Below are positions 1-64,000 of a stretch of DNA of 64,000 bases, one piece after another (position 1 is the stretch's first letter; each line of letters begins with the position of its first letter). Position numbers and translations under genes: made by a program. Source of the DNA: Deltaproteobacteria bacterium (GTDB lineage: Bacteria; Desulfobacterota; Binatia; UBA9968); NCBI GenBank assembly GCA_016210115.1, contig JACQUW010000025.1:1-64000 (forward strand), given 5' to 3'. The notes under the pieces are model-generated. The model saw only the letters and a list, made by a program, of their open reading frames with translations, was not told the origin of the DNA and did no database searches.

Positions 1-699
1 GCTTGAGACCTATCACCGCGGCCGCGAGACCTGGAGGTAAGGTCCACCAAAAGCTCTGCAGGAAATCCATGACGGAAAAAAGAATTCTTGTTGCCGTGGG
101 GGTGTATCCTGTCATCTCGATGATCCCTTTGACTTTGGGGAGCACGTAGACGAGGTAGATCCCGATCACGAAGAACACCATCGAGATGATGACCGCCGGA
201 TACATGACGGCCTTGCGGACGTGAAATCAATCGCCTGTCGCACTCCCTCTTCAAGGTTTCGAAGCGCCCTTACCAGCTCTCCCGCCTGCTCTCCTGCATA
301 GATCCCCGCGTGAATGAGGTCGGAGAACAGGCCGGTTCTTTTCATGGCTTCGGAAAGAGAGCTGCCTTTCATGACGTGCGTCCGTATGGCGCGCGCGGCG
401 GCCTGCGTCTTTTTGCTTTCGACCACTCTTTCCAGATTCTCAAGCGCAATGGCCATGTCCATGCCGGAGCCCAAAAAGTCCGCCAGAAAAGATATGAATT
501 CCAGAACTTCCCTGTTCTTGAGCTGCGTCCTTGAGAAGGGAAGATAAGCGAAAACCGCGGAGAGATAATCTTCTTTGATCAGAACCGGCTCAAGACCGCT
601 TGCTTTTAGCTGTGAGCGGGCGACTGATATGGAGGCGGCCTCCATCTTTCCTTCCCTTCGGGCTCCTGCAGGGTCTATGGCGACGTAGCGGTAGAACAT
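1..699 (-). CDS. GspF/PilC-like inner-membrane platform protein, frameshifted and cut by window start
   Basis: Matches the T2SS-F/PilC family, the polytopic platform that drives pseudopilus or pilus assembly. The first part (ATG at 699) has the typical cytoplasmic F-domain pattern, with FLADFLGSGMDMAIALENLE and a GxYAGEQAGELVRALRNLEEG stretch. Near 221-222 the frame breaks. The adjacent frame continues with VRKAVMYPAVIISMVFF and a hydrophobic helix to the window edge, as expected after the first cytoplasmic domain. One base is missing or two are extra. The start overlaps the pseudopilin stop by one base (TGATG), implying translational coupling. The break could be a real mutation or a sequence error; the C-terminus lies outside the window. 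Confidence 0.72.
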
Positions 700-1217
700 C
701 AGAAGACAACCCACGTCCAGTAGCATCCCGAGCAGGAGGTTCCTGTGCTGCCGGAGCGACTGAAACTGTTCAGGACCGCCGACTGTACCCACCAGGGGAG
801 ACCGCCGATATAAACGACAAGCTGCGTGTCGCCGGCTCCCTGGTACCAGGTCTGGTATTCCTCCCCGAATGGGTTTTGCGACGGCTGGCCGATGGATGCG
901 GGAAGATAGCCTGCGTCTATGAGTTTTGAGAGGCCCGACAACCACGGCCATGACCAGGCGTAGTTAACCGCGCCTGTGGCTTCGGTGTATCTGTCCGAGG
1001 CTTCCCTCACCGCGCTGATCTGCCTTATGACCGCGTTCACCCTGGAGGAGTTCATCATGGAGTTGATGCCGACGAACGCGCCTGCCAAGACCGCCATCAC
1101 GGCAAGAGCCACAACGAGTTCAATCAGAGTGAAACCTGCCTGGCTGCCTGCAGCCTGCCCGCGCCCCGGCAGGCGGGCACGCAGACAGGTAGCTGCTCCG
1201 TTCACGGCATGTTTCAT
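699..1217 (-). CDS. Type II secretion/type IV pilin-like pseudopilin
   Basis: Carries a class III prepilin leader: a basic N-terminus, then the processing site G|FTLIELVVALAVMAVLAG, where cleavage after Gly and methylation of Phe are expected. The hydrophobic helix is followed by a globular domain with a Tyr/Trp-rich C-terminus. ATG at 1217 is preferred over the upstream TTG at 1244 because GGAG lies at suitable spacing before it. It is directly followed by the GspF-like gene, so it is the minor or major pseudopilin of the same apparatus; which one cannot be told. The sequence between the leader and the cleavage site (about 27 residues) is long and Arg-rich. Confidence 0.8.
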   Translation of the reverse strand: MKHAVNGAATCLRARLPGRGQAAGSQAGFTLIELVVALAVMAVLAGAFVGINSMMNSSRVNAVIRQISAVREASDRYTEATGAVNYAWSWPWLSGLSKLIDAGYLPASIGQPSQNPFGEEYQTWYQGAGDTQLVVYIGGLPWWVQSAVLNSFSRSGSTGTSCSGCYWTWVVF

Positions 1218-1777
1218 AAATCGCTCCGAAATGATGATTAGCAAGATTTACAGAAAAGGATCTAGCTGAAATGGGACCAAAAATGGGGCGGAGAAGGCAG
1301 GATTTCTCTTCAATGGTGTGGTCAAACAGGCTCCGCTCTGCGGTGGAGGCGATGGCTTAATTTAAAAATCTCCTAAGCCCCATGTCAGAGCAAATATGCA
1401 TCTCTACCCACAACGCAAATGAGGTTTGACATAAGAGCACGTATTCGGATACTTTCTCCCCCAAAAAGTGTCTGAGGCTGGTTAGCTCTTTCCCGCAGGC
1501 CTGTCTGCCGTAACACAGGCAGGTCCTTTCGGCTCTCAACGCCATGTGGGCAGGCGATTGTTGGGGCAATTAAAGTTCCCGGTGGCTGAACCTCAAAGCG
1601 AATTCCTATCATTTTCGTCTGTCCGGAAGATCTTCTGGCACGCATTGGCGCGCGAGCTTCGGACGGTAAACGGCTCCAGGACTTTGCAATCGCAATGTCG
1701 TGACGTGGAAGGGAATTTATCTCGCAGAGCGCGCCGATGAAGTGAAGTGTTCTGGCATTTTAAGGAGATGGTGTGAA
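1218..1777. other. Intergenic region between divergent loci
   Basis: About 560 bases separate the pseudopilin (minus) from the first ornithine cyclodeaminase-like gene (plus). No convincing gene was found on either strand; the longer open frames lack ribosome binding sites and recognisable protein patterns. It holds one sigma70-like candidate promoter on the plus strand (listed separately) and presumably the promoter of the secretion genes on the other strand. Confidence 0.5.
1426..1453 (+). promoter_or_regulatory. Candidate sigma70 promoter for the SBP/cyclodeaminase cluster
   Basis: TTGACA (1426-1431), 16-base spacer, GATACT (1448-1453). The -35 is perfect and the -10 matches four of six positions. 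It lies about 325 bases before the first cyclodeaminase-like gene. The spacer begins TAAGAGCACG, nearly the same as at the promoter candidate at 45203 (TAAGCGCGCG). Confidence 0.35.
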
Positions 1778-2875
1778 ATGACTCTCATTTTGAGTAATGA
1801 GGAAGTTGAGAGATTGCTGGAGGTGAGGGATTGCATCGATGTTTTGGAGGATGCATATCGGGAACAGGCTGCGGGAAGGGCGATCAGCCAGCTTCGGATG
1901 GACACGGAGGTTCCGATAGGACAGGGCAATCACGTCAAAGAGTTCGAGTTCAAGACGATGGTAGGGATTCTGCCCAAGCGGGGAATCGCTGCTCTGCGGT
2001 GCAGTGCCACCATTCAGCAATGGCTTCGGGAATTTGGCTCCCTACGAACAGATTACGTCCGCGGGCCGGGTGGCAGGCTTGTCGGCTTGGTTCAACTGTT
2101 CAGCTTCGAGACGTGCGAGCCTCTTGCCATCTTTCCGGATTCGTATCTTCAGAAGGTTCGGGTGGCCGCAACCAGCGCCATCGGCGCAAAATACCTGGCG
2201 CGCAGCGATAGCCGATGCATGGGCCTTTTAGGATCCGGCTGGCAGGCAAGCGCGCATGTGGAAGCGCTTTGCGCCGTTCGTCCTTTGGAGCTGATTAAGG
2301 TTTACAGCCCGAATTCCGCTCACAGATCAGAGTTCGCCGAAACCATGAGCAAGCGGACCGGAATATCGATTGTGGCGGTCGATAGTCCGGCGGAAGTCTT
2401 CGATGCTGACATTGTAATAGCCGCAACCAACGCAAAGGAACCGGTCATCTACGGAAAGTACCTGAAAAGAGGGACCCACTTTTGCTCGATCGGCCCCTAT
2501 GAGGTCGATGGCGAGGCCATCGAGAAAGCGGACGTCGTGGTGATGCATTCGAGAGAACGGTACCGGACACATGTCGCGGGCGAGGGTCAGTTCGGGACAC
2601 TGGTCCACGGCAATCCGTATGTTCCCTCCGAGTATGACTGGGAACATCATATCCTTTCCCGTCTGGATGTTAATGAGGTTCCTCTCCTTGAGGACATTCT
2701 CACCGGCAGGAGTCGCGCGCGGACGGATGAATCGCAGATCAGCTTCTTTATGAACGTGCAGGGACTCGGGTTACAATTTGCGGCGGTGGGAGCCAGAGTT
2801 TATGAACTTGCCATGCAAACAGGCGTGGGCAAAGAGATACCGACAGAATGGTTGACGCAGACGACGAATACCTGA
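1778..2875 (+). CDS. Ornithine cyclodeaminase/mu-crystallin family protein (paralog 1)
   Basis: 365-residue NAD(P)-binding protein of the OCD/mu-crystallin family, whose members include ornithine cyclodeaminase, alanine dehydrogenase and ketimine reductases. The N-terminal MTLILSNEEVERLLEV is the typical opening. The Rossmann glycine motif is GLLGSGWQASAHVEAL near the middle, followed by a second conserved block RVYSPNSAHR-like. ATG at 1778 is preceded by AAGGAG at 1762. By eye, the substrate-carboxylate lysine of true ornithine cyclodeaminase is not at its usual place (AALRCSAT), so the substrate is probably not ornithine. First gene of a run with SBPs; 30 bases before the next gene. Confidence 0.85.
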   Translation: MTLILSNEEVERLLEVRDCIDVLEDAYREQAAGRAISQLRMDTEVPIGQGNHVKEFEFKTMVGILPKRGIAALRCSATIQQWLREFGSLRTDYVRGPGGRLVGLVQLFSFETCEPLAIFPDSYLQKVRVAATSAIGAKYLARSDSRCMGLLGSGWQASAHVEALCAVRPLELIKVYSPNSAHRSEFAETMSKRTGISIVAVDSPAEVFDADIVIAATNAKEPVIYGKYLKRGTHFCSIGPYEVDGEAIEKADVVVMHSRERYRTHVAGEGQFGTLVHGNPYVPSEYDWEHHILSRLDVNEVPLLEDILTGRSRARTDESQISFFMNVQGLGLQFAAVGARVYELAMQTGVGKEIPTEWLTQTTNT

Positions 2876-2905
2876 AGGCCAACTTTTCCAGAACGGATTG
2901 AGGCG

Positions 2906-3946
2906 ATGAAAAAGAGGCACGCGAGAGTCGTTTGGATCGTCCTGTGGTTCTGGTCTGTTTGGAATCTGTCGACCCAGAGCGCTGCACAAACCAGACCGTC
3001 GGAATCCGTTCTTGAGGGCGCGAAGAAAGAAGGCAGCGTAGTGTGGTACGGCACCATGAACGTGACGGATGCAAGAAAGGTCATCGAGGCGTTTGAAAAA
3101 AAATATCCGTTTCTAAAAGTGAACCTCTATCGTGCGGGGAGCCAGCCCTTGCTGAATCGCCTGACAGCGGAATACCGCTCCGGGAGATATCTTGCTGACG
3201 TTACCGAGACAAACATTCTGGAGAGCTATTTCTTTCAGAAAAAAGGATATTTTCAACCTTACCGGTCGCCGGAAGCAAGATATTTTCCGGCGCAGTTCAA
3301 GGACCCCAACGGGTTCTGGGTCGCTGACTATCTCAACTTCTACGTCATCGCCTACAACACCCGAATGGTGAGCCCACCCAATGTGCCCAGAGGGTACGAA
3401 GATCTTTTACATCCGCGCTGGCAGAACCTCATTGGACTGAAGGATGACACGATTCGCTGGTATGGAACGTTGATGGACTATTGGGGTGAAGAAAAAGGGA
3501 AGAGTTTCATGCATCAACTGGTGGCGCAAAATCCACGCATGATCAGAGGAAGCTATGGACTGATTTCGGAGCTCACGGCAGCCGGCGAGGTTGCAGCAGG
3601 AATCGTCTTGGCGGCTACCGTAGAAACGCTCAAAAACGATAAGAAGGCACCTGTTGATTGGCAAAGCAGCGTTGACCCTGCGGCGACATCAATTGTGGGT
3701 CTCTATTTGCTCTCGAAAGCGCCCCACCCGAACGCTGCAAAACTTTTCATTGACTTTCTCCTCTCCGAGGAGACCCAAAGGCTATTTGTTACGATGAACC
3801 GAGTTCCTGCCCGGACTGATGTAAAACCGAAGAGCGCCAAGCTCGACCCAGCAAAGCTCAAAATCGTGGTCATCAATCCGGAAATGTCCGAAAGATTTGA
3901 AAGATACAGTCAGGAGTTTAGAGAAATCTTTCTGAGCGGCCGCTGA
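2906..3946 (+). CDS. ABC transporter substrate-binding protein, Fe3+/polyamine (family 1) type
   Basis: 346-residue periplasmic SBP. An N-terminal signal peptide (KKRHARVVWIVLWFWSVWNL, cut near AAQT) precedes the ordered pattern EGAKKEGSVVWYGTMN, FEKKYPFLKVNLYRAG, PNGFWVADYLNFYVIAYNT, ending in the usual APHPNAAKLFIDFLLSEETQ motif. This is the FbpA/AfuA/PotD fold group; the ligand may be an organic acid or a metal chelate. The family is often annotated as iron-binding but is functionally broad. No permease or ATPase lies nearby. It sits between two cyclodeaminase paralogs, suggesting a shared substrate pathway. Confidence 0.87.
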   Translation: MKKRHARVVWIVLWFWSVWNLSTQSAAQTRPSESVLEGAKKEGSVVWYGTMNVTDARKVIEAFEKKYPFLKVNLYRAGSQPLLNRLTAEYRSGRYLADVTETNILESYFFQKKGYFQPYRSPEARYFPAQFKDPNGFWVADYLNFYVIAYNTRMVSPPNVPRGYEDLLHPRWQNLIGLKDDTIRWYGTLMDYWGEEKGKSFMHQLVAQNPRMIRGSYGLISELTAAGEVAAGIVLAATVETLKNDKKAPVDWQSSVDPAATSIVGLYLLSKAPHPNAAKLFIDFLLSEETQRLFVTMNRVPARTDVKPKSAKLDPAKLKIVVINPEMSERFERYSQEFREIFLSGR

Positions 3947-3992
3947 AGGAGATCTGAAGTCAGAAAATCGCGGGTTAAAAGGGGGGAAGATC

Positions 3993-5054
3993 ATGGTGAA
4001 GTTAATTAGCAACGCAGACGTGGACAGGGTTCTTACAATGCAGGATACGCTAGACCTGATGGAGGAGGCGTTTAGGGAATTCGGGATGGGCCGTGCTGTG
4101 TCACCGCCGCGCACCCATACTTATATGCATCCTCCAGAGGGTACTTTGTCTTATCGGCACAAGTCCATTATCGGCGGAGTGCAAAAGTTTGGCGTCTTTG
4201 CCGAACGGGTGACTTCGCACATTGTCGGCTTTCCCGAGGTGGGAGGACTCAAGCGGCAGGTCAAGCTTGCTCCGACTCCGGGACATCGTTATCCCGATCT
4301 TATCCTTCTGTTTAGTCTAGCCAGCGGAGAGCTTCTTGCGATCCTCCAGGGAGGGTCTTTGCAGAGAATGAGAGTCGGGGCAACGAGCGGGATTGGGACG
4401 AAGTATCTTGCTCGCGAAGACGCGAAGGTCGCCGGCATCTTTGGATCAGGTTGGCAAGCTGAGACTCAACTCCAAGCGCTCTGCGCGGTTCGGCCGATCC
4501 AGCAGATCAAAGTATTCAGCCCAAACGCCAGCCACCGGGAGGAATTTGCCAGAAAGATGATAAAGACCCTTGAGAGGGAAGTCCTGGCTGTCGGTGAACC
4601 GCAAAGCGCAGTGAAGGGTTCCGATATCGTAATCACAGCAACAAGCTCCAATGAGCCTGTTTTTCAGGGTGTATGGCTGCAAGCCGGGACTCATATTAAT
4701 AGCATCGTGAATAACGACGAGGGCAACCGACGTAGCGAGCTGGATGCTGACGCTTACGAGCGAGCCGATGTCATTATTGTCAATTCCCGGGAGCAGCTAG
4801 TTCACGTGAAGCAGAATGATGTCCTCGGGTTGGAAGAACAAGGGAAGCAAGCCGAAGAACTCGGAGACTTGCTCATCGGAAAGGCCAAAGGTCGCACCAC
4901 CCCCGACCAAATCACGTTATTTAAAAATAACGTTGGGATGGGTATACAGTTTGCCGCGGTAGGTGCCAGGGTCTATGAACTTGCCACGAAGCAGGGGCTA
5001 GGCAGAGATCTTCCTGTAGAGTGGTTTCACCAGGAAATCCCGCATAGGAACTGA
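3993..5054 (+). CDS. Ornithine cyclodeaminase/mu-crystallin family protein (paralog 2)
   Basis: 353 residues with the family opening MVKLISNADVDRVLTMQDTL, the dinucleotide-binding GIFGSGWQAETQLQALCAV, and the C-terminal GMGIQFAAVGARVYELA. It has a strong ribosome binding site (GGGGGG near 3981). The ending VEWFHQEI is shared with the other paralogs in the window (EWF/EWL), which marks them as one local family. The segment before the nucleotide motif is FAERVTSHIVGF, again without the lysine of bona fide ornithine cyclodeaminase as judged by eye. Four bases separate it from the following SBP gene, so co-translation is likely. Confidence 0.85.
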   Translation: MVKLISNADVDRVLTMQDTLDLMEEAFREFGMGRAVSPPRTHTYMHPPEGTLSYRHKSIIGGVQKFGVFAERVTSHIVGFPEVGGLKRQVKLAPTPGHRYPDLILLFSLASGELLAILQGGSLQRMRVGATSGIGTKYLAREDAKVAGIFGSGWQAETQLQALCAVRPIQQIKVFSPNASHREEFARKMIKTLEREVLAVGEPQSAVKGSDIVITATSSNEPVFQGVWLQAGTHINSIVNNDEGNRRSELDADAYERADVIIVNSREQLVHVKQNDVLGLEEQGKQAEELGDLLIGKAKGRTTPDQITLFKNNVGMGIQFAAVGARVYELATKQGLGRDLPVEWFHQEIPHRN

Positions 5055-5058
5055 AACT

Positions 5059-6081
5059 ATGTTGATCGAAAGTTGCTTTTCATCACGAAGCAGTATGTGG
5101 ATCATCCTGTCAGCGCGTTCAGGCTTGGTGTTGTTCTTCTTCTTGCTCCTTCTCGAAGCTCCCGCCGATTCCGTTGCGAAGGAGAATTTGATAGTTGGGT
5201 ACCAGTCCCTTTCTCTTAACCAGAGCGCCCTTTGGGTGGCAAAGGATAAAGGTATTTTTGAAAAATACGGACAGGATGTTCAGCTTGTCTTCTTGCGCAG
5301 CGGCACGAGTGCCACACAGGCCTTGATCGCGGGGGATGTTCACATCAGCAACATTGGAGGCCCGCCGTTTGTTCATGCGGTTTCGAGAGGAGCCTCCCTT
5401 GTTATGGTTGCCTCGGTCGCAAACAGGCTTCAATTTCAATTCTACGGCGCGCCGGGGGTGACGCCCAAGACTCTAAAAGGCGGAAGAGTGGCCATTGGCG
5501 CTTTCGGTGGGGGAGCGGATCTGGCCTCGAAAATAGCTGTAAAAAAGCTCGGTCTAGACGTAAACCGGGATGTCGCTTTCATGCAGCTTGGGACAACGTC
5601 GCTGCGATTCTTAGCTCTGCGATCAGGGCAGGTTCAAGCCGCTGCCATACTGCCACCAGACACTTTTCTTGCAAAGAAAGAAAAGCTTCCTCTTCTACTT
5701 GATTTGGCGGAGTCAGATGTCGAATTTCTTAGCACCGGCTTGGTCACCAGTAGGGCTTTTATTAAAGCACGACGGCAGACCGTGATGAATTTCGTTAAGG
5801 CATATATCGAAGGTCTCGCTTTCCTGACAAAGCAGAAAAATGAGAGTCTTCGCATCCTTCTCAAGTACCTCCGAACATCCGATGTCGAATCCATGAGCGA
5901 TGCCTACGATTACGTGGTCGGAAAAACAATGCCGCGGAAGCCTTATCCCGGCTTGCCCGCCGTCAAGGCTGTGTTTGACGCCTTAGGTTTGAGAGCCCCT
6001 GAAGATTCGGGCTCATTTCTCGAAGGGGGACTCGTTGCAGAGCTTGATAATTCCGGCTTCATAACCAAAATATTCCAGTAG
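5059..6081 (+). CDS. ABC transporter substrate-binding protein, NitT/TauT (NMT1/SsuA) type
   Basis: 340 residues. A hydrophobic signal sequence (SGLVLFFFLLLLEAPADS) is followed by the NMT1-like core: VGYQSLSLNQSALWVAKDKG, IFEKYGQDVQLVFLRSGTS, ALIAGDVHISNIGGPP, then LKGGRVAIGAFGG. A second in-frame ATG at 5095 could also be the start. This family binds nitrate, sulfonates, pyrimidine precursors or aromatic acids. Neighbours are a cyclodeaminase paralog and another NMT1-type SBP, not a permease, so the ligand cannot be assigned. Confidence 0.87.
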   Translation: MLIESCFSSRSSMWIILSARSGLVLFFFLLLLEAPADSVAKENLIVGYQSLSLNQSALWVAKDKGIFEKYGQDVQLVFLRSGTSATQALIAGDVHISNIGGPPFVHAVSRGASLVMVASVANRLQFQFYGAPGVTPKTLKGGRVAIGAFGGGADLASKIAVKKLGLDVNRDVAFMQLGTTSLRFLALRSGQVQAAAILPPDTFLAKKEKLPLLLDLAESDVEFLSTGLVTSRAFIKARRQTVMNFVKAYIEGLAFLTKQKNESLRILLKYLRTSDVESMSDAYDYVVGKTMPRKPYPGLPAVKAVFDALGLRAPEDSGSFLEGGLVAELDNSGFITKIFQ

Positions 6082-6149
6082 TCGACTCGACGACGGTTAC
6101 CAAAAAAGAAATTGGCAATAGGTTGACCGGTCTGTAATCGATTTAGATC

Positions 6150-7181
6150 ATGCCCAAAAAGACGCGACCAAGTCTTTTGAGATCGGCCTGCAACGGATTA
6201 TTTTTCGTTTTTTGCGCTCTCCTTTTTTACCTCTCGAGCCTCTCGGTCAGCCCTGCGGCTCAAATATCCCGCGTCAAATTGCTCGTAGGTTACAGCTCGC
6301 CATCCGGGAGCCAGGCGGTCTTGTGGGTAGCCAAGGAGTCGGGGGCGTTTAGTCGCCACGGGATAGACGTCGAGCTCATCTTTGTCGGCAGCGGCTCGAA
6401 GATGACCCAGGCGGTCCTTGCCGGTGAGCTGAAGATCGCTCAGCTCGGAGGAGTTGCGCCTATCGCCGCAAGGCTCGGCGGAGCCGATGCAAAGATCATC
6501 GCCGTCAGCTTCAACACCCTCGCAAACTCCCTGATCGTGAACCGTGAGATCCAATCGGTCCATGATCTCAAGGGAAAACGGGTCGGTGTCTCACGTTTCG
6601 GCACCAATACGGATGCCGGTGCCCGCTACGTCATCAAGAAGAATGGGCTTGTCCCCGACCGCGACGTGGCGATTCTTCAGCTTGGAGACATCCCGGCTGT
6701 TTTCGCTGCGCTTCAGACCGGCGCGGTTCAAGGAGGCATCCTATCCTATCCGACAACGGCCAGAGCATTGAAGATGGGTTTTAAAGAGCTTGTAGACATT
6801 TCTGAAATCGGTTTGGAATATCCAGGCACGAATATCGTCACCATGGATCGCTTCCTACGGAGCCAGCCGGATCTCGTCAGGGGATTTCTCATGGCTTTTA
6901 TCGAAGGCATCCACCGCTACAAGAGCGACGCCGCCTTCACCAAGAGAGTTATCGGCCAATACGCGCGGATTACAGACGCCGGGATTCTGGACGACACCTA
7001 TCGCTTGTTCGCTCAGAAACTCCAAAAAATTCCATACCCGACGCCGGGCGGGATCCGCTTCGCACTGGAGACTCTGATCGATAATCCCAAGGCGCGGCAG
7101 GCCCGGCCGGAGGAGTTTTACGATGACACGATATTACGCGCGCTCGAGCGGGAGGGCCTTGTGGAGCAGCTTTACCGGTAG
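6150..7181 (+). CDS. ABC transporter substrate-binding protein, NitT/TauT (NMT1/SsuA) type
   Basis: 343 residues with an N-terminal export signal (LFFVFCALLFYLSSLSVSPA, cut near AAQI). The core follows the family order: LLVGYSSPSGSQAVLWVAKE, SRHGIDVELIFVGSGS, AVLAGELKIAQLGG, LKGKRVGVSRFGTNTD, and the Tyr/Pro segment FAQKLQKIPYPTPGGI near the C-terminus. Closely related in layout to the SBP just upstream, so the two probably arose by duplication. It is followed 51 bases later by a ThDP enzyme whose substrate it may deliver; that link is inference. Confidence 0.87.
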   Translation: MPKKTRPSLLRSACNGLFFVFCALLFYLSSLSVSPAAQISRVKLLVGYSSPSGSQAVLWVAKESGAFSRHGIDVELIFVGSGSKMTQAVLAGELKIAQLGGVAPIAARLGGADAKIIAVSFNTLANSLIVNREIQSVHDLKGKRVGVSRFGTNTDAGARYVIKKNGLVPDRDVAILQLGDIPAVFAALQTGAVQGGILSYPTTARALKMGFKELVDISEIGLEYPGTNIVTMDRFLRSQPDLVRGFLMAFIEGIHRYKSDAAFTKRVIGQYARITDAGILDDTYRLFAQKLQKIPYPTPGGIRFALETLIDNPKARQARPEEFYDDTILRALEREGLVEQLYR

Positions 7182-7232
7182 AGCTGACCGGCAAAGCTGA
7201 AAAAGGTAATACTGCCGGAGGAGTGAAGAGGG

Positions 7233-8996
7233 ATGCAATCCGGAAAAAAACCCGAATATGGCTCTGACCTGATCGTTGACCTTATGAAGCGCTATGGGTT
7301 CAAGTATGCCGCGCTTAACCCAGGATCGAGCTTCCGGGCGCTCCATGACTCGATCGTCAATTACGGTGGCAATGAAATACCGAAGATCGTGCTTTGCTGC
7401 CATGAGGAAATTGCGGTTGCCGTGGCGCATGGCTACGCCAGAGCCTCAGGAGAGCCGATGATTGCTATCTGCCACGATCTGGTCGGGCTGCAGCATGCTT
7501 CGATGGCCATCTATAACGCCTGGATCGATCGAGCGCCGATCATCGTTCTCGGTGCCACCGGTCCATCCGATCCAACAGGCGAGAAGCCTTTCCCTCGGCT
7601 GGCCCCGCTGCATACCGCCCATCTCCAGGGTGAGTTGGTCAGGGATTACGTCAAATGGGACTACCAGCCTAACAGTCTTCCGGGGGTGATGGAGTCCTTC
7701 GCGCGCGCCTATAAGATAGCTCTGACGGAGCCTACGGGGCCCGTTTATCTCTGCTATGACGCGATGTTACAGGAGGAGGCCCTGGGCGAGATCCCGGCCA
7801 TTGATCCTAGCGAAAATTTTCCTCCGTCCTGTGCGCCTTCCGGGAATCCGGATAAACTTAGAGAAACTGTCGAGCGGATCCTTACAGCGAAAAATCCTGT
7901 TCTCATCACCGGCATGGTGGGAAGGCAGAAAGAGACCTGGAGGTCTCTTGTCTCGTTTGCCGAGATCCTTGGCCTTCCCGTAGTCGATCAGGGGTTGCGC
8001 TTCAATATTCCCAATAGCCATCCTTTAACCGTGACCGGGGCTGAAAAAGAGATCCTTCGAGAGGCGGATTTGGTTGTGGCGTTGGATGTGCTGGATCTCT
8101 ACTGGGCGTTGACGCGTCTCTCGGACCGCCATGAACATTTGCTGAATCCGGAAGCCAAAATTATCAGGATAGGATTGGAAGATTACACGATCAGGAGTTG
8201 GAGCGAGGCACGCCGCTTGGTCGTGACTGATCTATCGATCATTGCCGACAGCGCCATTGCTCTGCGTGAAATGGAGCAGATTGCCAAGCGCCTCCTTGCC
8301 CGGGACGAGAAGGCGCGAAAAGGAATAGAAGGCCGGGGCGCCTCGATCCGAATGCGGCATCAACAAATCCGCGATCGATGGAAGAAAAAGGCGGAAAAAC
8401 AATGGGAGGACAACCCCGTTTCTCTGCCAAGATTGCTGCTGGAGCTTAAGGATTTGCTTGGCTCGCATCCCTGGTCTTTAGTGAACGCCGGCACGCCCGC
8501 CTCGGTCTGGGCGCGCCGGTTGTGGGAATTTGAGGAGCCGGATCAGTTTTGTGCCGGGAATCCCGGCGGAGGATTAGGGCATGGCATCGGCGCTTCCATT
8601 GGCGCAGCGCTCTCGGAACCGCTTTCCGGCCGGATCTGCATTAACCTACAGCCAGACGGCGATCTGCTTTACACGTTAAGCGGCTTGTGGACCGTCTCAC
8701 ATCTGAAAATACCGTTGTTGACAATAATGACGAATAATCGCTCGTACTATAACGATGAAGAGCATGCTGAACATCTGGCGATCAGGCGCAATCGGCCGGT
8801 AGAGAACAAAGTTGTCGGGTTCAGGATTGATCCCCCGGCGACTGATTTTGCCAAGATCGCCCAGGGATTCCAAATCTATGCCGAAGGGCCTATAGAGGAC
8901 CCCAAGTTGCTCCGGGGCTCTCTGGAGCGGGCACTGAAGGTAGTCAAGGAAAACCGTCTGCCGGCGCTGGTCGATGTCATTACACAGCCTCGGTGA
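7233..8996 (+). CDS. Thiamine diphosphate-dependent enzyme, acetolactate synthase-like
   Basis: 587 residues with the three-domain layout of ThDP enzymes (acetolactate synthase, oxalyl-CoA and benzoylformate decarboxylases). The N-terminal Pyr domain has the cofactor-activating glutamate in CHEEIAVAVAHGYARASG. The central domain has VLITGMVGRQKETW. The C-terminal PP domain has the metal/diphosphate motif PDGDLLYT followed about 27 residues later by TNN. The residues before GDG (NLQP) are atypical. The reaction is carboligation or decarboxylation of a 2-oxo acid or acyl-CoA; which one cannot be read from sequence. Ribosome binding site GGAGGAG lies just before the ATG. Confidence 0.85.
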   Translation: MQSGKKPEYGSDLIVDLMKRYGFKYAALNPGSSFRALHDSIVNYGGNEIPKIVLCCHEEIAVAVAHGYARASGEPMIAICHDLVGLQHASMAIYNAWIDRAPIIVLGATGPSDPTGEKPFPRLAPLHTAHLQGELVRDYVKWDYQPNSLPGVMESFARAYKIALTEPTGPVYLCYDAMLQEEALGEIPAIDPSENFPPSCAPSGNPDKLRETVERILTAKNPVLITGMVGRQKETWRSLVSFAEILGLPVVDQGLRFNIPNSHPLTVTGAEKEILREADLVVALDVLDLYWALTRLSDRHEHLLNPEAKIIRIGLEDYTIRSWSEARRLVVTDLSIIADSAIALREMEQIAKRLLARDEKARKGIEGRGASIRMRHQQIRDRWKKKAEKQWEDNPVSLPRLLLELKDLLGSHPWSLVNAGTPASVWARRLWEFEEPDQFCAGNPGGGLGHGIGASIGAALSEPLSGRICINLQPDGDLLYTLSGLWTVSHLKIPLLTIMTNNRSYYNDEEHAEHLAIRRNRPVENKVVGFRIDPPATDFAKIAQGFQIYAEGPIEDPKLLRGSLERALKVVKENRLPALVDVITQPR

Positions 8997-9143
8997 TGTC
9001 TCGCCTGAAAACAAGCTCAGAATAGCGCTCGTTATCTATTGGGATTGGGTTACGAGGCTCAAAAATCAGCTTGGAAGGGAAGGCGCGGATGAAACCGGTT
9101 GACTTGGAGCGCCTGTCGGGTTTAGTGAGAGTCGTTACCCTAG

Positions 9144-9323
9144 TCAGCGGAAGGACTTTCTCACTTCACACGAAGTAACGCCCTGTATCCGTCGCGCGGA
9201 GACGTCCCGGTCACAGAAGAGGTGGATCGCCTGCGGGGCCGGCCCACTTTTTTCACCGGCGTGGAAGAGACGAGTCGCGACTATAAACGGATTTCGGAGA
9301 CTTACCAGGCGCTTCTGCGGTGA
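9144..9323 (+). pseudogene. C-terminal remnant of an Fe3+-type substrate-binding protein
   Basis: Sixty open codons run directly after a TAG (9141) and end at TGA (9321). They encode EGLSHFTRSNALYPSR, a middle block GRPTFFTGVEETSRDYK and ISETYQALLR. These align along their whole length with the last 60 residues of the intact SBP gene immediately downstream (SHFTRNNALFPSR ... SETYESLLRK). Nothing recognisable of the N-terminal three quarters remains between 8997 and 9143. It is best read as what is left of a duplicated SBP gene. Confidence 0.7.
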
Positions 9324-9338
9324 TGGAGGGCTAAGTGG

Positions 9339-10400
9339 ATGAATGCCAAACGTCTCACGCGCTTTCTGGTCATCTTGCTTCTTAGCGCAGCCATTCGGTC
9401 AGCCGAAGGGGCAAGCTTTGAGGAAGCGCTGCGGTCTCTGGACAGTCTGGCGGCGGAATCGCGGCGGGTTCGCCTGGTCACAGAGGCTAGCCGGGAAGGC
9501 CGCGTCCGGTGGTCTACATCCACCAATCTCGATCGGGTCCAGTCTCTTCTCGAAGCCTGGAAAAAGAAATACCCCGACATCCAGCTGGAGTATCATCGGC
9601 TGAGCGGGCGCAAACTCGCGGACCGGGCGATCCACGAGTACCGCGCCGGCCGGTACGAGTTCGACCTGATCGGCAGCAGCGCGGTGACTTTCGTGAGCCT
9701 CAAGGACGCCGGCGTCATTCGACCTTATGTTTCGCCGGAGGCCGCCCGAATCCGTAGCCGGATGAGGGATCCGAACGGCTTCTGGACGAGCGAGTACAGC
9801 AACGTTCTCGCTATCACCTGCAACAGAAACCGGATCAAGGTGGCGCCGGGAAATTGGAAAGACTTCACGGATCCGAAGTGGAAAGGCGATTTCTCAATTG
9901 ACACCGAGCGCTTCCAGTGGTTCCGCGGGCTTCAGAAGCTCAATGGCGAGGAAGGAGCGAAGAGTCTTATAACCGGCTTGGTCGGTAACCGCGCGCTCAT
10001 CCGGCGGGGCGGGACACTACAGGCGCAACTCGTGGCCGCGGGCGAGTACTCCTGCACCCTGGGAGCCTACCTGAATTCGGCTTATCTATTGACGAGACGG
10101 GGCGCGCCGCTCGTCTACGCTGTGCCGGAGCCAGTGCTGCTGTCGCCGACGATCACGACGATGGCGCGGGTGCCCCCGCATCCGTACGCCGCGATACTTC
10201 TATATGACTGGCTGCTTTCGCCGGAGGGGCTATCCCATTTCACCCGGAACAACGCGCTGTTTCCCTCGCGAACGGACGTCCCCATGGTCGAAGAAATCAA
10301 AGCGCTCCAGGCCAGGCCGCTGCATTTTATTGATGTCGAGGACCAGGGGCTGCACTACAAGGAGACCTCGGAAACATACGAATCGCTGCTCCGGAAATGA
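9339..10400 (+). CDS. ABC transporter substrate-binding protein, Fe3+/polyamine (family 1) type
   Basis: 353 residues. A signal peptide (FLVILLLSAAIRSAEG) precedes a core like the SBP at 2906: SREGRVRWSTSTNLD, LEAWKKKYPDIQLEYHRLSG, DPNGFWTSEYSNVLAITCN, and the C-terminal APHPYAAILLYDWLLSPEG-like block. GC content and GC at third positions are visibly higher than in the genes before 9000. It is preceded by a remnant of a close paralog and followed after 20 bases by a cyclodeaminase paralog, repeating the SBP-plus-OCD arrangement seen at 2906-5054. Confidence 0.86.
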   Translation: MNAKRLTRFLVILLLSAAIRSAEGASFEEALRSLDSLAAESRRVRLVTEASREGRVRWSTSTNLDRVQSLLEAWKKKYPDIQLEYHRLSGRKLADRAIHEYRAGRYEFDLIGSSAVTFVSLKDAGVIRPYVSPEAARIRSRMRDPNGFWTSEYSNVLAITCNRNRIKVAPGNWKDFTDPKWKGDFSIDTERFQWFRGLQKLNGEEGAKSLITGLVGNRALIRRGGTLQAQLVAAGEYSCTLGAYLNSAYLLTRRGAPLVYAVPEPVLLSPTITTMARVPPHPYAAILLYDWLLSPEGLSHFTRNNALFPSRTDVPMVEEIKALQARPLHFIDVEDQGLHYKETSETYESLLRK

Positions 10401-10420
10401 CCGGGCGCGGGAGATCATGA

Positions 10421-11494
10421 ATGCCACTGCTGCTCGCAAGCGCCGAAGTAGAAGGGCTATTGACGATGGAGATGACCATCCAGGCGTGCGAGGAGGCGTT
10501 TCGAGGACTCGCGCGCGGCGAGGCGGTGAATCGTCCACGCACGCACACCTTTCTGCCCACGGCTGAGGGCGCATACCTTTTCAAATCCATGGAGGGAGGC
10601 GTTCCCAGTCTCGGTGTCTACGCCATGCGACTGAGCTCAGATCACCTCACCGTGGAGAGCGCGGGCGAAGTCGTCCGGCGCGTCAAACGCCCCACGCTAC
10701 CCGGGAACCGCTACCTCGGTCTGATCCTGCTTTTCGCCATCGGCGACGGCAGCCTGATCGCGATCCTGCCCGACAGCTATATCGCTCGCATGCGGACCGG
10801 GGCCAAGAACGGTGTCGGAGCGAAGTTCCTGGCGCGGGCCAACTCCCGGGTCCTGGGGCTCATCGGCGCGGGTTGGCAGGCGGGCGCGCAAATCCTTGCG
10901 CACCTCGCTGTGCGGCCCATCGAGGAGGTAAGGGTGTACAGCCCGACGCAGGAGAGAAGGGAAAAATTCGCACAGGAGATGACGGAGAAGACGGGCGTTA
11001 CAGTGCGCGCGGTGGAGAGCGGCGCAGAGGCGGTTTCTGGCGCGGACATCGTGGCGGTTGCCACAAATTCCCAGGAGCCTGCTCTCCGCGCTGAGTGGCT
11101 CGAGCCAGGCATGCATGTCTCGCACATTCAGAGCCGTGAGATGGACCCAGCGGTCTTCGAGAGAGCGGACCTTGTCGTCAGGAGGGCGCGCACAACGTCC
11201 AGTATGGACTTCTTCCCTCCAGCGCTTCCCGACTCGCACAAGGCCTTTCTTATAAAGCGGCACTTTTCGGCCGACAGGGAGGGCGAGCACGATCTCCTCG
11301 ATATCCTCCGCGGCGACTTTCCCGGCCGCACGACCGACCGGCAAATCACGGTCTTCGGCGGCAGCGACGAGGACGGCTCAATCCAGGGAGTGTTGCTCGC
11401 TGCGACAGCGGAAGCCGTCTACCGGAGGGCGATCGAAAAGAAGATCGGGCGGGAGATTCCGCTGGAATGGTTTCTCGAAGAGACTTCGCCCTGA
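10421..11494 (+). CDS. Ornithine cyclodeaminase/mu-crystallin family protein (paralog 3)
   Basis: 357 residues. Family landmarks: MPLLLASAEVEGLLTMEMTI at the start, the Rossmann motif GLIGAGWQAGAQILAHLAV, a VYSPTQERREKFAQEM block, and ending IGREIPLEWFLEE. The segment AMRLSSD occupies the place where ornithine cyclodeaminase has its substrate-binding lysine. It probably reduces or oxidises an imino or amino acid using NAD(P)H. It shares an operon with paralog 4, whose start lies 12 bases after this stop. Confidence 0.85.
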   Translation: MPLLLASAEVEGLLTMEMTIQACEEAFRGLARGEAVNRPRTHTFLPTAEGAYLFKSMEGGVPSLGVYAMRLSSDHLTVESAGEVVRRVKRPTLPGNRYLGLILLFAIGDGSLIAILPDSYIARMRTGAKNGVGAKFLARANSRVLGLIGAGWQAGAQILAHLAVRPIEEVRVYSPTQERREKFAQEMTEKTGVTVRAVESGAEAVSGADIVAVATNSQEPALRAEWLEPGMHVSHIQSREMDPAVFERADLVVRRARTTSSMDFFPPALPDSHKAFLIKRHFSADREGEHDLLDILRGDFPGRTTDRQITVFGGSDEDGSIQGVLLAATAEAVYRRAIEKKIGREIPLEWFLEETSP

Positions 11495-11506
11495 AAGGAT
11501 CGCGAG

Positions 11507-12592
11507 ATGACCCTATTTCTCAATAATGATGACGTCAAGGCAGTTCTCACCATGGAGATGACCATCGAGGTCCTGGAGGAGGCATATCAGCAACTGGCCC
11601 GCGGCGAAGCCGCCTGCCCGCCTCCCCTCGATATCGATGTCCCAGGCCACGAGGCCGGTCGCGACTACCGGTGGGGCCAGATGTGTGGCGCCTCCCGGGT
11701 CTCTGGCTACTTCGCCATACGGATGAAGTCCGACGTTCGCTACGAACAGCATTATGAAGGGGTTCGGACGAGCGAATACTACTGCGTGAGACCGGGAAGG
11801 TTCTGCGGTCTCATCTTTCTCACCAGCACCAGGAGTGGAGAACCTCTTGCGTTGATCAACGATGGATACCTCCAGCATTTCCGCAGTGGCGCCGACTCCG
11901 CGATCGGGAGCAGGTACATGGCCCGCGAAGAATCCTCGGTTCTCGGGGTTCTTGGCTCGGGAGGTATGGCGCGCTCCCATGTCGAGGCGCTGCGGCTCGT
12001 TCGTCCGATCCGGAAGGTTCTGGTTTCCAGTCCCACCCGCGCGCATCGGGAAGCGTTCGCGAGCGAGGTCAGGGAGCGCTACGGTCTTGAGGTGATCGTT
12101 TATGGCGAGCCCCGGCCGGTGTACGATTGCGACATCCTGTCGGCCTGCACCGACGCCGCGTTGCCGGTGATCCGGGGCGAGTGGCTGAAAGAAGGGACAC
12201 ACGTGACGTCGGTCGGCGGAAGTCCGGACGACGAGACCGTTCGCCGGATCACAAGGTCGCTAAGGCTCGGGACAGCCACCGCGCCCATTGGCCTCCCTCA
12301 CCACCGCGTGCCGGACGAGCGGCTCATCTACTCGGCGTTTCCGGAAGGGCAGGGAAGGCGGAAGAGGGCCCACGGCATCATCGCCGAGGACCGGGCCGTT
12401 TATTTCGAGGATCTACTTGCCGGCCGTAAGAAGGGCCGGCTGTCGGCCGCCGACATCACCTATTCCGAGAGGGGGAATGTCCAGGGGGCGCAGTTTTTCT
12501 CGGTCGGCAGTAGAGTCTACGAGTTGGCGCGGCAAAGGGGCCTCGGTCGAGAGCTTCCCACTGAGTGGTTTCTCCAGGACATCAGGAACTGA
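11507..12592 (+). CDS. Ornithine cyclodeaminase/mu-crystallin family protein (paralog 4)
   Basis: 361 residues opening with MTLFLNNDDVKAVLTMEMTI and a nucleotide-binding motif GVLGSGGMARSHVEALRLV in which the usual Trp-Gln of the other three paralogs (GWQA) is Gly-Met (GGMA). The following segment is KVLVSSPTRAHREAF, and the end is LGRELPTEWFLQDI. FAIRMKSD places a lysine close to the expected substrate site, unlike paralogs 1-3. The changed motifs suggest a different substrate from its neighbours. Adjacent to paralog 3 and coupled to it. Confidence 0.85.
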   Translation: MTLFLNNDDVKAVLTMEMTIEVLEEAYQQLARGEAACPPPLDIDVPGHEAGRDYRWGQMCGASRVSGYFAIRMKSDVRYEQHYEGVRTSEYYCVRPGRFCGLIFLTSTRSGEPLALINDGYLQHFRSGADSAIGSRYMAREESSVLGVLGSGGMARSHVEALRLVRPIRKVLVSSPTRAHREAFASEVRERYGLEVIVYGEPRPVYDCDILSACTDAALPVIRGEWLKEGTHVTSVGGSPDDETVRRITRSLRLGTATAPIGLPHHRVPDERLIYSAFPEGQGRRKRAHGIIAEDRAVYFEDLLAGRKKGRLSAADITYSERGNVQGAQFFSVGSRVYELARQRGLGRELPTEWFLQDIRN

Positions 12593-12629
12593 AGGATGCA
12601 TCGTCAGCGCAGGAGGAAGAGAGGCCGCG

Positions 12630-12761
12630 ATGGGAGTGATCCTTCCAATCATTTTGGCGGAGAGGGGGTTAGCTGGAAGCCAGAGATCATCGAGGTTGCT
12701 GCTCGCCTATATCCAAGGAGTTAAGAAAGCGATGGTCCCACTTTATCAGAAACGTCTATGA
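12630..12761 (+). pseudogene. Possible decayed NMT1-type substrate-binding protein fragment
   Basis: A short frame with AGGAGG before its ATG encodes RLLLAYIQGVKKAMV. This resembles the conserved helix of NMT1-type SBPs (FLMAFIEGIHRY and FLRGWIEGIKTA in the paralogs of this window). The preceding bases read KPEII in a shifted frame, as expected just before that helix. It looks like a piece of a frameshifted SBP gene; the fragment is too short to be sure. Confidence 0.4.
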
Positions 12762-12928
12762 AACAGACCCGCTAGCTTGCCCCAAGTGCCTTTTGCTCTG
12801 CATCAATTCCGGTCCAACGCGTATAATTTCAACGTAACGGTGTCCCGGTCGGAAGAGCTGCACCTGGTTCACAAAAGCATTCCTCTGCAGAAGGCCTCGG
12901 GCAACTGAAATCTTGGGGTGCGACGCGG

Positions 12929-13921
12929 ATGTTGAAAGCGCCAATCAAAATCTCCATAGCCCTTAGTTGGATTTGTCTCGCTGGAGTTCCCGTCGCTCTC
13001 GCTCAGACCTTGAAGATCCCTTACGCGGCGCTGTCTCCCACCTACGCGCCGCTTTGGATCGCAGATCAGGCCGGTTTATTTAAGAAGCACGGTTTAGATG
13101 TTCAGCTCATCTACATCTCGGCGGGGTCCGTTATCATCCCGGCCATTCTCTCGGGACAGGTAGAGCTGGCCAACATGAGCTCGGCGCCGGCACTTACGGC
13201 TTGGGCCAGAGGCGCGGAACTTGTCGCCGTCGGAGTCACATCGAATCGTCTGCTTCACGTCATCATGACCCGCGCGGCGATAAAAAAACCGGAAGAACTG
13301 AAGGGAAAAAGGGTCGGGAGCGATCGTTATGGCTCGCTGTCGGACCTGGTCCTAAGAGAAGCCTTACGGTTTCACAATCTCGCGCCCGACCGGGACGTGG
13401 CGATCATTCAGACCGGCGGGTTACCCGAGCGGCTCGGCGCGCTCAAGGTTGGCGCCGTCGATGCCGCCATTGTAACCGGCGATACTGCTTTTCAGGCGGA
13501 AAAGCTGGGGTTTCACACAATCATCGATCTCAGTCAGCTGCCGATCCGATACCCGAGCAGTACGATCGTCGTTAGCAAAACGTTCCTTCAAAGCAGGAGA
13601 GACGCTGTCAAAAGGTTCTTGCGGGGGTGGATCGAAGGGATCAAGACGGCCAAGACAGATAAGGATTTTACAATTAGAGTTCTGCAGAAATTTCTCAAGA
13701 CGGCGGATCAAGCGATTCTCGATAGAACCTTCGAAGTGTACAAAAACGTCCATGAAAGAATTCCGTCTCCGGACGTGACGGTGATGGGTGTTGCTCTTAA
13801 GCAGCTTTTCGCAGCGGTCCCTCAAGCCGGGCAGTTGAAGGCCGAGGATTTCATCGATCGAAGTCTCATCTCCGAGCTGGAGAGTGAAGGATTCATCGGC
13901 AGAGTATATGACGGCCGGTGA
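12929..13921 (+). CDS. ABC transporter substrate-binding protein, NitT/TauT (NMT1/SsuA) type
   Basis: 330 residues with a cleavable signal (SIALSWICLAGVPVALAQ). Core: IPYAALSPTYAPLWIADQAG, LFKKHGLDVQLIYISAGS, AILSGQVELANMSSAP, LKGKRVGSDRYGSLSD, and RFLRGWIEGIKTAKTDKDF. A TATAAT-like hexamer at 12822-12827 lies about 100 bases upstream but has no good -35. This is the last gene of the cluster. Its stop lies only 75 bases before a decayed integrase fragment, so the cluster's right edge coincides with the scar of an integration event. Confidence 0.87.
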   Translation: MLKAPIKISIALSWICLAGVPVALAQTLKIPYAALSPTYAPLWIADQAGLFKKHGLDVQLIYISAGSVIIPAILSGQVELANMSSAPALTAWARGAELVAVGVTSNRLLHVIMTRAAIKKPEELKGKRVGSDRYGSLSDLVLREALRFHNLAPDRDVAIIQTGGLPERLGALKVGAVDAAIVTGDTAFQAEKLGFHTIIDLSQLPIRYPSSTIVVSKTFLQSRRDAVKRFLRGWIEGIKTAKTDKDFTIRVLQKFLKTADQAILDRTFEVYKNVHERIPSPDVTVMGVALKQLFAAVPQAGQLKAEDFIDRSLISELESEGFIGRVYDGR

Positions 13922-13996
13922 CGAATGGGAGAAGGATTGTGAGGAGACTTCCCCCCTGCTTTGTCTCCTACCGCCTCAGCAGAGTTCCGGTGAGTC

Positions 13997-14279
13997 TATC
14001 CCGCATGACTTTCGCCGAACTGCTATAGGAACCTTGAGCGCGCGGGAGTTTCGCGCAGTGACGCTATGGCCGCAGTTGGCCACCGAACCGACAGCGTTTA
14101 CAGACGGTATGCAGTCAGCGACGAAAAGTCACTCAAAGAGGCGGGCGCGAAGCTTGCCGCGTTACATGAGAAAGATTTTTCGGCGACTGACAAAGTTTTG
14201 ACAAAGTCGGAAGCAGTTTAGCAGTTGGAGCAGAGAGTTGAGAATCCGTAAGGCGTGGAAAATGCTGGTCAAAGAAAGG
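13997..14279 (+). pseudogene. Decayed 3' end of a tyrosine integrase, sister of the intact one at 23508
   Basis: From TATCCCGCATGACTTTCGCC onward this stretch is a near copy of 24455-24724. That is the part of the intact integrase holding the HxxR motif (IPHDFRRTA), the GHRTDSVYRRY block with the nucleophilic Tyr, and the tail. More than 100 bases around 14045-14150 appear identical by eye. One base is lost after the first Arg-rich block (GCTATAGG against GCAATCAGG), so the frame is broken. An 11-13 base insertion near 14195 leads to a TAG at 14219. The N-terminal 85% of the gene is absent. It ends exactly where the att repeat begins. Confidence 0.85.
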
Positions 14280-14321
14280 TGGCCAGGGACGGAATCGAAC
14301 CGCCGACACGAGGATTTTCAG
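14280..14321. repeat. Outer att site: 42-base copy of the tRNA-Phe 3' end
   Basis: Identical to 24725-24766, the 3' portion of the tRNA-Phe gene from the discriminator base through the T arm and variable loop into the anticodon stem. Beyond it the sequence departs at once from the tRNA (AAGTGCCGCC instead of TCCTCTGCTC), so this is a truncated copy and not a gene. It marks the distal end of the element whose other end is the complete tRNA. Confidence 0.88.
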
Positions 14322-14803
14322 AAGTGCCGCCTACGAAAGACCATTGGTCACTATCGGTCAGCATGTGAACGCCTTCCGTTATTTACCCTCACTTACGGAT
14401 TCTCTCTCTCACCGTCTGTTCCGATTCGATCAACCAGTTCTGACAAAGTCATTGACAAAGTCGGAGGACACCTTTTAGGTGGGTGCGCAGAGAATCCACA
14501 ATCCTTTGCGCGCTAAAAAACACCGCTCTGGCAAGGGTTTTTAGGCTACTTGGGCAAGACTTTGTCAGAAAGGTCATGGAGAACGCCAAACGAATGTTGA
14601 CCGCGTGTGAGCATTTCAGGAGATTTCTTGATACACTCAGGCCTACATTCTGCAATCCCTCTTCTCCCCTATTCCCTGCCCTTCTGGCTCATTCCGGTCT
14701 CCGAGTAATCACAACAGGGATTCGGTGTTGATCGCAGGCTAACGGTTCAAAATGAATACGAGCCGGCGAGGCGAAGTGGCGCTGCCGAAACGGCCCGACT
14801 GGT
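14322..14803. other. Left end of the element, non-coding, with TGACAAAGTC repeats
   Basis: No gene recognised. TTCTGACAAAGTC at 14438-14450 is followed at once by TTGACAAAGTCGGA (14452-14465). The inverse GACTTTGTCAGAA occurs at 14558-14570, giving a 13-base inverted repeat. A closely similar doublet (CTGACAAAGT plus TTGACAAAGTCGG) lies at 14187-14210 in the tail of the integrase remnant, outside the att site. Such motifs near an att site could be recombinase arm or excisionase sites; this is an inference from position. Confidence 0.5.
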
Positions 14804-15610
14804 CTAACGGGTTGCCGTGGAGTCGTACTCTTCTTTGGCAGTGGACTCCGCCGCCGTGTTGGCTGCGCCGATCCGCCCGTCCCACAACCGCATAGAGCGA
14901 ATTAGGCGCTTTGTCATCCGGTCTCGTTGGGCCGTCTGAAGAATTCTTTTAGCTGCCTGGGGATTCTGCTCAGCAATTATCCGCAAGGCATCGACCTTCA
15001 GAGCCAGCAATACGTCATTTGCGCCCTGCCGAAGACGTTTTAGGCTTTTGGGACCAACATCAATCTGGTCACCCCCGAAAGAGAGCGTATTGCCTGCCAG
15101 GTTGCCCAAATCATTCTTGCGCTTGAGGCGATTCGACCGCGCCCTCCCGGGCAGCCGCTCGTCGAAGTGCTCATAGTGGTCTCGCATTTTTTTGTACTCC
15201 TGGAAAACTGTGACGTAGGGCCGTAGCGCCTGCCGTAAAGCGGGAAACCCTGTGATATGACGCACCAAGGTCAAATCTCGCCCCACGATATTCCAGCAAA
15301 TGAGATAGAAATGGATGTCTCTGAACAATGAGGACAAGGTTCCACCACGGGATTTTCGAACCGGACCACGCCATGGTGCCGCAGCTCCCGGGTTTGCTGA
15401 TACGTGACGCATTTGCTCCAGCTCACGTCTTAGGTGCCGCTGGGCTCGTTGAATACGCGCCTGCTGATTCGTAGCTCCTCGGAGATAACTCTCTACGTTG
15501 TACAGGGCCAGAAGTACTGCAGAGAGCTTGTCACCCGAGACCACGTGAAGAAGTAGTGTTCGGGCTTCAATAGCTTTGAGAAGCCGCGCTGATATTCGGT
15601 GCTTAGCCAC
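14804..15610 (-). CDS. Uncharacterised protein with a HEPN-like RxxxxH motif
   Basis: 268 residues starting at GTG (15610). Mostly helical by composition, with basic stretches and no signal peptide. Residues 143-148 read RDHYEH within KMRDHYEHFDERLPG, an R-x4-H pattern of the kind that forms the RNase centre of HEPN domains. The surrounding segment, predicted helical by eye, fits that fold. No family name could be assigned. It lies downstream of the broken FRG gene and the double-motif HEPN-like gene on the same strand, so the three could be one transcription unit. Its role is unknown; RNase or toxin activity is a hypothesis. Confidence 0.6.
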   Translation of the reverse strand: MAKHRISARLLKAIEARTLLLHVVSGDKLSAVLLALYNVESYLRGATNQQARIQRAQRHLRRELEQMRHVSANPGAAAPWRGPVRKSRGGTLSSLFRDIHFYLICWNIVGRDLTLVRHITGFPALRQALRPYVTVFQEYKKMRDHYEHFDERLPGRARSNRLKRKNDLGNLAGNTLSFGGDQIDVGPKSLKRLRQGANDVLLALKVDALRIIAEQNPQAAKRILQTAQRDRMTKRLIRSMRLWDGRIGAANTAAESTAKEEYDSTATR

Positions 15611-15736
15611 AGTTCGTTGGGTCGTAGGTTTTCATCAATCCCCCTTAGAAACTGAAGGGTAGTTCACTCAAGCATAGAGGCTAACGTTATGGGTAGCAGT
15701 TTGGCTGCTCCACCCACTCTTACAAGAATCGATTTT

Positions 15737-16563
15737 CTAGGGATTGATGTTGTACAAGCGTTTCAAATCATCCGCAACGCTCTGCGCCTCTGGAAAAAGA
15801 GTGGTCTTGTTAATCCCAAGGGCCCGCAGAGACCGAAGCATCGACTGGCAGCGGTTTGGATCAATTGGGATCTTTGCCAACCGCCGACGTGCCCGGGTCA
15901 CCGACTTTGAGAAGTTCATCAATCGGCGTCTCTTCAGCACCGTGCACTGTGAAAACGCCGCGCCGGGGAGCCGTCGTCGTTTTTGAGCACACCGGTCGCT
16001 TCAAATTCAATCGGCTTACGACCGCGGCCACACTGTGTCGGCAGCCAATGCTTGGTATCTTGATCTCCCGGTGCCACGATGTAGCCTTCCTTCCACTGGC
16101 AGGTGAAAGCATTCAGGGCGGCCGGGTCGAGAACCCAGACGCAAGCTGTAATATCCGATTTCGCTGAGTCGAGGGCGAAATAGAGAGCAGCTAAAGGACT
16201 CTCAGTCCAATCCAGCAAACGGGTCGGCAAGCCGTAATGTTGCATGACATAGTACCAGTCCCAGTCGTCGAGCGGTTCGCGCAGCACGTACATCGGCGCA
16301 GCGTTCTGAAAGCCGACAAATAGGCTCAGCTCATCGCATGATGTACGCCAGTAGGCTCCAGGGAGGAGCTTGTGGCTCGCGTTGTTCACACCGCGGAACC
16401 AGAGTTCGGGCTCACTGCCGCCCGCGTCTGGCCACTGCTCGAAATAGCTAAGGACGCGCTCAATGAATTCCTGCGCTGACCTGACTGAGTCGCTCACGCT
16501 TTCGAACCTCCGAGTTTGTCTGGCGCCGCCGTCACCAACCGTCGGCCAATACCATGACCTCAC
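15737..16563 (-). pseudogene. FRG-domain protein, broken by two frameshifts
   Basis: The first 200 residues carry the hallmarks of the FRG domain: ELWFRGVNN (naming motif), then HYGLPTRLLDWTESPLAALYFA. Near 15960 the frame shifts and the next frame supplies RRGVFTVHGAEETPIDELL. Near 15905 it shifts again, and the third frame gives the typical C-terminus LRALGINKTTLFPEAQSVADDLKRL. All three pieces follow the family order, so one gene of about 270 residues was present. FRG proteins are found in phage-defence and mobile-element contexts; the biochemical activity is not established here. Two indels within 60 bases may be real decay or sequence errors. Confidence 0.78.
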
Positions 16564-16620
16564 CTCATGATCACCAGCGCACCGCCAGCCGCGATACAGC
16601 CCTCTGCTGCACGAAGTGGG

Positions 16621-17367
16621 TTAACCCGCCTGCGGTGTACCCATTGACCGAAGTATCGACACCAGACTGTCAAGTTCCGTGAGCAGCGGGCGCAACTCTG
16701 CGTCCGTCGGAACGGCGATGCCGTGTACGAATTCATTCCTTGCCCGGGCCGCTTTCTCCAAACGTGACCGGAACGCGCCCGTGAGGACACCCTTCGAGAC
16801 AAGGCCATCCACAACACCCAGGGCTGGACCCTGCTCGTGTTTCGGTTTCGGAAGGTGCGCGCGTCCCAATTGCCGCACAAGTTGTTCAAATTCTCCCCAT
16901 TTCAAGACCACCTGGCCCAGAAGCGAATGCGGCGGTGGCACACCAGGACCAGCGACTGAGATATCGAGGAGGTTCTTGAGTAGAATCCGCGCCACTTGGA
17001 GATAACCGTCGACGTGAACAGGATCCACAGTCACCCCGTTACCATCGTGGTACAGCGCGTTACGAAGCCGGTGATAACCTTCAAGGTCTCCTAGGCTCAC
17101 GCCGTCGAGTCGGTCGGCAGCATACTTCTCGAGAAGATCCAACAGGTCGGGGAAGCTCTTGCTGCACTCATCGAACTCCTTCCGCGGAGGGCCTTCAAAC
17201 CCACGGACTCTTCTCGGCAGTTGTAGATATGTCTTGATGCCCAGCTCGACAGCATTGTCAATGCTGATCATTGCGATCCGGCAATCAAAACCTGTGCCTT
17301 GGGCGAGGTGCTCTACCGCGTGCTCAAGAAGTTCTTTCGGACCAGACGTCCACGGCCGAAGATTCAT
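16621..17367 (-). CDS. HEPN-like protein with two RxxxxH motifs
   Basis: 248 residues. Two separate R-x4-H motifs are visible: R102-NALY-H107 in HRLRNALYHDGNG and R210-NEFV-H215 in ARARNEFVHG. Each follows a helical stretch, and the N-terminus (CRIAMISIDNAVELGIKTYL) resembles the first helix of HEPN proteins. HEPN domains are commonly metal-independent RNases in toxin-antitoxin, Abi and CRISPR systems. Two copies in one chain could form an intramolecular pair. It lies 57 bases upstream of the FRG gene on the same strand, so the two may have been one toxin/defence unit. The assignment rests on motifs seen by eye. Confidence 0.65.
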   Translation of the reverse strand: MNLRPWTSGPKELLEHAVEHLAQGTGFDCRIAMISIDNAVELGIKTYLQLPRRVRGFEGPPRKEFDECSKSFPDLLDLLEKYAADRLDGVSLGDLEGYHRLRNALYHDGNGVTVDPVHVDGYLQVARILLKNLLDISVAGPGVPPPHSLLGQVVLKWGEFEQLVRQLGRAHLPKPKHEQGPALGVVDGLVSKGVLTGAFRSRLEKAARARNEFVHGIAVPTDAELRPLLTELDSLVSILRSMGTPQAG

Positions 17368-17393
17368 GGCTTTCGCGTTAGCGTATAGCCCCT

Positions 17394-17421
17394 TTTATCG
17401 CTAAAGCCTGGCAGTAATCAA
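17394..17421 (-). promoter_or_regulatory. Candidate promoter for the HEPN/FRG unit
   Basis: On the minus strand TTGATT (17421-17416), 16-base spacer, GATAAA (17399-17394), about 27 bases before the HEPN-like ATG. Four of six positions match in each box. Modest evidence. Confidence 0.35.
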
Positions 17422-18231
17422 GCCGCGGGGAAAAGGCCGTGTGACAGGAAGGATAATATGGATTGGAACCGCGTAACCGCACTTGACTTTTGGTTCAGGA
17501 TGCCTCTGGACTACGGTCACCTAAATTTCAGGCCAGTAGCATGGCACATCTATTTCAGGTACTTGCAACGGGCCGAGACCGGCTTGTGGCCACCAAAAGA
17601 GTAAAATCGGCGTGTCTTAACCCTCGCGAAACCGGGAGTGTTACGGGAGGTGAAAAGCTTCAAAGCTTCGAGGGCAACACGCAGGCCGACCAGGGGCTCC
17701 AGAGAATTCACCCGGGGCCGCTTGATCGGAATTAACCCGAAGAGATGAGAGCGGCAAGAGGGCGAGTGGGGCTTAGGTCTCCTCCCCCTTCTTTTGTCGG
17801 TTCCGATCGCGGAGTTTCGGCCTGAACCGGATCTGGGCTCCCCGCCCGAGATTGAGTCCGCGCTCTCGCGGTCCCTATCCCAATCGCTGCAAGCTCCCGG
17901 ATTTTGTTGAAATTTCAAAGCGTTTTGGTAATCTAGACTAGGACGGTGGACTGGAAACCCCCAACTGCGATTATTATTGCCGCTGGCCTGGCCTTTGAAC
18001 TCGTTCACGGCGAGGCTGTCAAGCCCCACGTTGAGCCCGACGTCAAGGCGCCCAACAGCGGCGTCCTACGCTACAGCATTAGCATTGTCACTTCTGCTGA
18101 TCCATTTGCCGCTTCACTCCCGCTATACAGAGAAATTGATCTAAAGTAATCGGCGTCGTTGTTTCCGGCCGGTAGACGCGGTCGCGTTGTTCTGCCGCTG
18201 CCATCGAGTCTCCATCAGATGAGAGGTCCCA
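17401..18231. other. Gap of about 830 bases without a recognised gene
   Basis: Open frames exist on both strands but have odd composition (Arg/Ser/Pro-rich), no ribosome binding site and no known pattern. The segment separates the minus-strand HEPN/FRG unit from a plus-strand gene. It contains AT-rich stretches such as TTGTTGAAATTTCAAAGCG near 17905 that may be regulatory. Nothing more can be supported. Confidence 0.4.
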
Positions 18232-18819
18232 ATGATCACTGACGATAAAGCGAGAGAGAAAATCGCGTGCGAGGCGGCACATCTTGCAAACGAGTTAGTT
18301 CGGCAGCTGACGGTGCCATCCCTGATTCTGGAAGACTCAGAAACTGGGCAGAAAAAAAAGAACTTTTTGAGAGCAGGCGCGATCCGAAACTTTTGCATAT
18401 TAGGAATAATCGTAAACCTGTACCGGGTGATCGAGCTTCGCGACAATTTCTTGCTTGATATCCTTTTCAGTGAAGACGAGCTTCGAGACATGGGATTTCC
18501 GTCAATTCATGAGTTTCTCGGTGGCTTAGAGCAGATGAAGTTTTTGGAGATCTTGCGGCATCAATTTGCCGGGCATGCAACAGCTAAATCCGCAACTGGC
18601 AAGAAACCGGGAAAGCTAATCTCTGCAAAGCTGTTGGGCATAGCTCTGAGAGAAACAGGTATCGACAAACTACCCGAGTTCGCGACAAGCCTTCGAGAAA
18701 AACTGGCCCCACAACTCGAAAAATTTATCGATCAGATGCGTCGGAAATTTCCAGCTATCGATAAGTTCGTTATGGAGGACTATCCGTTGGAAGTTGAAGA
18801 GGGACGCTTACGGCGATGA
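18232..18819 (+). CDS. Uncharacterised helical protein with an Rx5H HEPN-like motif
   Basis: 195 residues, helical and charged, no signal or membrane segment. R109-HQFAG-H115 in EILRHQFAGHATAKS has the R-x(4-6)-H spacing of HEPN ribonucleases. Upstream, NLYRVIELRDNFLLDILFS could form an earlier helix of the fold. The gene stands alone on its strand, convergent with the retropepsin gene 63 bases away. It is the third HEPN-like candidate in the element; activity and partner are unknown. Confidence 0.55.
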   Translation: MITDDKAREKIACEAAHLANELVRQLTVPSLILEDSETGQKKKNFLRAGAIRNFCILGIIVNLYRVIELRDNFLLDILFSEDELRDMGFPSIHEFLGGLEQMKFLEILRHQFAGHATAKSATGKKPGKLISAKLLGIALRETGIDKLPEFATSLREKLAPQLEKFIDQMRRKFPAIDKFVMEDYPLEVEEGRLRR

Positions 18820-18881
18820 TCCGGCGGCGGCTTGGGAGACAAAACAGGAACCCCCCGGAGTCGCTACCCTTCGGCCCCGGC

Positions 18882-19340
18882 TTATGCAACATCGATTTGC
18901 AGCGTGACGATTTTCTGTTTGCTGTCGAGGCTAACTGACTCACATAGGTTAAAGAACCCGTGATGCCCGAGCAGCCCCGTACTAAGCTGATCCAATCCGT
19001 CCATAAAGCCAGCGTAACAATCAAAGCTGTACCACTTGCCCTGAATCGAGACCCAAACCTTGACCAAGTGATAGTAGGCAGTGTCTGACCCGGTGACCCC
19101 AGCAGTTGCCTCAGCGAGCCCGCTTTGTACATCGATGCCTATATGTCTCCCTATACTGGCGGGAAAAACGCAACTATCCGCCCCAGAATCAATAATGGAA
19201 AAGAAATTTATCGGGAAAATCTTGCCCCGGTACTCTATATTCGTTACCAGGGCTGGTCGATCAACAAAACTTCTAGTGGGGAAAGCAGGGCTTGGCGGAA
19301 CAAAAAAGCGGATGTACGGAACCGAAACAGTCTGGATCAC
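18882..19340 (-). CDS. Retropepsin-like aspartic protease
   Basis: 152 residues starting at GTG (19340). The catalytic motif is FSIIDSGADSCVFP (Asp51-Ser-Gly-Ala, where Asp-Thr/Ser-Gly is the pepsin signature). The usual C-terminal flap/hydrophobic signature of single-domain retropepsins is present as GLLGHHGFFN. Such proteins are presumed to work as dimers with one Asp from each chain. No signal peptide is evident, so it is probably cytoplasmic. Its start overlaps the stop of the small DUF5678-like gene by three bases (GTGA), so the two are translationally coupled. Confidence 0.8.
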   Translation of the reverse strand: MIQTVSVPYIRFFVPPSPAFPTRSFVDRPALVTNIEYRGKIFPINFFSIIDSGADSCVFPASIGRHIGIDVQSGLAEATAGVTGSDTAYYHLVKVWVSIQGKWYSFDCYAGFMDGLDQLSTGLLGHHGFFNLCESVSLDSKQKIVTLQIDVA

Positions 19341-19537
19341 AGAAGTTGTGCGGTATGCTCATCAGGGACCCTGAGAAGAATGGGGTGGTTTTTGTGCTCC
19401 TCCGCCCTTCGGAGCGCTTCCTCCATTGTGTCCGCTGATACGAGAACCCGAGACTTATCCTCGGAGATCACCACCCACTTGCCTTTGTAAGGCCTTAACA
19501 ATACGGAAAGGTCAATCACATTCTCATTCTCTGCCAT
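19337..19537 (-). CDS. Small DUF5678-like protein paired with the retropepsin
   Basis: 66 residues from ATG at 19537, chosen over an upstream start because AAAGGAGG lies directly before it. The core YKGKWVVISEDKSRVLVSAD, then EEALRRAEEHKNHPILLRVP, matches the DUF5678 pattern: a compact alpha/beta protein often encoded beside retropepsin-like proteases. The role is unknown; regulator, inhibitor or substrate of the protease are all possible. It has a canonical promoter of its own 79 bases upstream. Confidence 0.75.
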   Translation of the reverse strand: MAENENVIDLSVLLRPYKGKWVVISEDKSRVLVSADTMEEALRRAEEHKNHPILLRVPDEHTAQLL

Positions 19538-19615
19538 TTTCGCCTCCTTTTGACTACCTTTACGCCAACGCAAAAGGCATGCCAGGAAAGCTGCCAGGCA
19601 ACAAGAAGCAAACCT

Positions 19616-19644
19616 CTTATAGTAGGCCCAATTGTTGATGTCAA
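19616..19644 (-). promoter_or_regulatory. Sigma70 promoter of the DUF5678-retropepsin pair
   Basis: Minus strand: TTGACA (19644-19639), exactly 17 bases, TATAAG (19621-19616), 79 bases before the ATG at 19537. A perfect -35 and five of six -10 positions at ideal spacing make this one of the best promoters in the window. Confidence 0.65.
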
Positions 19645-19781
19645 GTCAGGGATAGCCCTGAGGGCCATTCCGGGCATGTGGCGTCGAAATAACCTCGGAC
19701 GCTAAGGGAACTTTTGCAGGAAGTGGCGAACCTCGATTCAACTTTGCCGAGTGTAACTGAACGATCCCCTCCATGAATGAC

Positions 19782-22226
19782 TCATCCTTCGTCTGGCTCT
19801 AAGACCTCGATAAATTCGGCGATCACGCGGACCTGGCCTTCGGATTCTTCCGTAAGGACAATAGGCGAAAAGGCCGGGTTTAGCGGTTCGAGCACGATCC
19901 GGATATGGTGCCAACTTCCTTCTGATGAGGGGGCTTTCTCGCTCCGGTAACGCTTTACTGTGTATGTTCCACCCGTCTCAGGGTCATGGATATCATGATG
20001 CTCAACAACGACGATCCTATCTTGGCGGGTGCCGAGGACGGGATAGCGAAATAGACAATACGCTCCGTCAGAGATTAAGGGTTCCATCGAGTGGCCTACC
20101 ACTTGGGCAACGAACATGCCTTTACGCAGTTGATGTGAAGATTTGATTTCCACCCAATCCTCGAATTCGACAGGCTGTTCTTCTCCGAAACTTCCGGCAG
20201 CGGCTTTTAGAGAAAGCAGCGGAACACAGGTTTGATATCGCTCTTCCCGCCGAGGACGAACCCGACGGAAAGGAAGGAGAATCCCTGGGATCACCGGAAC
20301 GCGGGTTGTCGTCTCTAGAGGTGGGTGGGGCACACGGAGAGCTGCCGACGGCAGATCGAGTCGGGTCTCGTAGGGCTGACCGGTGCAAATGGACTCCTGC
20401 ATGGCGTCATAGATTTCCAGGATGACTCGCCGTGACCGGAACTCGCCGTATTTCTCTTCCTGGTGGCGTTGCTGCGTTGGGAAAGTCGAGAGGATGTACT
20501 CCACTTCGGACCGCGTCAGTTCGAAGACATCGTGGGCCACGGTGGCGTCGATTTCGGCTCGGATTTGCAAACGAGCCTCCTCTTCTAACTCGCCCGGAAT
20601 TTGAGTGGGGGAGGTTGTTGCAGGAACCCAACCGTCGGCCGCGAGTTGATTCCAAAAGGGGGTCATTTCAGGACCAGTGCACGAGAGGCGAAGACAGCGT
20701 GAAACCAGGGCGCTTACCCGAGGGTCATGCCGTTCGAGTCCCGGAAATGGGAGGCTATCGAGGATACTGAAGGTCATGTGAAGCGACACCTTCATTCTAG
20801 CGACAAAGTCAATGGCGTAGGAATTGGCGACTGAGATCCAGAACGGATAGTGCCAATCCTCGTTGTCTGCCTCAAAAAGAATTGTTGGAACGGAGTGTCC
20901 ACAAAGAACACCGGCTGGGATGAGTGAGGCCACCAGAGTACGTTCATTCGTCGGACTCGCGACGTCGCAGAAGCCAATGCGGTAATTCGCCATCCGCTCA
21001 ACGCACTTCTCGGGAACCCGTTCACGTGGGATGTACCACTGTGGCTGAATGGACTTCTCCGGACGACTGAACGGTAAGTCTTCCCAGCGGGCGGCCCGGC
21101 CCCGACCGTTGCGATAGCCTTTGGCACAATAGTCGAACTGATCCACCATGCGTCCTTCATATAACGGGATGCCGGTAGAATCCTCATCGAACAGCCCGCG
21201 GTCGGTTCCCATGTCGATTTCACGCATGTAGACTCTGCGTGGCCGACCCGCGGTTTTGTCGCCAAACGCTCGCCAACGGTACATCTTGGCCGCTATGTCG
21301 ATATCCAACTGGCTACCGAACTCCATGATCGCCAGAGCGTCGGGTGAGAACTCCTTGATCAATCGAACGGGAATGTTGAGGGAGCGTCCCGCTTTAACGT
21401 CCGCAAGTTGGTCCTGTGAACGAATGTTGAAAGCGGCGCGGACCGACTCAGTCTGCCCGCCGACGTGAGCAGCATAAAGGCAGAACTTCATTGCGGTGTG
21501 GACGCCGGGGAACCACGCTTCATTTGTATTCTCGAATCCAAGAAGGCAGTTGAGTCGGCAGGTCTCGTAAAGTGCTCGGCGGATCGCCATGCAATTGGCT
21601 CCGTTGTATAACCCCTCTGGCACGATCTGTGAGGTCCAGCCGTTGCGGCGCGTGAGCGCCAGCGCGCTTTCGACGAACATGCGATAAACGTTGAAGTCTC
21701 CCTTTCCGAGATTGCCGGGTGCGAACATCTGGTAGCGACCGCTCTGCTTGATGAAGTGGACGAGTGCGTAGAGATCCCGGCAGTTGGCCACCCATCTCTG
21801 GGCAATCGTCGGATCTTGGAGAAGTGCGTCAATGATCCGCTGCTGTCCTTCTCGGTCTTGAAACCGGACTTGGGGGTCATAGCTTGAAAAGAACTCCTTT
21901 GCGTCCGGGCTCAAGGTGTCCCACGGAGGATTCCCAAGCACGAGATCGAAACCGCCTCTGGCGAACACCTCCGGGAAAGCGAGATGCCAATGGAAAAACT
22001 GGTATTGGCGGGCGAGGCGCTCTACTTCAGTACGTTGAGCCGGCATTAACGCCTTGGGGTCCGCAGAAAGGCAACGGATGGTGTCAGTCGTTATCGGGTC
22101 GAACGGTTCGCTCCCCTGCTTGCTCCAGACGAAGGCCGCGCACCACGCATCCGCGACTTGCTGTGCATGTTGATATTCGGGCGATACAACAAGCCTGCGG
22201 AACCGATCCGCCTTGCGCTGTACCAA
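19782..22226 (-). CDS. N-terminally truncated adenine DNA methyltransferase fused to an S24/LexA-like peptidase domain
   Basis: 814 residues from a weak TTG start; an in-frame stop lies about 25 bases upstream. FPEVFARGGFDLVLGNPPWD near residue 100 is motif IV (NPPW) of Eco57I/DrmMI-like N6-adenine methyltransferases, and the target-recognition region follows. The SAM-binding motif I and everything before it, usually several hundred residues in this family, is missing. The last 120 residues form an S24 domain with GHSMEPLISDG (nucleophile Ser near 713) and YTVKRY (Lys near 757), the catalytic pair of LexA/UmuD/CI peptidases. A C-terminal S24 domain on a large methyltransferase is unusual. Without motif I the methylase is probably inactive. 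Confidence 0.75.
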   Translation of the reverse strand: MVQRKADRFRRLVVSPEYQHAQQVADAWCAAFVWSKQGSEPFDPITTDTIRCLSADPKALMPAQRTEVERLARQYQFFHWHLAFPEVFARGGFDLVLGNPPWDTLSPDAKEFFSSYDPQVRFQDREGQQRIIDALLQDPTIAQRWVANCRDLYALVHFIKQSGRYQMFAPGNLGKGDFNVYRMFVESALALTRRNGWTSQIVPEGLYNGANCMAIRRALYETCRLNCLLGFENTNEAWFPGVHTAMKFCLYAAHVGGQTESVRAAFNIRSQDQLADVKAGRSLNIPVRLIKEFSPDALAIMEFGSQLDIDIAAKMYRWRAFGDKTAGRPRRVYMREIDMGTDRGLFDEDSTGIPLYEGRMVDQFDYCAKGYRNGRGRAARWEDLPFSRPEKSIQPQWYIPRERVPEKCVERMANYRIGFCDVASPTNERTLVASLIPAGVLCGHSVPTILFEADNEDWHYPFWISVANSYAIDFVARMKVSLHMTFSILDSLPFPGLERHDPRVSALVSRCLRLSCTGPEMTPFWNQLAADGWVPATTSPTQIPGELEEEARLQIRAEIDATVAHDVFELTRSEVEYILSTFPTQQRHQEEKYGEFRSRRVILEIYDAMQESICTGQPYETRLDLPSAALRVPHPPLETTTRVPVIPGILLPFRRVRPRREERYQTCVPLLSLKAAAGSFGEEQPVEFEDWVEIKSSHQLRKGMFVAQVVGHSMEPLISDGAYCLFRYPVLGTRQDRIVVVEHHDIHDPETGGTYTVKRYRSEKAPSSEGSWHHIRIVLEPLNPAFSPIVLTEESEGQVRVIAEFIEVLEPDEG

Positions 22227-22646
22227 GACGGCGCGGCCGAAACCAGATGGCGCTTAAGCGCTACCGCATCTGGGGCTCGCAGAAACACTGGCCGGCTGAT
22301 TGCCCTTTGGCGCCGCAACCATACCCAATCAGGCGGGTGTGTATACGGTCCGGTGGTTCCGTGTACACACATTGCGGTAAGAAAATGCTCAGGGGCTATT
22401 TCAGGCTGGAGCGGGTGAAGTTTGGTGGGCGGCCGGTTGTTAGGCTCAACGCTCAGGCGACGGAGGTGAAGCTGTCACTGATGGTTTGTTTTGATATGGG
22501 CGTGTGCAGCGCTCGGTTTAATTAAAAGCGTGACCCTGCTAAGAAGCGTTGCCCAACGTGCGCCCGTCTCCACCAAAGGGAACGATAGGGGAAAACATCA
22601 GATAGCCCGCAAAGGTATCGTAAAAAACGGTTAACGATTTTTGGCG
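22227..22646. other. Truncation boundary of the methyltransferase, non-coding
   Basis: About 420 bases between the truncated methyltransferase and the zinc-ribbon gene. No methyltransferase-like peptide was recognised in any frame here, so the missing N-terminal part has been deleted, not merely frameshifted. It contains one clear inverted repeat (22337-22370) and no convincing gene. Confidence 0.5.
22337..22370. repeat. Inverted repeat with 12-base arms
   Basis: GTGTGTATACGG (22337-22348) pairs with CCGTGTACACAC (22359-22370) with one mismatch, across a 10-base loop. It could be an operator or an RNA hairpin; there is no T-run, so it is not a typical terminator. Confidence 0.5.
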
Positions 22647-22865
22647 ATGGGTTTTGAAGAGTGTCATAGCCCTCTCTGTAGGGCTTCATTAGGGCCGAGG
22701 ATTCGCAAGAAACGGTTGTTCTGCTCGGATCAGTGCAAGCTCGACACCTGGGTCCTGAGAAAAGCCGCGGAGCTGCTTTCCCATTTCCCCGCAGAGAGAA
22801 AGCTCCAGGTTCTTGCGGCTCTGGTTCGTCTGCCCGTTGATGATCGAAAAAACGGTTCAACGTGA
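22647..22865 (+). CDS. Small zinc-ribbon-like protein
   Basis: 72 residues from ATG at 22647. Two cysteine pairs are spaced as in small zinc-binding modules: CHSPLC near the N-terminus and RLFCSDQCKLD about 20 residues later, followed by a helical tail (LSHFPAERKLQVLAALV). Similar small proteins are frequent near excisionase/integrase modules of mobile elements, where their function is unknown. It is the first gene of the plus-strand int module. Confidence 0.6.
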   Translation: MGFEECHSPLCRASLGPRIRKKRLFCSDQCKLDTWVLRKAAELLSHFPAERKLQVLAALVRLPVDDRKNGST

Positions 22866-22970
22866 GTGAAAGATGAGTGAGGTGCGCCCCAAGGCTCGAG
22901 ACCATGCTCGAGAGCTCATCAGGCGTATCCCGGGACGGGGCGGCCACAGAAAGAATACGGTTGCCGACCG

Positions 22971-23267
22971 ATGGTTCTGACTAGGACTGCTATGGGCGAA
23001 GTAACCAGGATCGTTGTCCTGAGTGAACAGGAGCTGGAGCAGCTTATCGAACGCGCGGTCAGTCGCGCTTTGAATGGGAACGCCGATACTCATAGGCAGG
23101 AGGACCGGCTCTTAACTCCCACCCAAGCTGCCGAGTTGCTCACTGTCACGCCGCGTTGGCTTTACCGACATGCGAAGCGCCTGCCGTTTACCCGCCGGCT
23201 CTCGCGTAAAGCCTTGCGCTTCTCTGAGGCTGGACTTCTCCGTTATCGCGACGCCAAAAGAAATTAA
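22971..23267 (+). CDS. Helix-turn-helix (excisionase/AlpA-like) DNA-binding protein
   Basis: 98 residues (an alternative start at 22992 would give 91). The C-terminal half, LLTPTQAAELLTVTPRWLYR followed by a basic wing and RFSEAGLLRYRDA, is the MerR-type helix-turn-helix of excisionase-family proteins. The N-terminal part is acidic and helical and may dimerise. Position directly before a ribbon-helix-helix-like gene and the integrase suggests it controls excision or int expression. Confidence 0.75.
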   Translation: MVLTRTAMGEVTRIVVLSEQELEQLIERAVSRALNGNADTHRQEDRLLTPTQAAELLTVTPRWLYRHAKRLPFTRRLSRKALRFSEAGLLRYRDAKRN

Positions 23268-23328
23268 AACCAAGACCTTTTCAACTCCTCTGTTGCGTAG
23301 CTCCTCAGAATGCTGTATTGCTAGCAGC

Positions 23329-23507
23329 ATGAGAGCTACTAAACGAAAGGAGGGTAAGGCCGTGGAAATTAAGCCGTTGCAGCTCAAAATTCGGAAGGAT
23401 CTTTGGTTGGCGTGGAAGATTCAAGCTGCCAGAGAAGAAAGGACGATGAGCGAGATCGCCGAGCAACTGATAAGCGAGTATCTCAAGAAGAAAGGAGGAA
23501 AGAGCCA

Positions 23508-23511
<4 letters not shown>
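23329..23511 (+). CDS. Small ribbon-helix-helix-like protein coupled to int
   Basis: 60 residues: MRATKRKEGKAVEIKPLQLK, then a helix (DLWLAWKIQAAREERTMSEI) and EQLISEYLKKKGGK. The strand-helix-helix layout and size fit the ribbon-helix-helix class of DNA-binding proteins (Arc/ParG-like, plasmid antitoxin-like). Its TGA overlaps the integrase ATG (ATGA at 23508-23511), so the two are co-translated; it probably acts as a directionality factor or repressor for int. Confidence 0.65.
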
Positions 23512-24925
<1,414 letters not shown>

Positions 24926-24929
<4 letters not shown>

Positions 24930-25888
24930 CTTTTTCGCAGCGCCGAGGCTTCACGCTCGATAAAATCGATCACCTGGGACTCCAGATGGACGTTGTTGAG
25001 AGCGTTTATTTCCTGGATGCCGGTTGGGCTCGTGACGTTCACCTCGGTCAGATACTCCCCGATGACATCCAGACCAACGAGGTAAAGCCCCAGCTCATTC
25101 AGGTGAGGTGAGAGAACCCGGCAAATCTCGCGATCTCGCGGAGTCAGGTCTGTCTTAACGCAGCGACCGCCAACGTGGATATTGCTCCGATTCTCATCCT
25201 GCCGGGGCACCCGCATTACCGCGCCGAGCGGTTCCCCGTTCAAAACAATGATGCGCTTATCTCCCTGGCGAACCTCCGGGATATACTGCTGCGCCATGAT
25301 GGGTTTGCTTCCATTGGCGGTCGCCATCTCCAGAAGAGCATTGATGTTGCGGTCCTGCGCCTGGACGAAAAACACGCCGCTCCCCCCGCAACCATCCAGA
25401 GGCTTGATAATCATCTGCCCTTTCTGCTCGTCCATGAACTCTTTGAGCCGCGCCATGTTCTGGCTTACCAGCGTTTCCGGGATCAGTTCGGGAAAATTCA
25501 GGGCGTAGAGCTTTTCGTTGGCTTCGCGCAGACCCCGGGGGTGATTCACCACCAGACACTCCCTGTCGTCCACCAGACTGAGGAGGTGAGTCGCGTAGAA
25601 AAAATTCAGGTCGAACGGCGGATCCTTGCGCATGAGGACGACGTGAAACCACTGTAGAGGTCGCGATAAGCGATCTTCAAACCGGTAGTGCCGGGCAGCC
25701 CGGGCCACGTGGACCCGGTGAAACTGACCCTGCGGCATCCCGTTGCGGACCGTGAGATCGCCCACCCGCATATAGTAGACTTCATGACCCCGCTTTTGAG
25801 CCTCGAGCATCAGGACAAAAGTGGTATCCTTGTCGATGTCGATCTTCTCGATGGGATCCATGACGACCCCGATTCTCAGACATGCCAT
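24926..25888 (-). CDS. gshB: Glutathione synthetase
   Basis: 320 residues, ATP-grasp fold. It joins gamma-glutamylcysteine and glycine to glutathione. Landmarks are the N-terminal GVVMDPIEKIDIDKDTTFVL, the ATP-binding IIKPLDGCGGSGVFF (glycine-rich loop), QQYIPEVRQGDKRIIVLNGE, and the C-terminal metal/substrate block EVNVTSPTGIQEIN. Length is normal (about 315). It follows the RDD gene by four bases and closes a housekeeping operon. No gshA is in the window. The gene is convergent with and nearly abuts int (stops 24926 and 24929). Confidence 0.95.
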
Positions 25889-25891
25889 AAA

Positions 25892-26593
25892 TTAGTCAGC
25901 GTTGGGCGAAGGGCTCCGATCTCGCACAACCCAGGTGCCGGCCAAAAGATCATGCCACGCCCTCTTTTCTTTGTGCCATATAATCCAGAGGAAACCGAGA
26001 CCGACCGGAGCAAAGATAAGAGCGATTAGCCACCGAACAAAGGCCTGCAGGTAAGTGACAGGATGCTGCTTGGCACCCACGACCCTCAACCCGAATACCC
26101 ATTTGCCAATCGTCTGACCTCCCATCGCGTGAAACAGAACAAAATAGACCGCGCCCAGCGTGATCCACGCGCCGGCGATAAGCGCCAAAAAACTGGCATC
26201 CAAAGAGGCAGGCGAATCATGAAAGGCCATGCCGACCCGGAAAGCGATGTACGAGCCGTAGAAGAGAAACAGGGAGAGGAAAAACAGAACGAGCAGGTCG
26301 ACAAAAAAAGCACACCCGCGCCGCATGAAACCTCCCCATAGAATCGCCCGGCCAAATTCCTCTTCTTTCAGCTGCTGGTAAAGTCGATCAAATTTTTCAT
26401 CGACCCGCAGTTCCAGTCCTGCCGTGCTGATCTCTTCCGTCTCCCGTAACGGCGCGGATCCGGGAGCCTCCACCTCGGGTCTCTTATTCTCGGCCTCCCG
26501 GTGCTCCTCTGATTGCGCACTCCACTCAAGACCGCACTGGGGGCAGCGCTCAAGACTATCAAACGTTATATAACCGCACTCAGGACATTTCAT
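25892..26593 (-). CDS. RDD-family membrane protein with N-terminal zinc ribbon
   Basis: 233 residues from ATG at 26593. A short zinc ribbon (KCPECGY ... RCPQCGLEW, four Cys) is followed by an acidic linker, then the RDD domain: MRRGCAFFVDLLVLFFLSLF (first helix with its Arg-Asp pair), a second and third helix, and GGQTIGKWVFGLRVV between them, ending in RAWHDLLAGTWVVRD. RDD proteins are thought to act in transport; here the role is unknown. It sits between rsmE and gshB on one strand. Confidence 0.88.
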   Translation of the reverse strand: MKCPECGYITFDSLERCPQCGLEWSAQSEEHREAENKRPEVEAPGSAPLRETEEISTAGLELRVDEKFDRLYQQLKEEEFGRAILWGGFMRRGCAFFVDLLVLFFLSLFLFYGSYIAFRVGMAFHDSPASLDASFLALIAGAWITLGAVYFVLFHAMGGQTIGKWVFGLRVVGAKQHPVTYLQAFVRWLIALIFAPVGLGFLWIIWHKEKRAWHDLLAGTWVVRDRSPSPNAD

Positions 26594-26715
26594 GAACGTG
26601 ACGCAGCGACCACCGCCATACAAGAAGTCAATGAGGCTCCTGTCCGCCCTCAGATGCACTCGGGTCCGGCTCTCGGCCAATCGAAAAGCGAAGGGGTGGG
26701 TTTTTGGCGGGATAT

Positions 26716-27456
26716 TTACGCCATATCTCCCCAAAGATACTGCGCGATCGATAGTGCCGCCAAAGCCGCAGTCTCGGTTCGAAGAATCCTTTGGCCGAGC
26801 CGCACGGACGCAAAACCACTAGCCAGAGCTTTGGAGACCTCTTCAGGCGAGAACCCTCCTTCGGGGCCGATGACGAGAAGCAATGATTTCAGTCGGGTCT
26901 TCTCCTCGCGCACTTGCGCCAGGCCATGCGCCGGCTCCCTCTCCCAAAGGAAAAGCTTGAGCTCGCAATCCCATGATCCCGACACGAGATCGTGAAAATC
27001 CGCCAGCTCGAGAACAACCGGGACCTGCGTGCGGCCGCATTGTTTTGTCGCGCTGAGAGCAATCCTTTTCCAGCGCTCCAGCCGCGCCTGGATTTTTCTC
27101 GCATCCGGTCTTGGGACCGTGTGGCGAGAAATGAACGGAACGATTGAGGCGACACCCAACTCTGTGGATTTCTCCACGACCCAATCCATTTTCTCGCCCT
27201 TTCCCAACGCCTGGGCAAGGGTCACCTGCAGGGAGGATTCTCGACCGGGCCGAAAAGAGTTAAGGATTTCGATCTCGCCCCTCTCATGTTCGTACGAGCG
27301 AAGTATCCCCTCGTGCTCCCACCCCTCATTGTCGAAAAAAATGATGCGGTCTCCGGGTTTTTGACGCAGCGCTCTGCGGAGGTGGTTTAGCTCCTGACCT
27401 CGAACGATCGCTTTGCTCTCATGGATGTTTTCCCTCGGAACAAAAAAACGCGCCAT
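26716..27456 (-). CDS. rsmE: 16S rRNA (uracil-1498-N3)-methyltransferase
   Basis: 246 residues, SPOUT-class methyltransferase that methylates U1498 in helix 44 of 16S rRNA. Features: N-terminal PUA-like domain (HLRRALRQKPGDRIIFFDNE), LAQALGKGEKMDWVVEKSTE, the IGPEGGFSPEEV knot-loop motif and RLGQRILRTETAALAAL at the C-terminus. Length and motif order are standard. The start lies one base after the prmA stop, a common gene pair. Confidence 0.95.
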   Translation of the reverse strand: MARFFVPRENIHESKAIVRGQELNHLRRALRQKPGDRIIFFDNEGWEHEGILRSYEHERGEIEILNSFRPGRESSLQVTLAQALGKGEKMDWVVEKSTELGVASIVPFISRHTVPRPDARKIQARLERWKRIALSATKQCGRTQVPVVLELADFHDLVSGSWDCELKLFLWEREPAHGLAQVREEKTRLKSLLLVIGPEGGFSPEEVSKALASGFASVRLGQRILRTETAALAALSIAQYLWGDMA

Positions 27457-27457
27457 C

Positions 27458-28330
27458 TCAGCTCTCTTTTTTCAGCAGCAGAGTTGTCCATTCCTTGACA
27501 TTTTTTCGTCCGATCAATTTAAAGGGAGCGGGGCAGAAGCGGCGCAAGACGTCGCCTACTTTCGGATCCAAAATCCCGGAAAGGATGAGATATCCTTGCG
27601 CGGCAACCCGTGTTTGCAAAAGGGACGCGAGCTCAATATGGGCCTCGGCGGTTAGATTGGCCGCGACCACGTCAAACGGTTGAGTCAGTCGCCTCAACCG
27701 CACGCTTGACAGCTTGACTTTTCGTTCCACCCGATTAAGCCGCACGTTGAGCCGCGCTGCCCTGAGGGCGACAGGATCGTTGTCCAAACCGAGCACGCTG
27801 GAGCAACCCATCACGGCCGACGCAATTGCCAGTATTCCTGATCCGGTGCCCACGTCCAGAATCGTGAGCTGCCTCTCGGGCGCGAGTGCCAGGACCTCTT
27901 CAAGAAACTCAAGACAGCCGCGCGTAGTCGGATGCGTTCCCGTGCCGAAGGCCATTCCGGGCTCTATCGCGATAATCTTCCGCCGGGTGTTTACCGGGCG
28001 CGCCAGCCAGGGAGGCGTAATCCACAAGCTGTTACCGATTTTTTGGGGAGTAAAAAATCGCCGCCAGGCGGTGTTCCAGTTCTTGTCTTTCAAGACGCTC
28101 CAGCGGACCGGCTGGTCTTCCATGCCCGGATAGATCTTATCGATCCCTTTAAGAAAACGCTGGATGTCCCTTCTTAAAGCCGTACCGTTTAGAGGGCGCA
28201 CGAAAAACGCCCGGACTTCATTTTTCTTGAGGACGACACCGGGAGAGCCCCGCTCAATCAGAAAGTTTGAGATCGCGTCCAGAGCCGCAGTCGGAGCTCT
28301 GAGCGAAAGTTGAAGCCATGAGGCACTCAC
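27458..28330 (-). CDS. prmA: Ribosomal protein L11 methyltransferase
   Basis: About 290 residues. It trimethylates L11. The substrate-binding N-terminal domain (LQLSLRAPTAALDAISNFLI) is followed by a Rossmann methyltransferase with GMAFGTGTHPTTRGCLEFLE, SAM motif ILDVGTGSGILAIASAVMG and the post-motif FDVVAANLTAEAH. GTG at 28330 (VSASWLQLSL) is chosen as start because the longer frame to 28366 adds residues not expected in the family. It precedes rsmE with one base between. Confidence 0.92.
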   Translation of the reverse strand: MSASWLQLSLRAPTAALDAISNFLIERGSPGVVLKKNEVRAFFVRPLNGTALRRDIQRFLKGIDKIYPGMEDQPVRWSVLKDKNWNTAWRRFFTPQKIGNSLWITPPWLARPVNTRRKIIAIEPGMAFGTGTHPTTRGCLEFLEEVLALAPERQLTILDVGTGSGILAIASAVMGCSSVLGLDNDPVALRAARLNVRLNRVERKVKLSSVRLRRLTQPFDVVAANLTAEAHIELASLLQTRVAAQGYLILSGILDPKVGDVLRRFCPAPFKLIGRKNVKEWTTLLLKKES

Positions 28331-28365
28331 GCCCTGTGTTATGCCACAGCGGGCATCGAGGTGCA

Positions 28366-28533
28366 ATTAATGAGCCATTGTTTTCAGCGCTCTCACGGCC
28401 GCCATCGGAATTCCAAAATTTCAAATTCGAGTTTTTTATTTTGCCATCCTTAAAAACTCCGAGCCTTGTCAAAGTCAAAATTAAGAACTAAAGATTCAAG
28501 ACCCTTTATCCGATCCTGGGCAAAACCTAAGAT
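28366..28533. other. AT-rich intergenic spacer
   Basis: Low-GC stretch (TTCCAAAATTTCAAATTCG and AAAGTCAAAATTAAGAAC) unlike the surrounding coding DNA. Two TTGAC-like boxes face prmA on the minus strand, but neither has a good -10 at proper spacing. Likely holds the prmA-rsmE promoter. Confidence 0.35.
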
Positions 28534-29747
28534 TCAACCCGCGACAAATGGAACCAGCTCCCGGAAGCCGAGACGTCGAGCGCCGGTTGCAGTGACTGTT
28601 ATGGGATCGCCCACCAGAGCCCGAACGCCGGTGGATTTGATTTCGACATGGGTTTTGATCGTGAAGGTAAAGCCCGGCTCAATCACCATATCCCCGTCTT
28701 TGGCGAAAGGTCCCGGCCCGACGCGGGGCCGGTCGCTTCCGAGCCCATTGGTATGAACGAGAATACTGCTGCCTCTGGCGCCGCGAGCCTCTGCAAGATT
28801 CACGAATTGGCTGAGCAGTCCACCGATTGTCTCTCCAGGCTTTACCCAGCCTGCAAGAGCATGGAAAATCTCGATAGCGGCGCTCATGGCTTCGCGATAT
28901 TGTCCGGCGTTCTTTTTGCCGATTAGAATCGAGTGATTGCTCTGCGCGCGATAGCCGCGCAGGCGCGCGTCAATTTCCTGGCTCAAGACTCCTCCCGCTT
29001 CCAATCGGATGGGAAGCGCCATGGAGTTGCCTGCATTGGCGGGCCTGCCGTTGGAACCGAAGGAGAGCCGGGCCGGGTAATCGCCGGTGTGGCGGATCAG
29101 CACGGCCGCCATTTCGACCCACAGCGTCGCTTCCTCCACTTTCGGGCGGGCGACTTCCATCATGCGCCGGATGGCTGCTTCGTTGGCCTCCGTGACGCGC
29201 TCGATCACCCGGATTTCTTCAGGCCCCTTGATCAGACGCGACAATTCCAGAACGTGATTCGCCGACACGAAGTTCGCGCCAGGCAAGGTTGCCTGGATTC
29301 GCCTCCAGGTTTCGTAGGGGATAATTCCCTCGGGCCGGTGATAGAGATCAACCAGTCCGCAACCCCGATCCGGCCGCGCTTGAGCCCCAGCTCTTCAACA
29401 CGGGCGGAGACCAGTTCGGAGAAGGAGCCCCAGCGAATGTCTCTCGGCCACAGCAAATGTTCAAGCCACATGCGGGCCTCCCGCTCCGCCGAGACGATCG
29501 CTGTAACCTCGCCACAAGCAGGGAAGACCACCCAAGCGCCCCCCTGCACACCGCCTATTTGGGACAAATAACGGGAATGGGCCTGAGGCTCGCCAACGTC
29601 CGCAGCCGGCGCCAGCAGGCAGTCCAGTCCGAGCTCTGCCATATGTTGCCGCACACGCGCGTAGCGGCGCTCCCGCTCAGCGAGCGAGAACGAAAGCGGA
29701 AGCCGTCTTGCGCTGTTTTTACTCTCAAAAATCATCTCTTTTTCCAT
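28534..29747 (-). CDS. M24-family metallopeptidase (Xaa-Pro aminopeptidase/creatinase fold), frameshifted
   Basis: The N-terminal creatinase-type domain (FSLAERERRYARVRQHMAEL) is in one frame and the pita-bread catalytic domain in another. At about 29357 the frame changes from GRIGVADWL to LVDLYHRPEGIIPYETW, losing one base or gaining two. Together they give about 400 residues, the normal length. The catalytic part shows VTEANEAAIRRMMEVARPKV, an ILVHTNGLGSDRP block and EPGFTF. The usual metal ligands (two Asp, His, two Glu) are only partly evident by eye, so it could be a non-peptidase member. The break may be a real mutation or a sequence error. Confidence 0.72.
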
Positions 29748-29976
29748 GAGGAGAATAATCGACCACGAAAGCTTTTCGGTCAAGACGAGGCCTCCCGGCA
29801 CGCATGATTCATGCACCGAAACGTTGAGATATACAGCCTGAGGGCAGCCTTTGAAGGGAGAGGGCACAGGGGAGCGCTAAGCGCATGGCGCAAAGAGCAG
29901 GCGCTTACCCCTATGCCGTGTAAGAGACTTGCCAACCAGCGGCCGTCATTGTATGGACAAAAGCGAAGGATTCAGG

Positions 29977-30870
29977 ATGAAGATAGCCGCGATAAAACCC
30001 GAAAATCTGGCCATCGTAAGGGACGACTCGCTGTTTCCGATCGGGGAGGCGCTCGCCCGGGAGGGGCTGCTCCCCCTCGGCGCTTCGATGACTGATTTCA
30101 TCGTGAATTACGAGCGCCTCAACGAGAGACTGCCGGCGCTCCTTGAGAAAGTAATCCCTACCCCTCTTGATCCCAAGCTGCTCAAGCCTCCGATCGAAAG
30201 ACCTACCAAGATCTGGGCCGCGGCCACGAACTACAAACGAGGAAGCACGGGAATCGAGGAGGCCCGGGGCCGCGGCACGGCGGGCGAGGCTACTCCTCAA
30301 GAGATTTTGGAAAAGAGTTTTCTCAAGCCGCCCTCCGCCATTACCGGTCCCGAAGAGACAATCATCATTCCCAAAGGCGCTCAAACGATTTTTCCCGAGC
30401 TCGAGCTATGCATTGTGATTGGGAAAAAGGGTCGATATCTCTCCAAGCAGCAGGCTCTGGAGGCGGTGTTCGGTTATACAATCATCCTTGATGTAACGGC
30501 CCGAGACTACGGATCCGGCAAAGGCCTGCCGGGAAGCCGTTGCGTGCGCAAAGGCTTCGAGACCTTTGCTCCGATCGGCCCATGGATCACCACGCGAGAG
30601 GACATCCCTGATCCCCATGACCTCATAATGCGTCTCTGGGTTAATGGCGAGTTGCGCCAGATGGCCAAGACCGACGCAATGGTGAACGGCGTTCCCGACC
30701 TGGTGAGTTACCTGTCGCATGTCACAACGCTGTTTCCCGGGGATCTTATTGCTACAGGAAATCCCGACTCGCCGGCATTTCAGCAAAAGTTGGCTCCGGG
30801 CGACAGGCTGAAGTCCGAAATCGAAGGGATTGGAACGATGAGCTTGACCGTAGAAAGAGAGCCGGCGTAA
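29977..30870 (+). CDS. Fumarylacetoacetate hydrolase-family protein
   Basis: 297 residues from ATG at 29977 (AAGGA six bases before it); ATG at 29953 is an alternative. The FAH fold is shown by KIWAAATNYKRG, the metal-binding FPELELCIVIGKKGRYLSKQ, GYTIILDVTARDYGSG and GDLIATGNPDSPAF. Members hydrolyse or decarboxylate C-C bonds of ring-cleavage products (for example 2-hydroxyhepta-2,4-diene-1,7-dioate isomerase). In context it is the first gene before a peptide-type ABC importer. Confidence 0.88.
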   Translation: MKIAAIKPENLAIVRDDSLFPIGEALAREGLLPLGASMTDFIVNYERLNERLPALLEKVIPTPLDPKLLKPPIERPTKIWAAATNYKRGSTGIEEARGRGTAGEATPQEILEKSFLKPPSAITGPEETIIIPKGAQTIFPELELCIVIGKKGRYLSKQQALEAVFGYTIILDVTARDYGSGKGLPGSRCVRKGFETFAPIGPWITTREDIPDPHDLIMRLWVNGELRQMAKTDAMVNGVPDLVSYLSHVTTLFPGDLIATGNPDSPAFQQKLAPGDRLKSEIEGIGTMSLTVEREPA

Positions 30871-30930
30871 CTCATAACGAACCAAGGATCACATTAGATT
30901 CGCGGAAGCCGAGAATCAGGAGGAAGCGCC

Positions 30931-32625
30931 ATGAAAAGAGGAATGACCCGAAGGGAGTTTGTCCGCATGGCCGGAACCACGGCAGCCGGTATTGCCTTTT
31001 TTTCATCTCGAGCCACCAACGCGCAAGCCGCTCAAACTGGAAAGAAGCGCATCGTGATCCATACCGAGCGCCAGGTCACGAGTCTCGGGTATCACAACCG
31101 GCGTGACACAGAACATGTTTCTATGGCGGATGCAGGCCTGGTCGGTCAAAACCCTGCCACGCTCGAGCGCGTGCCCGTGCTTGCCGAGGAACTCCCCTCG
31201 GTCAAGAAAGGAACCTGGAAAATCGACCCGCAAAAAAAGACCATGATCACCGTTTACAAGCTCCGACCCAGGCTTAAGTGGCATGACGGGAAACCGTATA
31301 CATCGAAAGACTTCGAGTTTGGCTGGCAGATCGCCAAACATCCTGATTTTCCTATGCCGGACCGGCTCGTCCCCGAGCTGATTTCGAAGATCGAGACTCC
31401 TGACGACCGGACCATCGTGATCCATTGGAAGGAGCTTTATAACGAAGCCTACGCGGTCCAGTACACCCACGTGCGCGCTTTTCCACGCCATCTCCTCCAG
31501 GAGGCTTTTAATGCCGGCGACATGAAAGCTTTCGCGAGCCTGCCTTTCTGGAACAAGAATTTCGTGGGCGCCGGCCCATACCGGGTCGTCGAATGGGACG
31601 CGGGAAACCGAATGGAACTCGAGGCCTTCAAGGATTTTGCGCTGGGGCGGCCGAAAATCGATCGCGTCAGCGTGCGCGTCGTGGATGACTCCAACACCAA
31701 TCTCGCGGCTGTGCTCGCCGGCGAGGTGGACTTCTGCATGCGCAGCACAATCTCTTTTGACGGCGCTATGATCTTAAGGAACCAATGGGAGAAAGAGGGA
31801 AAAGGCAAAGTCTTTATCAGCCCCGCCTCCTGGAGCTGGCTCAGCCTGAGCCGCGATAATCCCTGGTTTAGCGATCTCAGATTGCGCCGCGCTCTCATGG
31901 TCGCGATCGATCGCGAGGCGATGGCGCAGAACATGTTCCGGGGCGAGCGTCTGGTCTCTCATTTTCCGCTTTCCCGCATCCGAAAAAGTTTCAAGAAAGC
32001 TCTGAGCACCGCCACGATCTACAAGTACAACCCCGATCAGGCGAAGCGGCTTTTGGCCGAGGCGGGTTGGAAACCCGGTCCCGACGGCGTTATGGTCAAC
32101 GAAAAAGGCGAGCGATTGGAATTCGAGTTTCGCTGCCAGGCGGGCAGGCGCGATCATGAGCAGGCGGAGGCGATCATCGCCGATTACTGGAAAAAAATCG
32201 GCATCCTCACCAACATTAAAAACCTGCCGAACCGGCTCCTCAATTCCGCGCAAAACCGCAACCGCTGGCCAGGAGCCTATATCGGCTCCCATAATGTGAC
32301 GGTCGAAGAATGGTCTGAGCGCTTCCACACCAGGAACATACCCGCATCCGAGAACAAGTTCGCCCTGGAAAACGTCTCAGGCTGGAATGACGCGCGCAAG
32401 GACGCGATTCTGGACGAGCTAAACTCCATTACTACCCCCCAGCGCTCGGAGCAGCTGCAACTGGAATTCATCAAGATGTTCAGCGAAGCGCTGCCGGTTT
32501 TTCCGCTTTACTACAGTCCCGAGATTCTCGTTGCGAAGAAAGGCCTCACCGGCATAACCCCGCGACAGGAAAGCGGCGGGCAGAATTCCAGCACGTGGAA
32601 CATGGCCCGGTGGGACAAGACGTAG
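30931..32625 (+). CDS. ABC transporter substrate-binding protein, family 5 (peptide/nickel type), Tat-exported
   Basis: 564 residues. A twin-arginine signal (MTRREFVRMAGTTAAGIAFF) is followed by the SBP_bac_5 core: GLVGQNPATLERVPVLAEEL, LRPRLKWHDGKPYTSKDFEF, FWNKNFVGAGPYRVVEWDAG, LRRALMVAIDREAMAQNMF. Export in folded form suggests cofactor or tight ligand binding before export. The two permease genes follow 112 bases later. The ligand (oligopeptide, opine, sugar or other) cannot be fixed. Confidence 0.93.
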   Translation: MKRGMTRREFVRMAGTTAAGIAFFSSRATNAQAAQTGKKRIVIHTERQVTSLGYHNRRDTEHVSMADAGLVGQNPATLERVPVLAEELPSVKKGTWKIDPQKKTMITVYKLRPRLKWHDGKPYTSKDFEFGWQIAKHPDFPMPDRLVPELISKIETPDDRTIVIHWKELYNEAYAVQYTHVRAFPRHLLQEAFNAGDMKAFASLPFWNKNFVGAGPYRVVEWDAGNRMELEAFKDFALGRPKIDRVSVRVVDDSNTNLAAVLAGEVDFCMRSTISFDGAMILRNQWEKEGKGKVFISPASWSWLSLSRDNPWFSDLRLRRALMVAIDREAMAQNMFRGERLVSHFPLSRIRKSFKKALSTATIYKYNPDQAKRLLAEAGWKPGPDGVMVNEKGERLEFEFRCQAGRRDHEQAEAIIADYWKKIGILTNIKNLPNRLLNSAQNRNRWPGAYIGSHNVTVEEWSERFHTRNIPASENKFALENVSGWNDARKDAILDELNSITTPQRSEQLQLEFIKMFSEALPVFPLYYSPEILVAKKGLTGITPRQESGGQNSSTWNMARWDKT

Positions 32626-32736
32626 AGACGGGAGGGATTTGTCTGTTCGGTCGATCTATCTCTTCCGTCGATTCGGTCTGACGATACGACCAAAGAAAGA
32701 AAATAGGCAAAACAGACACAGGTCTGGCCGCTGACT

Positions 32737-33708
32737 ATGCTTCACTATCTGATCAGGCGACTGTTTCAGATGGCGCCGCTCCTTCTATTCATCTCGGCTC
32801 TGATTTATCTCCTGCTCTATCTCATGCCCGGTGACCCGCTCTACAGGATGGTCGAAGATGTGCCGAACTTGCGGCCTCAGGATTATGAAAGGCTGCGGCG
32901 GATCTACGGTCTCGACGATCCCTTCTATATCCAGTACTGGAAATGGCTCTGGCAGCTCCTTCAACTGAATCCGGGTTACTCGCGGGAGTACGGACAGCCG
33001 GTCATGGATGTCATCGTGCCCGCCTTGAAGAACACGCTGGTCCTGACGGTTACGGCCGTCGTAATCGGCAAAGTTCTGGCCTTGCTGCTGGGCATCTTCT
33101 CCGCCATCCGGCAGTATTCCTTGTGGGACTACCTGTTTACGGTCGCGACGTTCATCGGTTACTGCATCCCCGGGTTCTGGCTGGCGTTGATGGCGATTAT
33201 CGTCTTCGCCGTTAAGCTCGGGTGGTTTCCAACCTCGGGCTTGATCAGCTCCGATGTGGCACCAGGGACCTGGGAGGCGACCGTGGACTGGATGAAGCAT
33301 CTCGTTCTTCCCGTCGCCGTTCTTGCCATATCGGAGATCGCCCAGATTCAGCGCTACATGAGGTCGAGCCTGCTGGAGGTCCTGCGGCACGATTATCTAA
33401 CTACCGCCAGAGCGAAAGGCCTGACCGAATCGGTCGTGATCGGACGGCACGCTCTTAAAAACGCTCTGATTCCCGTGGTCACCGTCATTGCGGTGACTAT
33501 GCCGCGGGTGATCGGCGGCTCTACGGTGGTCGAAACTGTTTTTGGCTACCCGGGAATGGGGCGCCTGCTTTACACCTCAATTATGGGCAGCGATTATGTC
33601 GTGGCGATGACTGTCGTCATGATCATCGCGCTTACGGTGGTGCTGTTCAACCTGCTGGCGGATATTCTTTACGGCTGGCTCGATCCGCGCATCCGCTACC
33701 GGGAGTGA
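32737..33708 (+). CDS. ABC transporter permease, DppB/OppB type
   Basis: 323 residues, six predicted membrane helices. N-terminal MLHYLIRRLFQMAPLLLFIS and LMPGDPLYRM are typical of the B-type permease. The coupling-helix EAA-like segment reads LTTARAKGLTESVVIGRHAL, followed by NALIPVVTVIAV. Partner of the C-type permease, which starts four bases after this stop. Confidence 0.94.
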   Translation: MLHYLIRRLFQMAPLLLFISALIYLLLYLMPGDPLYRMVEDVPNLRPQDYERLRRIYGLDDPFYIQYWKWLWQLLQLNPGYSREYGQPVMDVIVPALKNTLVLTVTAVVIGKVLALLLGIFSAIRQYSLWDYLFTVATFIGYCIPGFWLALMAIIVFAVKLGWFPTSGLISSDVAPGTWEATVDWMKHLVLPVAVLAISEIAQIQRYMRSSLLEVLRHDYLTTARAKGLTESVVIGRHALKNALIPVVTVIAVTMPRVIGGSTVVETVFGYPGMGRLLYTSIMGSDYVVAMTVVMIIALTVVLFNLLADILYGWLDPRIRYRE

Positions 33709-33712
33709 AGCC

Positions 33713-34573
33713 GTGGAGCCGCAAAAAGGATACTGGCGAGTAGTCTGGCGACGTTTCAGGCGGCATCGTCTTGCCTATGCCGGTCTTCTTTTTTTTGCGG
33801 CTTTGCTATTCCTCGCTGCCGTGGGCCCTTATTTATTGCCTTACCAGCTCGATCAGGTGTCGCTGGCAGAGCGGATGCATGGGCCTTCATTGCGCCACTG
33901 GTTCGGCACGGATGAGCTGGGGAGAGATATCTGGGTGCGCATCATGCACGGGGGGCGAGTGTCCTTAACCGTGGGGTTGATTGTCGGGCTAAGCACGGTT
34001 CTGATCGGCGGCGTGGTCGGCATTATCGCCGGCTATGTCGGAGGCATGCTCGATAACTTTCTCATGCGGGTCGTGGACGTTATCTATACGATCCCCCGCA
34101 TTGTGCTTCTCCTGGTTCTCTCGAAGCTCGCCGGCCCCGGGCTGTTCAACATCATCGTTATCCTCGTGGCGCTCGAGTGGACGAATGCCGCGCGGCTCGC
34201 GCGCGGCGCGGTGCTTTCATACCGGGAGCAGGAATTTGTCCTGGCCGCCCAATGCCTGGGCGCGTCCCGCGGGCGCGTCATGCTGCGTCATCTATTGCCG
34301 AACTCCCTCGCGCCTCTCATCGTGGCCGCGACTCTCGATGCGGGGGCGGCGATCCGCGCGGAGACGACGTTGAGCTTTCTCGGCCTTGGAATCCAACCCC
34401 CGACTCCAAGCTGGGGCAATCTCCTCACCAACGCATCGACCAACATCTTCATCGCGCCGCTGCAGGTCTTTTTGCCCGGTATGTTCATCTTTATCGCTTT
34501 GATGAGCTTTAATCTTCTCGGCGACGCGTTCCGCGACGCGCTCGATCCCAGACTCACGAGCGGGAGGCGTTAA
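33713..34573 (+). CDS. ABC transporter permease, DppC/OppC type
   Basis: 286 residues from GTG at 33713. The N-terminal helix RLAYAGLLFFAALLFLAAVG is followed by HWFGTDELGRDIWVRIMHGG, a signature of C-type permeases. The EAA loop is QCLGASRGRVMLRHLLPNSL, and the end is NLLGDAFRDALDPRL. With the SBP and B-type permease it gives the membrane half of a Dpp/Opp-like importer. No DppD/DppF ATPase genes are present on either side, so ATPases must come from elsewhere. Confidence 0.94.
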   Translation: MEPQKGYWRVVWRRFRRHRLAYAGLLFFAALLFLAAVGPYLLPYQLDQVSLAERMHGPSLRHWFGTDELGRDIWVRIMHGGRVSLTVGLIVGLSTVLIGGVVGIIAGYVGGMLDNFLMRVVDVIYTIPRIVLLLVLSKLAGPGLFNIIVILVALEWTNAARLARGAVLSYREQEFVLAAQCLGASRGRVMLRHLLPNSLAPLIVAATLDAGAAIRAETTLSFLGLGIQPPTPSWGNLLTNASTNIFIAPLQVFLPGMFIFIALMSFNLLGDAFRDALDPRLTSGRR

Positions 34574-34607
34574 AAAGCCAGATAACCTAACCTCGGCCGT
34601 TATCCTC

Positions 34608-35618
34608 ATGGCAAAATCATCTCCGAGATTCGTCGCCGTTTTGGGCGCGCGCTTTGGCGCTCTCAATATCGAAAAGAAGCTTCTTGCGCCTCTCGGCGTT
34701 CGATTGGTTGAAGGCGATGGCAGCAACGAAGAGGAAACGGCCGTCTTATGCCGGGAGGCGGAGATCATTCTTTGCGGTGGCGCGCCAGAGATCCGCGCGG
34801 CGCTTATGCACAAGCTCCCCCGGCTGAGAGCCATTGTGCGCTATGGGATCGGCGTGGATACGATTGATCTCTCTGAAGCGACCCGGAGAGGTATTTTTGT
34901 CGCCAATGTGCCCGATTACTGCATCGAAGAGGTGGCTACGCACGCCCTGGCTCTCGTTCTCTCGTGGGCGAGAAAACTCCCGGTCGCAACGAAGAAGACG
35001 GAGGACGGCGACTGGGAGGTTGCCCCTCTCGTGCCGCTCCAATCACCTCGCGATTCGATTTTAGGACTCATCGGATTTGGCCGTATCGCGCAAACGCTTG
35101 CTCGGAACGCTCGCGCCCTGGGCTTTCAGGTTTGGGCCGTCGATCCTTACGTCGAGAGAAAAACGGTCGCAGCGAAAGGCGCCAAGCCCGTTGCGCTAAC
35201 ACAGCTTCTGCGTGGCTCCGATTTCATTTCTCTCCACGCGCCTCTTACGTCGAAGACGCATCACCTGATTGATGCCAAGGCGCTCGCCCTGATGAAGCCA
35301 ACGTCCTACCTCATCAACACCTCGCGCGGCGGCCTGGTGGACGAGGGCGCCCTTTTTGCGGCGCTCAAACAAGGGCGGATCGCCGGGGCGGCGCTGGATG
35401 TTCTCGAGGATGAGCCCTGGCCGCTCGACAGTCCCCTTCGCAGCATCGAGCACCTCATCGTTACACCCCATTGCGCGTGGTATACGGAAAGATCCAAAGA
35501 TGAGCTCCGGCGGAAGGCTTGCGCGGAGGTGATCCGCGTCCTCCGGGGCAAAGCGCCCAAGAACCTTGTAAACCCGGAGGTGCTGAAGCATCGGATTGTC
35601 GCAAAGGGAAATGGTTAA
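34608..35618 (+). CDS. D-isomer-specific 2-hydroxyacid dehydrogenase (CtBP/SerA-like)
   Basis: 336 residues. The NAD-binding domain has GLIGFGRIAQTLARNARALG (GxGxxG) and a downstream VDPYVERK. Catalytic residues are seen in INTSRGGLVDEGALFAALKQ (Arg), DVLEDEPWPLDSPLR (Glu) and VTPHCAWYTERS (His). The N-terminal substrate domain has LPRLRAIVRYGIGVDTIDLS. It reduces a 2-oxo acid or oxidises a D-2-hydroxy acid; closest in layout to C-terminal-binding-protein and phosphoglycerate dehydrogenase relatives. It follows the ABC permease by 34 bases. Confidence 0.9.
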   Translation: MAKSSPRFVAVLGARFGALNIEKKLLAPLGVRLVEGDGSNEEETAVLCREAEIILCGGAPEIRAALMHKLPRLRAIVRYGIGVDTIDLSEATRRGIFVANVPDYCIEEVATHALALVLSWARKLPVATKKTEDGDWEVAPLVPLQSPRDSILGLIGFGRIAQTLARNARALGFQVWAVDPYVERKTVAAKGAKPVALTQLLRGSDFISLHAPLTSKTHHLIDAKALALMKPTSYLINTSRGGLVDEGALFAALKQGRIAGAALDVLEDEPWPLDSPLRSIEHLIVTPHCAWYTERSKDELRRKACAEVIRVLRGKAPKNLVNPEVLKHRIVAKGNG

Positions 35619-35796
35619 GAATTTTCCTTAGCATCGAAGACACGGCGATGGCGGTGGAATTTTGAAGTGCAGGAGGAAAACGGCATGTTCACTGCAAGTC
35701 ATTTCGCTTACCGCGTCGAATCTCTGACTTTGATAGTTCTCACGTACTGGGCACAACCTGTGCTCGGGTGCAAAATACGACTGGAGGGCTAGCCGC

Positions 35797-35922
35797 CATG
35801 AATTTGCGCGCTCCGGCATTTACGGCAACGGCCATGTCGTGATGATCGAGAAAAATAATTTACAGGTAGCGGAGCTCATCATTCAAAGGCTTGAAAAGAT
35901 GCTTCCGGGTCTGCTGCCATAG
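35797..35922 (+). pseudogene. C-terminal tail of an alpha/beta hydrolase
   Basis: Forty-one open codons ending at TAG (35920) encode GIYGNGHVVMIEKNNLQVAE and a final helix. This resembles the conserved catalytic-His tail of one group of alpha/beta hydrolases (GIxGNGHMMMLEKNN pattern). No upstream part of such a gene is recognisable back to 35619. It looks like the end of a deleted gene. A separate 35-codon frame with AGGAGG before its ATG at 35685 lies just upstream and is not recognised. Confidence 0.5.
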
Positions 35923-36023
35923 TGTTTTTCCGCGCGCAACGGAGCTCGTCTGAGGCTTGCAGAGCCAAGCGCAGCGTGCCAGAATTCTGCCGAAGAGGCT
36001 TGGTCCTGGCCACAGCGCGTTTT

Positions 36024-36644
36024 ATGAACCGTGAAAGCCATTTATATCTTACGCGACGCGAGTTTTTCACTGCGTCTCTGGCATTGCCGGCCGGCTTGTT
36101 GCTCATGCCCGCGTACGCTCGGGAGGCGCTTGCGCAGAGCCGCGAGTTGGAGCCGACTCCGGCTTGCGCCGATGCGGATGACGTGACGCCTCCGCAGACG
36201 GCGGGACCTTTCTACAAGCCCCGCTCACCGGAGCGCCAGTCACTGCTCGAGCCCAACATTCGGGGCAGCAGAATCGTTCTCCAGGGTTACGTCCGTTCAA
36301 GGCGCTGCCAGCCGGTTCCGCAGGCGCTCGTCGACTTCTGGCATGCGGATGCGACCGGAGCGTATGACAACGCCGGCTACAGGCTCCGCGGCCACCAATT
36401 CACGGATCGTGCGGGGCGATACCGCCTCGAGACGATCGTGCCGGGGATCTATCCCGGGCGCACGCGCCATTTCCACGTCAGGGTCCAGGCACCGAACCGG
36501 CCCGTTCTTACCACGCAGCTCTATTTTCCCGGCGAGGCGGAGAATAGAAGGGACTCGATCTTCAATGCAAAGCTCGTGATGGCTCTCCGCGATTCGGCCG
36601 GCGGCAAGTCGGCCAACTTCGACTTCGTCCTGGATCTGGCTTAG
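36024..36644 (+). CDS. Intradiol ring-cleavage dioxygenase-like protein with Tat signal
   Basis: 206 residues from ATG at 36024. The N-terminus LTRREFFTASLALPAGLLL is a twin-arginine signal, so the protein is exported folded, with its iron. The intradiol core is intact: PPQTAGPFYKP, VPQALVDFWHADATGAYDNA, DRAGRYRLETIVPGIYPGRT and RHFHVRV. It contains the two Tyr and two His expected to bind Fe(III). It would cleave catechol or hydroquinol rings between the hydroxyls. The secreted intradiol group is not well characterised. It stands alone between two operons. Confidence 0.87.
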   Translation: MNRESHLYLTRREFFTASLALPAGLLLMPAYAREALAQSRELEPTPACADADDVTPPQTAGPFYKPRSPERQSLLEPNIRGSRIVLQGYVRSRRCQPVPQALVDFWHADATGAYDNAGYRLRGHQFTDRAGRYRLETIVPGIYPGRTRHFHVRVQAPNRPVLTTQLYFPGEAENRRDSIFNAKLVMALRDSAGGKSANFDFVLDLA

Positions 36645-36720
36645 CCCGGATTTATTTATGCTCGCAGCAGAACCTTCGACACCCTGTCGATAAGGAGTGA
36701 GCCGGCCAGCTAACAACCAT

Positions 36721-36795
36721 TGTTCAAAACGTTCAAGCTGTTTAAGTGTTCAAAACGTTTTGAACGATTGGAACTCTTTGAACGTATTGAACGTT
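36721..36795. repeat. GTTCAA-rich imperfect inverted repeat with an 18-base perfect palindrome
   Basis: The left arm has GTTCAA-type units and the right arm the complementary TTGAAC units. At the centre GTTCAAAACGTTTTGAAC (36748-36765) is a perfect palindrome. The whole 75-base stretch can fold into one long hairpin upstream of the SBP/permease operon. Seen directly; function unknown. Confidence 0.7.
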
Positions 36796-36909
36796 CATTT
36801 CTCTCCACTTGTAAAATCCCTTTGTTTTGTTATCGTTTTGTCTCCCGGTACCACTGGGACTTCCCTGACCAGCTGAAAGTATCTGAAGGTCCAAAGGAGG
36901 AGCAAATAT

Positions 36910-37947
36910 ATGAATCTGAGACAGGGCTTTTCGATTTTCACGCTGTTCATGGCTATTTTGGGATTGGCGTCGGTGGAGGCGCAGGCCCAGAGCAAAAAAC
37001 CCCTGGTCCGTCTGAACTACTCCGGAAGCATCTACGCCACGACCTCTGTCGTGGGGGTCGAAAAAGGGTTTTTCGATCAGCAAGGTCTGATCGTCAATGC
37101 CACTCCAGAGTCCTCCGGTCAGGTGGCGCTCCAGGCGCTGATCGGCGGCTCCACGGACTTTGCCGTGGGCGCCAATGTCAGGCCGATTCAGGCGCTGGCG
37201 CGCGACCTCCCGATCAAGGTTGTCGCTTTGAGCAGTTACGGTTTTGCGGGGTACGTCCTGGTGCCCAGGAAGGACAGCGCAACCAAGAGCCTGGAGGAAC
37301 TCAAGGGAAAAACCCTTGCGGTACAGGTCGGCTCAGGCACGCACACGGTCTGGCTCCGTTATCTCCGGCACAAGGGGATTTCGGAAAAGGAATTCACGAT
37401 CAAAAATGTCGAAACCGAGCAGATCCCGGCCGCCTTTGAAGCCGGTGGCATCGACGGCGCGATCGCCTGGGATCCCTTTGCCACGTTGATTATGGAAAAA
37501 GGACTGGGCCGAGCCATCCTCGGTCCGAAGGATATGGCCGAGCCTTTGAATGTCACCTATCCTTTCTTTGTGATGACCACGGAGGAGACGATCAAAAGAA
37601 AACCCGAGGTCGTGCAAAAGTTTGTCAACGCCTGGGCCAAGACACTCCATTACATTCACAACAATAAGGCGGAGGTTGCGGACCTCATGCAAGCTTTCTT
37701 CGCGCGCGAGGGAACTAAACTCCAGAAAGAAACCGTAAAAAAGCTCCTCGACGGCACAAATTACGATCGCGTCCGGGTCAGCCCGGCGGACATAGACGAC
37801 ACGATGGAGAGCGCCAAAATCCAGTTTGAGCAGAAAAAGCTGAAGAAACTGCCTGACCTCAAGCAGCACGTCGATAACAGCTTTGCGGAAAAGGCGGAAA
37901 AGATGGTCAAGGCCGGGGCAGTCAAAGCGGTGAAAAAGACCAAATAA
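36910..37947 (+). CDS. ABC transporter substrate-binding protein, NitT/TauT (NMT1/SsuA) type
   Basis: 345 residues with a signal peptide (FSIFTLFMAILGLASVEAQA). Core: VRLNYSGSIYATTSVVGVEK, ALIGGSTDFAVGANV, LKGKTLAVQVGSGTHTVWLR and IDGAIAWDPFATLIMEKGLG. A strong ribosome binding site (AAAGGAGGAGC) precedes it. First gene of a complete importer operon and paired with a second, related SBP 12 bases downstream; two SBPs may serve one permease with different ligands. Confidence 0.9.
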   Translation: MNLRQGFSIFTLFMAILGLASVEAQAQSKKPLVRLNYSGSIYATTSVVGVEKGFFDQQGLIVNATPESSGQVALQALIGGSTDFAVGANVRPIQALARDLPIKVVALSSYGFAGYVLVPRKDSATKSLEELKGKTLAVQVGSGTHTVWLRYLRHKGISEKEFTIKNVETEQIPAAFEAGGIDGAIAWDPFATLIMEKGLGRAILGPKDMAEPLNVTYPFFVMTTEETIKRKPEVVQKFVNAWAKTLHYIHNNKAEVADLMQAFFAREGTKLQKETVKKLLDGTNYDRVRVSPADIDDTMESAKIQFEQKKLKKLPDLKQHVDNSFAEKAEKMVKAGAVKAVKKTK

Positions 37948-37959
37948 GGAGGGGCTGAA

Positions 37960-38967
37960 ATGAATCTCACACGATCTAAGCCAGGCATACTCATCGTTAT
38001 TGCAGCGCTTTGCGGGATTGCTTTTTCCTTTTCTCAGGCGCCAGCCCAGCAGAAACAGCCCATTCATATAACTTATTCCGAGAACATGTACGCCACTATA
38101 GCGGTAGTCGCGATCGAGAAAGGCTATCTGGCGGCGCAGGGACTCGATGTCAAGCATGCCAGCGAAGGCACGGCCACCGAGGTGTTGGAGGCCATGGTCG
38201 GAGGCTCCACCGACTTCGGGATCGCCTCGCCTTCCCGAATCGAGGTAATGGCACGAAAAAAACTGCCGGTGAAAGCCATCGCTTTGAACGCTTACGGCTT
38301 CACCGGAAGCGTCGTGGTGCCGCGGAGGGATCAGACGACCAAGGCAATGGCGGATCTCAAGGGAAAAGCCATCGCGGTTCAACTCGGCACTGGCACCTAC
38401 GGTGTCTGGGCGCGCTATCTCAAACATGTGGGGCTCTCAGCCAAGGACTTCACAATCAAGAATACAAGCAACCCGCTGATCCCTGCCGCCATGGAATCGG
38501 GTTCGGTTGACGGGGCTGTGACGTGGGAGCCCTCTCCCACAAGAATGGTGCGCAAAGGGATCGGTCGAGTTATTCTGGGCCCGGATGATCTTGCGAAGCC
38601 CATCAACTCGCCTTACCCGTTTTTTCTGATTGCCCCATCGAGATTGATCGAGCAGAAGCCCGATCTCGTTCAAAAGGTGGTCAATGCCTGGGCGCAGTCG
38701 GTAAAGTATATTCAGGAGAATCCCGATGACGTAGCTCGCATCATGCAGGAGTCGATGAAGCGGATGAGGGGGATTACTCTGGACATCAATGATGTCAAGC
38801 GTGAAGCTTATCTCACCAAATACGACCGGCTGAGGATCACCGACACTGATATTAAGGATACAGAAGAGCTGGCGAGGGTCCTTGTCGAAGAGGGCAGAAT
38901 CAAGGCCGTTCCCGCTATCCGCTCGGTCATCGAAAACCGGTTCGCGGAAAAGGCGTCGGCAAGATAG
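37960..38967 (+). CDS. ABC transporter substrate-binding protein, NitT/TauT (NMT1/SsuA) type
   Basis: 335 residues with an export signal ending near SQAPAQQ. Pattern closely parallel to the preceding SBP: ITYSENMYATIAVVAIEKGY, AMVGGSTDFGIASPSR, LKGKAIAVQLGTGTYGVWAR and VDGAVTWEPSPTRMVRKGIG. The two are tandem paralogs within one operon. GGAGG precedes the ATG. It is followed by the permease after 37 bases. Confidence 0.9.
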   Translation: MNLTRSKPGILIVIAALCGIAFSFSQAPAQQKQPIHITYSENMYATIAVVAIEKGYLAAQGLDVKHASEGTATEVLEAMVGGSTDFGIASPSRIEVMARKKLPVKAIALNAYGFTGSVVVPRRDQTTKAMADLKGKAIAVQLGTGTYGVWARYLKHVGLSAKDFTIKNTSNPLIPAAMESGSVDGAVTWEPSPTRMVRKGIGRVILGPDDLAKPINSPYPFFLIAPSRLIEQKPDLVQKVVNAWAQSVKYIQENPDDVARIMQESMKRMRGITLDINDVKREAYLTKYDRLRITDTDIKDTEELARVLVEEGRIKAVPAIRSVIENRFAEKASAR

Positions 38968-39004
38968 GATGGGACCGGGGGCCTGCGGAAGGAGCCATCG
39001 CTGA

Positions 39005-39847
39005 ATGACGGAAGCCGGTGAGACAGTTCTGGAAGTCCGGGAGGAGTTGCAGCCTCAGAGCTCAGCCACGCCTTACTATTATATCCAGGCCTTTCTGGAC
39101 AATTTTCTTCCCCTGCTTTTTGTTCTCCTCGTATGGGAAGGAGTCGCCCGTCTCGAGATCATCCATCCTGCCCTTTTCCCCCCGGTCACGGAAATTTTTG
39201 CCAAGATGTGGGAGCTCACGCTGGAGGGAATATTTTTGCGCGATGTGTTTCACTCTCTCGCGCGGCTTCTGTCGAGCGTTTTTTTCGCGATCGTGGTCGG
39301 AACCCTCTGCGGCCTTCTGATGGGGACGAATCGGTGGGTAGAAAAGATCATTATTCCGCCGCTGAATTTTTTTCTCGCAATCCCCGGGATCGCCATTTTC
39401 CCAATCGTTATCCTCTGGTTCGGCCTCACCGAAAAGGCGATTGTCTTCACGCTTGCTTTTGAGGCGAGCCTCAGCATCATGCTAAACACATGGGGCGGAG
39501 TAAAGAGCGTCGACGTCTCACTGGTTAATGCCGGGCGGGCTCTTGGGGCCAAAGGCCACAGACTTTTCTACAAGATTCTCATTCCCGCGGCGCTGCCGGC
39601 TATCATTACCGGTTACCGGCAGGGGTTCTCGCGCGCGTGGCGTATTCTTGTTGCCGGCGAGATGCTCGCTTCGATCGGCACCGGCATAGGTTTTCGCATC
39701 TTTGAAGCGCGCGCCTTTCTCGCCTCCGACGTGATGTACGCGGGGGTGATCGTCATTGGCGTGCTTGGATTCCTCCTGGAGCGCGTGGCCCTGCGGTCGC
39801 TTGAGATCTTTACTGTTCAGCGCTGGGGAATGGTAAGGGAGCTGTAG
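39005..39847 (+). CDS. ABC transporter permease, SsuC/TauC type
   Basis: 280 residues with about six membrane helices. The N-terminal helix is NFLPLLFVLLVWEGVARLEI. GLLMGTNRWVEKIIIPPLNF and the EAA loop NAGRALGAKGHRLFYKILIP, then AALPAIITGYRQGFSRAWRI, are typical of nitrate/taurine/sulfonate-type permeases. Two bases separate it from the ATPase gene; it forms the membrane channel for the two SBPs upstream. Confidence 0.93.
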   Translation: MTEAGETVLEVREELQPQSSATPYYYIQAFLDNFLPLLFVLLVWEGVARLEIIHPALFPPVTEIFAKMWELTLEGIFLRDVFHSLARLLSSVFFAIVVGTLCGLLMGTNRWVEKIIIPPLNFFLAIPGIAIFPIVILWFGLTEKAIVFTLAFEASLSIMLNTWGGVKSVDVSLVNAGRALGAKGHRLFYKILIPAALPAIITGYRQGFSRAWRILVAGEMLASIGTGIGFRIFEARAFLASDVMYAGVIVIGVLGFLLERVALRSLEIFTVQRWGMVREL

Positions 39848-39849
39848 CC

Positions 39850-40656
39850 ATGGGCCGTTCCAAGCTGATTGTGCGTAATCTTAGAAAAATTTTCCGCATC
39901 GACGAGGGCTTCGGCAGATATTCGTCAATTACCGCCATCGATGACGTGAACCTTGAGGTCAACGAAGGCGAGCTCGTGACGATTATCGGACCGAGCGGCT
40001 GCGGAAAATCCACGCTGCTTATGATCATCGCGGGTCTCTACGATAAGACGTCGGGAGAGGTGCTTCTGGACGGGGCCTCGATCAACGGTCCGGGACTCGA
40101 CCGCGGAGTCGTCTTTCAAGAATTTGCCCTTTTTCCGTGGCTCACCGTGCGCAACAATATTTGCTTCGGCCTGAAGATGAAAGGCGTACCGGCATCGGAG
40201 CACGATCGAATCATGAAGCGTTATCTCAAGTTGGTGAAGCTCGAGGAGTTCGAGAAAATCTTCCCCCATCGCCTTTCAGGCGGGATGAAACAGCGCGTCG
40301 GCATCGCCCGTGCTCTGGCTTATTCTCCCGAGCTTTTGCTCATGGACGAGCCCTTCGGCGCCCTGGATGCGCAGACCCGTACGAGCCTGCAGCAGATGTT
40401 GGTGGATATCTGGTCCGAAACTAGAAAGACCATTCTCTTTGTCACCCACAGCGTGCGCGAAGCGGTTTTTCTTTCCGACCGCATCGTTGTCTTGAGCCGC
40501 CGGCCTTCCCGGGTCCGCGCGGTGATCGACGTCGACCTGCCGCGGCCACGCCAGAGACTTTCCCAGCCTTTTCTGCGCTATGAGGAGGAGCTTGAAGAAC
40601 TGATCGCGCGGGAATTGGGCGATAAAGCCTCCAAAACCGAGGCGAGAGTGGCATGA
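39850..40656 (+). CDS. ABC transporter ATP-binding protein, SsuB/TauB type
   Basis: 268 residues. Walker A GPSGCGKST, Q-loop VVFQEFALFPWLTV, signature LSGGMKQRVGIARAL, Walker B LLLMDEPFGALD and H-loop FVTHSVREAVFLSDRI are all intact, so it should hydrolyse ATP. It is the only ABC ATPase in the window. Its stop overlaps the start of the creatininase-like gene (ATGA), so enzyme and transporter are made together. Confidence 0.96.
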   Translation: MGRSKLIVRNLRKIFRIDEGFGRYSSITAIDDVNLEVNEGELVTIIGPSGCGKSTLLMIIAGLYDKTSGEVLLDGASINGPGLDRGVVFQEFALFPWLTVRNNICFGLKMKGVPASEHDRIMKRYLKLVKLEEFEKIFPHRLSGGMKQRVGIARALAYSPELLLMDEPFGALDAQTRTSLQQMLVDIWSETRKTILFVTHSVREAVFLSDRIVVLSRRPSRVRAVIDVDLPRPRQRLSQPFLRYEEELEELIARELGDKASKTEARVA

Positions 40657-41408
40657 GAGAATCTCTCCTCAAGATAACTCAGCCGGAGGCGGAAGCCATT
40701 CTCAAGCGCAGCGGTCTCGCCATCATTCCGATGGGAAGCGTTGAGCAGCATGGACCCCATCTTCCGTGCGGCACGGATTATCTCGCCTCGCTCATCATCG
40801 GCCGGAAAGTTGCCGGCGAGGTGGACGGACTCCTGATCCCTTTTTGTCCGGTAGGCGTCACCCCGTTCCATATGTCTTTTGCCGGCACCCTGACACTGAG
40901 GCCGCAAACATTTATAGCGGTCGTCGAGGATATCTGCGACGGCCTGGCCCGGCACGGAGCCAAGAAAATCGTCTTTCTCAACTGGCACGAAGGTAATACT
41001 TCAGCCATGAACCTGGCAGCGGTCTCTGTCCAGCAACGCCATCCCGTGAGCGTGCTCGTTGTCCAGGCCTGCTATATTGCCTATGAGCTCCTGGGCCAGG
41101 AGTGCGGCCTGACGCACGGAGGCGAGCTCGAGGTGTTGCCCGTTTTGGCTTACAATCCCTCTCTGGTGCACCTGGAACGAGCGACCAACCCATCACCCCC
41201 GGAGCGGGCCAGGAAAGTGGACAGTTTGAGGCGAGGCCGGGCCGCCTATCCCTTTTTGAAGGACATTCGGGAGATAGCCCCCACCGGCTGGTACGGCGAG
41301 CCGCAAAACGCCACTGCTGAAAAGGCGCAGGAGTTTTTGGAAAGAGTTGGCGGCGCCGCGGCTGAATATATCCGCAAAACGTTCAGCGAGTTGGGAGAAA
41401 ATGGCTGA
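40653..41408 (+). CDS. Creatininase-family amidohydrolase
   Basis: 251 residues. Metal-binding motifs of the family are visible: MGSVEQHGPHLPCGTDYL near the N-terminus (Glu, His and Asp ligands), FLNWHEGNTSAMNLAAVSV, and THGGELEVLPVLAY. The family hydrolyses cyclic or linear amides (creatinine amidohydrolase, formamide hydrolases in cofactor synthesis). Coupling to an importer and to an oxidoreductase suggests it opens the imported compound. Overlaps both neighbours by a few bases. Confidence 0.88.
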   Translation: MRESLLKITQPEAEAILKRSGLAIIPMGSVEQHGPHLPCGTDYLASLIIGRKVAGEVDGLLIPFCPVGVTPFHMSFAGTLTLRPQTFIAVVEDICDGLARHGAKKIVFLNWHEGNTSAMNLAAVSVQQRHPVSVLVVQACYIAYELLGQECGLTHGGELEVLPVLAYNPSLVHLERATNPSPPERARKVDSLRRGRAAYPFLKDIREIAPTGWYGEPQNATAEKAQEFLERVGGAAAEYIRKTFSELGENG

Positions 41409-42441
41409 AGAGCCTGTAAAACTAGGAATCTTGGGACTGGGGCGTTGGGCCAAGGTCCTGGCCGATGCGATACAGAGGAGCAGCCGGCTTCGGATCGTAA
41501 ACTCGTTCAGTCGCTCGGAAGAGAGCCGGCAGGAATTTTCTCTAAAATACCGGTGCCGCGTTGCCAAAAGCTATACGGATCTCCTAAACGACCCTGAGGT
41601 AGAGGGCGTCATTATCACGACTCCCAACGACGCGCATAGAGAGCCGATTCTCGAGGCGGCTGCGAAGGGCATAGACGTTTATGTCGATAAGCCGATCGCC
41701 CATACTATGGGTGACGCTTTGATCATCGACCGTGCCTGCCGAGATGCCGGTGTGGTTCTCTCGGTGGGACACAGCGCGCGGCGGCTAAAGGGGAATCGCA
41801 AGATAAGAGAGATCATCGATCAGGGCGGAATCGGCAAGCTCGTGATGGCGGAATTTAATTTCTCCAATGACCGGAGCCTGGAGCTGACACCGGACAAATG
41901 GCGCTGGTACAGGGACAAAAGCCCCGGAGGTCCTCTGATTCAGCTCGCTGTGCACCACACGGACACTTTGAATTATCTTTTCGGTCCGGTGAAAAGGGTC
42001 ACGGCCATGGCAAAACGGCTCTACACGCCGGCCGAGATCGAAGACGTCACGATGACTCTGCTGGAAATGGAGAGCGGCCAGCTGTGCTATATTGGCTCCA
42101 ACTGGGCCTCTCAGGGAACTTTCTTTACCCATGTCTACGGCATGGACGCGAATCTCTATTTCACGGTAGACTTCAATTTCTGGAGCCAGTCGGACGTGGT
42201 GGATCTCCACAGCCGCCTCGAAATTCAACCTCGGGGCTCTTCCGCACATAAAACCATCGCTCTCGAGCAAGGAGATATGTTGCGCGAACAACTGGAGGAA
42301 TTCGCGGATTGCATCCGAAAGAAAAAGAAGCCTGAAGTCGGAGGCTCCGAGGCGATCACGGCGCTGGCGGTCGTTTATGCCGCGATCCGTTCCGCTGAAA
42401 CCGGCAAGGCGGTAGAACTCCGAGAGGTGATAGAGGGTTAG
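41401..42441 (+). CDS. Gfo/Idh/MocA-family oxidoreductase
   Basis: 346 residues from ATG at 41401, overlapping the creatininase stop by eight bases. The N-terminal Rossmann motif is GILGLGRWAKVLADAIQ, with the family block VDKPIAHTMGDALIIDRAC (the EKP-like motif reads DKP) and SPGGPLIQLAVHHTDTLNYL in the C-terminal domain with the catalytic His region. It is NAD(P)-dependent, oxidising a sugar- or acid-like hydroxyl. Sixth gene of the operon. Confidence 0.9.
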   Translation: MAEEPVKLGILGLGRWAKVLADAIQRSSRLRIVNSFSRSEESRQEFSLKYRCRVAKSYTDLLNDPEVEGVIITTPNDAHREPILEAAAKGIDVYVDKPIAHTMGDALIIDRACRDAGVVLSVGHSARRLKGNRKIREIIDQGGIGKLVMAEFNFSNDRSLELTPDKWRWYRDKSPGGPLIQLAVHHTDTLNYLFGPVKRVTAMAKRLYTPAEIEDVTMTLLEMESGQLCYIGSNWASQGTFFTHVYGMDANLYFTVDFNFWSQSDVVDLHSRLEIQPRGSSAHKTIALEQGDMLREQLEEFADCIRKKKKPEVGGSEAITALAVVYAAIRSAETGKAVELREVIEG

Positions 42442-42447
42442 ATCGCC

Positions 42448-43440
42448 ATGAAGCAGACAGAGAGCGTTATATTCTCCCTGGCCCTCTTCCTATTCTGCGG
42501 CGTCGCCGGCGCGCAGGATCTCGGCAAGGCCAAAAAGGAAGGGCGCGTGGTCCTTTACACGTCATGGGGCCCCACCGATGCCGACTATGTCGTTAAAGCC
42601 TTTGAGAAAAAGCACCCATTCATCAAAGTTGAGTCCGTGCGCGCAAGCAGCGAAAAAACGCTCAATCGGCTCTTGACCGAACAGCGGGCCAATCGATTTC
42701 TCGGAGACGTGGTCGCCATCAGCGGGATCCAGTCGGGAATCTTGAAAGAGAAACATGCTCTCGAGCGCTACGAGTCGCGCGAGGCCGCTCACTTTCCCCC
42801 TGATTGGCGCGATCCGGACGGGTATGGTATCGGCCTCCACCAGACGATCTACGTGATCGGCTATAATTCAAGAGTTGTGTCGCCGGAAGCCGCCCCGAAA
42901 GACTACGAGGATCTCCTGCAGCCCCGATGGAAAGGCCAGCTCGGCTGGGATATGGAAGAGTATTATCTGTTTGGCGCTCTGCTGAAAGCCCGCGGCAGAG
43001 AAAAGGGATTGGAGTTCTGGCGCAAGTTGGCGGAGCAGAGCATCAACTTTAGGAAAGGTTACACGCTTTTGACAGAGCTGGTATCCGCCGGTGAATACCC
43101 GATGGCGGTTTCGCTCTACCAACATCGCGTGGATGAGTACAGCGATAAGGGTGCGCCGCTCCAGTGGGTGGCGCCGAAACCGCTGGTCGGTGGCGATCCC
43201 AATAGAATCTCGCTTCTCAGAAACGCCCCGCGGCCGAACGCAGCGAAGGTTTTCATCGACTTTATGCTTTCAGTGGAAGGACAAAGGTCGCTGCAGGATA
43301 AAGGTCGAAGCCCCGGTCGCATCGGTTTGGGACCGAAAAATCGCCGGCTCAAAGGCGCGAAACTCTTCACGCTCCACATAAGCTCCGATGAATACGAACA
43401 GCTCGGAAAAGAGTTCAACAAAGTTTTCAAGGCGTACTGA
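42448..43440 (+). CDS. ABC transporter substrate-binding protein, Fe3+/polyamine (family 1) type
   Basis: 330 residues with a signal peptide (FSLALFLFCGVAGAQ). Core as in the other family-1 SBPs here: KKEGRVVLYTSWGPTDADYV, FEKKHPFIKVESVRASS, DPDGYGIGLHQTIYVIGYNS and RPNAAKVFIDFMLSVEGQ. Six bases after the oxidoreductase stop, so it closes the operon. It belongs to a different SBP superfamily from the two at the operon start, so the local permease is unlikely to be its partner. Confidence 0.88.
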   Translation: MKQTESVIFSLALFLFCGVAGAQDLGKAKKEGRVVLYTSWGPTDADYVVKAFEKKHPFIKVESVRASSEKTLNRLLTEQRANRFLGDVVAISGIQSGILKEKHALERYESREAAHFPPDWRDPDGYGIGLHQTIYVIGYNSRVVSPEAAPKDYEDLLQPRWKGQLGWDMEEYYLFGALLKARGREKGLEFWRKLAEQSINFRKGYTLLTELVSAGEYPMAVSLYQHRVDEYSDKGAPLQWVAPKPLVGGDPNRISLLRNAPRPNAAKVFIDFMLSVEGQRSLQDKGRSPGRIGLGPKNRRLKGAKLFTLHISSDEYEQLGKEFNKVFKAY

Positions 43441-43701
43441 CATGGGATCGAGACGCCTGAATTTGTGCCCACGCGCGCACGCCTCGGTCCCGGTGCAATA
43501 ACTGACCACGCCCCAATCGCAGCGCCGGGCGAACAAACTATTTCACAAACCCGAAGATTTTCCTCGCCTCCGGGCGGATCCTGACGAGGCGATGCGCCGG
43601 TATCCCATCGGCGCGCCTGACTTCGAAGCAAGCGCGGCCACGCTAACCTGGCGAGCCCTTAACGATAGGGAATGCAGGAACAACAAGAGGAGGACGAAAT
43701 C
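43441..43701. other. Intergenic region before the UbiD gene
   Basis: No full gene. On the minus strand a 34-codon open stretch (about 43640-43537) reads RRADGIPAHRLVRIRPEARK and ends IFGFVK-stop, with codon use like a real gene. It could be the end of a lost gene; no family was recognised. The plus strand holds GAGGAGGA just before the UbiD ATG. Confidence 0.3.
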
Positions 43702-45105
43702 ATGGGACAGCGGAAGTGGTACGACATGCGCGAGTTTCTCGCATTTCTTGGTTCTAAGAACGACGTGATGCACATCCGCGAGCAGGTCGATCCCGGCTGG
43801 GAGATCAACGGCATTACGCGGGTGGGCTTACAGGACGGCGGGCCCGCCATCATGTTTCACAAGATTAAGGGCGCAGATTATCCCTTGGTAACCAACTTAC
43901 TCGGCGCTGACCGGCGCTACTTGTGGGCGCTCGGCATCGAGAAGTGGAGTGATTTTAACCACGAGTGGGTCCGGAGGACCGAGAAGATGGTGCCCTGGCG
44001 CGTGCTGAAGGACGCGCCGTGCCAGGAAGTGGTCATCAAGGGCAGGGACATCGATTTGCAGCGCATTTGCAATGTGAAGTGGCACCAGTACGACGGCGGT
44101 GAGTTCCCCGGCACGCTCTCGGTGTCCGTGTCGCGCGATCCCGACTCCGGCGTGCTCAATGCCGGGATTTATCGCATGCACAGGCTCGGCCGCAACACGC
44201 TCGGGTGGGGAGCGCCGGAATACACCCACGGGCGGCAGCACTATGGGAAATACGAAAGACGCGGTGAGCCTATGCCGATGGCGGTGATCACCGGCTACGA
44301 TCCCACGGTGTTTATCTGCGCCAGCACGCGGACGCCGCCCGGTGTCGATGAATTCCAGCTTGCTGGCGCGCTGCGCGGGGAGCCGCTTGAGATGGTGAAA
44401 TGTCAGCTCTTCGACATCGTCGTCCCCGCGACGAGCGAATGGGTTTTTGAGGGGTTCCTGCGACCGGGCGTGCGCAAGATCGAGGGTGCTTTCGGGGAGT
44501 TCACGGGCTACTACGGCGAGGCGCGCTCCAACCCCGTATTCGAAGTCCAGCGCATCACCCATCGGAAGAAACCGATCTATCTTGGCGCGCGCGAGCAATG
44601 GTATCCCTCGGAGAGCGCGCTGGCGGTGGGAAAATCGTCACAGGCGATGGCGTTTAAGACGCTGCGCGAGCTTGTGCCCGGCGTGCTCGACATGCGCACC
44701 ACCGTGTCTTTCGAGGCTGTCGTCAAGATCGACAAGCTGTTCCCGGGCCATCCGCAGCAGGTGATGGACGCAGTGTGGGGCGCGACCTATTCGCGTTACA
44801 AGCACGTGATCGTGGTTGACAAGGACATCGACATCTGGAATTACGACAGCGTGCACTGGGCGCTGTCCACCCGTGTTCGAGCTGACCGTGACGTCAATAT
44901 CCTGCCCCGCCGCGCCGGTCATTGGCTCGATCCGGCCGTGCCGCTGCGCGAGAAAGGCTGCCAGACCGCATTCGGGATCGATGCCACAATGCCCGATGAC
45001 GAGTACAAGTTCTGGGGTGAAAAGCCGCCGCGCACCGTCGACGATCCGGAGATCGTGCAGAAGGTCATCGCGAAGTGGGGCAAGAAACTGACCTGGCGAA
45101 AATGA
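43702..45105 (+). CDS. UbiD-family prenylated-FMN (de)carboxylase
   Basis: 467 residues from ATG at 43702. UbiD enzymes use prenylated FMN and reversibly decarboxylate aromatic or unsaturated acids. Family landmarks: LSVSVSRDPDSGVLNAGIYR (cofactor/metal region with the conserved Arg) and the acidic motif EGAFGEFTGYYGEARSNPVF, holding the catalytic Glu residues, with the C-terminal WGATYSRYKHVIVVDKDIDI. Length is normal. No UbiX prenyltransferase gene lies nearby. GC at third positions is higher than in adjacent genes. Confidence 0.93.
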   Translation: MGQRKWYDMREFLAFLGSKNDVMHIREQVDPGWEINGITRVGLQDGGPAIMFHKIKGADYPLVTNLLGADRRYLWALGIEKWSDFNHEWVRRTEKMVPWRVLKDAPCQEVVIKGRDIDLQRICNVKWHQYDGGEFPGTLSVSVSRDPDSGVLNAGIYRMHRLGRNTLGWGAPEYTHGRQHYGKYERRGEPMPMAVITGYDPTVFICASTRTPPGVDEFQLAGALRGEPLEMVKCQLFDIVVPATSEWVFEGFLRPGVRKIEGAFGEFTGYYGEARSNPVFEVQRITHRKKPIYLGAREQWYPSESALAVGKSSQAMAFKTLRELVPGVLDMRTTVSFEAVVKIDKLFPGHPQQVMDAVWGATYSRYKHVIVVDKDIDIWNYDSVHWALSTRVRADRDVNILPRRAGHWLDPAVPLREKGCQTAFGIDATMPDDEYKFWGEKPPRTVDDPEIVQKVIAKWGKKLTWRK

Positions 45106-45202
45106 GGGACTAAACCATTTTCTTGCAGAGCGCTCCGGCCGATGGGTATTTTGCATCCGTGTTTCTGCAACCAGTTAGGCTTTCCTACCGGTCCAGGCCT
45201 GG

Positions 45203-45230
45203 TTGACATAAGCGCGCGTTATCCGATAAT
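45203..45230 (+). promoter_or_regulatory. Strong candidate sigma70 promoter before the cupin gene
   Basis: TTGACA (45203-45208), 16 bases, GATAAT (45225-45230): perfect -35 and five of six at -10. The spacer TAAGCGCGCGTTATCC resembles the one at 1432. About 90 bases of leader lie before the cupin GTG. Confidence 0.55.
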
Positions 45231-45320
45231 CTCCATTCTCAAGCCATTGAGAACGCGTGCAACTTCTTTGGGTGGTTTGGCGGCAAAGGTTTCCTTTCCC
45301 AAGGAAAAATTTCTAAGAAT

Positions 45321-45713
45321 GTGACCATTAGAAAAATTCACCAGAGTCGAGTCGCCCGAAGAAAGGCGCCCAGCCGATTAATCCGCGAGCTTGTCTCTCA
45401 TAGAGTTTTGAAATCGAAAGGGATTGCGCTGCGGCTGGTGGAGGTGATGCCGGCCAAAAGGGCCGGCCCGCGCCATCCTCACAGCCACCGCGGCATGGAG
45501 GAGGTCATCTATGTTCAGAAAGGCTCCGGCAAGGCCTGGGTCAATGGACAGGTCGCCCCGATTCGAAGCGGCGACTCGCTTTTGATACCCGCCGGCTTTC
45601 GCCATATGATGATCAACACGGGCCGCGGACTGCTGACACTGCTTTGCGCTTTCTCGGCCGCAGATCCTGAAAACCGATATCGAGAACATCCAACGATCAC
45701 CTATTCCGGCTGA
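45321..45713 (+). CDS. Cupin-domain protein
   Basis: 130 residues from GTG at 45321. Cupin motif 1 is GPRHPHSHRGMEEVIYVQKG (two His, Glu and possibly a third His as metal ligands). Motif 2 is PIRSGDSLLIPAGFRHMMIN (His). Single-domain cupins may be isomerases, dioxygenases or ligand sensors; no substrate can be assigned. It lies under a good promoter, and the next gene follows 97 bases later. Confidence 0.85.
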   Translation: MTIRKIHQSRVARRKAPSRLIRELVSHRVLKSKGIALRLVEVMPAKRAGPRHPHSHRGMEEVIYVQKGSGKAWVNGQVAPIRSGDSLLIPAGFRHMMINTGRGLLTLLCAFSAADPENRYREHPTITYSG

Positions 45714-45810
45714 AGAAGCGATGAGGCATCCAAAAAATACTGAGATCCAGCCGCCCCCAGGCAAGACGGCCAGCGGGCGCTGTTTGGCAATGAACAATTC
45801 GGTTTAGCGC

Positions 45811-47148
45811 ATGGTTCAAATCGCTCCATTTCGCGGAGTTCTCTACAACCCCGCCAAGATACGCGACCTCTCAAAAGTGATCGCGCCACCGTACGACGTG
45901 ATCACCCCGGAAGAGCGGGAAAAGCTCCTCCATCGATCTCCCTATAATGTCGTCCGGCTGATCCTTAATCAGGACGCGGATCCCTATGCAAGCGTGGGCC
46001 GCCTTTTTGCCGGCTGGCAGGCCGAGGGGATCTTTGTGCGCGATGAGGAGCCCGCTATCTATTTCTTGTGGCACCGTTTTTCTTATCGAGGAGAAGAGAG
46101 GGAGCGCCCGGGCTTTCTCGCTCTGAGCCGAATTGAGGACTTTTCCAGCGGCGCTATCCGCCCGCACGAGCGGACATTCGACGGTCCAAAAGCTGACCGG
46201 CTTCGGGTGATGCTTGCGTGCCACGCCAATCTAAGTCCTATTTTCGGTCTTTACTCGCAGCCCAACGCGGTCCTCAACCGCACCCTGGCAGAACACCTCC
46301 AAGGCGTTGCTCCGCTCGCCCAGGTGGCGGAAGAGGGGGCAAGGACCTGCTCGCTGTGGCGCGTGACGGACCCCGACATGCTCGATCTGGTAGAGCGGGA
46401 AATGTCGGAGCAACCGTTGTTGATTGCCGACGGCCATCACCGCTACGAAGCGGCGCTGCGCTATCGCGACCTCCAGCGGCAAGAAAACCCCGGATGGAGC
46501 GGCCGTGAACCGTTCAACTACGTGATGATGTACTTCGCGAACATGAACGACAGCGGGTTGGTTATACTCCCGACTCACCGTCTCGTGCGTGGATTCAAAG
46601 CCATCCCTTTTCTCAAGCTTGAGGAAGAACTCCAACGCTATTTTTATATCGAGCCCTATCCCAAAACTCCCGAAGGGCAGCGCTGGTTCCTGCGCGCTCT
46701 GCGAAGCGGCGGAAAAAAGCGCCATCTCATTGGCGCTTCATTCAAGCGCGACCCGCGTTATTTGATCCTGCGCTTGAAGAATAAAAGGATCATGCAGCGC
46801 CTGGTAAAGGATTTGAGCGGATCCCTCCGAGAGCTGGACGTGACCGCCTTGCATCAGCTCATCCTGGAGCACATTCTCGGCCTGACTCCTCAAGAACAGG
46901 CCAGAGAGGAGAACGTCAGCTACTCGCACGACGAGGAGAAGGTGTTGGGCGCACTCGAAAAAGAAGATTACCAGGCAGCCTTTATTCTAAATCCGCCACA
47001 GCCGGATGAGATCATGTCCGTGGCGGCGGGAGGCGAGAAGATGCCTCAAAAATCAACTTATTTTTATCCCAAGCTCATCAGCGGTCTCGTCATCAACAAG
47101 ATTGACCCCGACGAAGAGATTCTGGTCAGGGCAGCTCCTGGAACATAA
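45811..47148 (+). CDS. DUF1015-family protein
   Basis: 445 residues. Family landmarks: PFRGVLYNPAKIRDLSKVIA with APPYDVITPEERE, the conserved SPYNVVRLIL block, ADGHHRYEAALRYRDLQRQE and NYVMMYFANMNDSGLVILPT. The C-terminal part ends IDPDEEILVRAAPGT. The molecular function is not established; the HHRYE segment resembles a nucleotide- or phosphoserine-pathway protein signature. The 3' end is partly duplicated immediately downstream. Confidence 0.9.
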   Translation: MVQIAPFRGVLYNPAKIRDLSKVIAPPYDVITPEEREKLLHRSPYNVVRLILNQDADPYASVGRLFAGWQAEGIFVRDEEPAIYFLWHRFSYRGEERERPGFLALSRIEDFSSGAIRPHERTFDGPKADRLRVMLACHANLSPIFGLYSQPNAVLNRTLAEHLQGVAPLAQVAEEGARTCSLWRVTDPDMLDLVEREMSEQPLLIADGHHRYEAALRYRDLQRQENPGWSGREPFNYVMMYFANMNDSGLVILPTHRLVRGFKAIPFLKLEEELQRYFYIEPYPKTPEGQRWFLRALRSGGKKRHLIGASFKRDPRYLILRLKNKRIMQRLVKDLSGSLRELDVTALHQLILEHILGLTPQEQAREENVSYSHDEEKVLGALEKEDYQAAFILNPPQPDEIMSVAAGGEKMPQKSTYFYPKLISGLVINKIDPDEEILVRAAPGT

Positions 47149-47280
47149 GCCGGGAGCCAGGCTTACCTACCGCAGGAGCTCGCGTCATTAATTAATTTAG
47201 ATTGACGGCGCCGAACAGATTCTGCTAAAGGCAGTTCCTGGAACGTAGCATGAGAACCACGCTTATCTGCCGCTCCCGGT
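47089..47280 (+). repeat. Tandem duplication of the DUF1015 gene 3' end
   Basis: About 95 bases (47089-47183), covering VINKIDPDEEILVRAAPGT, the stop and trailer, are followed by a diverged copy (47184-47280). The copy still encodes IDGAEQILLKAVPGT-stop and the trailer TTCCTGGAACGTAGC, ACGCTTATCTGCCG. The second copy has an in-frame stop near its start. Seen directly by aligning the two stretches. Confidence 0.75.
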
Positions 47281-47329
47281 GCCGGAGAGGCGATATAAAC
47301 CAAAGCGTGCGGGAGCGGAGGAGACGATA

Positions 47330-48322
47330 ATGACCAAAGCTCTATTGCGGGGGTTGACCTGTCTGGCGGTCTTGCTTCCGACTTTCGGCGGCTATTGCAT
47401 GGCTGCCCAAATGTATGCCGTCTGGACAAGCGAGGCCGGAGTCTATGCCCCGGTGTGGGTCACGAAAGAGGCGGGGCTTTTTGAAAAGCATGGAAACCAG
47501 GTGCAAATTATATTTATCCAGGGGGCGACCTCTGCAGCGGCGGCCTTGATTTCCGGTGACGCTCAGATCGCCTTCATGTCACCCCAAGTGGCAATTACAA
47601 GCACCCTGAAAGGGCTTGATCTTGTGATGATTGCCCGGATGGGGAACTTCATTGAAAATCAGATCTTCGGCAGAAGAGGCATAACGAATCTTAAACAGAT
47701 CAAAAGCCTCGCCATCAGCCGGTTCGGGAGCAGCGCCGATTTTGTCGGGCGTGTTCTCGTCGAGCGCGAGGGACTCAAGCCCGACAGCGATGTTGCCTTC
47801 CTGCAGTTTGGAAATCAGTCCGGCCGGCTGGCAGCGATCGAGACAGGCAGGGCCGACGCGGCGATTGTCACTCCTCCGATGACCTTGCAGGCACGAAAAA
47901 TGGGTTTTCCGCTGCTGGCGGATGGAATGAAGCTGCAAATTCCCTACTCAAGTAACATGATGACGGTCCGGCGCTCGTATCTTGATAAAAACCGGGAGGC
48001 CGTCCGCAATGCCTTGAAAGCGATGATCGAGGGGGTGCATCATTTCAAGGCCAAGAAAGAGCACACCATCAAGGTGATCTCGAAATACATGAAGATCCAG
48101 GACCGCGAAGTGGCTGAAGAAAACATTCGTGGATACGATTTTCCATTGAAGCCGTATCCCGCCAAAGAGTACTTTGACCTGCCGATCCAGGAAGTCTCGA
48201 GAAGGGACCCCAGGGTTTTAAAAGAAAATCCGGCGCGCTTTGCTGATTCGTCGCTAGTAAAAGAACTGGACGAGAGTGGGTTCATAGATAAGCTGACTCG
48301 GGAGTACGGCCTCAGTAAATAA
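47330..48322 (+). CDS. ABC transporter substrate-binding protein, NitT/TauT (NMT1/SsuA) type
   Basis: 330 residues from ATG at 47330 (GGAGGAG before it). Signal peptide LTCLAVLLPTFGGYCMA. Core: YAVWTSEAGVYAPVWVTKEA, LFEKHGNQVQIIFIQGAT, ALISGDAQIAFMSPQV and LKQIKSLAISRFGSSADFVG. Closest in layout to the NMT1-type SBPs at 5059, 6150 and 12929. No permease nearby. It follows the decayed DUF1015 duplicate and precedes a MOSC gene by 17 bases. Confidence 0.87.
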   Translation: MTKALLRGLTCLAVLLPTFGGYCMAAQMYAVWTSEAGVYAPVWVTKEAGLFEKHGNQVQIIFIQGATSAAAALISGDAQIAFMSPQVAITSTLKGLDLVMIARMGNFIENQIFGRRGITNLKQIKSLAISRFGSSADFVGRVLVEREGLKPDSDVAFLQFGNQSGRLAAIETGRADAAIVTPPMTLQARKMGFPLLADGMKLQIPYSSNMMTVRRSYLDKNREAVRNALKAMIEGVHHFKAKKEHTIKVISKYMKIQDREVAEENIRGYDFPLKPYPAKEYFDLPIQEVSRRDPRVLKENPARFADSSLVKELDESGFIDKLTREYGLSK

Positions 48323-48339
48323 CTCAGCGGCGATCAGAA

Positions 48340-48891
48340 ATGGTGATTTGGGACACCCCGCCGGAATTGTGGCGGGGTTTAAAGCTGGCGGATTCTTCCT
48401 GGCACGGGCTGGTGGCCTCACTGCACATCACGGCGCGATCCGGCGAGCCGATGACCTCTGTGGCTGAGCTGCGCGCGATTCCGGATCGGGGATTTGAGGG
48501 TGACCGGTTTTTTCATGCTTCCTGGTCGTCGGTCGGGAGACCGGACAAGGCAGTCACCTTAATAGAAGAAGAGAGTCTGGTGGCCGCGGCGGCAGAGTTA
48601 AAAACCGAAGTGATCCCCCGAGACATCCGCCGCAACATCGTTACGCGCGGAGTTCCGCTGATCCAGCTTCTAAACCGGGAATTCACAGTCGGCGGCGTGG
48701 CCATGCGCGGTCTGCGTCTATTCGAGCCCTGCATGCCTATGGAGAAGCTCTCAGGGATTCCCGGAATCTGCCGCGCTCTAGTTCACCGCGGCGGCCTTAA
48801 AGCAACGATCCTTATCGAAGGCGTCGTCCGGGTCGGAGACCCGATCGCCTTGCGTGGAGAGACCCCGGCAACGCTTTTGCCATCAGACTGA
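48340..48891 (+). CDS. MOSC-domain protein
   Basis: 183 residues. The MOSC pattern is present: LHITARSGEPMTSVAELRAI, GFEGDRFFHASW, TLIEEESLVAAAAELKTEVI, RRNIVTRGVPLIQLLNREFT and GLRLFEPCMPMEKLSGI, with the conserved Cys in EPC. MOSC domains handle sulfur on molybdenum cofactor or reduce N-hydroxylated compounds (YiiM-like). It follows the SBP closely, so it may be co-transcribed. The C-terminus GVVRVGDPI is standard. Confidence 0.88.
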   Translation: MVIWDTPPELWRGLKLADSSWHGLVASLHITARSGEPMTSVAELRAIPDRGFEGDRFFHASWSSVGRPDKAVTLIEEESLVAAAAELKTEVIPRDIRRNIVTRGVPLIQLLNREFTVGGVAMRGLRLFEPCMPMEKLSGIPGICRALVHRGGLKATILIEGVVRVGDPIALRGETPATLLPSD

Positions 48892-48915
48892 CCGCTGTGT
48901 TTATTCCAAGGCAAA

Positions 48916-49623
48916 CTACCGTAAAAGCCGGCCATAACCCTGAATAGGAGATCTCAGGCGTAAACTCCTGAGTGCCCACCAGAGGGATGCGGCGGTGCTT
49001 GAAACCACCGGTTTTCCTGTCTCTCTCTCCAGCCTCTCCACATGCGAGACGGAGCGCCAGCGCCCTTGGATGAGAATGGCGTCCGCATCGGGATGCTCTG
49101 CAAGAATTCTCAGCGCGGCTTTATAGGATGCTTCTTCCGGGAGCTTCGCCTGATCGACCGGCCGTCCTACATTGAGCCCGCTGATCCCGGCCACCCGCAA
49201 GCCGGCCTCTTCAAAGAATTGCCGCAGCTTCTGATTGATATCTTCCCGGTAGGCAGTGGCAATAACGATCGTTCTTGCCCCAAGATGAATTAAGGCATCG
49301 ACGTTGGCGCCGAGGGCAGACTCTACGGGAATGCCCAAACGTTCGCTCAGGACAGAAATAATCTCTCTTTCTTCCTTATAACCGCGGCGCGTGGCGATTG
49401 TAATGCCGGCCAGAAGCAGTGCATCCACTTCCTCTGCAATAAAGACTGAAAGGGCTGACTCCAGAGTCTCAATGGCCCGGTCAAACTGCTCCGGAGTGTG
49501 AGACTCCACGTTGAGCCCGGTTGCCACAAGCGTCAAGCCAGGCGGCAGGATAAGGCTCCAGTCCGAGGGATACTCAAAAACAGATGGGGAAAGATACCCG
49601 ATTCGCGCCTGCCAGGGTTTCAT
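48916..49623 (-). CDS. Asp/Glu racemase-superfamily protein (maleate isomerase/arylmalonate decarboxylase-like) without cysteines
   Basis: 235 residues. Fold signature: RIGYLSPSVFEYPSDWSLIL at the N-terminus, EEVDALLLAGITIATRRGYK, LGARTIVIATAYREDINQKL and DADAILIQGRWRSVSHVERL. Relatives use one or two cysteines at the LLAG.. and ILIQG.. positions. Here both sites lack Cys and the whole chain contains none. Either it uses different chemistry or it is a binding protein. Convergent with MOSC, and a TTGACA box precedes it on its strand. Confidence 0.8.
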   Translation of the reverse strand: MKPWQARIGYLSPSVFEYPSDWSLILPPGLTLVATGLNVESHTPEQFDRAIETLESALSVFIAEEVDALLLAGITIATRRGYKEEREIISVLSERLGIPVESALGANVDALIHLGARTIVIATAYREDINQKLRQFFEEAGLRVAGISGLNVGRPVDQAKLPEEASYKAALRILAEHPDADAILIQGRWRSVSHVERLERETGKPVVSSTAASLWWALRSLRLRSPIQGYGRLLR

Positions 49624-49656
49624 GACTGTTCATTTCTTGGCGACAGAGGCCTGGAA

Positions 49657-49686
49657 AACTTACCACCCGCAATTCGAGCCTGTCAA
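49657..49686 (-). promoter_or_regulatory. Possible promoter of the racemase-like gene
   Basis: Minus strand: perfect TTGACA (49686-49681) with a weak TAAGTT 18 bases on (49662-49657), about 35 bases before the ATG at 49623. Only the -35 is strong. Confidence 0.35.
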
Positions 49687-49880
49687 ACTCGCGGCTTTTC
49701 GGCGGCGCAAGGTTTCGGTCCGCCGCCCTCTCGCTTACGCTCCTTGGCCGAGCTGAAAGCCGATGCCCGTTCGGAGAGCCCGCGCATCCGGTAACCAGCG
49801 GTGGGAATAACCACTAACCTATTGCGCGGGCTCGGAGAACGGGTGGAGGCTTTCTACGGTCAAGGGTGATCCTAGGCAGA

Positions 49881-51395
49881 TCATGGATATTCCCGCACAA
49901 AAACATGACAGGCTTTTCGATCAATGTGCCGGCGCTCCACGCAGGTAAATCCCGCCTTTACGAACGCCCGGATCGAGGCCTCATTGGAACTCAAGACGAT
50001 CCCTCTAAGCCGCCGGACCCCGAGCTCCTCGCAAGCCGCGCGCGCTGTCAATGTGAGGGCTTTCGACCCCAAACCACGGCCGCGGCAATGGGGCGCGACG
50101 GAAAAAGATATCTCCGCAGTGTGGGAATCGGCGCGATCATACCGGATCTGCGCGGCAGGGCCTGAACTGCCTTCTATAATCCATATGCGCGTGCCGGCCG
50201 ACTCTAGTTTCGCGCTGTACCATTGCATATGTTCTTCCAGCGGAATCGGCCGCCGTTGGAAGGAATTGGCGCGCGTGCTCGGGTCGTTGGCCCACTCCCA
50301 AAGCAACAGCGCATCTTGCTGCCCTGCGGGCCGAACCCGCAACGCATCCGGCTCCGGCCAAGGCGCTTCAGCCATCGCGGAGGCCACACGAGAAGCTCCG
50401 TTGCCGTCGACGATTTCTTGCCCTTTTTCGGTCATGGCCCTGCGGCGCTCCGCATCCCACATAAGCGATTCCAGTTTTTCCGCAAGCACGCCGGCGCTGA
50501 GATCCCGATAGCACCCCAAGTTCACAGCGATCCCGCGAGCATTCAGAGTCTCCGCGTTTTTTCGCTGGTTTTCCGCCACTACCAAAATCAATCCAGGCAG
50601 CCCCATGAATGCAAATTCCCAGCACGTGGCGCCCCCGGCCGAGACGCCCATATCCGCCCAAACCATGAGTTCCGCCATGTTACCGGGGTTTCGCACAAGA
50701 TGAACCGGAAAGGCCGAGCCGCGGATCACCGACTGCAGTTTGCCGATATGAGGGTTCCCCGGGCCAACAACAACCGTAACCTCAAACTTGTTTGCCTTTA
50801 CCTGACCCAATCGCTCAAGGACTTTGAGGGTCTGATTGTCGGGATCGCTTCCACCAAGAGTAACAAGAATCTTTCGCGCCACTGAAGGAGTCTCCCGCCG
50901 CCAGCCTTGCCACGCCAGGAACTCCGGACGGAGCAGGACGTACCGCGTTCCCATAAGCAAACGGGTGTGGGGCTCGGATCGATACTGCAATTCTTCAGCG
51001 CAGATGTTCTGATTCAGCAGCAGATCGGCGTAGTAGCGGTCCAAATGAGCGTTGTCGTCGATCACCATAAGCTGGCAGCCGGCCTGCTTGATCCGATATT
51101 GATAAGCGGAGTCAAAGTGGTACCCGTCAAGCACCACCCACGCGGGCCGGCGGCGCTCCAATAGGGATGATGTCATTTCCAAATCGGCGGGATGTGGATG
51201 CGATTGGCGCAGCGTGGTTAGCGAAAATCCCTGCGCTCTGATGAGCTGACGCAGGTCGTTGCTCTCACAACGTGACAGGAACTCGGCCTCTCCCCCTGCG
51301 GTTTTCCATTCTCGGGCTAAGGCGAGGCAGCGCGTCAAATGGCCGGTCCCGATGCGGGTTCCGGCGTCAGCGCGAATAATAAGCGAACCTCTCAT
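49881..51395 (-). CDS. PseG-like glycosyl hydrolase fused to a GNAT acetyltransferase
   Basis: 504 residues. The N-terminal 330 residues match PseG-type UDP-sugar hydrolases (GT-B-like): IIRADAGTRIGTGHLTRCLA, DGYHFDSAYQYR, LVTLGGSDPDNQTLKVLERL-like and GVSAGGATCWEFAFMGLP. The C-terminal 150 residues are a GNAT domain with LLWEWANDPSTRANSFQRRP and the acetyl-CoA loop APHCRGRGLGSKALTLTARA (PseH-like). In pseudaminic acid synthesis these two steps, acetylation and UDP release, are consecutive, so the fusion makes sense. Last gene of a three-gene minus-strand cassette. Whether the product is pseudaminic acid is not certain. Confidence 0.87.
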   Translation of the reverse strand: MRGSLIIRADAGTRIGTGHLTRCLALAREWKTAGGEAEFLSRCESNDLRQLIRAQGFSLTTLRQSHPHPADLEMTSSLLERRRPAWVVLDGYHFDSAYQYRIKQAGCQLMVIDDNAHLDRYYADLLLNQNICAEELQYRSEPHTRLLMGTRYVLLRPEFLAWQGWRRETPSVARKILVTLGGSDPDNQTLKVLERLGQVKANKFEVTVVVGPGNPHIGKLQSVIRGSAFPVHLVRNPGNMAELMVWADMGVSAGGATCWEFAFMGLPGLILVVAENQRKNAETLNARGIAVNLGCYRDLSAGVLAEKLESLMWDAERRRAMTEKGQEIVDGNGASRVASAMAEAPWPEPDALRVRPAGQQDALLLWEWANDPSTRANSFQRRPIPLEEHMQWYSAKLESAGTRIWIIEGSSGPAAQIRYDRADSHTAEISFSVAPHCRGRGLGSKALTLTARAACEELGVRRLRGIVLSSNEASIRAFVKAGFTCVERRHIDRKACHVFVREYP

Positions 51396-51438
51396 GCCAG
51401 ACGCTGAAATCCGGTATCAGCGATCGCAACAGTTTTCA

Positions 51439-52413
51439 TCACGATTTGATGCTTGCTGCTTGTTTTGCAGCGAGGGCAAGCTTCAGGACCTCCAAGCCGC
51501 CCGAAATGGGATTCGTCGTGGGGCAATGATCTTGAACCGAGCGAAGAAAGTGTTTGATCTCGTCTATATACATCTGGCTCAGCTTCCACCCTTCAGGCGG
51601 CCGAAAGTGCTCCGCTATCTCACCGTCCGCTCCGAAAAGCGTTACCTGATCTTCGTTAAAGTCCCAGTACAGAGTCCCCTCGCTTCCGATAATCTGGCAC
51701 GCGCGCCTGTAGTCTCGCTGGATAAAGTTGAGATGCACGCTGCTTAGGACGCCGCAACGGTGGCGGAGCAAAATCTCGGCCAATCCGTCGGTTTCAAGGC
51801 CAAGGGTCGCTGCAGGGAGAGAAGCGGCACCTGTAACTTCCGCCGGGCCAAAATACCAGAGCGCCAAATCGAGCTCGTGAATACAATCCAGAATTGCCCC
51901 ACCCCACTCAGCCGACGCGCTGTAGCGGTGACGATAATCGTGGCCCGGTTGCCAGCGCGGCAGATACGACCCGACCTGGAGGCGAGCCGCAACGACTTGC
52001 CCGATGGAGTTTTTTTCCAGCAACCGTTTTAAAGTCATCGGTCCTGGATGAAAGCGCATGTTGCAGCCGACGATCGTGACTAAGTCTCGTCGCTCGACTT
52101 CCGCCAACAAATCCGTCACACCGTCCAGGCTGTGCGAAAGCGGCTTTTCGATGAACAGATGGCATCCGCGCCGCGCAGCCTCCAGAGCGAGTTCCACATG
52201 AGCGTTCGTCCCCGCCGTCACAAGCGCTGCCTCAGGATTTCTTGACCATACCTCATCCAGAGAAGCAAAAACCGGAATCCCGATTTGTTCTTCGACCGCG
52301 CGGCGGGCTTCGGCGGCGGGATCGAAAGCCAGGAGATCGTGGTGCCCGAGGCTGAGCAGATTTCCGAGATGGCGGCGCCCGATCGAGCCGCATCCTAAGA
52401 CGGCGATTCGCAT
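51439..52413 (-). CDS. Gfo/Idh/MocA-family oxidoreductase (sugar pathway)
   Basis: 324 residues. Rossmann motif AVLGCGSIGRRHLGNLLSLG, the EKP motif FIEKPLSHSLDGVTDLLAEV with its catalytic Lys, and GGAILDCIHELDLALWYFGP in the C-terminal domain. It probably oxidises or reduces a nucleotide-activated sugar. Overlaps the aminotransferase gene by 19 bases, so the two are coupled; 43 bases precede the PseG-GNAT gene. Confidence 0.9.
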   Translation of the reverse strand: MRIAVLGCGSIGRRHLGNLLSLGHHDLLAFDPAAEARRAVEEQIGIPVFASLDEVWSRNPEAALVTAGTNAHVELALEAARRGCHLFIEKPLSHSLDGVTDLLAEVERRDLVTIVGCNMRFHPGPMTLKRLLEKNSIGQVVAARLQVGSYLPRWQPGHDYRHRYSASAEWGGAILDCIHELDLALWYFGPAEVTGAASLPAATLGLETDGLAEILLRHRCGVLSSVHLNFIQRDYRRACQIIGSEGTLYWDFNEDQVTLFGADGEIAEHFRPPEGWKLSQMYIDEIKHFLRSVQDHCPTTNPISGGLEVLKLALAAKQAASIKS

Positions 52414-53579
52414 TTTGGCGAGGTTTCTTTGGCGAGTATGCTGTAACGGTCCACGACTTGTCGCACTGCAGCAATCACGGTCTGGACATCATTCTCCGTC
52501 ATCCGCGGAAAAAGGGGAAGGGAAACGATCCGCTCATACGCCGCTTCAGCCACCGGACACAGCCCCGGCCGCGTACCAAACCGCTGCCGATAAAAGGGAT
52601 GCAAGTGCACCGGGATGTAATGGACGCTTGCGCCGATTCCTGCGGTGCGAAGCGCCGAGAACACTTCGGCCCGGGTCGCCCGCAACTCTTCGAGTTTCAG
52701 TTGAATAATGTAAAGGTGGTATGCGTGAGAGACATCGGTCCGGACATCCAGCGGCTTCACCGCCGGGATCTCGGCGAAAGCGGAATTATAAGATCGGGCG
52801 ATCTGCTGACGCCGCTCGACCCAGCCGGGCACTTTGCGCAGCTGGCTCATGCCGAGCGCGGACTGGAAATCCGTGAGCCGGTAGTTGTAGCCCAAATCCG
52901 TCATTTCATAAAACCAGGACCCTGCGCGCTCACGTTCTTGGACGTCCATATTGAGGCCGTGGTTGCGAAACGCCCGCATCCGTCGAGCCATCGCGGATTG
53001 GTTTGTGGTAATCATTCCGCCTTCGCCGGTCGTCATATGTTTCACCGGATGAAAGCTGAATGTGCTTAGATCTGCGAGCGCGCCGACGGGACGGCCTTTA
53101 TAGCTGGCCCCGAGAGCATGACAGGCGTCCGCGACCAGAATCAATTTGTGACGGTCGGCGATGGCGCGCAGCGCATCGTAGTCGCATGGCTGGCCGGCAT
53201 AATCGACCGCGATGATGGCCTTTGTTCGCGGCGTGATTTTGGCTTCAACCTGAGCGGGATCGATAAGTAGCGTACCCTCAGAAACATCAGCGAACACCGG
53301 ACTCCCGCCTTGAAAGACCACACAGTTGGCGCTGGCTGCGAAAGTCATCGACGGAACAATGACCTCTGCGCCGGGGTCGATACCAATCGCGTACATGGCC
53401 GCGTGCAACGCCGCCGTGCCATTACTGACCGCCACAGCTTCCGCGACACCGACAAAATCGGCAAACTCGCGCTCGAATTCCGCCACTTTTGGTCCGGTGG
53501 TCAACCAATCAGATCGCAGTACCTGCAAGACTGCGTCCAGATCATCTTCTTCAAGCCACTGCCGGCCGTAGGGTAGCAT
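52395..53579 (-). CDS. DegT/DnrJ/EryC1/StrS aminotransferase (PseC-like)
   Basis: 394 residues from ATG at 53579 (a TTG nine bases upstream is less likely). PLP-dependent sugar aminotransferase. Landmarks: MLPYGRQWLEEDDLDAVLQV, NGTAALHAAMYAIGIDPGAE, DACHALGASYKGRPVGALAD, and the Schiff-base Lys in FSFHPVKHMTTGEGGMITTN. Typical of enzymes making 4-amino-4,6-dideoxy sugars for glycans or flagellin. It begins the cassette; no dehydratase (PseB) or synthase (PseI) gene is in the window. Confidence 0.9.
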   Translation of the reverse strand: MLPYGRQWLEEDDLDAVLQVLRSDWLTTGPKVAEFEREFADFVGVAEAVAVSNGTAALHAAMYAIGIDPGAEVIVPSMTFAASANCVVFQGGSPVFADVSEGTLLIDPAQVEAKITPRTKAIIAVDYAGQPCDYDALRAIADRHKLILVADACHALGASYKGRPVGALADLSTFSFHPVKHMTTGEGGMITTNQSAMARRMRAFRNHGLNMDVQERERAGSWFYEMTDLGYNYRLTDFQSALGMSQLRKVPGWVERRQQIARSYNSAFAEIPAVKPLDVRTDVSHAYHLYIIQLKLEELRATRAEVFSALRTAGIGASVHYIPVHLHPFYRQRFGTRPGLCPVAEAAYERIVSLPLFPRMTENDVQTVIAAVRQVVDRYSILAKETSPKCESPS

Positions 53580-53939
53580 TTGTCTCAAATCGGCGCCTTT
53601 CCCGTAAGATTCTTTGTCCCGTCGCCTCGTATTTCTTGACTGGCTTAAACGTGCCGTGTCCGAGGCGGACTGGAGGCAAAATATAGCATCAATGCGAAAA
53701 AAATGGGAACTGTCGCGGATCCCCCTTAGGATGGCGGAACGCCTTCCGACCGGATCATTCTCTCAGGTTCTGGTTTAGGTGACATGGCCCGAGCGGCGGC
53801 TCAATGTACCGCCCCAACGTTCAGGTTCGCTCGACAGGAGAACCTTGACGCTCTCTTGATCCGGAGTTATATGTTGACTTGCTCTCTTGGAGTTCAGCGA
53901 AACTTCTTGGATTGGCGGATTCACCGTGAAGGAGGATCT
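53580..53939. other. Divergent intergenic region
   Basis: About 360 bases between the aminotransferase (minus) and an SBP (plus). No gene recognised. AT-rich TGCTATATTTTGCC on the minus strand near 53680 could be part of the sugar-cassette promoter, but its -35 is poor. GAAGGAGG lies just before the SBP start. Confidence 0.35.
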
Positions 53940-54974
53940 ATGAAATCCAGACATTCCGTTCTCACTATTATTTCAGTCTTTGTCTCGGTTCTTGCCTTGA
54001 GCGGCGAACTCCTGGGCCAAGCGAAAGAGATCATTGAAGCGTCCAGGAAAGAGGGCAAGGTTATTGTGTACACCTCGCTCACGATTCACGAAATCGATCA
54101 GTTTGCCGGTCCTTTTACGAAGAAGTATCCGTTCCTGAAAGTCGAGCCCTTCCGCGGTAACTCTGAGCAGCTTCTGCAAAAGATCATTGTCGAAGCTCGC
54201 GCAGGGCGGCCGCAGCATGACGTCGCTCAATTCAACGGTTTTGAGGGGTGGCAACTGCAAAAGCTGGGAATGTTGCAGAGCTATAAGTCTTCCGAGGCTA
54301 GAAGCTACTCCGATATTTATAAGGACCCGGAGGGTTACTGGACAGTAGCCTACGCCAACTATCTTGTTTTGGGTTATAACCCAAAAATGGTCAGAGCCGC
54401 TGAGGTGCCGAAGACATGGGAAGACCTTCTTCTGCCCCGGTGGAAAGGAGACAAGGTCGCGCTGGACCGTGACGAAGGCGTGTGGTATGGCGGGCTGGCC
54501 CTGTACTGGGGTAAGGCAAAAGCCGATAGGTTCATGAGGGCGCTGGCTGCTCAGCAGCCGACAATTCGCAAGGGACACACGCTGATCGCCACATTGCTGT
54601 CAAGCGGCGAGTTCCCTTTGGGCCTGGTCTATGCCCACAGGGTCGAGGAGATGAAGGCAAAGGGCGTCAGCACGATCGAGTGGGTGCCGCTCGACCCCAT
54701 CGTGGGGAGCCCGAGTCTTGTCGCCATCGGGAAGAACTCTCCTCACCCCAATGCCGCCAGGTTGTTCGTCGATTTTTTTCTCTCGAAAGAAGGACAAACC
54801 ATTTCGCAGAAGCAGCAGTATCGCGTCCCTTCCAATCCCGACGTCCCGCCCGTTTCTCCCAACCTGGACCCGAAGAATCTCAAAATAATTCTCATCGACA
54901 AACGAGTAGCCGACCAGTACGCGCAGTTTGATCAGGAGTATCATGACCTGTTTGTGAAGGGTAAAGCTGAATGA
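53940..54974 (+). CDS. ABC transporter substrate-binding protein, Fe3+/polyamine (family 1) type
   Basis: 344 residues from ATG at 53940, chosen because GAAGGAGGA precedes it and a proper signal peptide follows (SVLTIISVFVSVLALSGELL). Core: SRKEGKVIVYTSLTIHEIDQ, FTKKYPFLKVEPFRGN, DPEGYWTVAYANYLVLGYNP and SPHPNAARLFVDFFLSKEGQ. The next gene, an isochorismatase-like hydrolase, begins 24 bases after the stop, implying one transcript. Confidence 0.88.
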   Translation: MKSRHSVLTIISVFVSVLALSGELLGQAKEIIEASRKEGKVIVYTSLTIHEIDQFAGPFTKKYPFLKVEPFRGNSEQLLQKIIVEARAGRPQHDVAQFNGFEGWQLQKLGMLQSYKSSEARSYSDIYKDPEGYWTVAYANYLVLGYNPKMVRAAEVPKTWEDLLLPRWKGDKVALDRDEGVWYGGLALYWGKAKADRFMRALAAQQPTIRKGHTLIATLLSSGEFPLGLVYAHRVEEMKAKGVSTIEWVPLDPIVGSPSLVAIGKNSPHPNAARLFVDFFLSKEGQTISQKQQYRVPSNPDVPPVSPNLDPKNLKIILIDKRVADQYAQFDQEYHDLFVKGKAE

Positions 54975-54998
54975 TTTTAAGATTGGAGAGAGTGGCCT

Positions 54999-55628
54999 AT
55001 GAACGTTAACGAAATCGATATCCGCAAAACCGCGCTGCTTTTTTTTGACATGCTGAACATCTACTATCATGGGGCCACGGAGGAGACGAAAAAGCGGATG
55101 CATCCGGTGGTGAGCAACGCCGCGCGGTTATGTGACGCGGCTCGAAAAGCCTCGATTCCCATTTTTTACGCCAAGGCAAATCACCGGCCGGATGGCCTCA
55201 TCAGGAGCATGATCGTTACCGATACCGACATGCGGCTCCATCCCTGGCCACGGGGTGAATGCAATCCCCCGCGACATGGGGCGACCGAAGGTTCATGGGA
55301 GGCGGAGGTGATCGAAGAGATCCGGCCACAGCCTGAAGACTATCTCATCCCCAAATACCGCTGGAACGCCTTTCATCAGACTTATCTCGATCTCGCCTTG
55401 AGGGCGCGGGGCCTCGATACCATTATCCTTTCCGGCGGATCGGTGGATGTCGGCGTAGCGTCCACGGCTTACGCAGCGCGGGACCTGGACTACAACTTGA
55501 TCATCGTGCGCGACGCTTGCAGTAACTCGTTCGACGACTCTCTCGCTATTTTTATGGACAAAGTTTTTCCACGGATGGGCCGGGTGCGCACGACGGACCA
55601 GGTCCTGCAGATGATGCGAAAGGGTTAA
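54999..55628 (+). CDS. Isochorismatase-family hydrolase with Gly at the cysteine position
   Basis: 209 residues. The fold is clear: KTALLFFDMLNIYYHGATEE (catalytic Asp), EDYLIPKYRWNAF (Lys), and LSGGSVDVGVASTAYAARDL. In cysteine hydrolases of this family (nicotinamidase, N-carbamoylsarcosine amidase) the last motif is DVCVxST; here it is DVGVAST. True isochorismatases such as EntB and PhzD also have Gly there. So an amidase role via Cys is unlikely and an isochorismatase-like or new activity is favoured. Downstream of an SBP. Confidence 0.86.
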   Translation: MNVNEIDIRKTALLFFDMLNIYYHGATEETKKRMHPVVSNAARLCDAARKASIPIFYAKANHRPDGLIRSMIVTDTDMRLHPWPRGECNPPRHGATEGSWEAEVIEEIRPQPEDYLIPKYRWNAFHQTYLDLALRARGLDTIILSGGSVDVGVASTAYAARDLDYNLIIVRDACSNSFDDSLAIFMDKVFPRMGRVRTTDQVLQMMRKG

Positions 55629-55630
55629 AC

Positions 55631-55670
55631 GGCTAAATAGTCGAAGATCAGGGAGCCCTGTCTTTTAGCC
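55631..55670. terminator. Possible bidirectional terminator between convergent genes
   Basis: GGCTAAA (55631-55637) pairs with TTTAGCC (55664-55670), with CAGGG/CCCTG inside. The right arm overlaps the stop of the minus-strand amidohydrolase. Short T-rich run (TCTTTTAG). Modest evidence. Confidence 0.35.
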
Positions 55671-57047
55671 CTTCAGCGGCGGCACACACTCGCCATAGCC
55701 GGGACTGCCCACGACTTTTCCATTCTCGTAGACTATCTTCCCGCGAACCAGCGTATAGACGGGAACTCCCTTGACCTTTCGGCCGTGGTAAGGAGTCCAT
55801 CCAACGCGGGTAAGGGTCGTTTCATTGCTGATCGTCTCTTCTTTTTTCATGTCAACGATCACCAGGTCCGCGTCCGAGCCGACCTGAATGGTCCCTTTTC
55901 TCGGATAAACACCGAAGATTCGCGCCGGGTTATAAGAGGTAATGCGCACAACTTTGTCGAGAGAAAGCTTTCCCCGATTCACTTCAGTGAGAAAGAGTCT
56001 CAGATAATCCTGAATCTGCGGCTCTCCTCCCGGTGACTGCCACATGTCCTTCCAGCCGATGTCTTTTTCTTCTTTTGTGTGCGGAGCGTGATCTGTACCC
56101 ACAAGATCGACGGTTCCGTCTTCAATGCCGTTCCAGAGGGCCTCGACGTGCGCTTCGGGCACCCAAAAGCCCAAACAGTACGGGCCAAGCTTCTGGACAT
56201 TCTCCCATGAGCCGAGAAAAAGCGCCCATGGATTCACCTCGCAACTGACAGGACGACCCTCCTCCTTCGCTCTCCGGACCATTTCCAAACCTCCAGGGGT
56301 GCTCATGTGCAGGATATGGAGCTTCCCTCCGGTCGCCTTCTGAAAGCGCATCAGCGTGGCAATCGCCGTATCCCAAATAATTCCATCGAAATCCCTATAC
56401 GCTTTGGCATAAGCCTGCGGGCTGCGGTCGTTTTTTTGCCAGTATCTCTGCTCGAGCACATCCATCAAATCCTGATCGTGCGGATGAACCATGAGCGGCA
56501 AACCCGTCTTTGCCACCGTCTCAAAACAGCGGAACAGCTCGCCGTGATTGTGCAGCCCGATCCCGGGCATGTGGGGATAATCGCGGCCGGTATCCCTGAC
56601 CATAAAGATTTTGAATGCCAGGCAGCCAGCCTCTGCCAAACCGGGGATCTGTTCCGGGACAGTTCCCGATGGATTATGATTGAAGTCCACTAATGCCTTT
56701 TTTCGCCCGAGCTCGATCACGTTCCGATAACGCTCTACGGTGGTCGTCGGCGGATCCACGTTCGGCATCCCGATCGACAGCGTAACTCCCCCGGCGGCTG
56801 CAGCCTGAGTTGCGGTGGTGAGATCCTCCTTGTGCGTAAAGCCCGGCTCCCGGTGATGCGTGTGCGTGTCGACGAGTCCCGGAATCACCACCTTGCCGCT
56901 GGCATCAATGATTCTTGCGGCATCAGGCAAGGTTTTGGGAGCACCCAGAGCTGCGATTTTACCGCCAATAATGCCGAGGTCAGCCAACACTAATGCACCT
57001 GGCGTCCAAACCTCTCCACCCGATATGACCAGATCCAATCGCTCCAT
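55665..57047 (-). CDS. Dihydroorotase/allantoinase-family amidohydrolase
   Basis: 460 residues. Binuclear metal site of cyclic amidohydrolases: VIPGLVDTHTHHREPGF (HxH), carboxylated-Lys region LAFKIFMVRD, MVHPHDQDL and LHILHMSTPGG (His), and VGTDHAPHTKEEK (Asp). It opens a cyclic amide (dihydroorotate, allantoin or hydantoin type). Length fits allantoinase or dihydropyrimidinase relatives. Strong ribosome binding site TAGGAGGTAAG and a near-perfect promoter 80 bases upstream. Convergent with the isochorismatase-like gene. Confidence 0.9.
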   Translation of the reverse strand: MERLDLVISGGEVWTPGALVLADLGIIGGKIAALGAPKTLPDAARIIDASGKVVIPGLVDTHTHHREPGFTHKEDLTTATQAAAAGGVTLSIGMPNVDPPTTTVERYRNVIELGRKKALVDFNHNPSGTVPEQIPGLAEAGCLAFKIFMVRDTGRDYPHMPGIGLHNHGELFRCFETVAKTGLPLMVHPHDQDLMDVLEQRYWQKNDRSPQAYAKAYRDFDGIIWDTAIATLMRFQKATGGKLHILHMSTPGGLEMVRRAKEEGRPVSCEVNPWALFLGSWENVQKLGPYCLGFWVPEAHVEALWNGIEDGTVDLVGTDHAPHTKEEKDIGWKDMWQSPGGEPQIQDYLRLFLTEVNRGKLSLDKVVRITSYNPARIFGVYPRKGTIQVGSDADLVIVDMKKEETISNETTLTRVGWTPYHGRKVKGVPVYTLVRGKIVYENGKVVGSPGYGECVPPLKG

Positions 57048-57126
57048 CTTACCTCCTAAACAATTTTTACCGGCGCAGTTTCTACGCTGTCATGCAGACG
57101 AAGTCTTTTTCAACACACTCATCGAA

Positions 57127-57155
57127 CTTATATGATCAGCGGCCAAACCTGTCAA
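57127..57155 (-). promoter_or_regulatory. Sigma70 promoter of the amidohydrolase gene
   Basis: Minus strand: TTGACA (57155-57150), 17-base spacer, TATAAG (57132-57127), 80 bases upstream of the ATG at 57047. Same two hexamers and spacing as the promoter at 19616-19644. Confidence 0.65.
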
Positions 57156-57303
57156 ACGGCGAAAGCCGCCACGCGTTCTGCCAGCCTTCTTCGCGACGCT
57201 AAAGCGAGATTTCGCGGCCGGAACGCAAACTTGACTCCACTCCGTAAATCTGGAACTATCCTGCTGATGCTCTAACCAATCCCGGGGAAGGAGGCAACGA
57301 AAC

Positions 57304-58314
57304 GTGGTGCAGAAGTCGAAGACTCTATTTGGTTCATTGATCTTTGCGCTTTTTCTTGCGGTCCCGGTCCTGGGCCAGGAGGCAAAGCTGGTCGAGGCTG
57401 GGAAGAAAGAAGGAAAAGTCGTCATTTACGGCTCCCTTGAATCCGACACGACCGAGGCCATCGGAAAAGCGTTCCAGAAAAAGACCGGCATACCCGTCGA
57501 ATACTGGAGAGCCTCCGCGACCAAGGTCATGGATCGCGCCTTGAGCGAGTACCGAGCGGGAAAGCCGCTTTTTGACGTGATTCTGACCAACGACGCTCCT
57601 TTACGGATACTCCAGAAAGAAGGCATCTTTGCCAAATACAATTCCCCTTCGGCGCAAGATTTCCCGAAAGATGCCGTAGACCCGCATCTCGGTCCGCGAT
57701 ATCGCAACGTCATCGTAGGCGTCATCTACAACAAAAGCGTGATCAAACCGGCGGATGCGCCGAAATCGCTTGAGGATCTGATCAATCCGAAATACAAGGG
57801 AAAGCTCGTGATGCCCGATCCGGTCCAGCACACGACTACAACCCAGTGGCTTGCCAGTTTGCACAAGCTGATGGGTAAAGAAAAAGCCGATAAATACATT
57901 CGTGACCTGGCGGCGATGAAGCCTATTTTAGTAGAGTCCCTGCTTCCGGCAGCCGAGCGGGTCACGACCGGAGAGACGCCGGTTGCCATCACTTACGTAA
58001 AGTACGCGTTTATCTTCGGCAAAAAGGGCGCGCCTCTCGATCACGTGCGTCTTGGGAAGATGCTTGGCGACGGCCATTACGCTCCCTTGAGCAACAAAGC
58101 TCCCCATCCCAACGCGGCAAAAGCTTTCATCGATTATTTTCTCGACGATGAAAGCATGAACATTCTCGCCAAAATGGGAGAGTTCGTGAATCGGAAAGGA
58201 GTCTATCCGCCGCTCCCGGATGCGGACAAGATTCAGTTTGTAGAAATGGAAGACCTCGACAAAAAAGGTTTTGCCGAAAAGAAAAAGGAATACACAAAGA
58301 TTTTCCTTCAATAG
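57304..58314 (+). CDS. ABC transporter substrate-binding protein, Fe3+ type
   Basis: 336 residues from GTG at 57304 (GGAAGGAGG before it). Signal peptide LIFALFLAVPVLGQ. Core: GKKEGKVVIYGSLESDTTEA, FQKKTGIPVEYWRASATKVM, VGVIYNKSVIKPADAPKSLE and APHPNAAKAFIDYFLDDESM. Followed after 14 bases by a fused two-half permease, the only case in the window where a family-1 SBP sits beside its expected membrane partner. Confidence 0.9.
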   Translation: MVQKSKTLFGSLIFALFLAVPVLGQEAKLVEAGKKEGKVVIYGSLESDTTEAIGKAFQKKTGIPVEYWRASATKVMDRALSEYRAGKPLFDVILTNDAPLRILQKEGIFAKYNSPSAQDFPKDAVDPHLGPRYRNVIVGVIYNKSVIKPADAPKSLEDLINPKYKGKLVMPDPVQHTTTTQWLASLHKLMGKEKADKYIRDLAAMKPILVESLLPAAERVTTGETPVAITYVKYAFIFGKKGAPLDHVRLGKMLGDGHYAPLSNKAPHPNAAKAFIDYFLDDESMNILAKMGEFVNRKGVYPPLPDADKIQFVEMEDLDKKGFAEKKKEYTKIFLQ

Positions 58315-58327
58315 GATTTGCTTTTTC

Positions 58328-60079
58328 GTGGACTCCAAGACCCTTGCCGCCGGCCGAATGCTGCCGATCTTTTCGCCACTCAGCCGGGTCTGGTCATTCG
58401 TGAGCCACCCCACCCATCTGCTCTTCACGGGTGTGGCGGCCCTGCTGGCCTTTCTAAGCCTGTACCCGAGTTTCTTTCTCCTCTACGGCAGCCTCACCGA
58501 CGCGCCGCTCGGAGTTCCCGGCCATTTCACCTTCAGGAACTATGTTCAGGCGTATTCCGATCCGGTTGCGTACCAGCTAATTCTAAATTCGTTCATCTTT
58601 GGCTTTTTCTCCTCGGGACTCTCTGTGCTCCTGGCCTTAACGCTGGCCTGGATCACCATCAGGACCAACGCGCCCTTGAGAAGACTCTTCGAGCTGACGG
58701 CGATTGTTCCCAACATTCTGCCGCCGATTCTGATAGCGATCTCGTGGGTCCTTTTGCTCAATCCCAGCAACGGCTTGATCAATGGGATCCTCGTAAACTT
58801 TTTCGGTCTGGAAAAGGGCCCCTTCAATATTTACTCGCTTCCCGGTTTGATTTTCGTCGAAGGACTGATCCTGGCGCCGCTCGCATTTCTGATCATCGGG
58901 GCAGCCATGAAGGGCATGGACCCCGCCCTGGAAGAGTCTGCCAAGACGCTGGGCTCAAGCGAGCTTGGCGTAGCCCGGCGGATCACTTTGCCGCTGATGC
59001 TTCCGGCTATACTGGCGGCCGGGACTTTAAACTTCGTCCGGGCGGTTGAGAGCTTCGATACCCCGGCGATCATAGCGCTTCCAGCCAGAATTGAGGTCTT
59101 TACCACCAAAATCTGGCGTGAAGCACTGGGTTCGTTCCCGACCAATCACAATCTGGCCGCCACCTATGGCGTCGGCATTCTTCTGATCGCGCTGCTGTTC
59201 GTGTATCTTTATCGCCGCTTTACCTCGCAAGTGGAGAGCTTTTCAACCGTAACCGGAAAGGCTTTCCGGCCCCACCAAATCGACCTCGGTGGATGGAAGT
59301 ACCTTGCATCGGCGGTGGCTTTTCTCCTTCTCATCATGATGGTGATCCTGCCCTTTTTGGTCCTTCTTCTAGTGTCTCTTCTTCCCTATTACCACGTGCC
59401 GACATGGGAGACATGGAAGAACCTGACCCTGAGCAACTTTCTCTATATCGTTGAGAACTCGAGGGTCCACAAAGCTTTCGGAAACAGCATCTTTCTCGCC
59501 CTCGGAGGCGCGACTCTTTGCATGCTCCTGGCGGCCCTGACTTCGTATATCACCGTCAGAACAAAGATCGCCGGCCGCGGTCTTCTCGAAGGACTGGTCT
59601 TTATTCCCTGGGCTTTTCCCGGAACCGCTCTGGCCCTGGGTCTCCTGTGGGCGTACGTGGATTTTCCCATTCCTATCTATGCCACGATCTGGATCATTAT
59701 GATTGCGTCCGTTACGCGAGTCCTGCCTTACGGGCTCAGGGCGGTCACCAGCACGATCATTCAGATCCACAGAGAGCTCGAGGAGGCCTCTGTCGTCTGT
59801 GGCGCCGGGTTTTTCGCCACATTTCGCCGTATTCTGATTCCCATGATGCGGCCCGGGATTATGGCGGGTTGGATCATCCTTGCGACCATATTCATGCGCG
59901 AGTTCAGCGCCACTCTTTTCCTCTACAGCCCGGGCTCAGAGCCTCTGGGTCCGCTTCTCTATTTTCTCTATCTCGATGGAATGCGCGGCCGCGTGGCGGC
60001 CATCGGCCTGGTGATTTCGGTCATTTCCATCGTTCTGATCGCTATCGCTCAACGATTCTCCCGCTGGGAAGCCTCCTAA
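58328..60079 (+). CDS. ABC transporter permease, FbpB/AfuB (Fe3+) type, two fused halves
   Basis: About 583 residues from GTG at 58328 (an ATG at 58358 is also possible). Two homologous halves of about six helices each, as usual for Fe3+-type permeases. The first EAA loop is ESAKTLGSSELGVARRITLP and the second EEASVVCGAGFFATFRRILI. Helices such as VAALLAFLSLYPSFFLLYGS and AFLLLIMMVILPFLVLLLVS are clear. Its ATPase gene (FbpC) is absent, so it needs one from elsewhere. Confidence 0.92.
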   Translation: MDSKTLAAGRMLPIFSPLSRVWSFVSHPTHLLFTGVAALLAFLSLYPSFFLLYGSLTDAPLGVPGHFTFRNYVQAYSDPVAYQLILNSFIFGFFSSGLSVLLALTLAWITIRTNAPLRRLFELTAIVPNILPPILIAISWVLLLNPSNGLINGILVNFFGLEKGPFNIYSLPGLIFVEGLILAPLAFLIIGAAMKGMDPALEESAKTLGSSELGVARRITLPLMLPAILAAGTLNFVRAVESFDTPAIIALPARIEVFTTKIWREALGSFPTNHNLAATYGVGILLIALLFVYLYRRFTSQVESFSTVTGKAFRPHQIDLGGWKYLASAVAFLLLIMMVILPFLVLLLVSLLPYYHVPTWETWKNLTLSNFLYIVENSRVHKAFGNSIFLALGGATLCMLLAALTSYITVRTKIAGRGLLEGLVFIPWAFPGTALALGLLWAYVDFPIPIYATIWIIMIASVTRVLPYGLRAVTSTIIQIHRELEEASVVCGAGFFATFRRILIPMMRPGIMAGWIILATIFMREFSATLFLYSPGSEPLGPLLYFLYLDGMRGRVAAIGLVISVISIVLIAIAQRFSRWEAS

Positions 60080-60188
60080 GGCCGATGGAGCTATTCTTTG
60101 ATTTTAATTTGCAATCCCTCTCGCTTAAAACTAAAAACTAAGAACTCAAAACTTTTTCCGATGGTTCTGTTTTGAAAGGAGAGCATCT

Positions 60189-61181
60189 ATGGAAAAGCTT
60201 CATTTGACCGTGGCCTGCGGGGAGTACGACCGGACCAAGGCGCTTCAAACCGGCGCCGTCCAGCCGGAAGGGATTCATCTCAATTACATTCCTTTACAGG
60301 CGGAGGAAATCTTTTACCGCATGGGTGCGCATAAGGAGTTCGATGCCTCGGAGATGTCGCTTTCCAACCATATTACGTTTGCCAGTCGCGGCAATTCGCC
60401 TTTCGTCGCCATACCGGTTTTCCCATCACGGTTCTTCAGACATTCCTGCGTTTTCATCAATACGGATTCAGGCATCCAAAAGCCGCAGGACTTTAAGGGC
60501 AGGAAAATTGGCGCCCCGGAGTATTCCATTACAGCGGCCGTGTGGATCCGCGGCATGCTGCAGGATGACTTCGGCGTGAAAACGCACGAGATGCAGTGGT
60601 GCATCGGCGGTCAGGAAGAGGCTGGAAGAAAAGAACGCGTGGCGCTCAAGTTGCCGCCCGAGATCCGCATCAGCTCCATACCTGAGGATAAGACTCTCAA
60701 CGGCATGCTTGAGAGCGGTGAAATTGACGCGCTGATTTCAGCGCGCGCCCCGTCTTCTTTTGTCAAGGGCTCTCCGAAAGTGCGCCGTCTCTTTCCGAAC
60801 TATAAAGAAGTCGAAATCGATTATTACCGGCGAACCAAGATATTTCCGATCATGCATGTCCTGGTGATTCGAAAAGACGTCTATGACCGCCATCCCTGGG
60901 TGCCGCGGAGCCTCTACAAAGCCTTCTGCGAGGCCAAGGACCGGGCCATCGCGAATATGCACATCACCAACACCCTCGCCTGCACGCTGCCGTGGCTGTT
61001 CGCTGAGATTGAACAACTGAAGCAGGTCTTCGGCTCAGACTGGTGGCCTTACGGCATCGAGCCCAATCGCCATGCGTTGGAAACCCTCATCCGATACATG
61101 GGCGAGCAGGGACTGATCGATAAACCCGTGAAGGTCGAGGAGGTTTTCGTTCCCAACCTGGCGGGCGAGTTCAGGATCTAA
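60189..61181 (+). CDS. 4,5-dihydroxyphthalate decarboxylase-like/NMT1-type periplasmic-fold protein without signal peptide
   Basis: 330 residues. The layout LTVACGEYDRTKALQTGAVQ, IPLQAEEIFYRMGAHKEFD, EMSLSNHITFASRG and FKGRKIGAPEYSITAAVWIR matches proteins annotated as 4,5-dihydroxyphthalate decarboxylases, which share the NMT1-type SBP fold. Unlike the other SBPs in this window it starts directly with the mature domain and has no signal peptide, so a cytoplasmic enzyme role is likely. Ribosome binding site GAAAGGAGAG. In a phthalate-type pathway it would remove a carboxyl group before LigAB ring opening; that link is inference. Confidence 0.85.
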   Translation: MEKLHLTVACGEYDRTKALQTGAVQPEGIHLNYIPLQAEEIFYRMGAHKEFDASEMSLSNHITFASRGNSPFVAIPVFPSRFFRHSCVFINTDSGIQKPQDFKGRKIGAPEYSITAAVWIRGMLQDDFGVKTHEMQWCIGGQEEAGRKERVALKLPPEIRISSIPEDKTLNGMLESGEIDALISARAPSSFVKGSPKVRRLFPNYKEVEIDYYRRTKIFPIMHVLVIRKDVYDRHPWVPRSLYKAFCEAKDRAIANMHITNTLACTLPWLFAEIEQLKQVFGSDWWPYGIEPNRHALETLIRYMGEQGLIDKPVKVEEVFVPNLAGEFRI

Positions 61182-61214
61182 TCTAATTAGTTTTGTTCCG
61201 AAACAGACACAAAA

Positions 61215-61631
61215 GTGACGAAAAAAGAGAAGGCGTTTATCCGCTCGTCCCGAGTCGCTCATCTGGCAACGGCGGACAAAAAAGGACAACCTCTGGTCAT
61301 ACCCATCTGCTTCGCCTTCGACGGCCGGGAACTCTATTCCGCCGTTGACGAGAAGCCGAAGAAAGGCTCGCCGCTCTCACTTAAAAGAGTGAGAAACATC
61401 CGCGTCAACCCCCCGGTCTGTATCGTTATCGACCGGTACGATGAAGATTGGCGGAAATTGGGGTATCTGCTGATTATGGGGAAGGCTCGGGTCATGCTTC
61501 GAGGCGAAACCCACAAGAAAGCGGTAACTCTGCTGCGCAAGAAATATTCACAATATCGCGAGATGGCCATTCACGAGCGACCGATCATCCGGATAACTCC
61601 AGGTCATTTTAAGAGCTGGGGCTCGCTGTAG
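61215..61631 (+). CDS. Pyridoxamine 5'-phosphate oxidase-like (PPOX) flavin/F420 protein
   Basis: 138 residues from GTG at 61215. Split-barrel fold: KEKAFIRSSRVAHLATADKK, GQPLVIPICFAFDGRELYSA, LKRVRNIRVNPPVCIVIDRY and LGYLLIMGKARVMLRG. The pattern fits the small PPOX group that binds FMN or F420 (TIGR03668-like); ending IRITPGHFKSWG is typical of it. Substrate unknown. Only 33 bases follow the previous stop, so probably co-transcribed with it. Confidence 0.85.
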   Translation: MTKKEKAFIRSSRVAHLATADKKGQPLVIPICFAFDGRELYSAVDEKPKKGSPLSLKRVRNIRVNPPVCIVIDRYDEDWRKLGYLLIMGKARVMLRGETHKKAVTLLRKKYSQYREMAIHERPIIRITPGHFKSWGSL

Positions 61632-61768
61632 GCACGGTTCTGCCGGCCTGTCCGGTCGTACGGAAAACTCTTCGGGTCGGCGAGGCTCTTATCAAAATAG
61701 CGACGCAGGGCCGCATCGGAAACGGCATATCCCAGTTTCATGGGCAGCGACGGGTGAGAACGCCTCAT
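61604..61768 (-). CDS. Possible 54-residue protein overlapping the PPOX gene end
   Basis: ATG at 61768 to TGA at 61604. It encodes MRRSHPSLPMKLGYAVSDAA and ALRRYFDKSLADPKSFPYDR, with codon use like the surrounding genes. Upstream on the same strand a TTGACA (61816-61821 region) and TAACAT-like box lie about 16 bases apart. The last 28 bases overlap the PPOX gene in antisense. No family recognised; may be spurious. Confidence 0.3.
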   Translation of the reverse strand: MRRSHPSLPMKLGYAVSDAALRRYFDKSLADPKSFPYDRTGRQNRAYSEPQLLK

Positions 61769-62106
61769 CGATATCAGCGGGCGTGGCCGTGGTTATGTTA
61801 TAAAGGCCCGCTCGGATGTCAAGCGCACCTTACGCTCGCGATATCCGCTCTAACTGTCTTTTATGATGAGTAAGTATCCCAGCAAAAAGGCCTTTTCCCA
61901 AAAGCTGTCCGCGCCTCTGCCGGGAATGAGTTTCGTTTTTGGCCCTGATTGTGTCCTATGGTGTAGGTTTTTAGCTGAGTTGTGTCCTCTCTTCCCTTCG
62001 GTTTTTTCTGCGCGGGAAAAAAGTTTCTTTTAAACCAAGCGGTTTTTTCACCTTTTAGCTCGTGGCATGCGCGTTGCACCCACCAAGCGCAGGGAGGTTC
62101 AGTCAA
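61769..62106. other. Intergenic region
   Basis: About 340 bases before the HTH gene. Contains AAAAAGGCCTTTT (near 61883), a small palindrome, and short A/T-rich runs. No further gene seen. Confidence 0.35.
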
Positions 62107-62334
62107 ATGAAAGACTACGATGGTGATCTCCGGCTTCTAACGCTTAGCGAGGCGGCGGCGATTCTTCAGGTTTCGCGCCGGACTATTTTGAGAATGGTTC
62201 ACCAGATGGAAGTGCCGGCTTTCAAGGTGGGCGGGCAATGGCGGCTACGAGAGAGCCAGTTCCGGCAGTGGTTGGAAGAAAAAGAAGGCCAGGCAAAAAG
62301 ATCATATCTGGAACCGTACCGTTTGGCAGGTTGA
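62107..62334 (+). CDS. Excisionase-family helix-turn-helix protein
   Basis: 75 residues from ATG at 62107. Residues 10-60 form the MerR-type winged helix of the excisionase family: LLTLSEAAAILQVSRRTILR, then VPAFKVGGQWRLRESQFRQW. There is no integrase nearby, so it is more likely a stand-alone regulator than part of a mobile element. GGGAGG before the start. Confidence 0.85.
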   Translation: MKDYDGDLRLLTLSEAAAILQVSRRTILRMVHQMEVPAFKVGGQWRLRESQFRQWLEEKEGQAKRSYLEPYRLAG

Positions 62335-62841
62335 GTCGCGGATTTTTCCTGGCAAGCAAATGTGGTCGCGCGCTGGTTTGACCAGCGTGCTCCATCACGC
62401 AGCTGCCGGTCAGATTAGCAGAAGGGTAATGCCGGCTTTCCGGATTCAAGCCGTTTTCGGAACGAGCCTGTTCTGTTCTCGCTCGCCTGCTCGTGACAAA
62501 CCTGTTTTCGAATCCCGCTCAGTGCAGTCTATAACTTTTCCAACTTCGACGATCAGCTTTCATCCTGACCCTGCTTTCTCCCTCGAAAAGTCGGAAGAGA
62601 TCAAAAAAGCCAATTTTGAGCCCTTGCCAGTCTTCATCGATGCAGCCCTGGGGATTTTTTCGTTTCAACCGGTCCAACGGAATCATTAACCTTAAACCAG
62701 TCGAAGCTCTCTGCTTGCCGGCCCTCCCTTTCAAGGCTCGCCCTCGGTTTTAGTCTCCTTTGCCGTTTGCCGAGTAATGGTTGCTTTTTCTCGAACCCGG
62801 TTATAGGATTCCTCGCGTCACGACAGGAAGGTAGAAAAAAA
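62335..62841. other. About 500 bases without a supported gene
   Basis: Open frames on both strands overlap each other and lack a ribosome binding site and known patterns. It may carry the promoter of the downstream dioxygenase genes. Nothing more specific is visible. Confidence 0.4.
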
Positions 62842-63705
62842 ATGCCCCTGGTTGCGGCCTTAGCGGCCAGCCATGCGCCGAATATCCTTCTCGAGCCTGG
62901 CGCGGAGTGGGAGGAGTTCATGGAACTCCACTACCGCATGGCGCCTCAGGCGTCCACTTCCAAGCCCTCTCTGGATGTCCAGCGAAGGCTCAGGGAGGAT
63001 GCCGAGAAGGCTTTCGCGGTCCTGGGCTCTGATCTAAAGTCAGCCAGCCCAGATGTCCTCATCGTGGTGGCGAACGACCAATTTGTTAATTTTTTCTTTA
63101 ACAACATTCCGACGTTTTTTGTGACGCTGGCGGATGAGGTTAAAGGCCAATTTACGCGGCACAGATTTCATTATCGAAATCAAAAAGAACTCGGCCGGGC
63201 AATCCTGAAGGCCGGTCTTGAAGCCGGCATCGATTTTTCCTACGGAGAGTACGTCGAACTGCAGCATACGCAGCTCGTGCCGCTCTATTTTTTATTGCGC
63301 GAGCCTTCGATTCCGATTCTTCCTATTTACGTCAATACCTGGGTGGATCCTATTCCGACGCCAGGCCGCTGTTATCGTGTCGGAGAGTTGATCCGAAAAG
63401 TGGCGGCGGACCGCAAAGAAAGAATCGCCGTACTCGCGACCGGGGGGCTTTCTCATTTTCCAGGATCTCCCAGGATCGGTGAGATCGACGCCGAATTCGA
63501 CCACCAGCTCCTGCAGATTATACGCGAGGGAGAGGGCCGAACCTTAGCCGGTTATTCCCTGGAGCAGCTTCTTCAAGCCGGCGATTCGGAGTTTCTCAAT
63601 TGGATGGTGGCGGTGGGAGCGGTGGGCGATGCGAAGGCGTCCGCCACCTTTTACATCCCGGACCATGTGGCGACGGGTTGGGGGTTTGTAAGTTGGAACC
63701 TCTAA
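62842..63705 (+). CDS. LigB-type extradiol dioxygenase catalytic subunit (protocatechuate 4,5-dioxygenase beta-like)
   Basis: 287 residues from ATG at 62842. The class III extradiol (LigB) fold: PLVAALAASHAPNILLEPGA with the first metal His, PDVLIVVANDQFVNFFFNNI, FSYGEYVELQHTQLVPLYFL, PIYVNTWVDPIPTPGRCYRV and VLATGGLSHFPGSPRIGEID with the distal His and Glu. Fe(II)-dependent meta-cleavage of a catechol-type acid. The small LigA-like subunit gene begins 99 bases downstream. Confidence 0.9.
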   Translation: MPLVAALAASHAPNILLEPGAEWEEFMELHYRMAPQASTSKPSLDVQRRLREDAEKAFAVLGSDLKSASPDVLIVVANDQFVNFFFNNIPTFFVTLADEVKGQFTRHRFHYRNQKELGRAILKAGLEAGIDFSYGEYVELQHTQLVPLYFLLREPSIPILPIYVNTWVDPIPTPGRCYRVGELIRKVAADRKERIAVLATGGLSHFPGSPRIGEIDAEFDHQLLQIIREGEGRTLAGYSLEQLLQAGDSEFLNWMVAVGAVGDAKASATFYIPDHVATGWGFVSWNL

Positions 63706-63722
63706 GATGTCGATAGTTATGC

Positions 63723-63770
63723 GTCAATGGTCAATCGGGAGTTTTTGCCCAATGAGCAATGACCATTGAC
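63723..63770. repeat. GTCAATGGTCA inverted repeat between ligB and ligA
   Basis: GTCAATGGTCA (63723-63733) is perfectly complementary to TGACCATTGAC (63760-63770) across a 26-base loop. A further GACCAATGACC follows. It lies wholly between the two dioxygenase genes. Confidence 0.7.
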
Positions 63771-63804
63771 TATTGACCAATGACCAAAAACCGCGCGTAG
63801 CGCC

Positions 63805-64000
63805 ATGAGCAGTTATCATCTGAACCGGTTTCTGTTCGATCTCAAGATGGACGAGTCTGCTTTTGGCCGGGCCCTGTCCAATCTCGAAGCCGCCATGGGA
63901 GCCTATGATCTCAAGGAAGAGGAGCGGGAGGCCCTGCGCTCGGGCGATCCAAGACAGCTGCGGCAACTCGGCGCGCATGGCATGCTCGCGCTCTACATCA
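63805..64000 (+). CDS. LigA-type extradiol dioxygenase small subunit, cut by window end
   Basis: First 65 residues: MSSYHLNRFLFDLKMDESAF, then EAAMGAYDLKEEEREALRSG and RQLGAHGMLALYI. This matches the small helical LigA subunit (protocatechuate 4,5-dioxygenase alpha), which caps the active site of LigB. Gene order here is beta then alpha, the reverse of the common ligAB order. C-terminus outside the window. Confidence 0.85.
   Translation, partial: MSSYHLNRFLFDLKMDESAFGRALSNLEAAMGAYDLKEEEREALRSGDPRQLRQLGAHGMLALYI

Follow-up and report, generated by a model that had tools for sequence, protein, structure and literature searches.

A LexA-type S24 peptidase module recurs at the C-terminus of bacterial restriction and helicase effectors and may act as a damage-triggered off-switch

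LexA and the lambda CI repressor are stimulated to cleave themselves by RecA filaments, after which the N-terminal part is removed or disabled with Clp proteins; LexA-like proteins have degrons adjoining the cut, and once SOS has brought about cleavage their N-terminal portion is broken down (PMC5742171, PMC10584840). How cells keep restriction enzymes off their own DNA when it is damaged or freshly replicated is an old question. In E. coli, alleviation of restriction takes the form of ClpXP proteolysis of HsdR only, which shields the host from its enzyme; the signal on HsdR that serves as the degron has never been found (PMC4231737). Alleviation of EcoKI also works without SOS (PMC11109961). 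Two defence systems are relevant to the locus described here, class 1 DISARM, to whose methyltransferase DrmMI the enzyme at this locus is related, and Druantia, whose DruE resembles some of the proteins discussed below; as defined, neither system has an S24 tail. In the open-access literature we found no account of a restriction or helicase effector fused to S24, although such an absence is no proof.

The stretch of DNA analysed here (the window, 64,000 nucleotides) encodes a fusion of this kind, in which a methyltransferase related to DrmMI and to type IIG enzymes ends in an S24 module. The gene and its parts are as follows.

19782..22226, minus strand: adenine methyltransferase lacking its N-terminal half, with the S24 module at its C-terminus (814 aa, starting at TTG)
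20307..22226, minus strand: methyltransferase part, type IIG / DrmMI-like, residues 1-640 (PADLOC and tblastn limits)
21921..21932, minus strand: methyltransferase motif IV NPPW, residues 99-102
19785..20306, minus strand: S24 (LexA-type) module with leading linker, residues 641-814 (Pfam, AlphaFold/Foldseek)
20193..20204, minus strand: AAAG, predicted scissile bond Ala677-Gly678 (AAG invariant in the seed alignment)
20085..20096, minus strand: GHSM, catalytic Ser713 (sequence motif)
19950..19961, minus strand: TVKR, catalytic Lys758 (sequence motif)

The open frame runs 9 codons further upstream, to 22253. A preliminary description of this gene had recognized a large adenine methyltransferase joined to an S24 domain that keeps both catalytic residues, and profile searches confirmed each part. 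The protein matches the Eco57I methylase family (Pfam PF07669, 5e-13) and the PADLOC model REase_MTase_IIG (3.7e-52), and more weakly DrmMI (5.6e-10). Peptidase_S24 (PF00717) matches residues 674-804 at 3.3e-7 with 30.4 bits, above the curated cut-off of 23.3, and Ser713 and Lys758 are both present, 45 residues apart. Absent from the earlier account was the Ala677-Gly678 bond, with Gly678 35 residues before the serine. The N-terminal half of the enzyme, including SAM motif I, had been reported as lost, and it is: tblastn matches of full-length relatives to the window begin at residue 668 of 1464 (L035) or residue 714 of 1584 (L049), and the alignment stops abruptly at window position 22223. 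Therefore, the N-terminal ~670 residues, motif I among them, are missing. The window copy is a truncated and probably non-functional relic.

The gene lies on an island of about 10.4 kb integrated in tRNA-Phe and flanked by exact 43-bp repeats of the tRNA 3' end, with the following features.

24724..24797, minus strand: tRNA-Phe (GAA), the integration site (ARAGORN)
24724..24766: att repeat, 43 bp, at the tRNA-Phe 3' end (exact match)
14279..14321: second copy of the att repeat, at the opposite island end (exact 43-bp match)
23403..24929, plus strand: tyrosine integrase of the island (Pfam PF00589, 6.4e-10)
22971..23267, plus strand: HTH_17 (excisionase-like) protein of the island (Pfam PF12728, 1.8e-7)
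22641..22865, plus strand: small Cys-containing ORF, just past the end of the truncated methyltransferase

Among the island ORFs, Pfam and PADLOC identified no helicase, DUF1998 or PLD gene beside the window copy, and no drmA, drmB, drmC or drmD. Because helicase, DUF1998 and PLD genes are absent alongside it, the window copy is considered a relic rather than part of a complete defence system, and its membership in DISARM was rejected since the partner genes are missing. The island (14279-24766) also encodes FRG-domain (PDC-S15 candidate defence), DUF5678 and aspartyl-protease-like ORFs. Elsewhere in the window, positions 1700-13921 hold, as judged by eye, tandem ornithine-cyclodeaminase-like genes and genes for NMT1-like or iron-type substrate-binding proteins.

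The preliminary description had left the function to be sought in full-length relatives, and these do exist. Methyltransferase relatives were gathered from 73 loci found by scanning the genome collection and 3 further loci (L080, L081 and L115). S24 is present in only three of about 80 homologous methyltransferase ORFs (L049, L080 and L115); the remaining ~77 lack it and mostly stop soon after the methyltransferase part, so S24 is an optional addition to these enzymes. Full-length frames carrying both parts encode 1584 aa in L049, from an Eisenbacteria MAG, and 1673 aa in L115, from another genome of the window's class, and a second methyltransferase-S24 fusion is found in the window's own genome on contig C374 (L080). 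The SAM motif DPACGSG was found in two of the four S24-bearing methyltransferases. DISARM-like neighbours, which had been named among those to look for, were present at L035, where a full-length relative of 1464 aa without S24 is the DrmMI/IIG methyltransferase of a DISARM/Druantia-like operon that also comprises a DruE-like helicase and a DpdE/DrmD-like SNF2 helicase. Next to the second fusion on C374, positions 9237-13765 of L080 include a decayed S24 fragment with an ArdC-like N-terminus, after which comes a 1246-aa protein that resembles a reverse transcriptase and ends in a nitrilase part (UG1/DRT1-like; by eye).

The fusion might in principle be an artefact of assembly or annotation, or a meaningless read-through. 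Truncation of the window copy and frameshifts in several MAG copies might be expected in that case, but about 70 single-frame fusions with near-invariant catalytic residues occur across many phyla, and fusions are also seen in genomes assembled in 1 or 4 contigs (G028, G033). The copies on C374 and in L049 and L115 likewise speak against a chimeric join confined to the window. We regard this explanation as already refuted, and chimeric assembly was rejected on the strength of the many independent fusion copies.

We also examined how widely the module occurs. A first search with the module alone against 145 related genomes located it as the C-terminal part of large ORFs of several unrelated kinds. 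A profile (A1) was built from 15 module sequences and run on further genomes at E ≤ 1e-15. It matched 12 of 148 genomes in the window's class and 10 of 395 sampled genomes in its phylum, 4 of 349 in Pseudomonadota (the phylum of a Chromatiales genome), 31 of 237 in Myxococcota (that of a Polyangiaceae genome), 22 of 247 in Acidobacteriota (that of a Vicinamibacterales genome), 8 of 217 in Actinomycetota (that of Sphaerisporangium), 12 of 216 in Planctomycetota (that of Limnoglobus) and 1 of 8 in the phylum of the Eisenbacteria MAG. Matches thus span at least seven phyla, and 94 S24-bearing ORFs were extracted from survey loci outside Actinomycetota and Planctomycetota. These counts are biased towards fusions since the profile was made from fused modules, and some contigs are short and some module copies frameshifted.

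Hosts were sorted by clustering of their non-S24 part, and representatives were scanned with Pfam and PADLOC. Counted without the Actinomycetota and Planctomycetota matches, the full host set comprises HsdR subunits of type I enzymes (28), Schlafen-group-3 (DUF2075) helicases (13), DruE-like DEAD/MZB helicases (11), type III Res (8), type IIG/DISARM-like methyltransferases (4), SSL2-like nuclease-helicases (3), type ISP proteins (2) and an EcoEI-type HsdR with an internal module (L112; a second, frameshifted one is L113), along with a single HATPase_c_3 protein, an unassigned protein (L251) and a short fragment (L233). Near-complete modules on host proteins number 71, joined to a large host and nearly always C-terminally; in that set HsdR accounts for 27 and the Schlafen-group-3 helicases for 12, the rest being as above. 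The fusion to a methyltransferase noted previously is therefore real but not specific to methyltransferases, as the module sits mainly on HsdR, DruE-like, SLFN-type and Res proteins. Apart from a few cases (L267, L112 and L251), it reaches the host's C-terminus or stops only a few residues short of it, and the Pfam S24 cut-off was passed in most hosts scanned, though not in L233, L248 or L251. Walker A and DEAD-box motifs were found in most helicase hosts. Full-length HsdR-S24 proteins occur, for example, in Eisenbacteria (L156) and Binatia (L105 and L108). In L156, the match to the REase_I profile spans positions 5-1024 of 1029 and is followed by S24; together with the ~77 of ~80 methyltransferase homologues that lack S24, this shows the module to be an add-on to complete enzymes.

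The genetic setting of the fusions separates effectors from their protective partners. HSDR_N and SWI2/SNF2 domains are present in the HsdR-S24 hosts, and HsdM and/or HsdS is encoded close by (HsdM or HsdS within 7 kb at 19 of 28 loci, both at 11 of 28), and Mod adjoins Res-S24 at five of eight loci. None of these neighbours carries the module (0 of 15 HsdM, 0 of 19 HsdS and 0 of 5 Mod). Placement is thus restricted to the effectors: HsdR, Res and DruE-like proteins bear S24, and HsdM, HsdS and Mod never do. Eight of the 28 HsdR-S24 loci (e.g. L226, L258 and L263) have a neighbour belonging to one cluster, of which the member scanned gave a match to Peptidase_M78 (ImmA/IrrE-like); this is another kind of protease tied to DNA-damage control. 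Seven of the 13 Schlafen-group-3 helicase-S24 genes (e.g. L146, L222 and L275) lie near a small MazG-like gene.

The features needed for self-cleavage are highly conserved. Among 84 near-complete modules, the catalytic Ser is present in all and the Lys in 82; the two ORFs without Lys also lack the scissile Gly and are low-scoring, short HTH-like or degraded sequences. P1 is Ala in 81, with Cys as the sole substitute (two modules) and one gap, and P1' Gly and P2 Ala are each found in 81 of 84; L251 aligns with an insertion at the cleavage site and is ambiguous. LexA, CI and UmuD are cleaved at bonds of these two kinds, Ala-Gly and Cys-Gly, and Cys also occupies P1 in UmuD and some phage repressors. 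The module therefore has in common with LexA, lambda CI and UmuD the fold, the Ser-Lys dyad and an Ala/Cys-Gly bond about 35 residues before the Ser, and it has a LexA-like VPL..AAG motif. However, it is joined to restriction or helicase enzymes and not to the DNA-binding domain of a repressor, and its subfamily has two inserts, DPETGG ahead of the Lys and SEK..W behind it, that are absent from the phage repressors aligned with it. The nearest non-fused S24 relatives found are XRE/HTH-S24 repressors of Myxococcota and phages (L238, L241 and L244), which differ in having an N-terminal HTH and in being transcription regulators.

An AlphaFold model of the S24 part made with 17 sequences was fair (pLDDT 78.8, pTM 0.74; a 3-sequence run with pLDDT 36.5 was set aside), the loop with AAAG being the low-confidence segment. 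Foldseek gave a cleavable lambda CI fragment and LexA as the best matches to this model, and the matches included structures of CI, LexA and UmuD in complex with RecA. The module sequence alone had no phmmer match in the PDB; the module profile did have matches there. S24 domains of LexA, CI and UmuD dimerise, and some phage repressors keep the S24 fold without regulated cleavage, so the tail could be a dimerisation domain or a DNA- or RecA-sensing domain whose peptidase is incidental or serves constitutive processing after synthesis. However, nearly all fused modules keep the full cleavage machinery, including a scissile Gly that a structural role would not need, and we consider this reading unlikely.

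The module has also moved between hosts. A tree of 71 modules, quickly made and with many weak branches, requires at least 23 host changes, compared with a minimum of 9 for 10 host types and a mean of 39.6 after shuffling; the modules therefore group by host yet have jumped repeatedly. Some mixed-host pairs are well supported (HsdR of L246 with the HATPase of L248, SH-aLRT 100; Res of L239 with an SLFN protein, SH-aLRT 99), and the closest relative sits on a different host family for 25 of 71 modules. The S24 part is thus a mobile module in its own right, found on many unrelated effectors.

What the module does to its host can be approached through its better-studied relatives. The most likely reading, in which our confidence is about even, is that damage-triggered self-cleavage inactivates the effector. 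In the intact enzyme the S24 tail would be inert. Once RecA filaments form, for example after the enzyme cuts its own cell's unmodified DNA, S24 would cut its own AA-G bond and give the effector a new ...AA C-terminus (predicted as ...LKAAA, ...KVAA or ...KIAA) like the ClpX-recognized end of LexA. A ClpXP-type protease would destroy the effector, the protective methyltransferase subunits would stay, and the outcome would be damage-coupled, genetically encoded restriction alleviation. RecA-dependence, cleavage, degron and inactivation would here all be carried over from LexA, CI and UmuD. Points in its favour are the near-invariant cleavage site and dyad, the CI/LexA/UmuD-like fold, the placement on effectors only, the addition to otherwise complete enzymes and the repeated moves between hosts. 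The logic would be that of ClpXP alleviation of EcoKI, with the difference that the module would supply a built-in, self-cleaving signal. That EcoKI alleviation does not need SOS counts against the proposed mechanism. Ordinary S24 repressors, too, often have Ala ahead of the bond that is cut; therefore, the ...AA ends do not by themselves identify a selected degron and are suggestive at most, and the degron argument assumes that ClpX specificity holds in these phyla. In L112 and L113 the module sits inside the HsdR nuclease region (in L112 it precedes the part aligning with residues 68 onward of structure 3h1t), and cleavage there would split the nuclease, a further point in favour of inactivation. 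The preliminary description had proposed damage- or phage-triggered cleavage; phage-triggered action is no better supported than damage-triggered inactivation.

Cleavage of UmuD can activate, a point against inactivation. By a similar route, the S24 tail could hold a helicase-nuclease inactive or dimerised until RecA filaments arising from the processing of phage DNA cause it to be shed, as in the conversion of UmuD to UmuD'. The same conserved dyad and bond would serve, and the DruE-like and SLFN-type hosts (24 host ORFs) are plausibly late-acting effectors; DruE of Druantia III acts on ssDNA-containing intermediates (PMC13192584). However, HsdR, Res, IIG and ISP proteins make up more than half of the hosts and must act on incoming DNA immediately, before SOS, while cleavage in L112 and L113 would split the nuclease region and the new C-terminal end resembles the LexA degradation signal. 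On balance we think activation less likely than inactivation, but it is a serious rival. Returning to inactivation, we would place somewhat short of even confidence in its broadest form, that one transferable, RecA-sensing, self-cleaving degron is a general safety device of bacterial immunity, acquired separately by no fewer than seven unrelated classes of DNA-attacking effector, and shuts immunity down via SOS, or in some hosts releases it. The tail probably acts as a built-in off-switch that guards a cell whose own DNA has been broken, judging by analogy with LexA. If so, on HsdR, Res, IIG, ISP, DruE-like and Schlafen-type effectors it would be a one-protein answer, in other bacteria, to the question that alleviation addresses in E. 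coli, and it would tie SOS to immunity post-translationally, without transcription. The S24 tail is also a handle for discovering new defence effectors.

Finally, we searched phage and plasmid sequences for the module. Single-protein scans found no relative in 50,697 phage records, at that sensitivity, or in viral contigs; a profile scan of the viral contigs recovered one true fusion along with ordinary repressors. The fusion is an HsdR-S24 protein of 1200 aa (L278, 4863-8465) on an IMG/VR contig classed viral. These scans bear on the idea that the tail is an anti-anti-restriction sensor, in which phage proteins (for example RecA mimics, anti-LexA factors or proteases) are lured by S24 or set it off. 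The spread of the module over many defence systems and phyla would suit such a role, but no phage partner was found and the module is absent from the phage records at the sensitivity of the scan, an absence tempered by the IMG/VR contig; we judge this idea very unlikely. The plasmid collection contained one module copy, in Halomonas. It belongs to an unannotated SLFN-type helicase with an S24 module in a named isolate (Halomonas sp. PA16-9 plasmid NZ_CP040452.1, L101, 6052-8438), and the gene is apparently interrupted by a stop or frameshift. A standalone S24 module was also seen (L041, 6455-8014), whose N-terminus resembles, by eye, the start of a SNF2-type defence helicase and which is followed by a gene for what looks, again by eye, like a trypsin-like serine protease.
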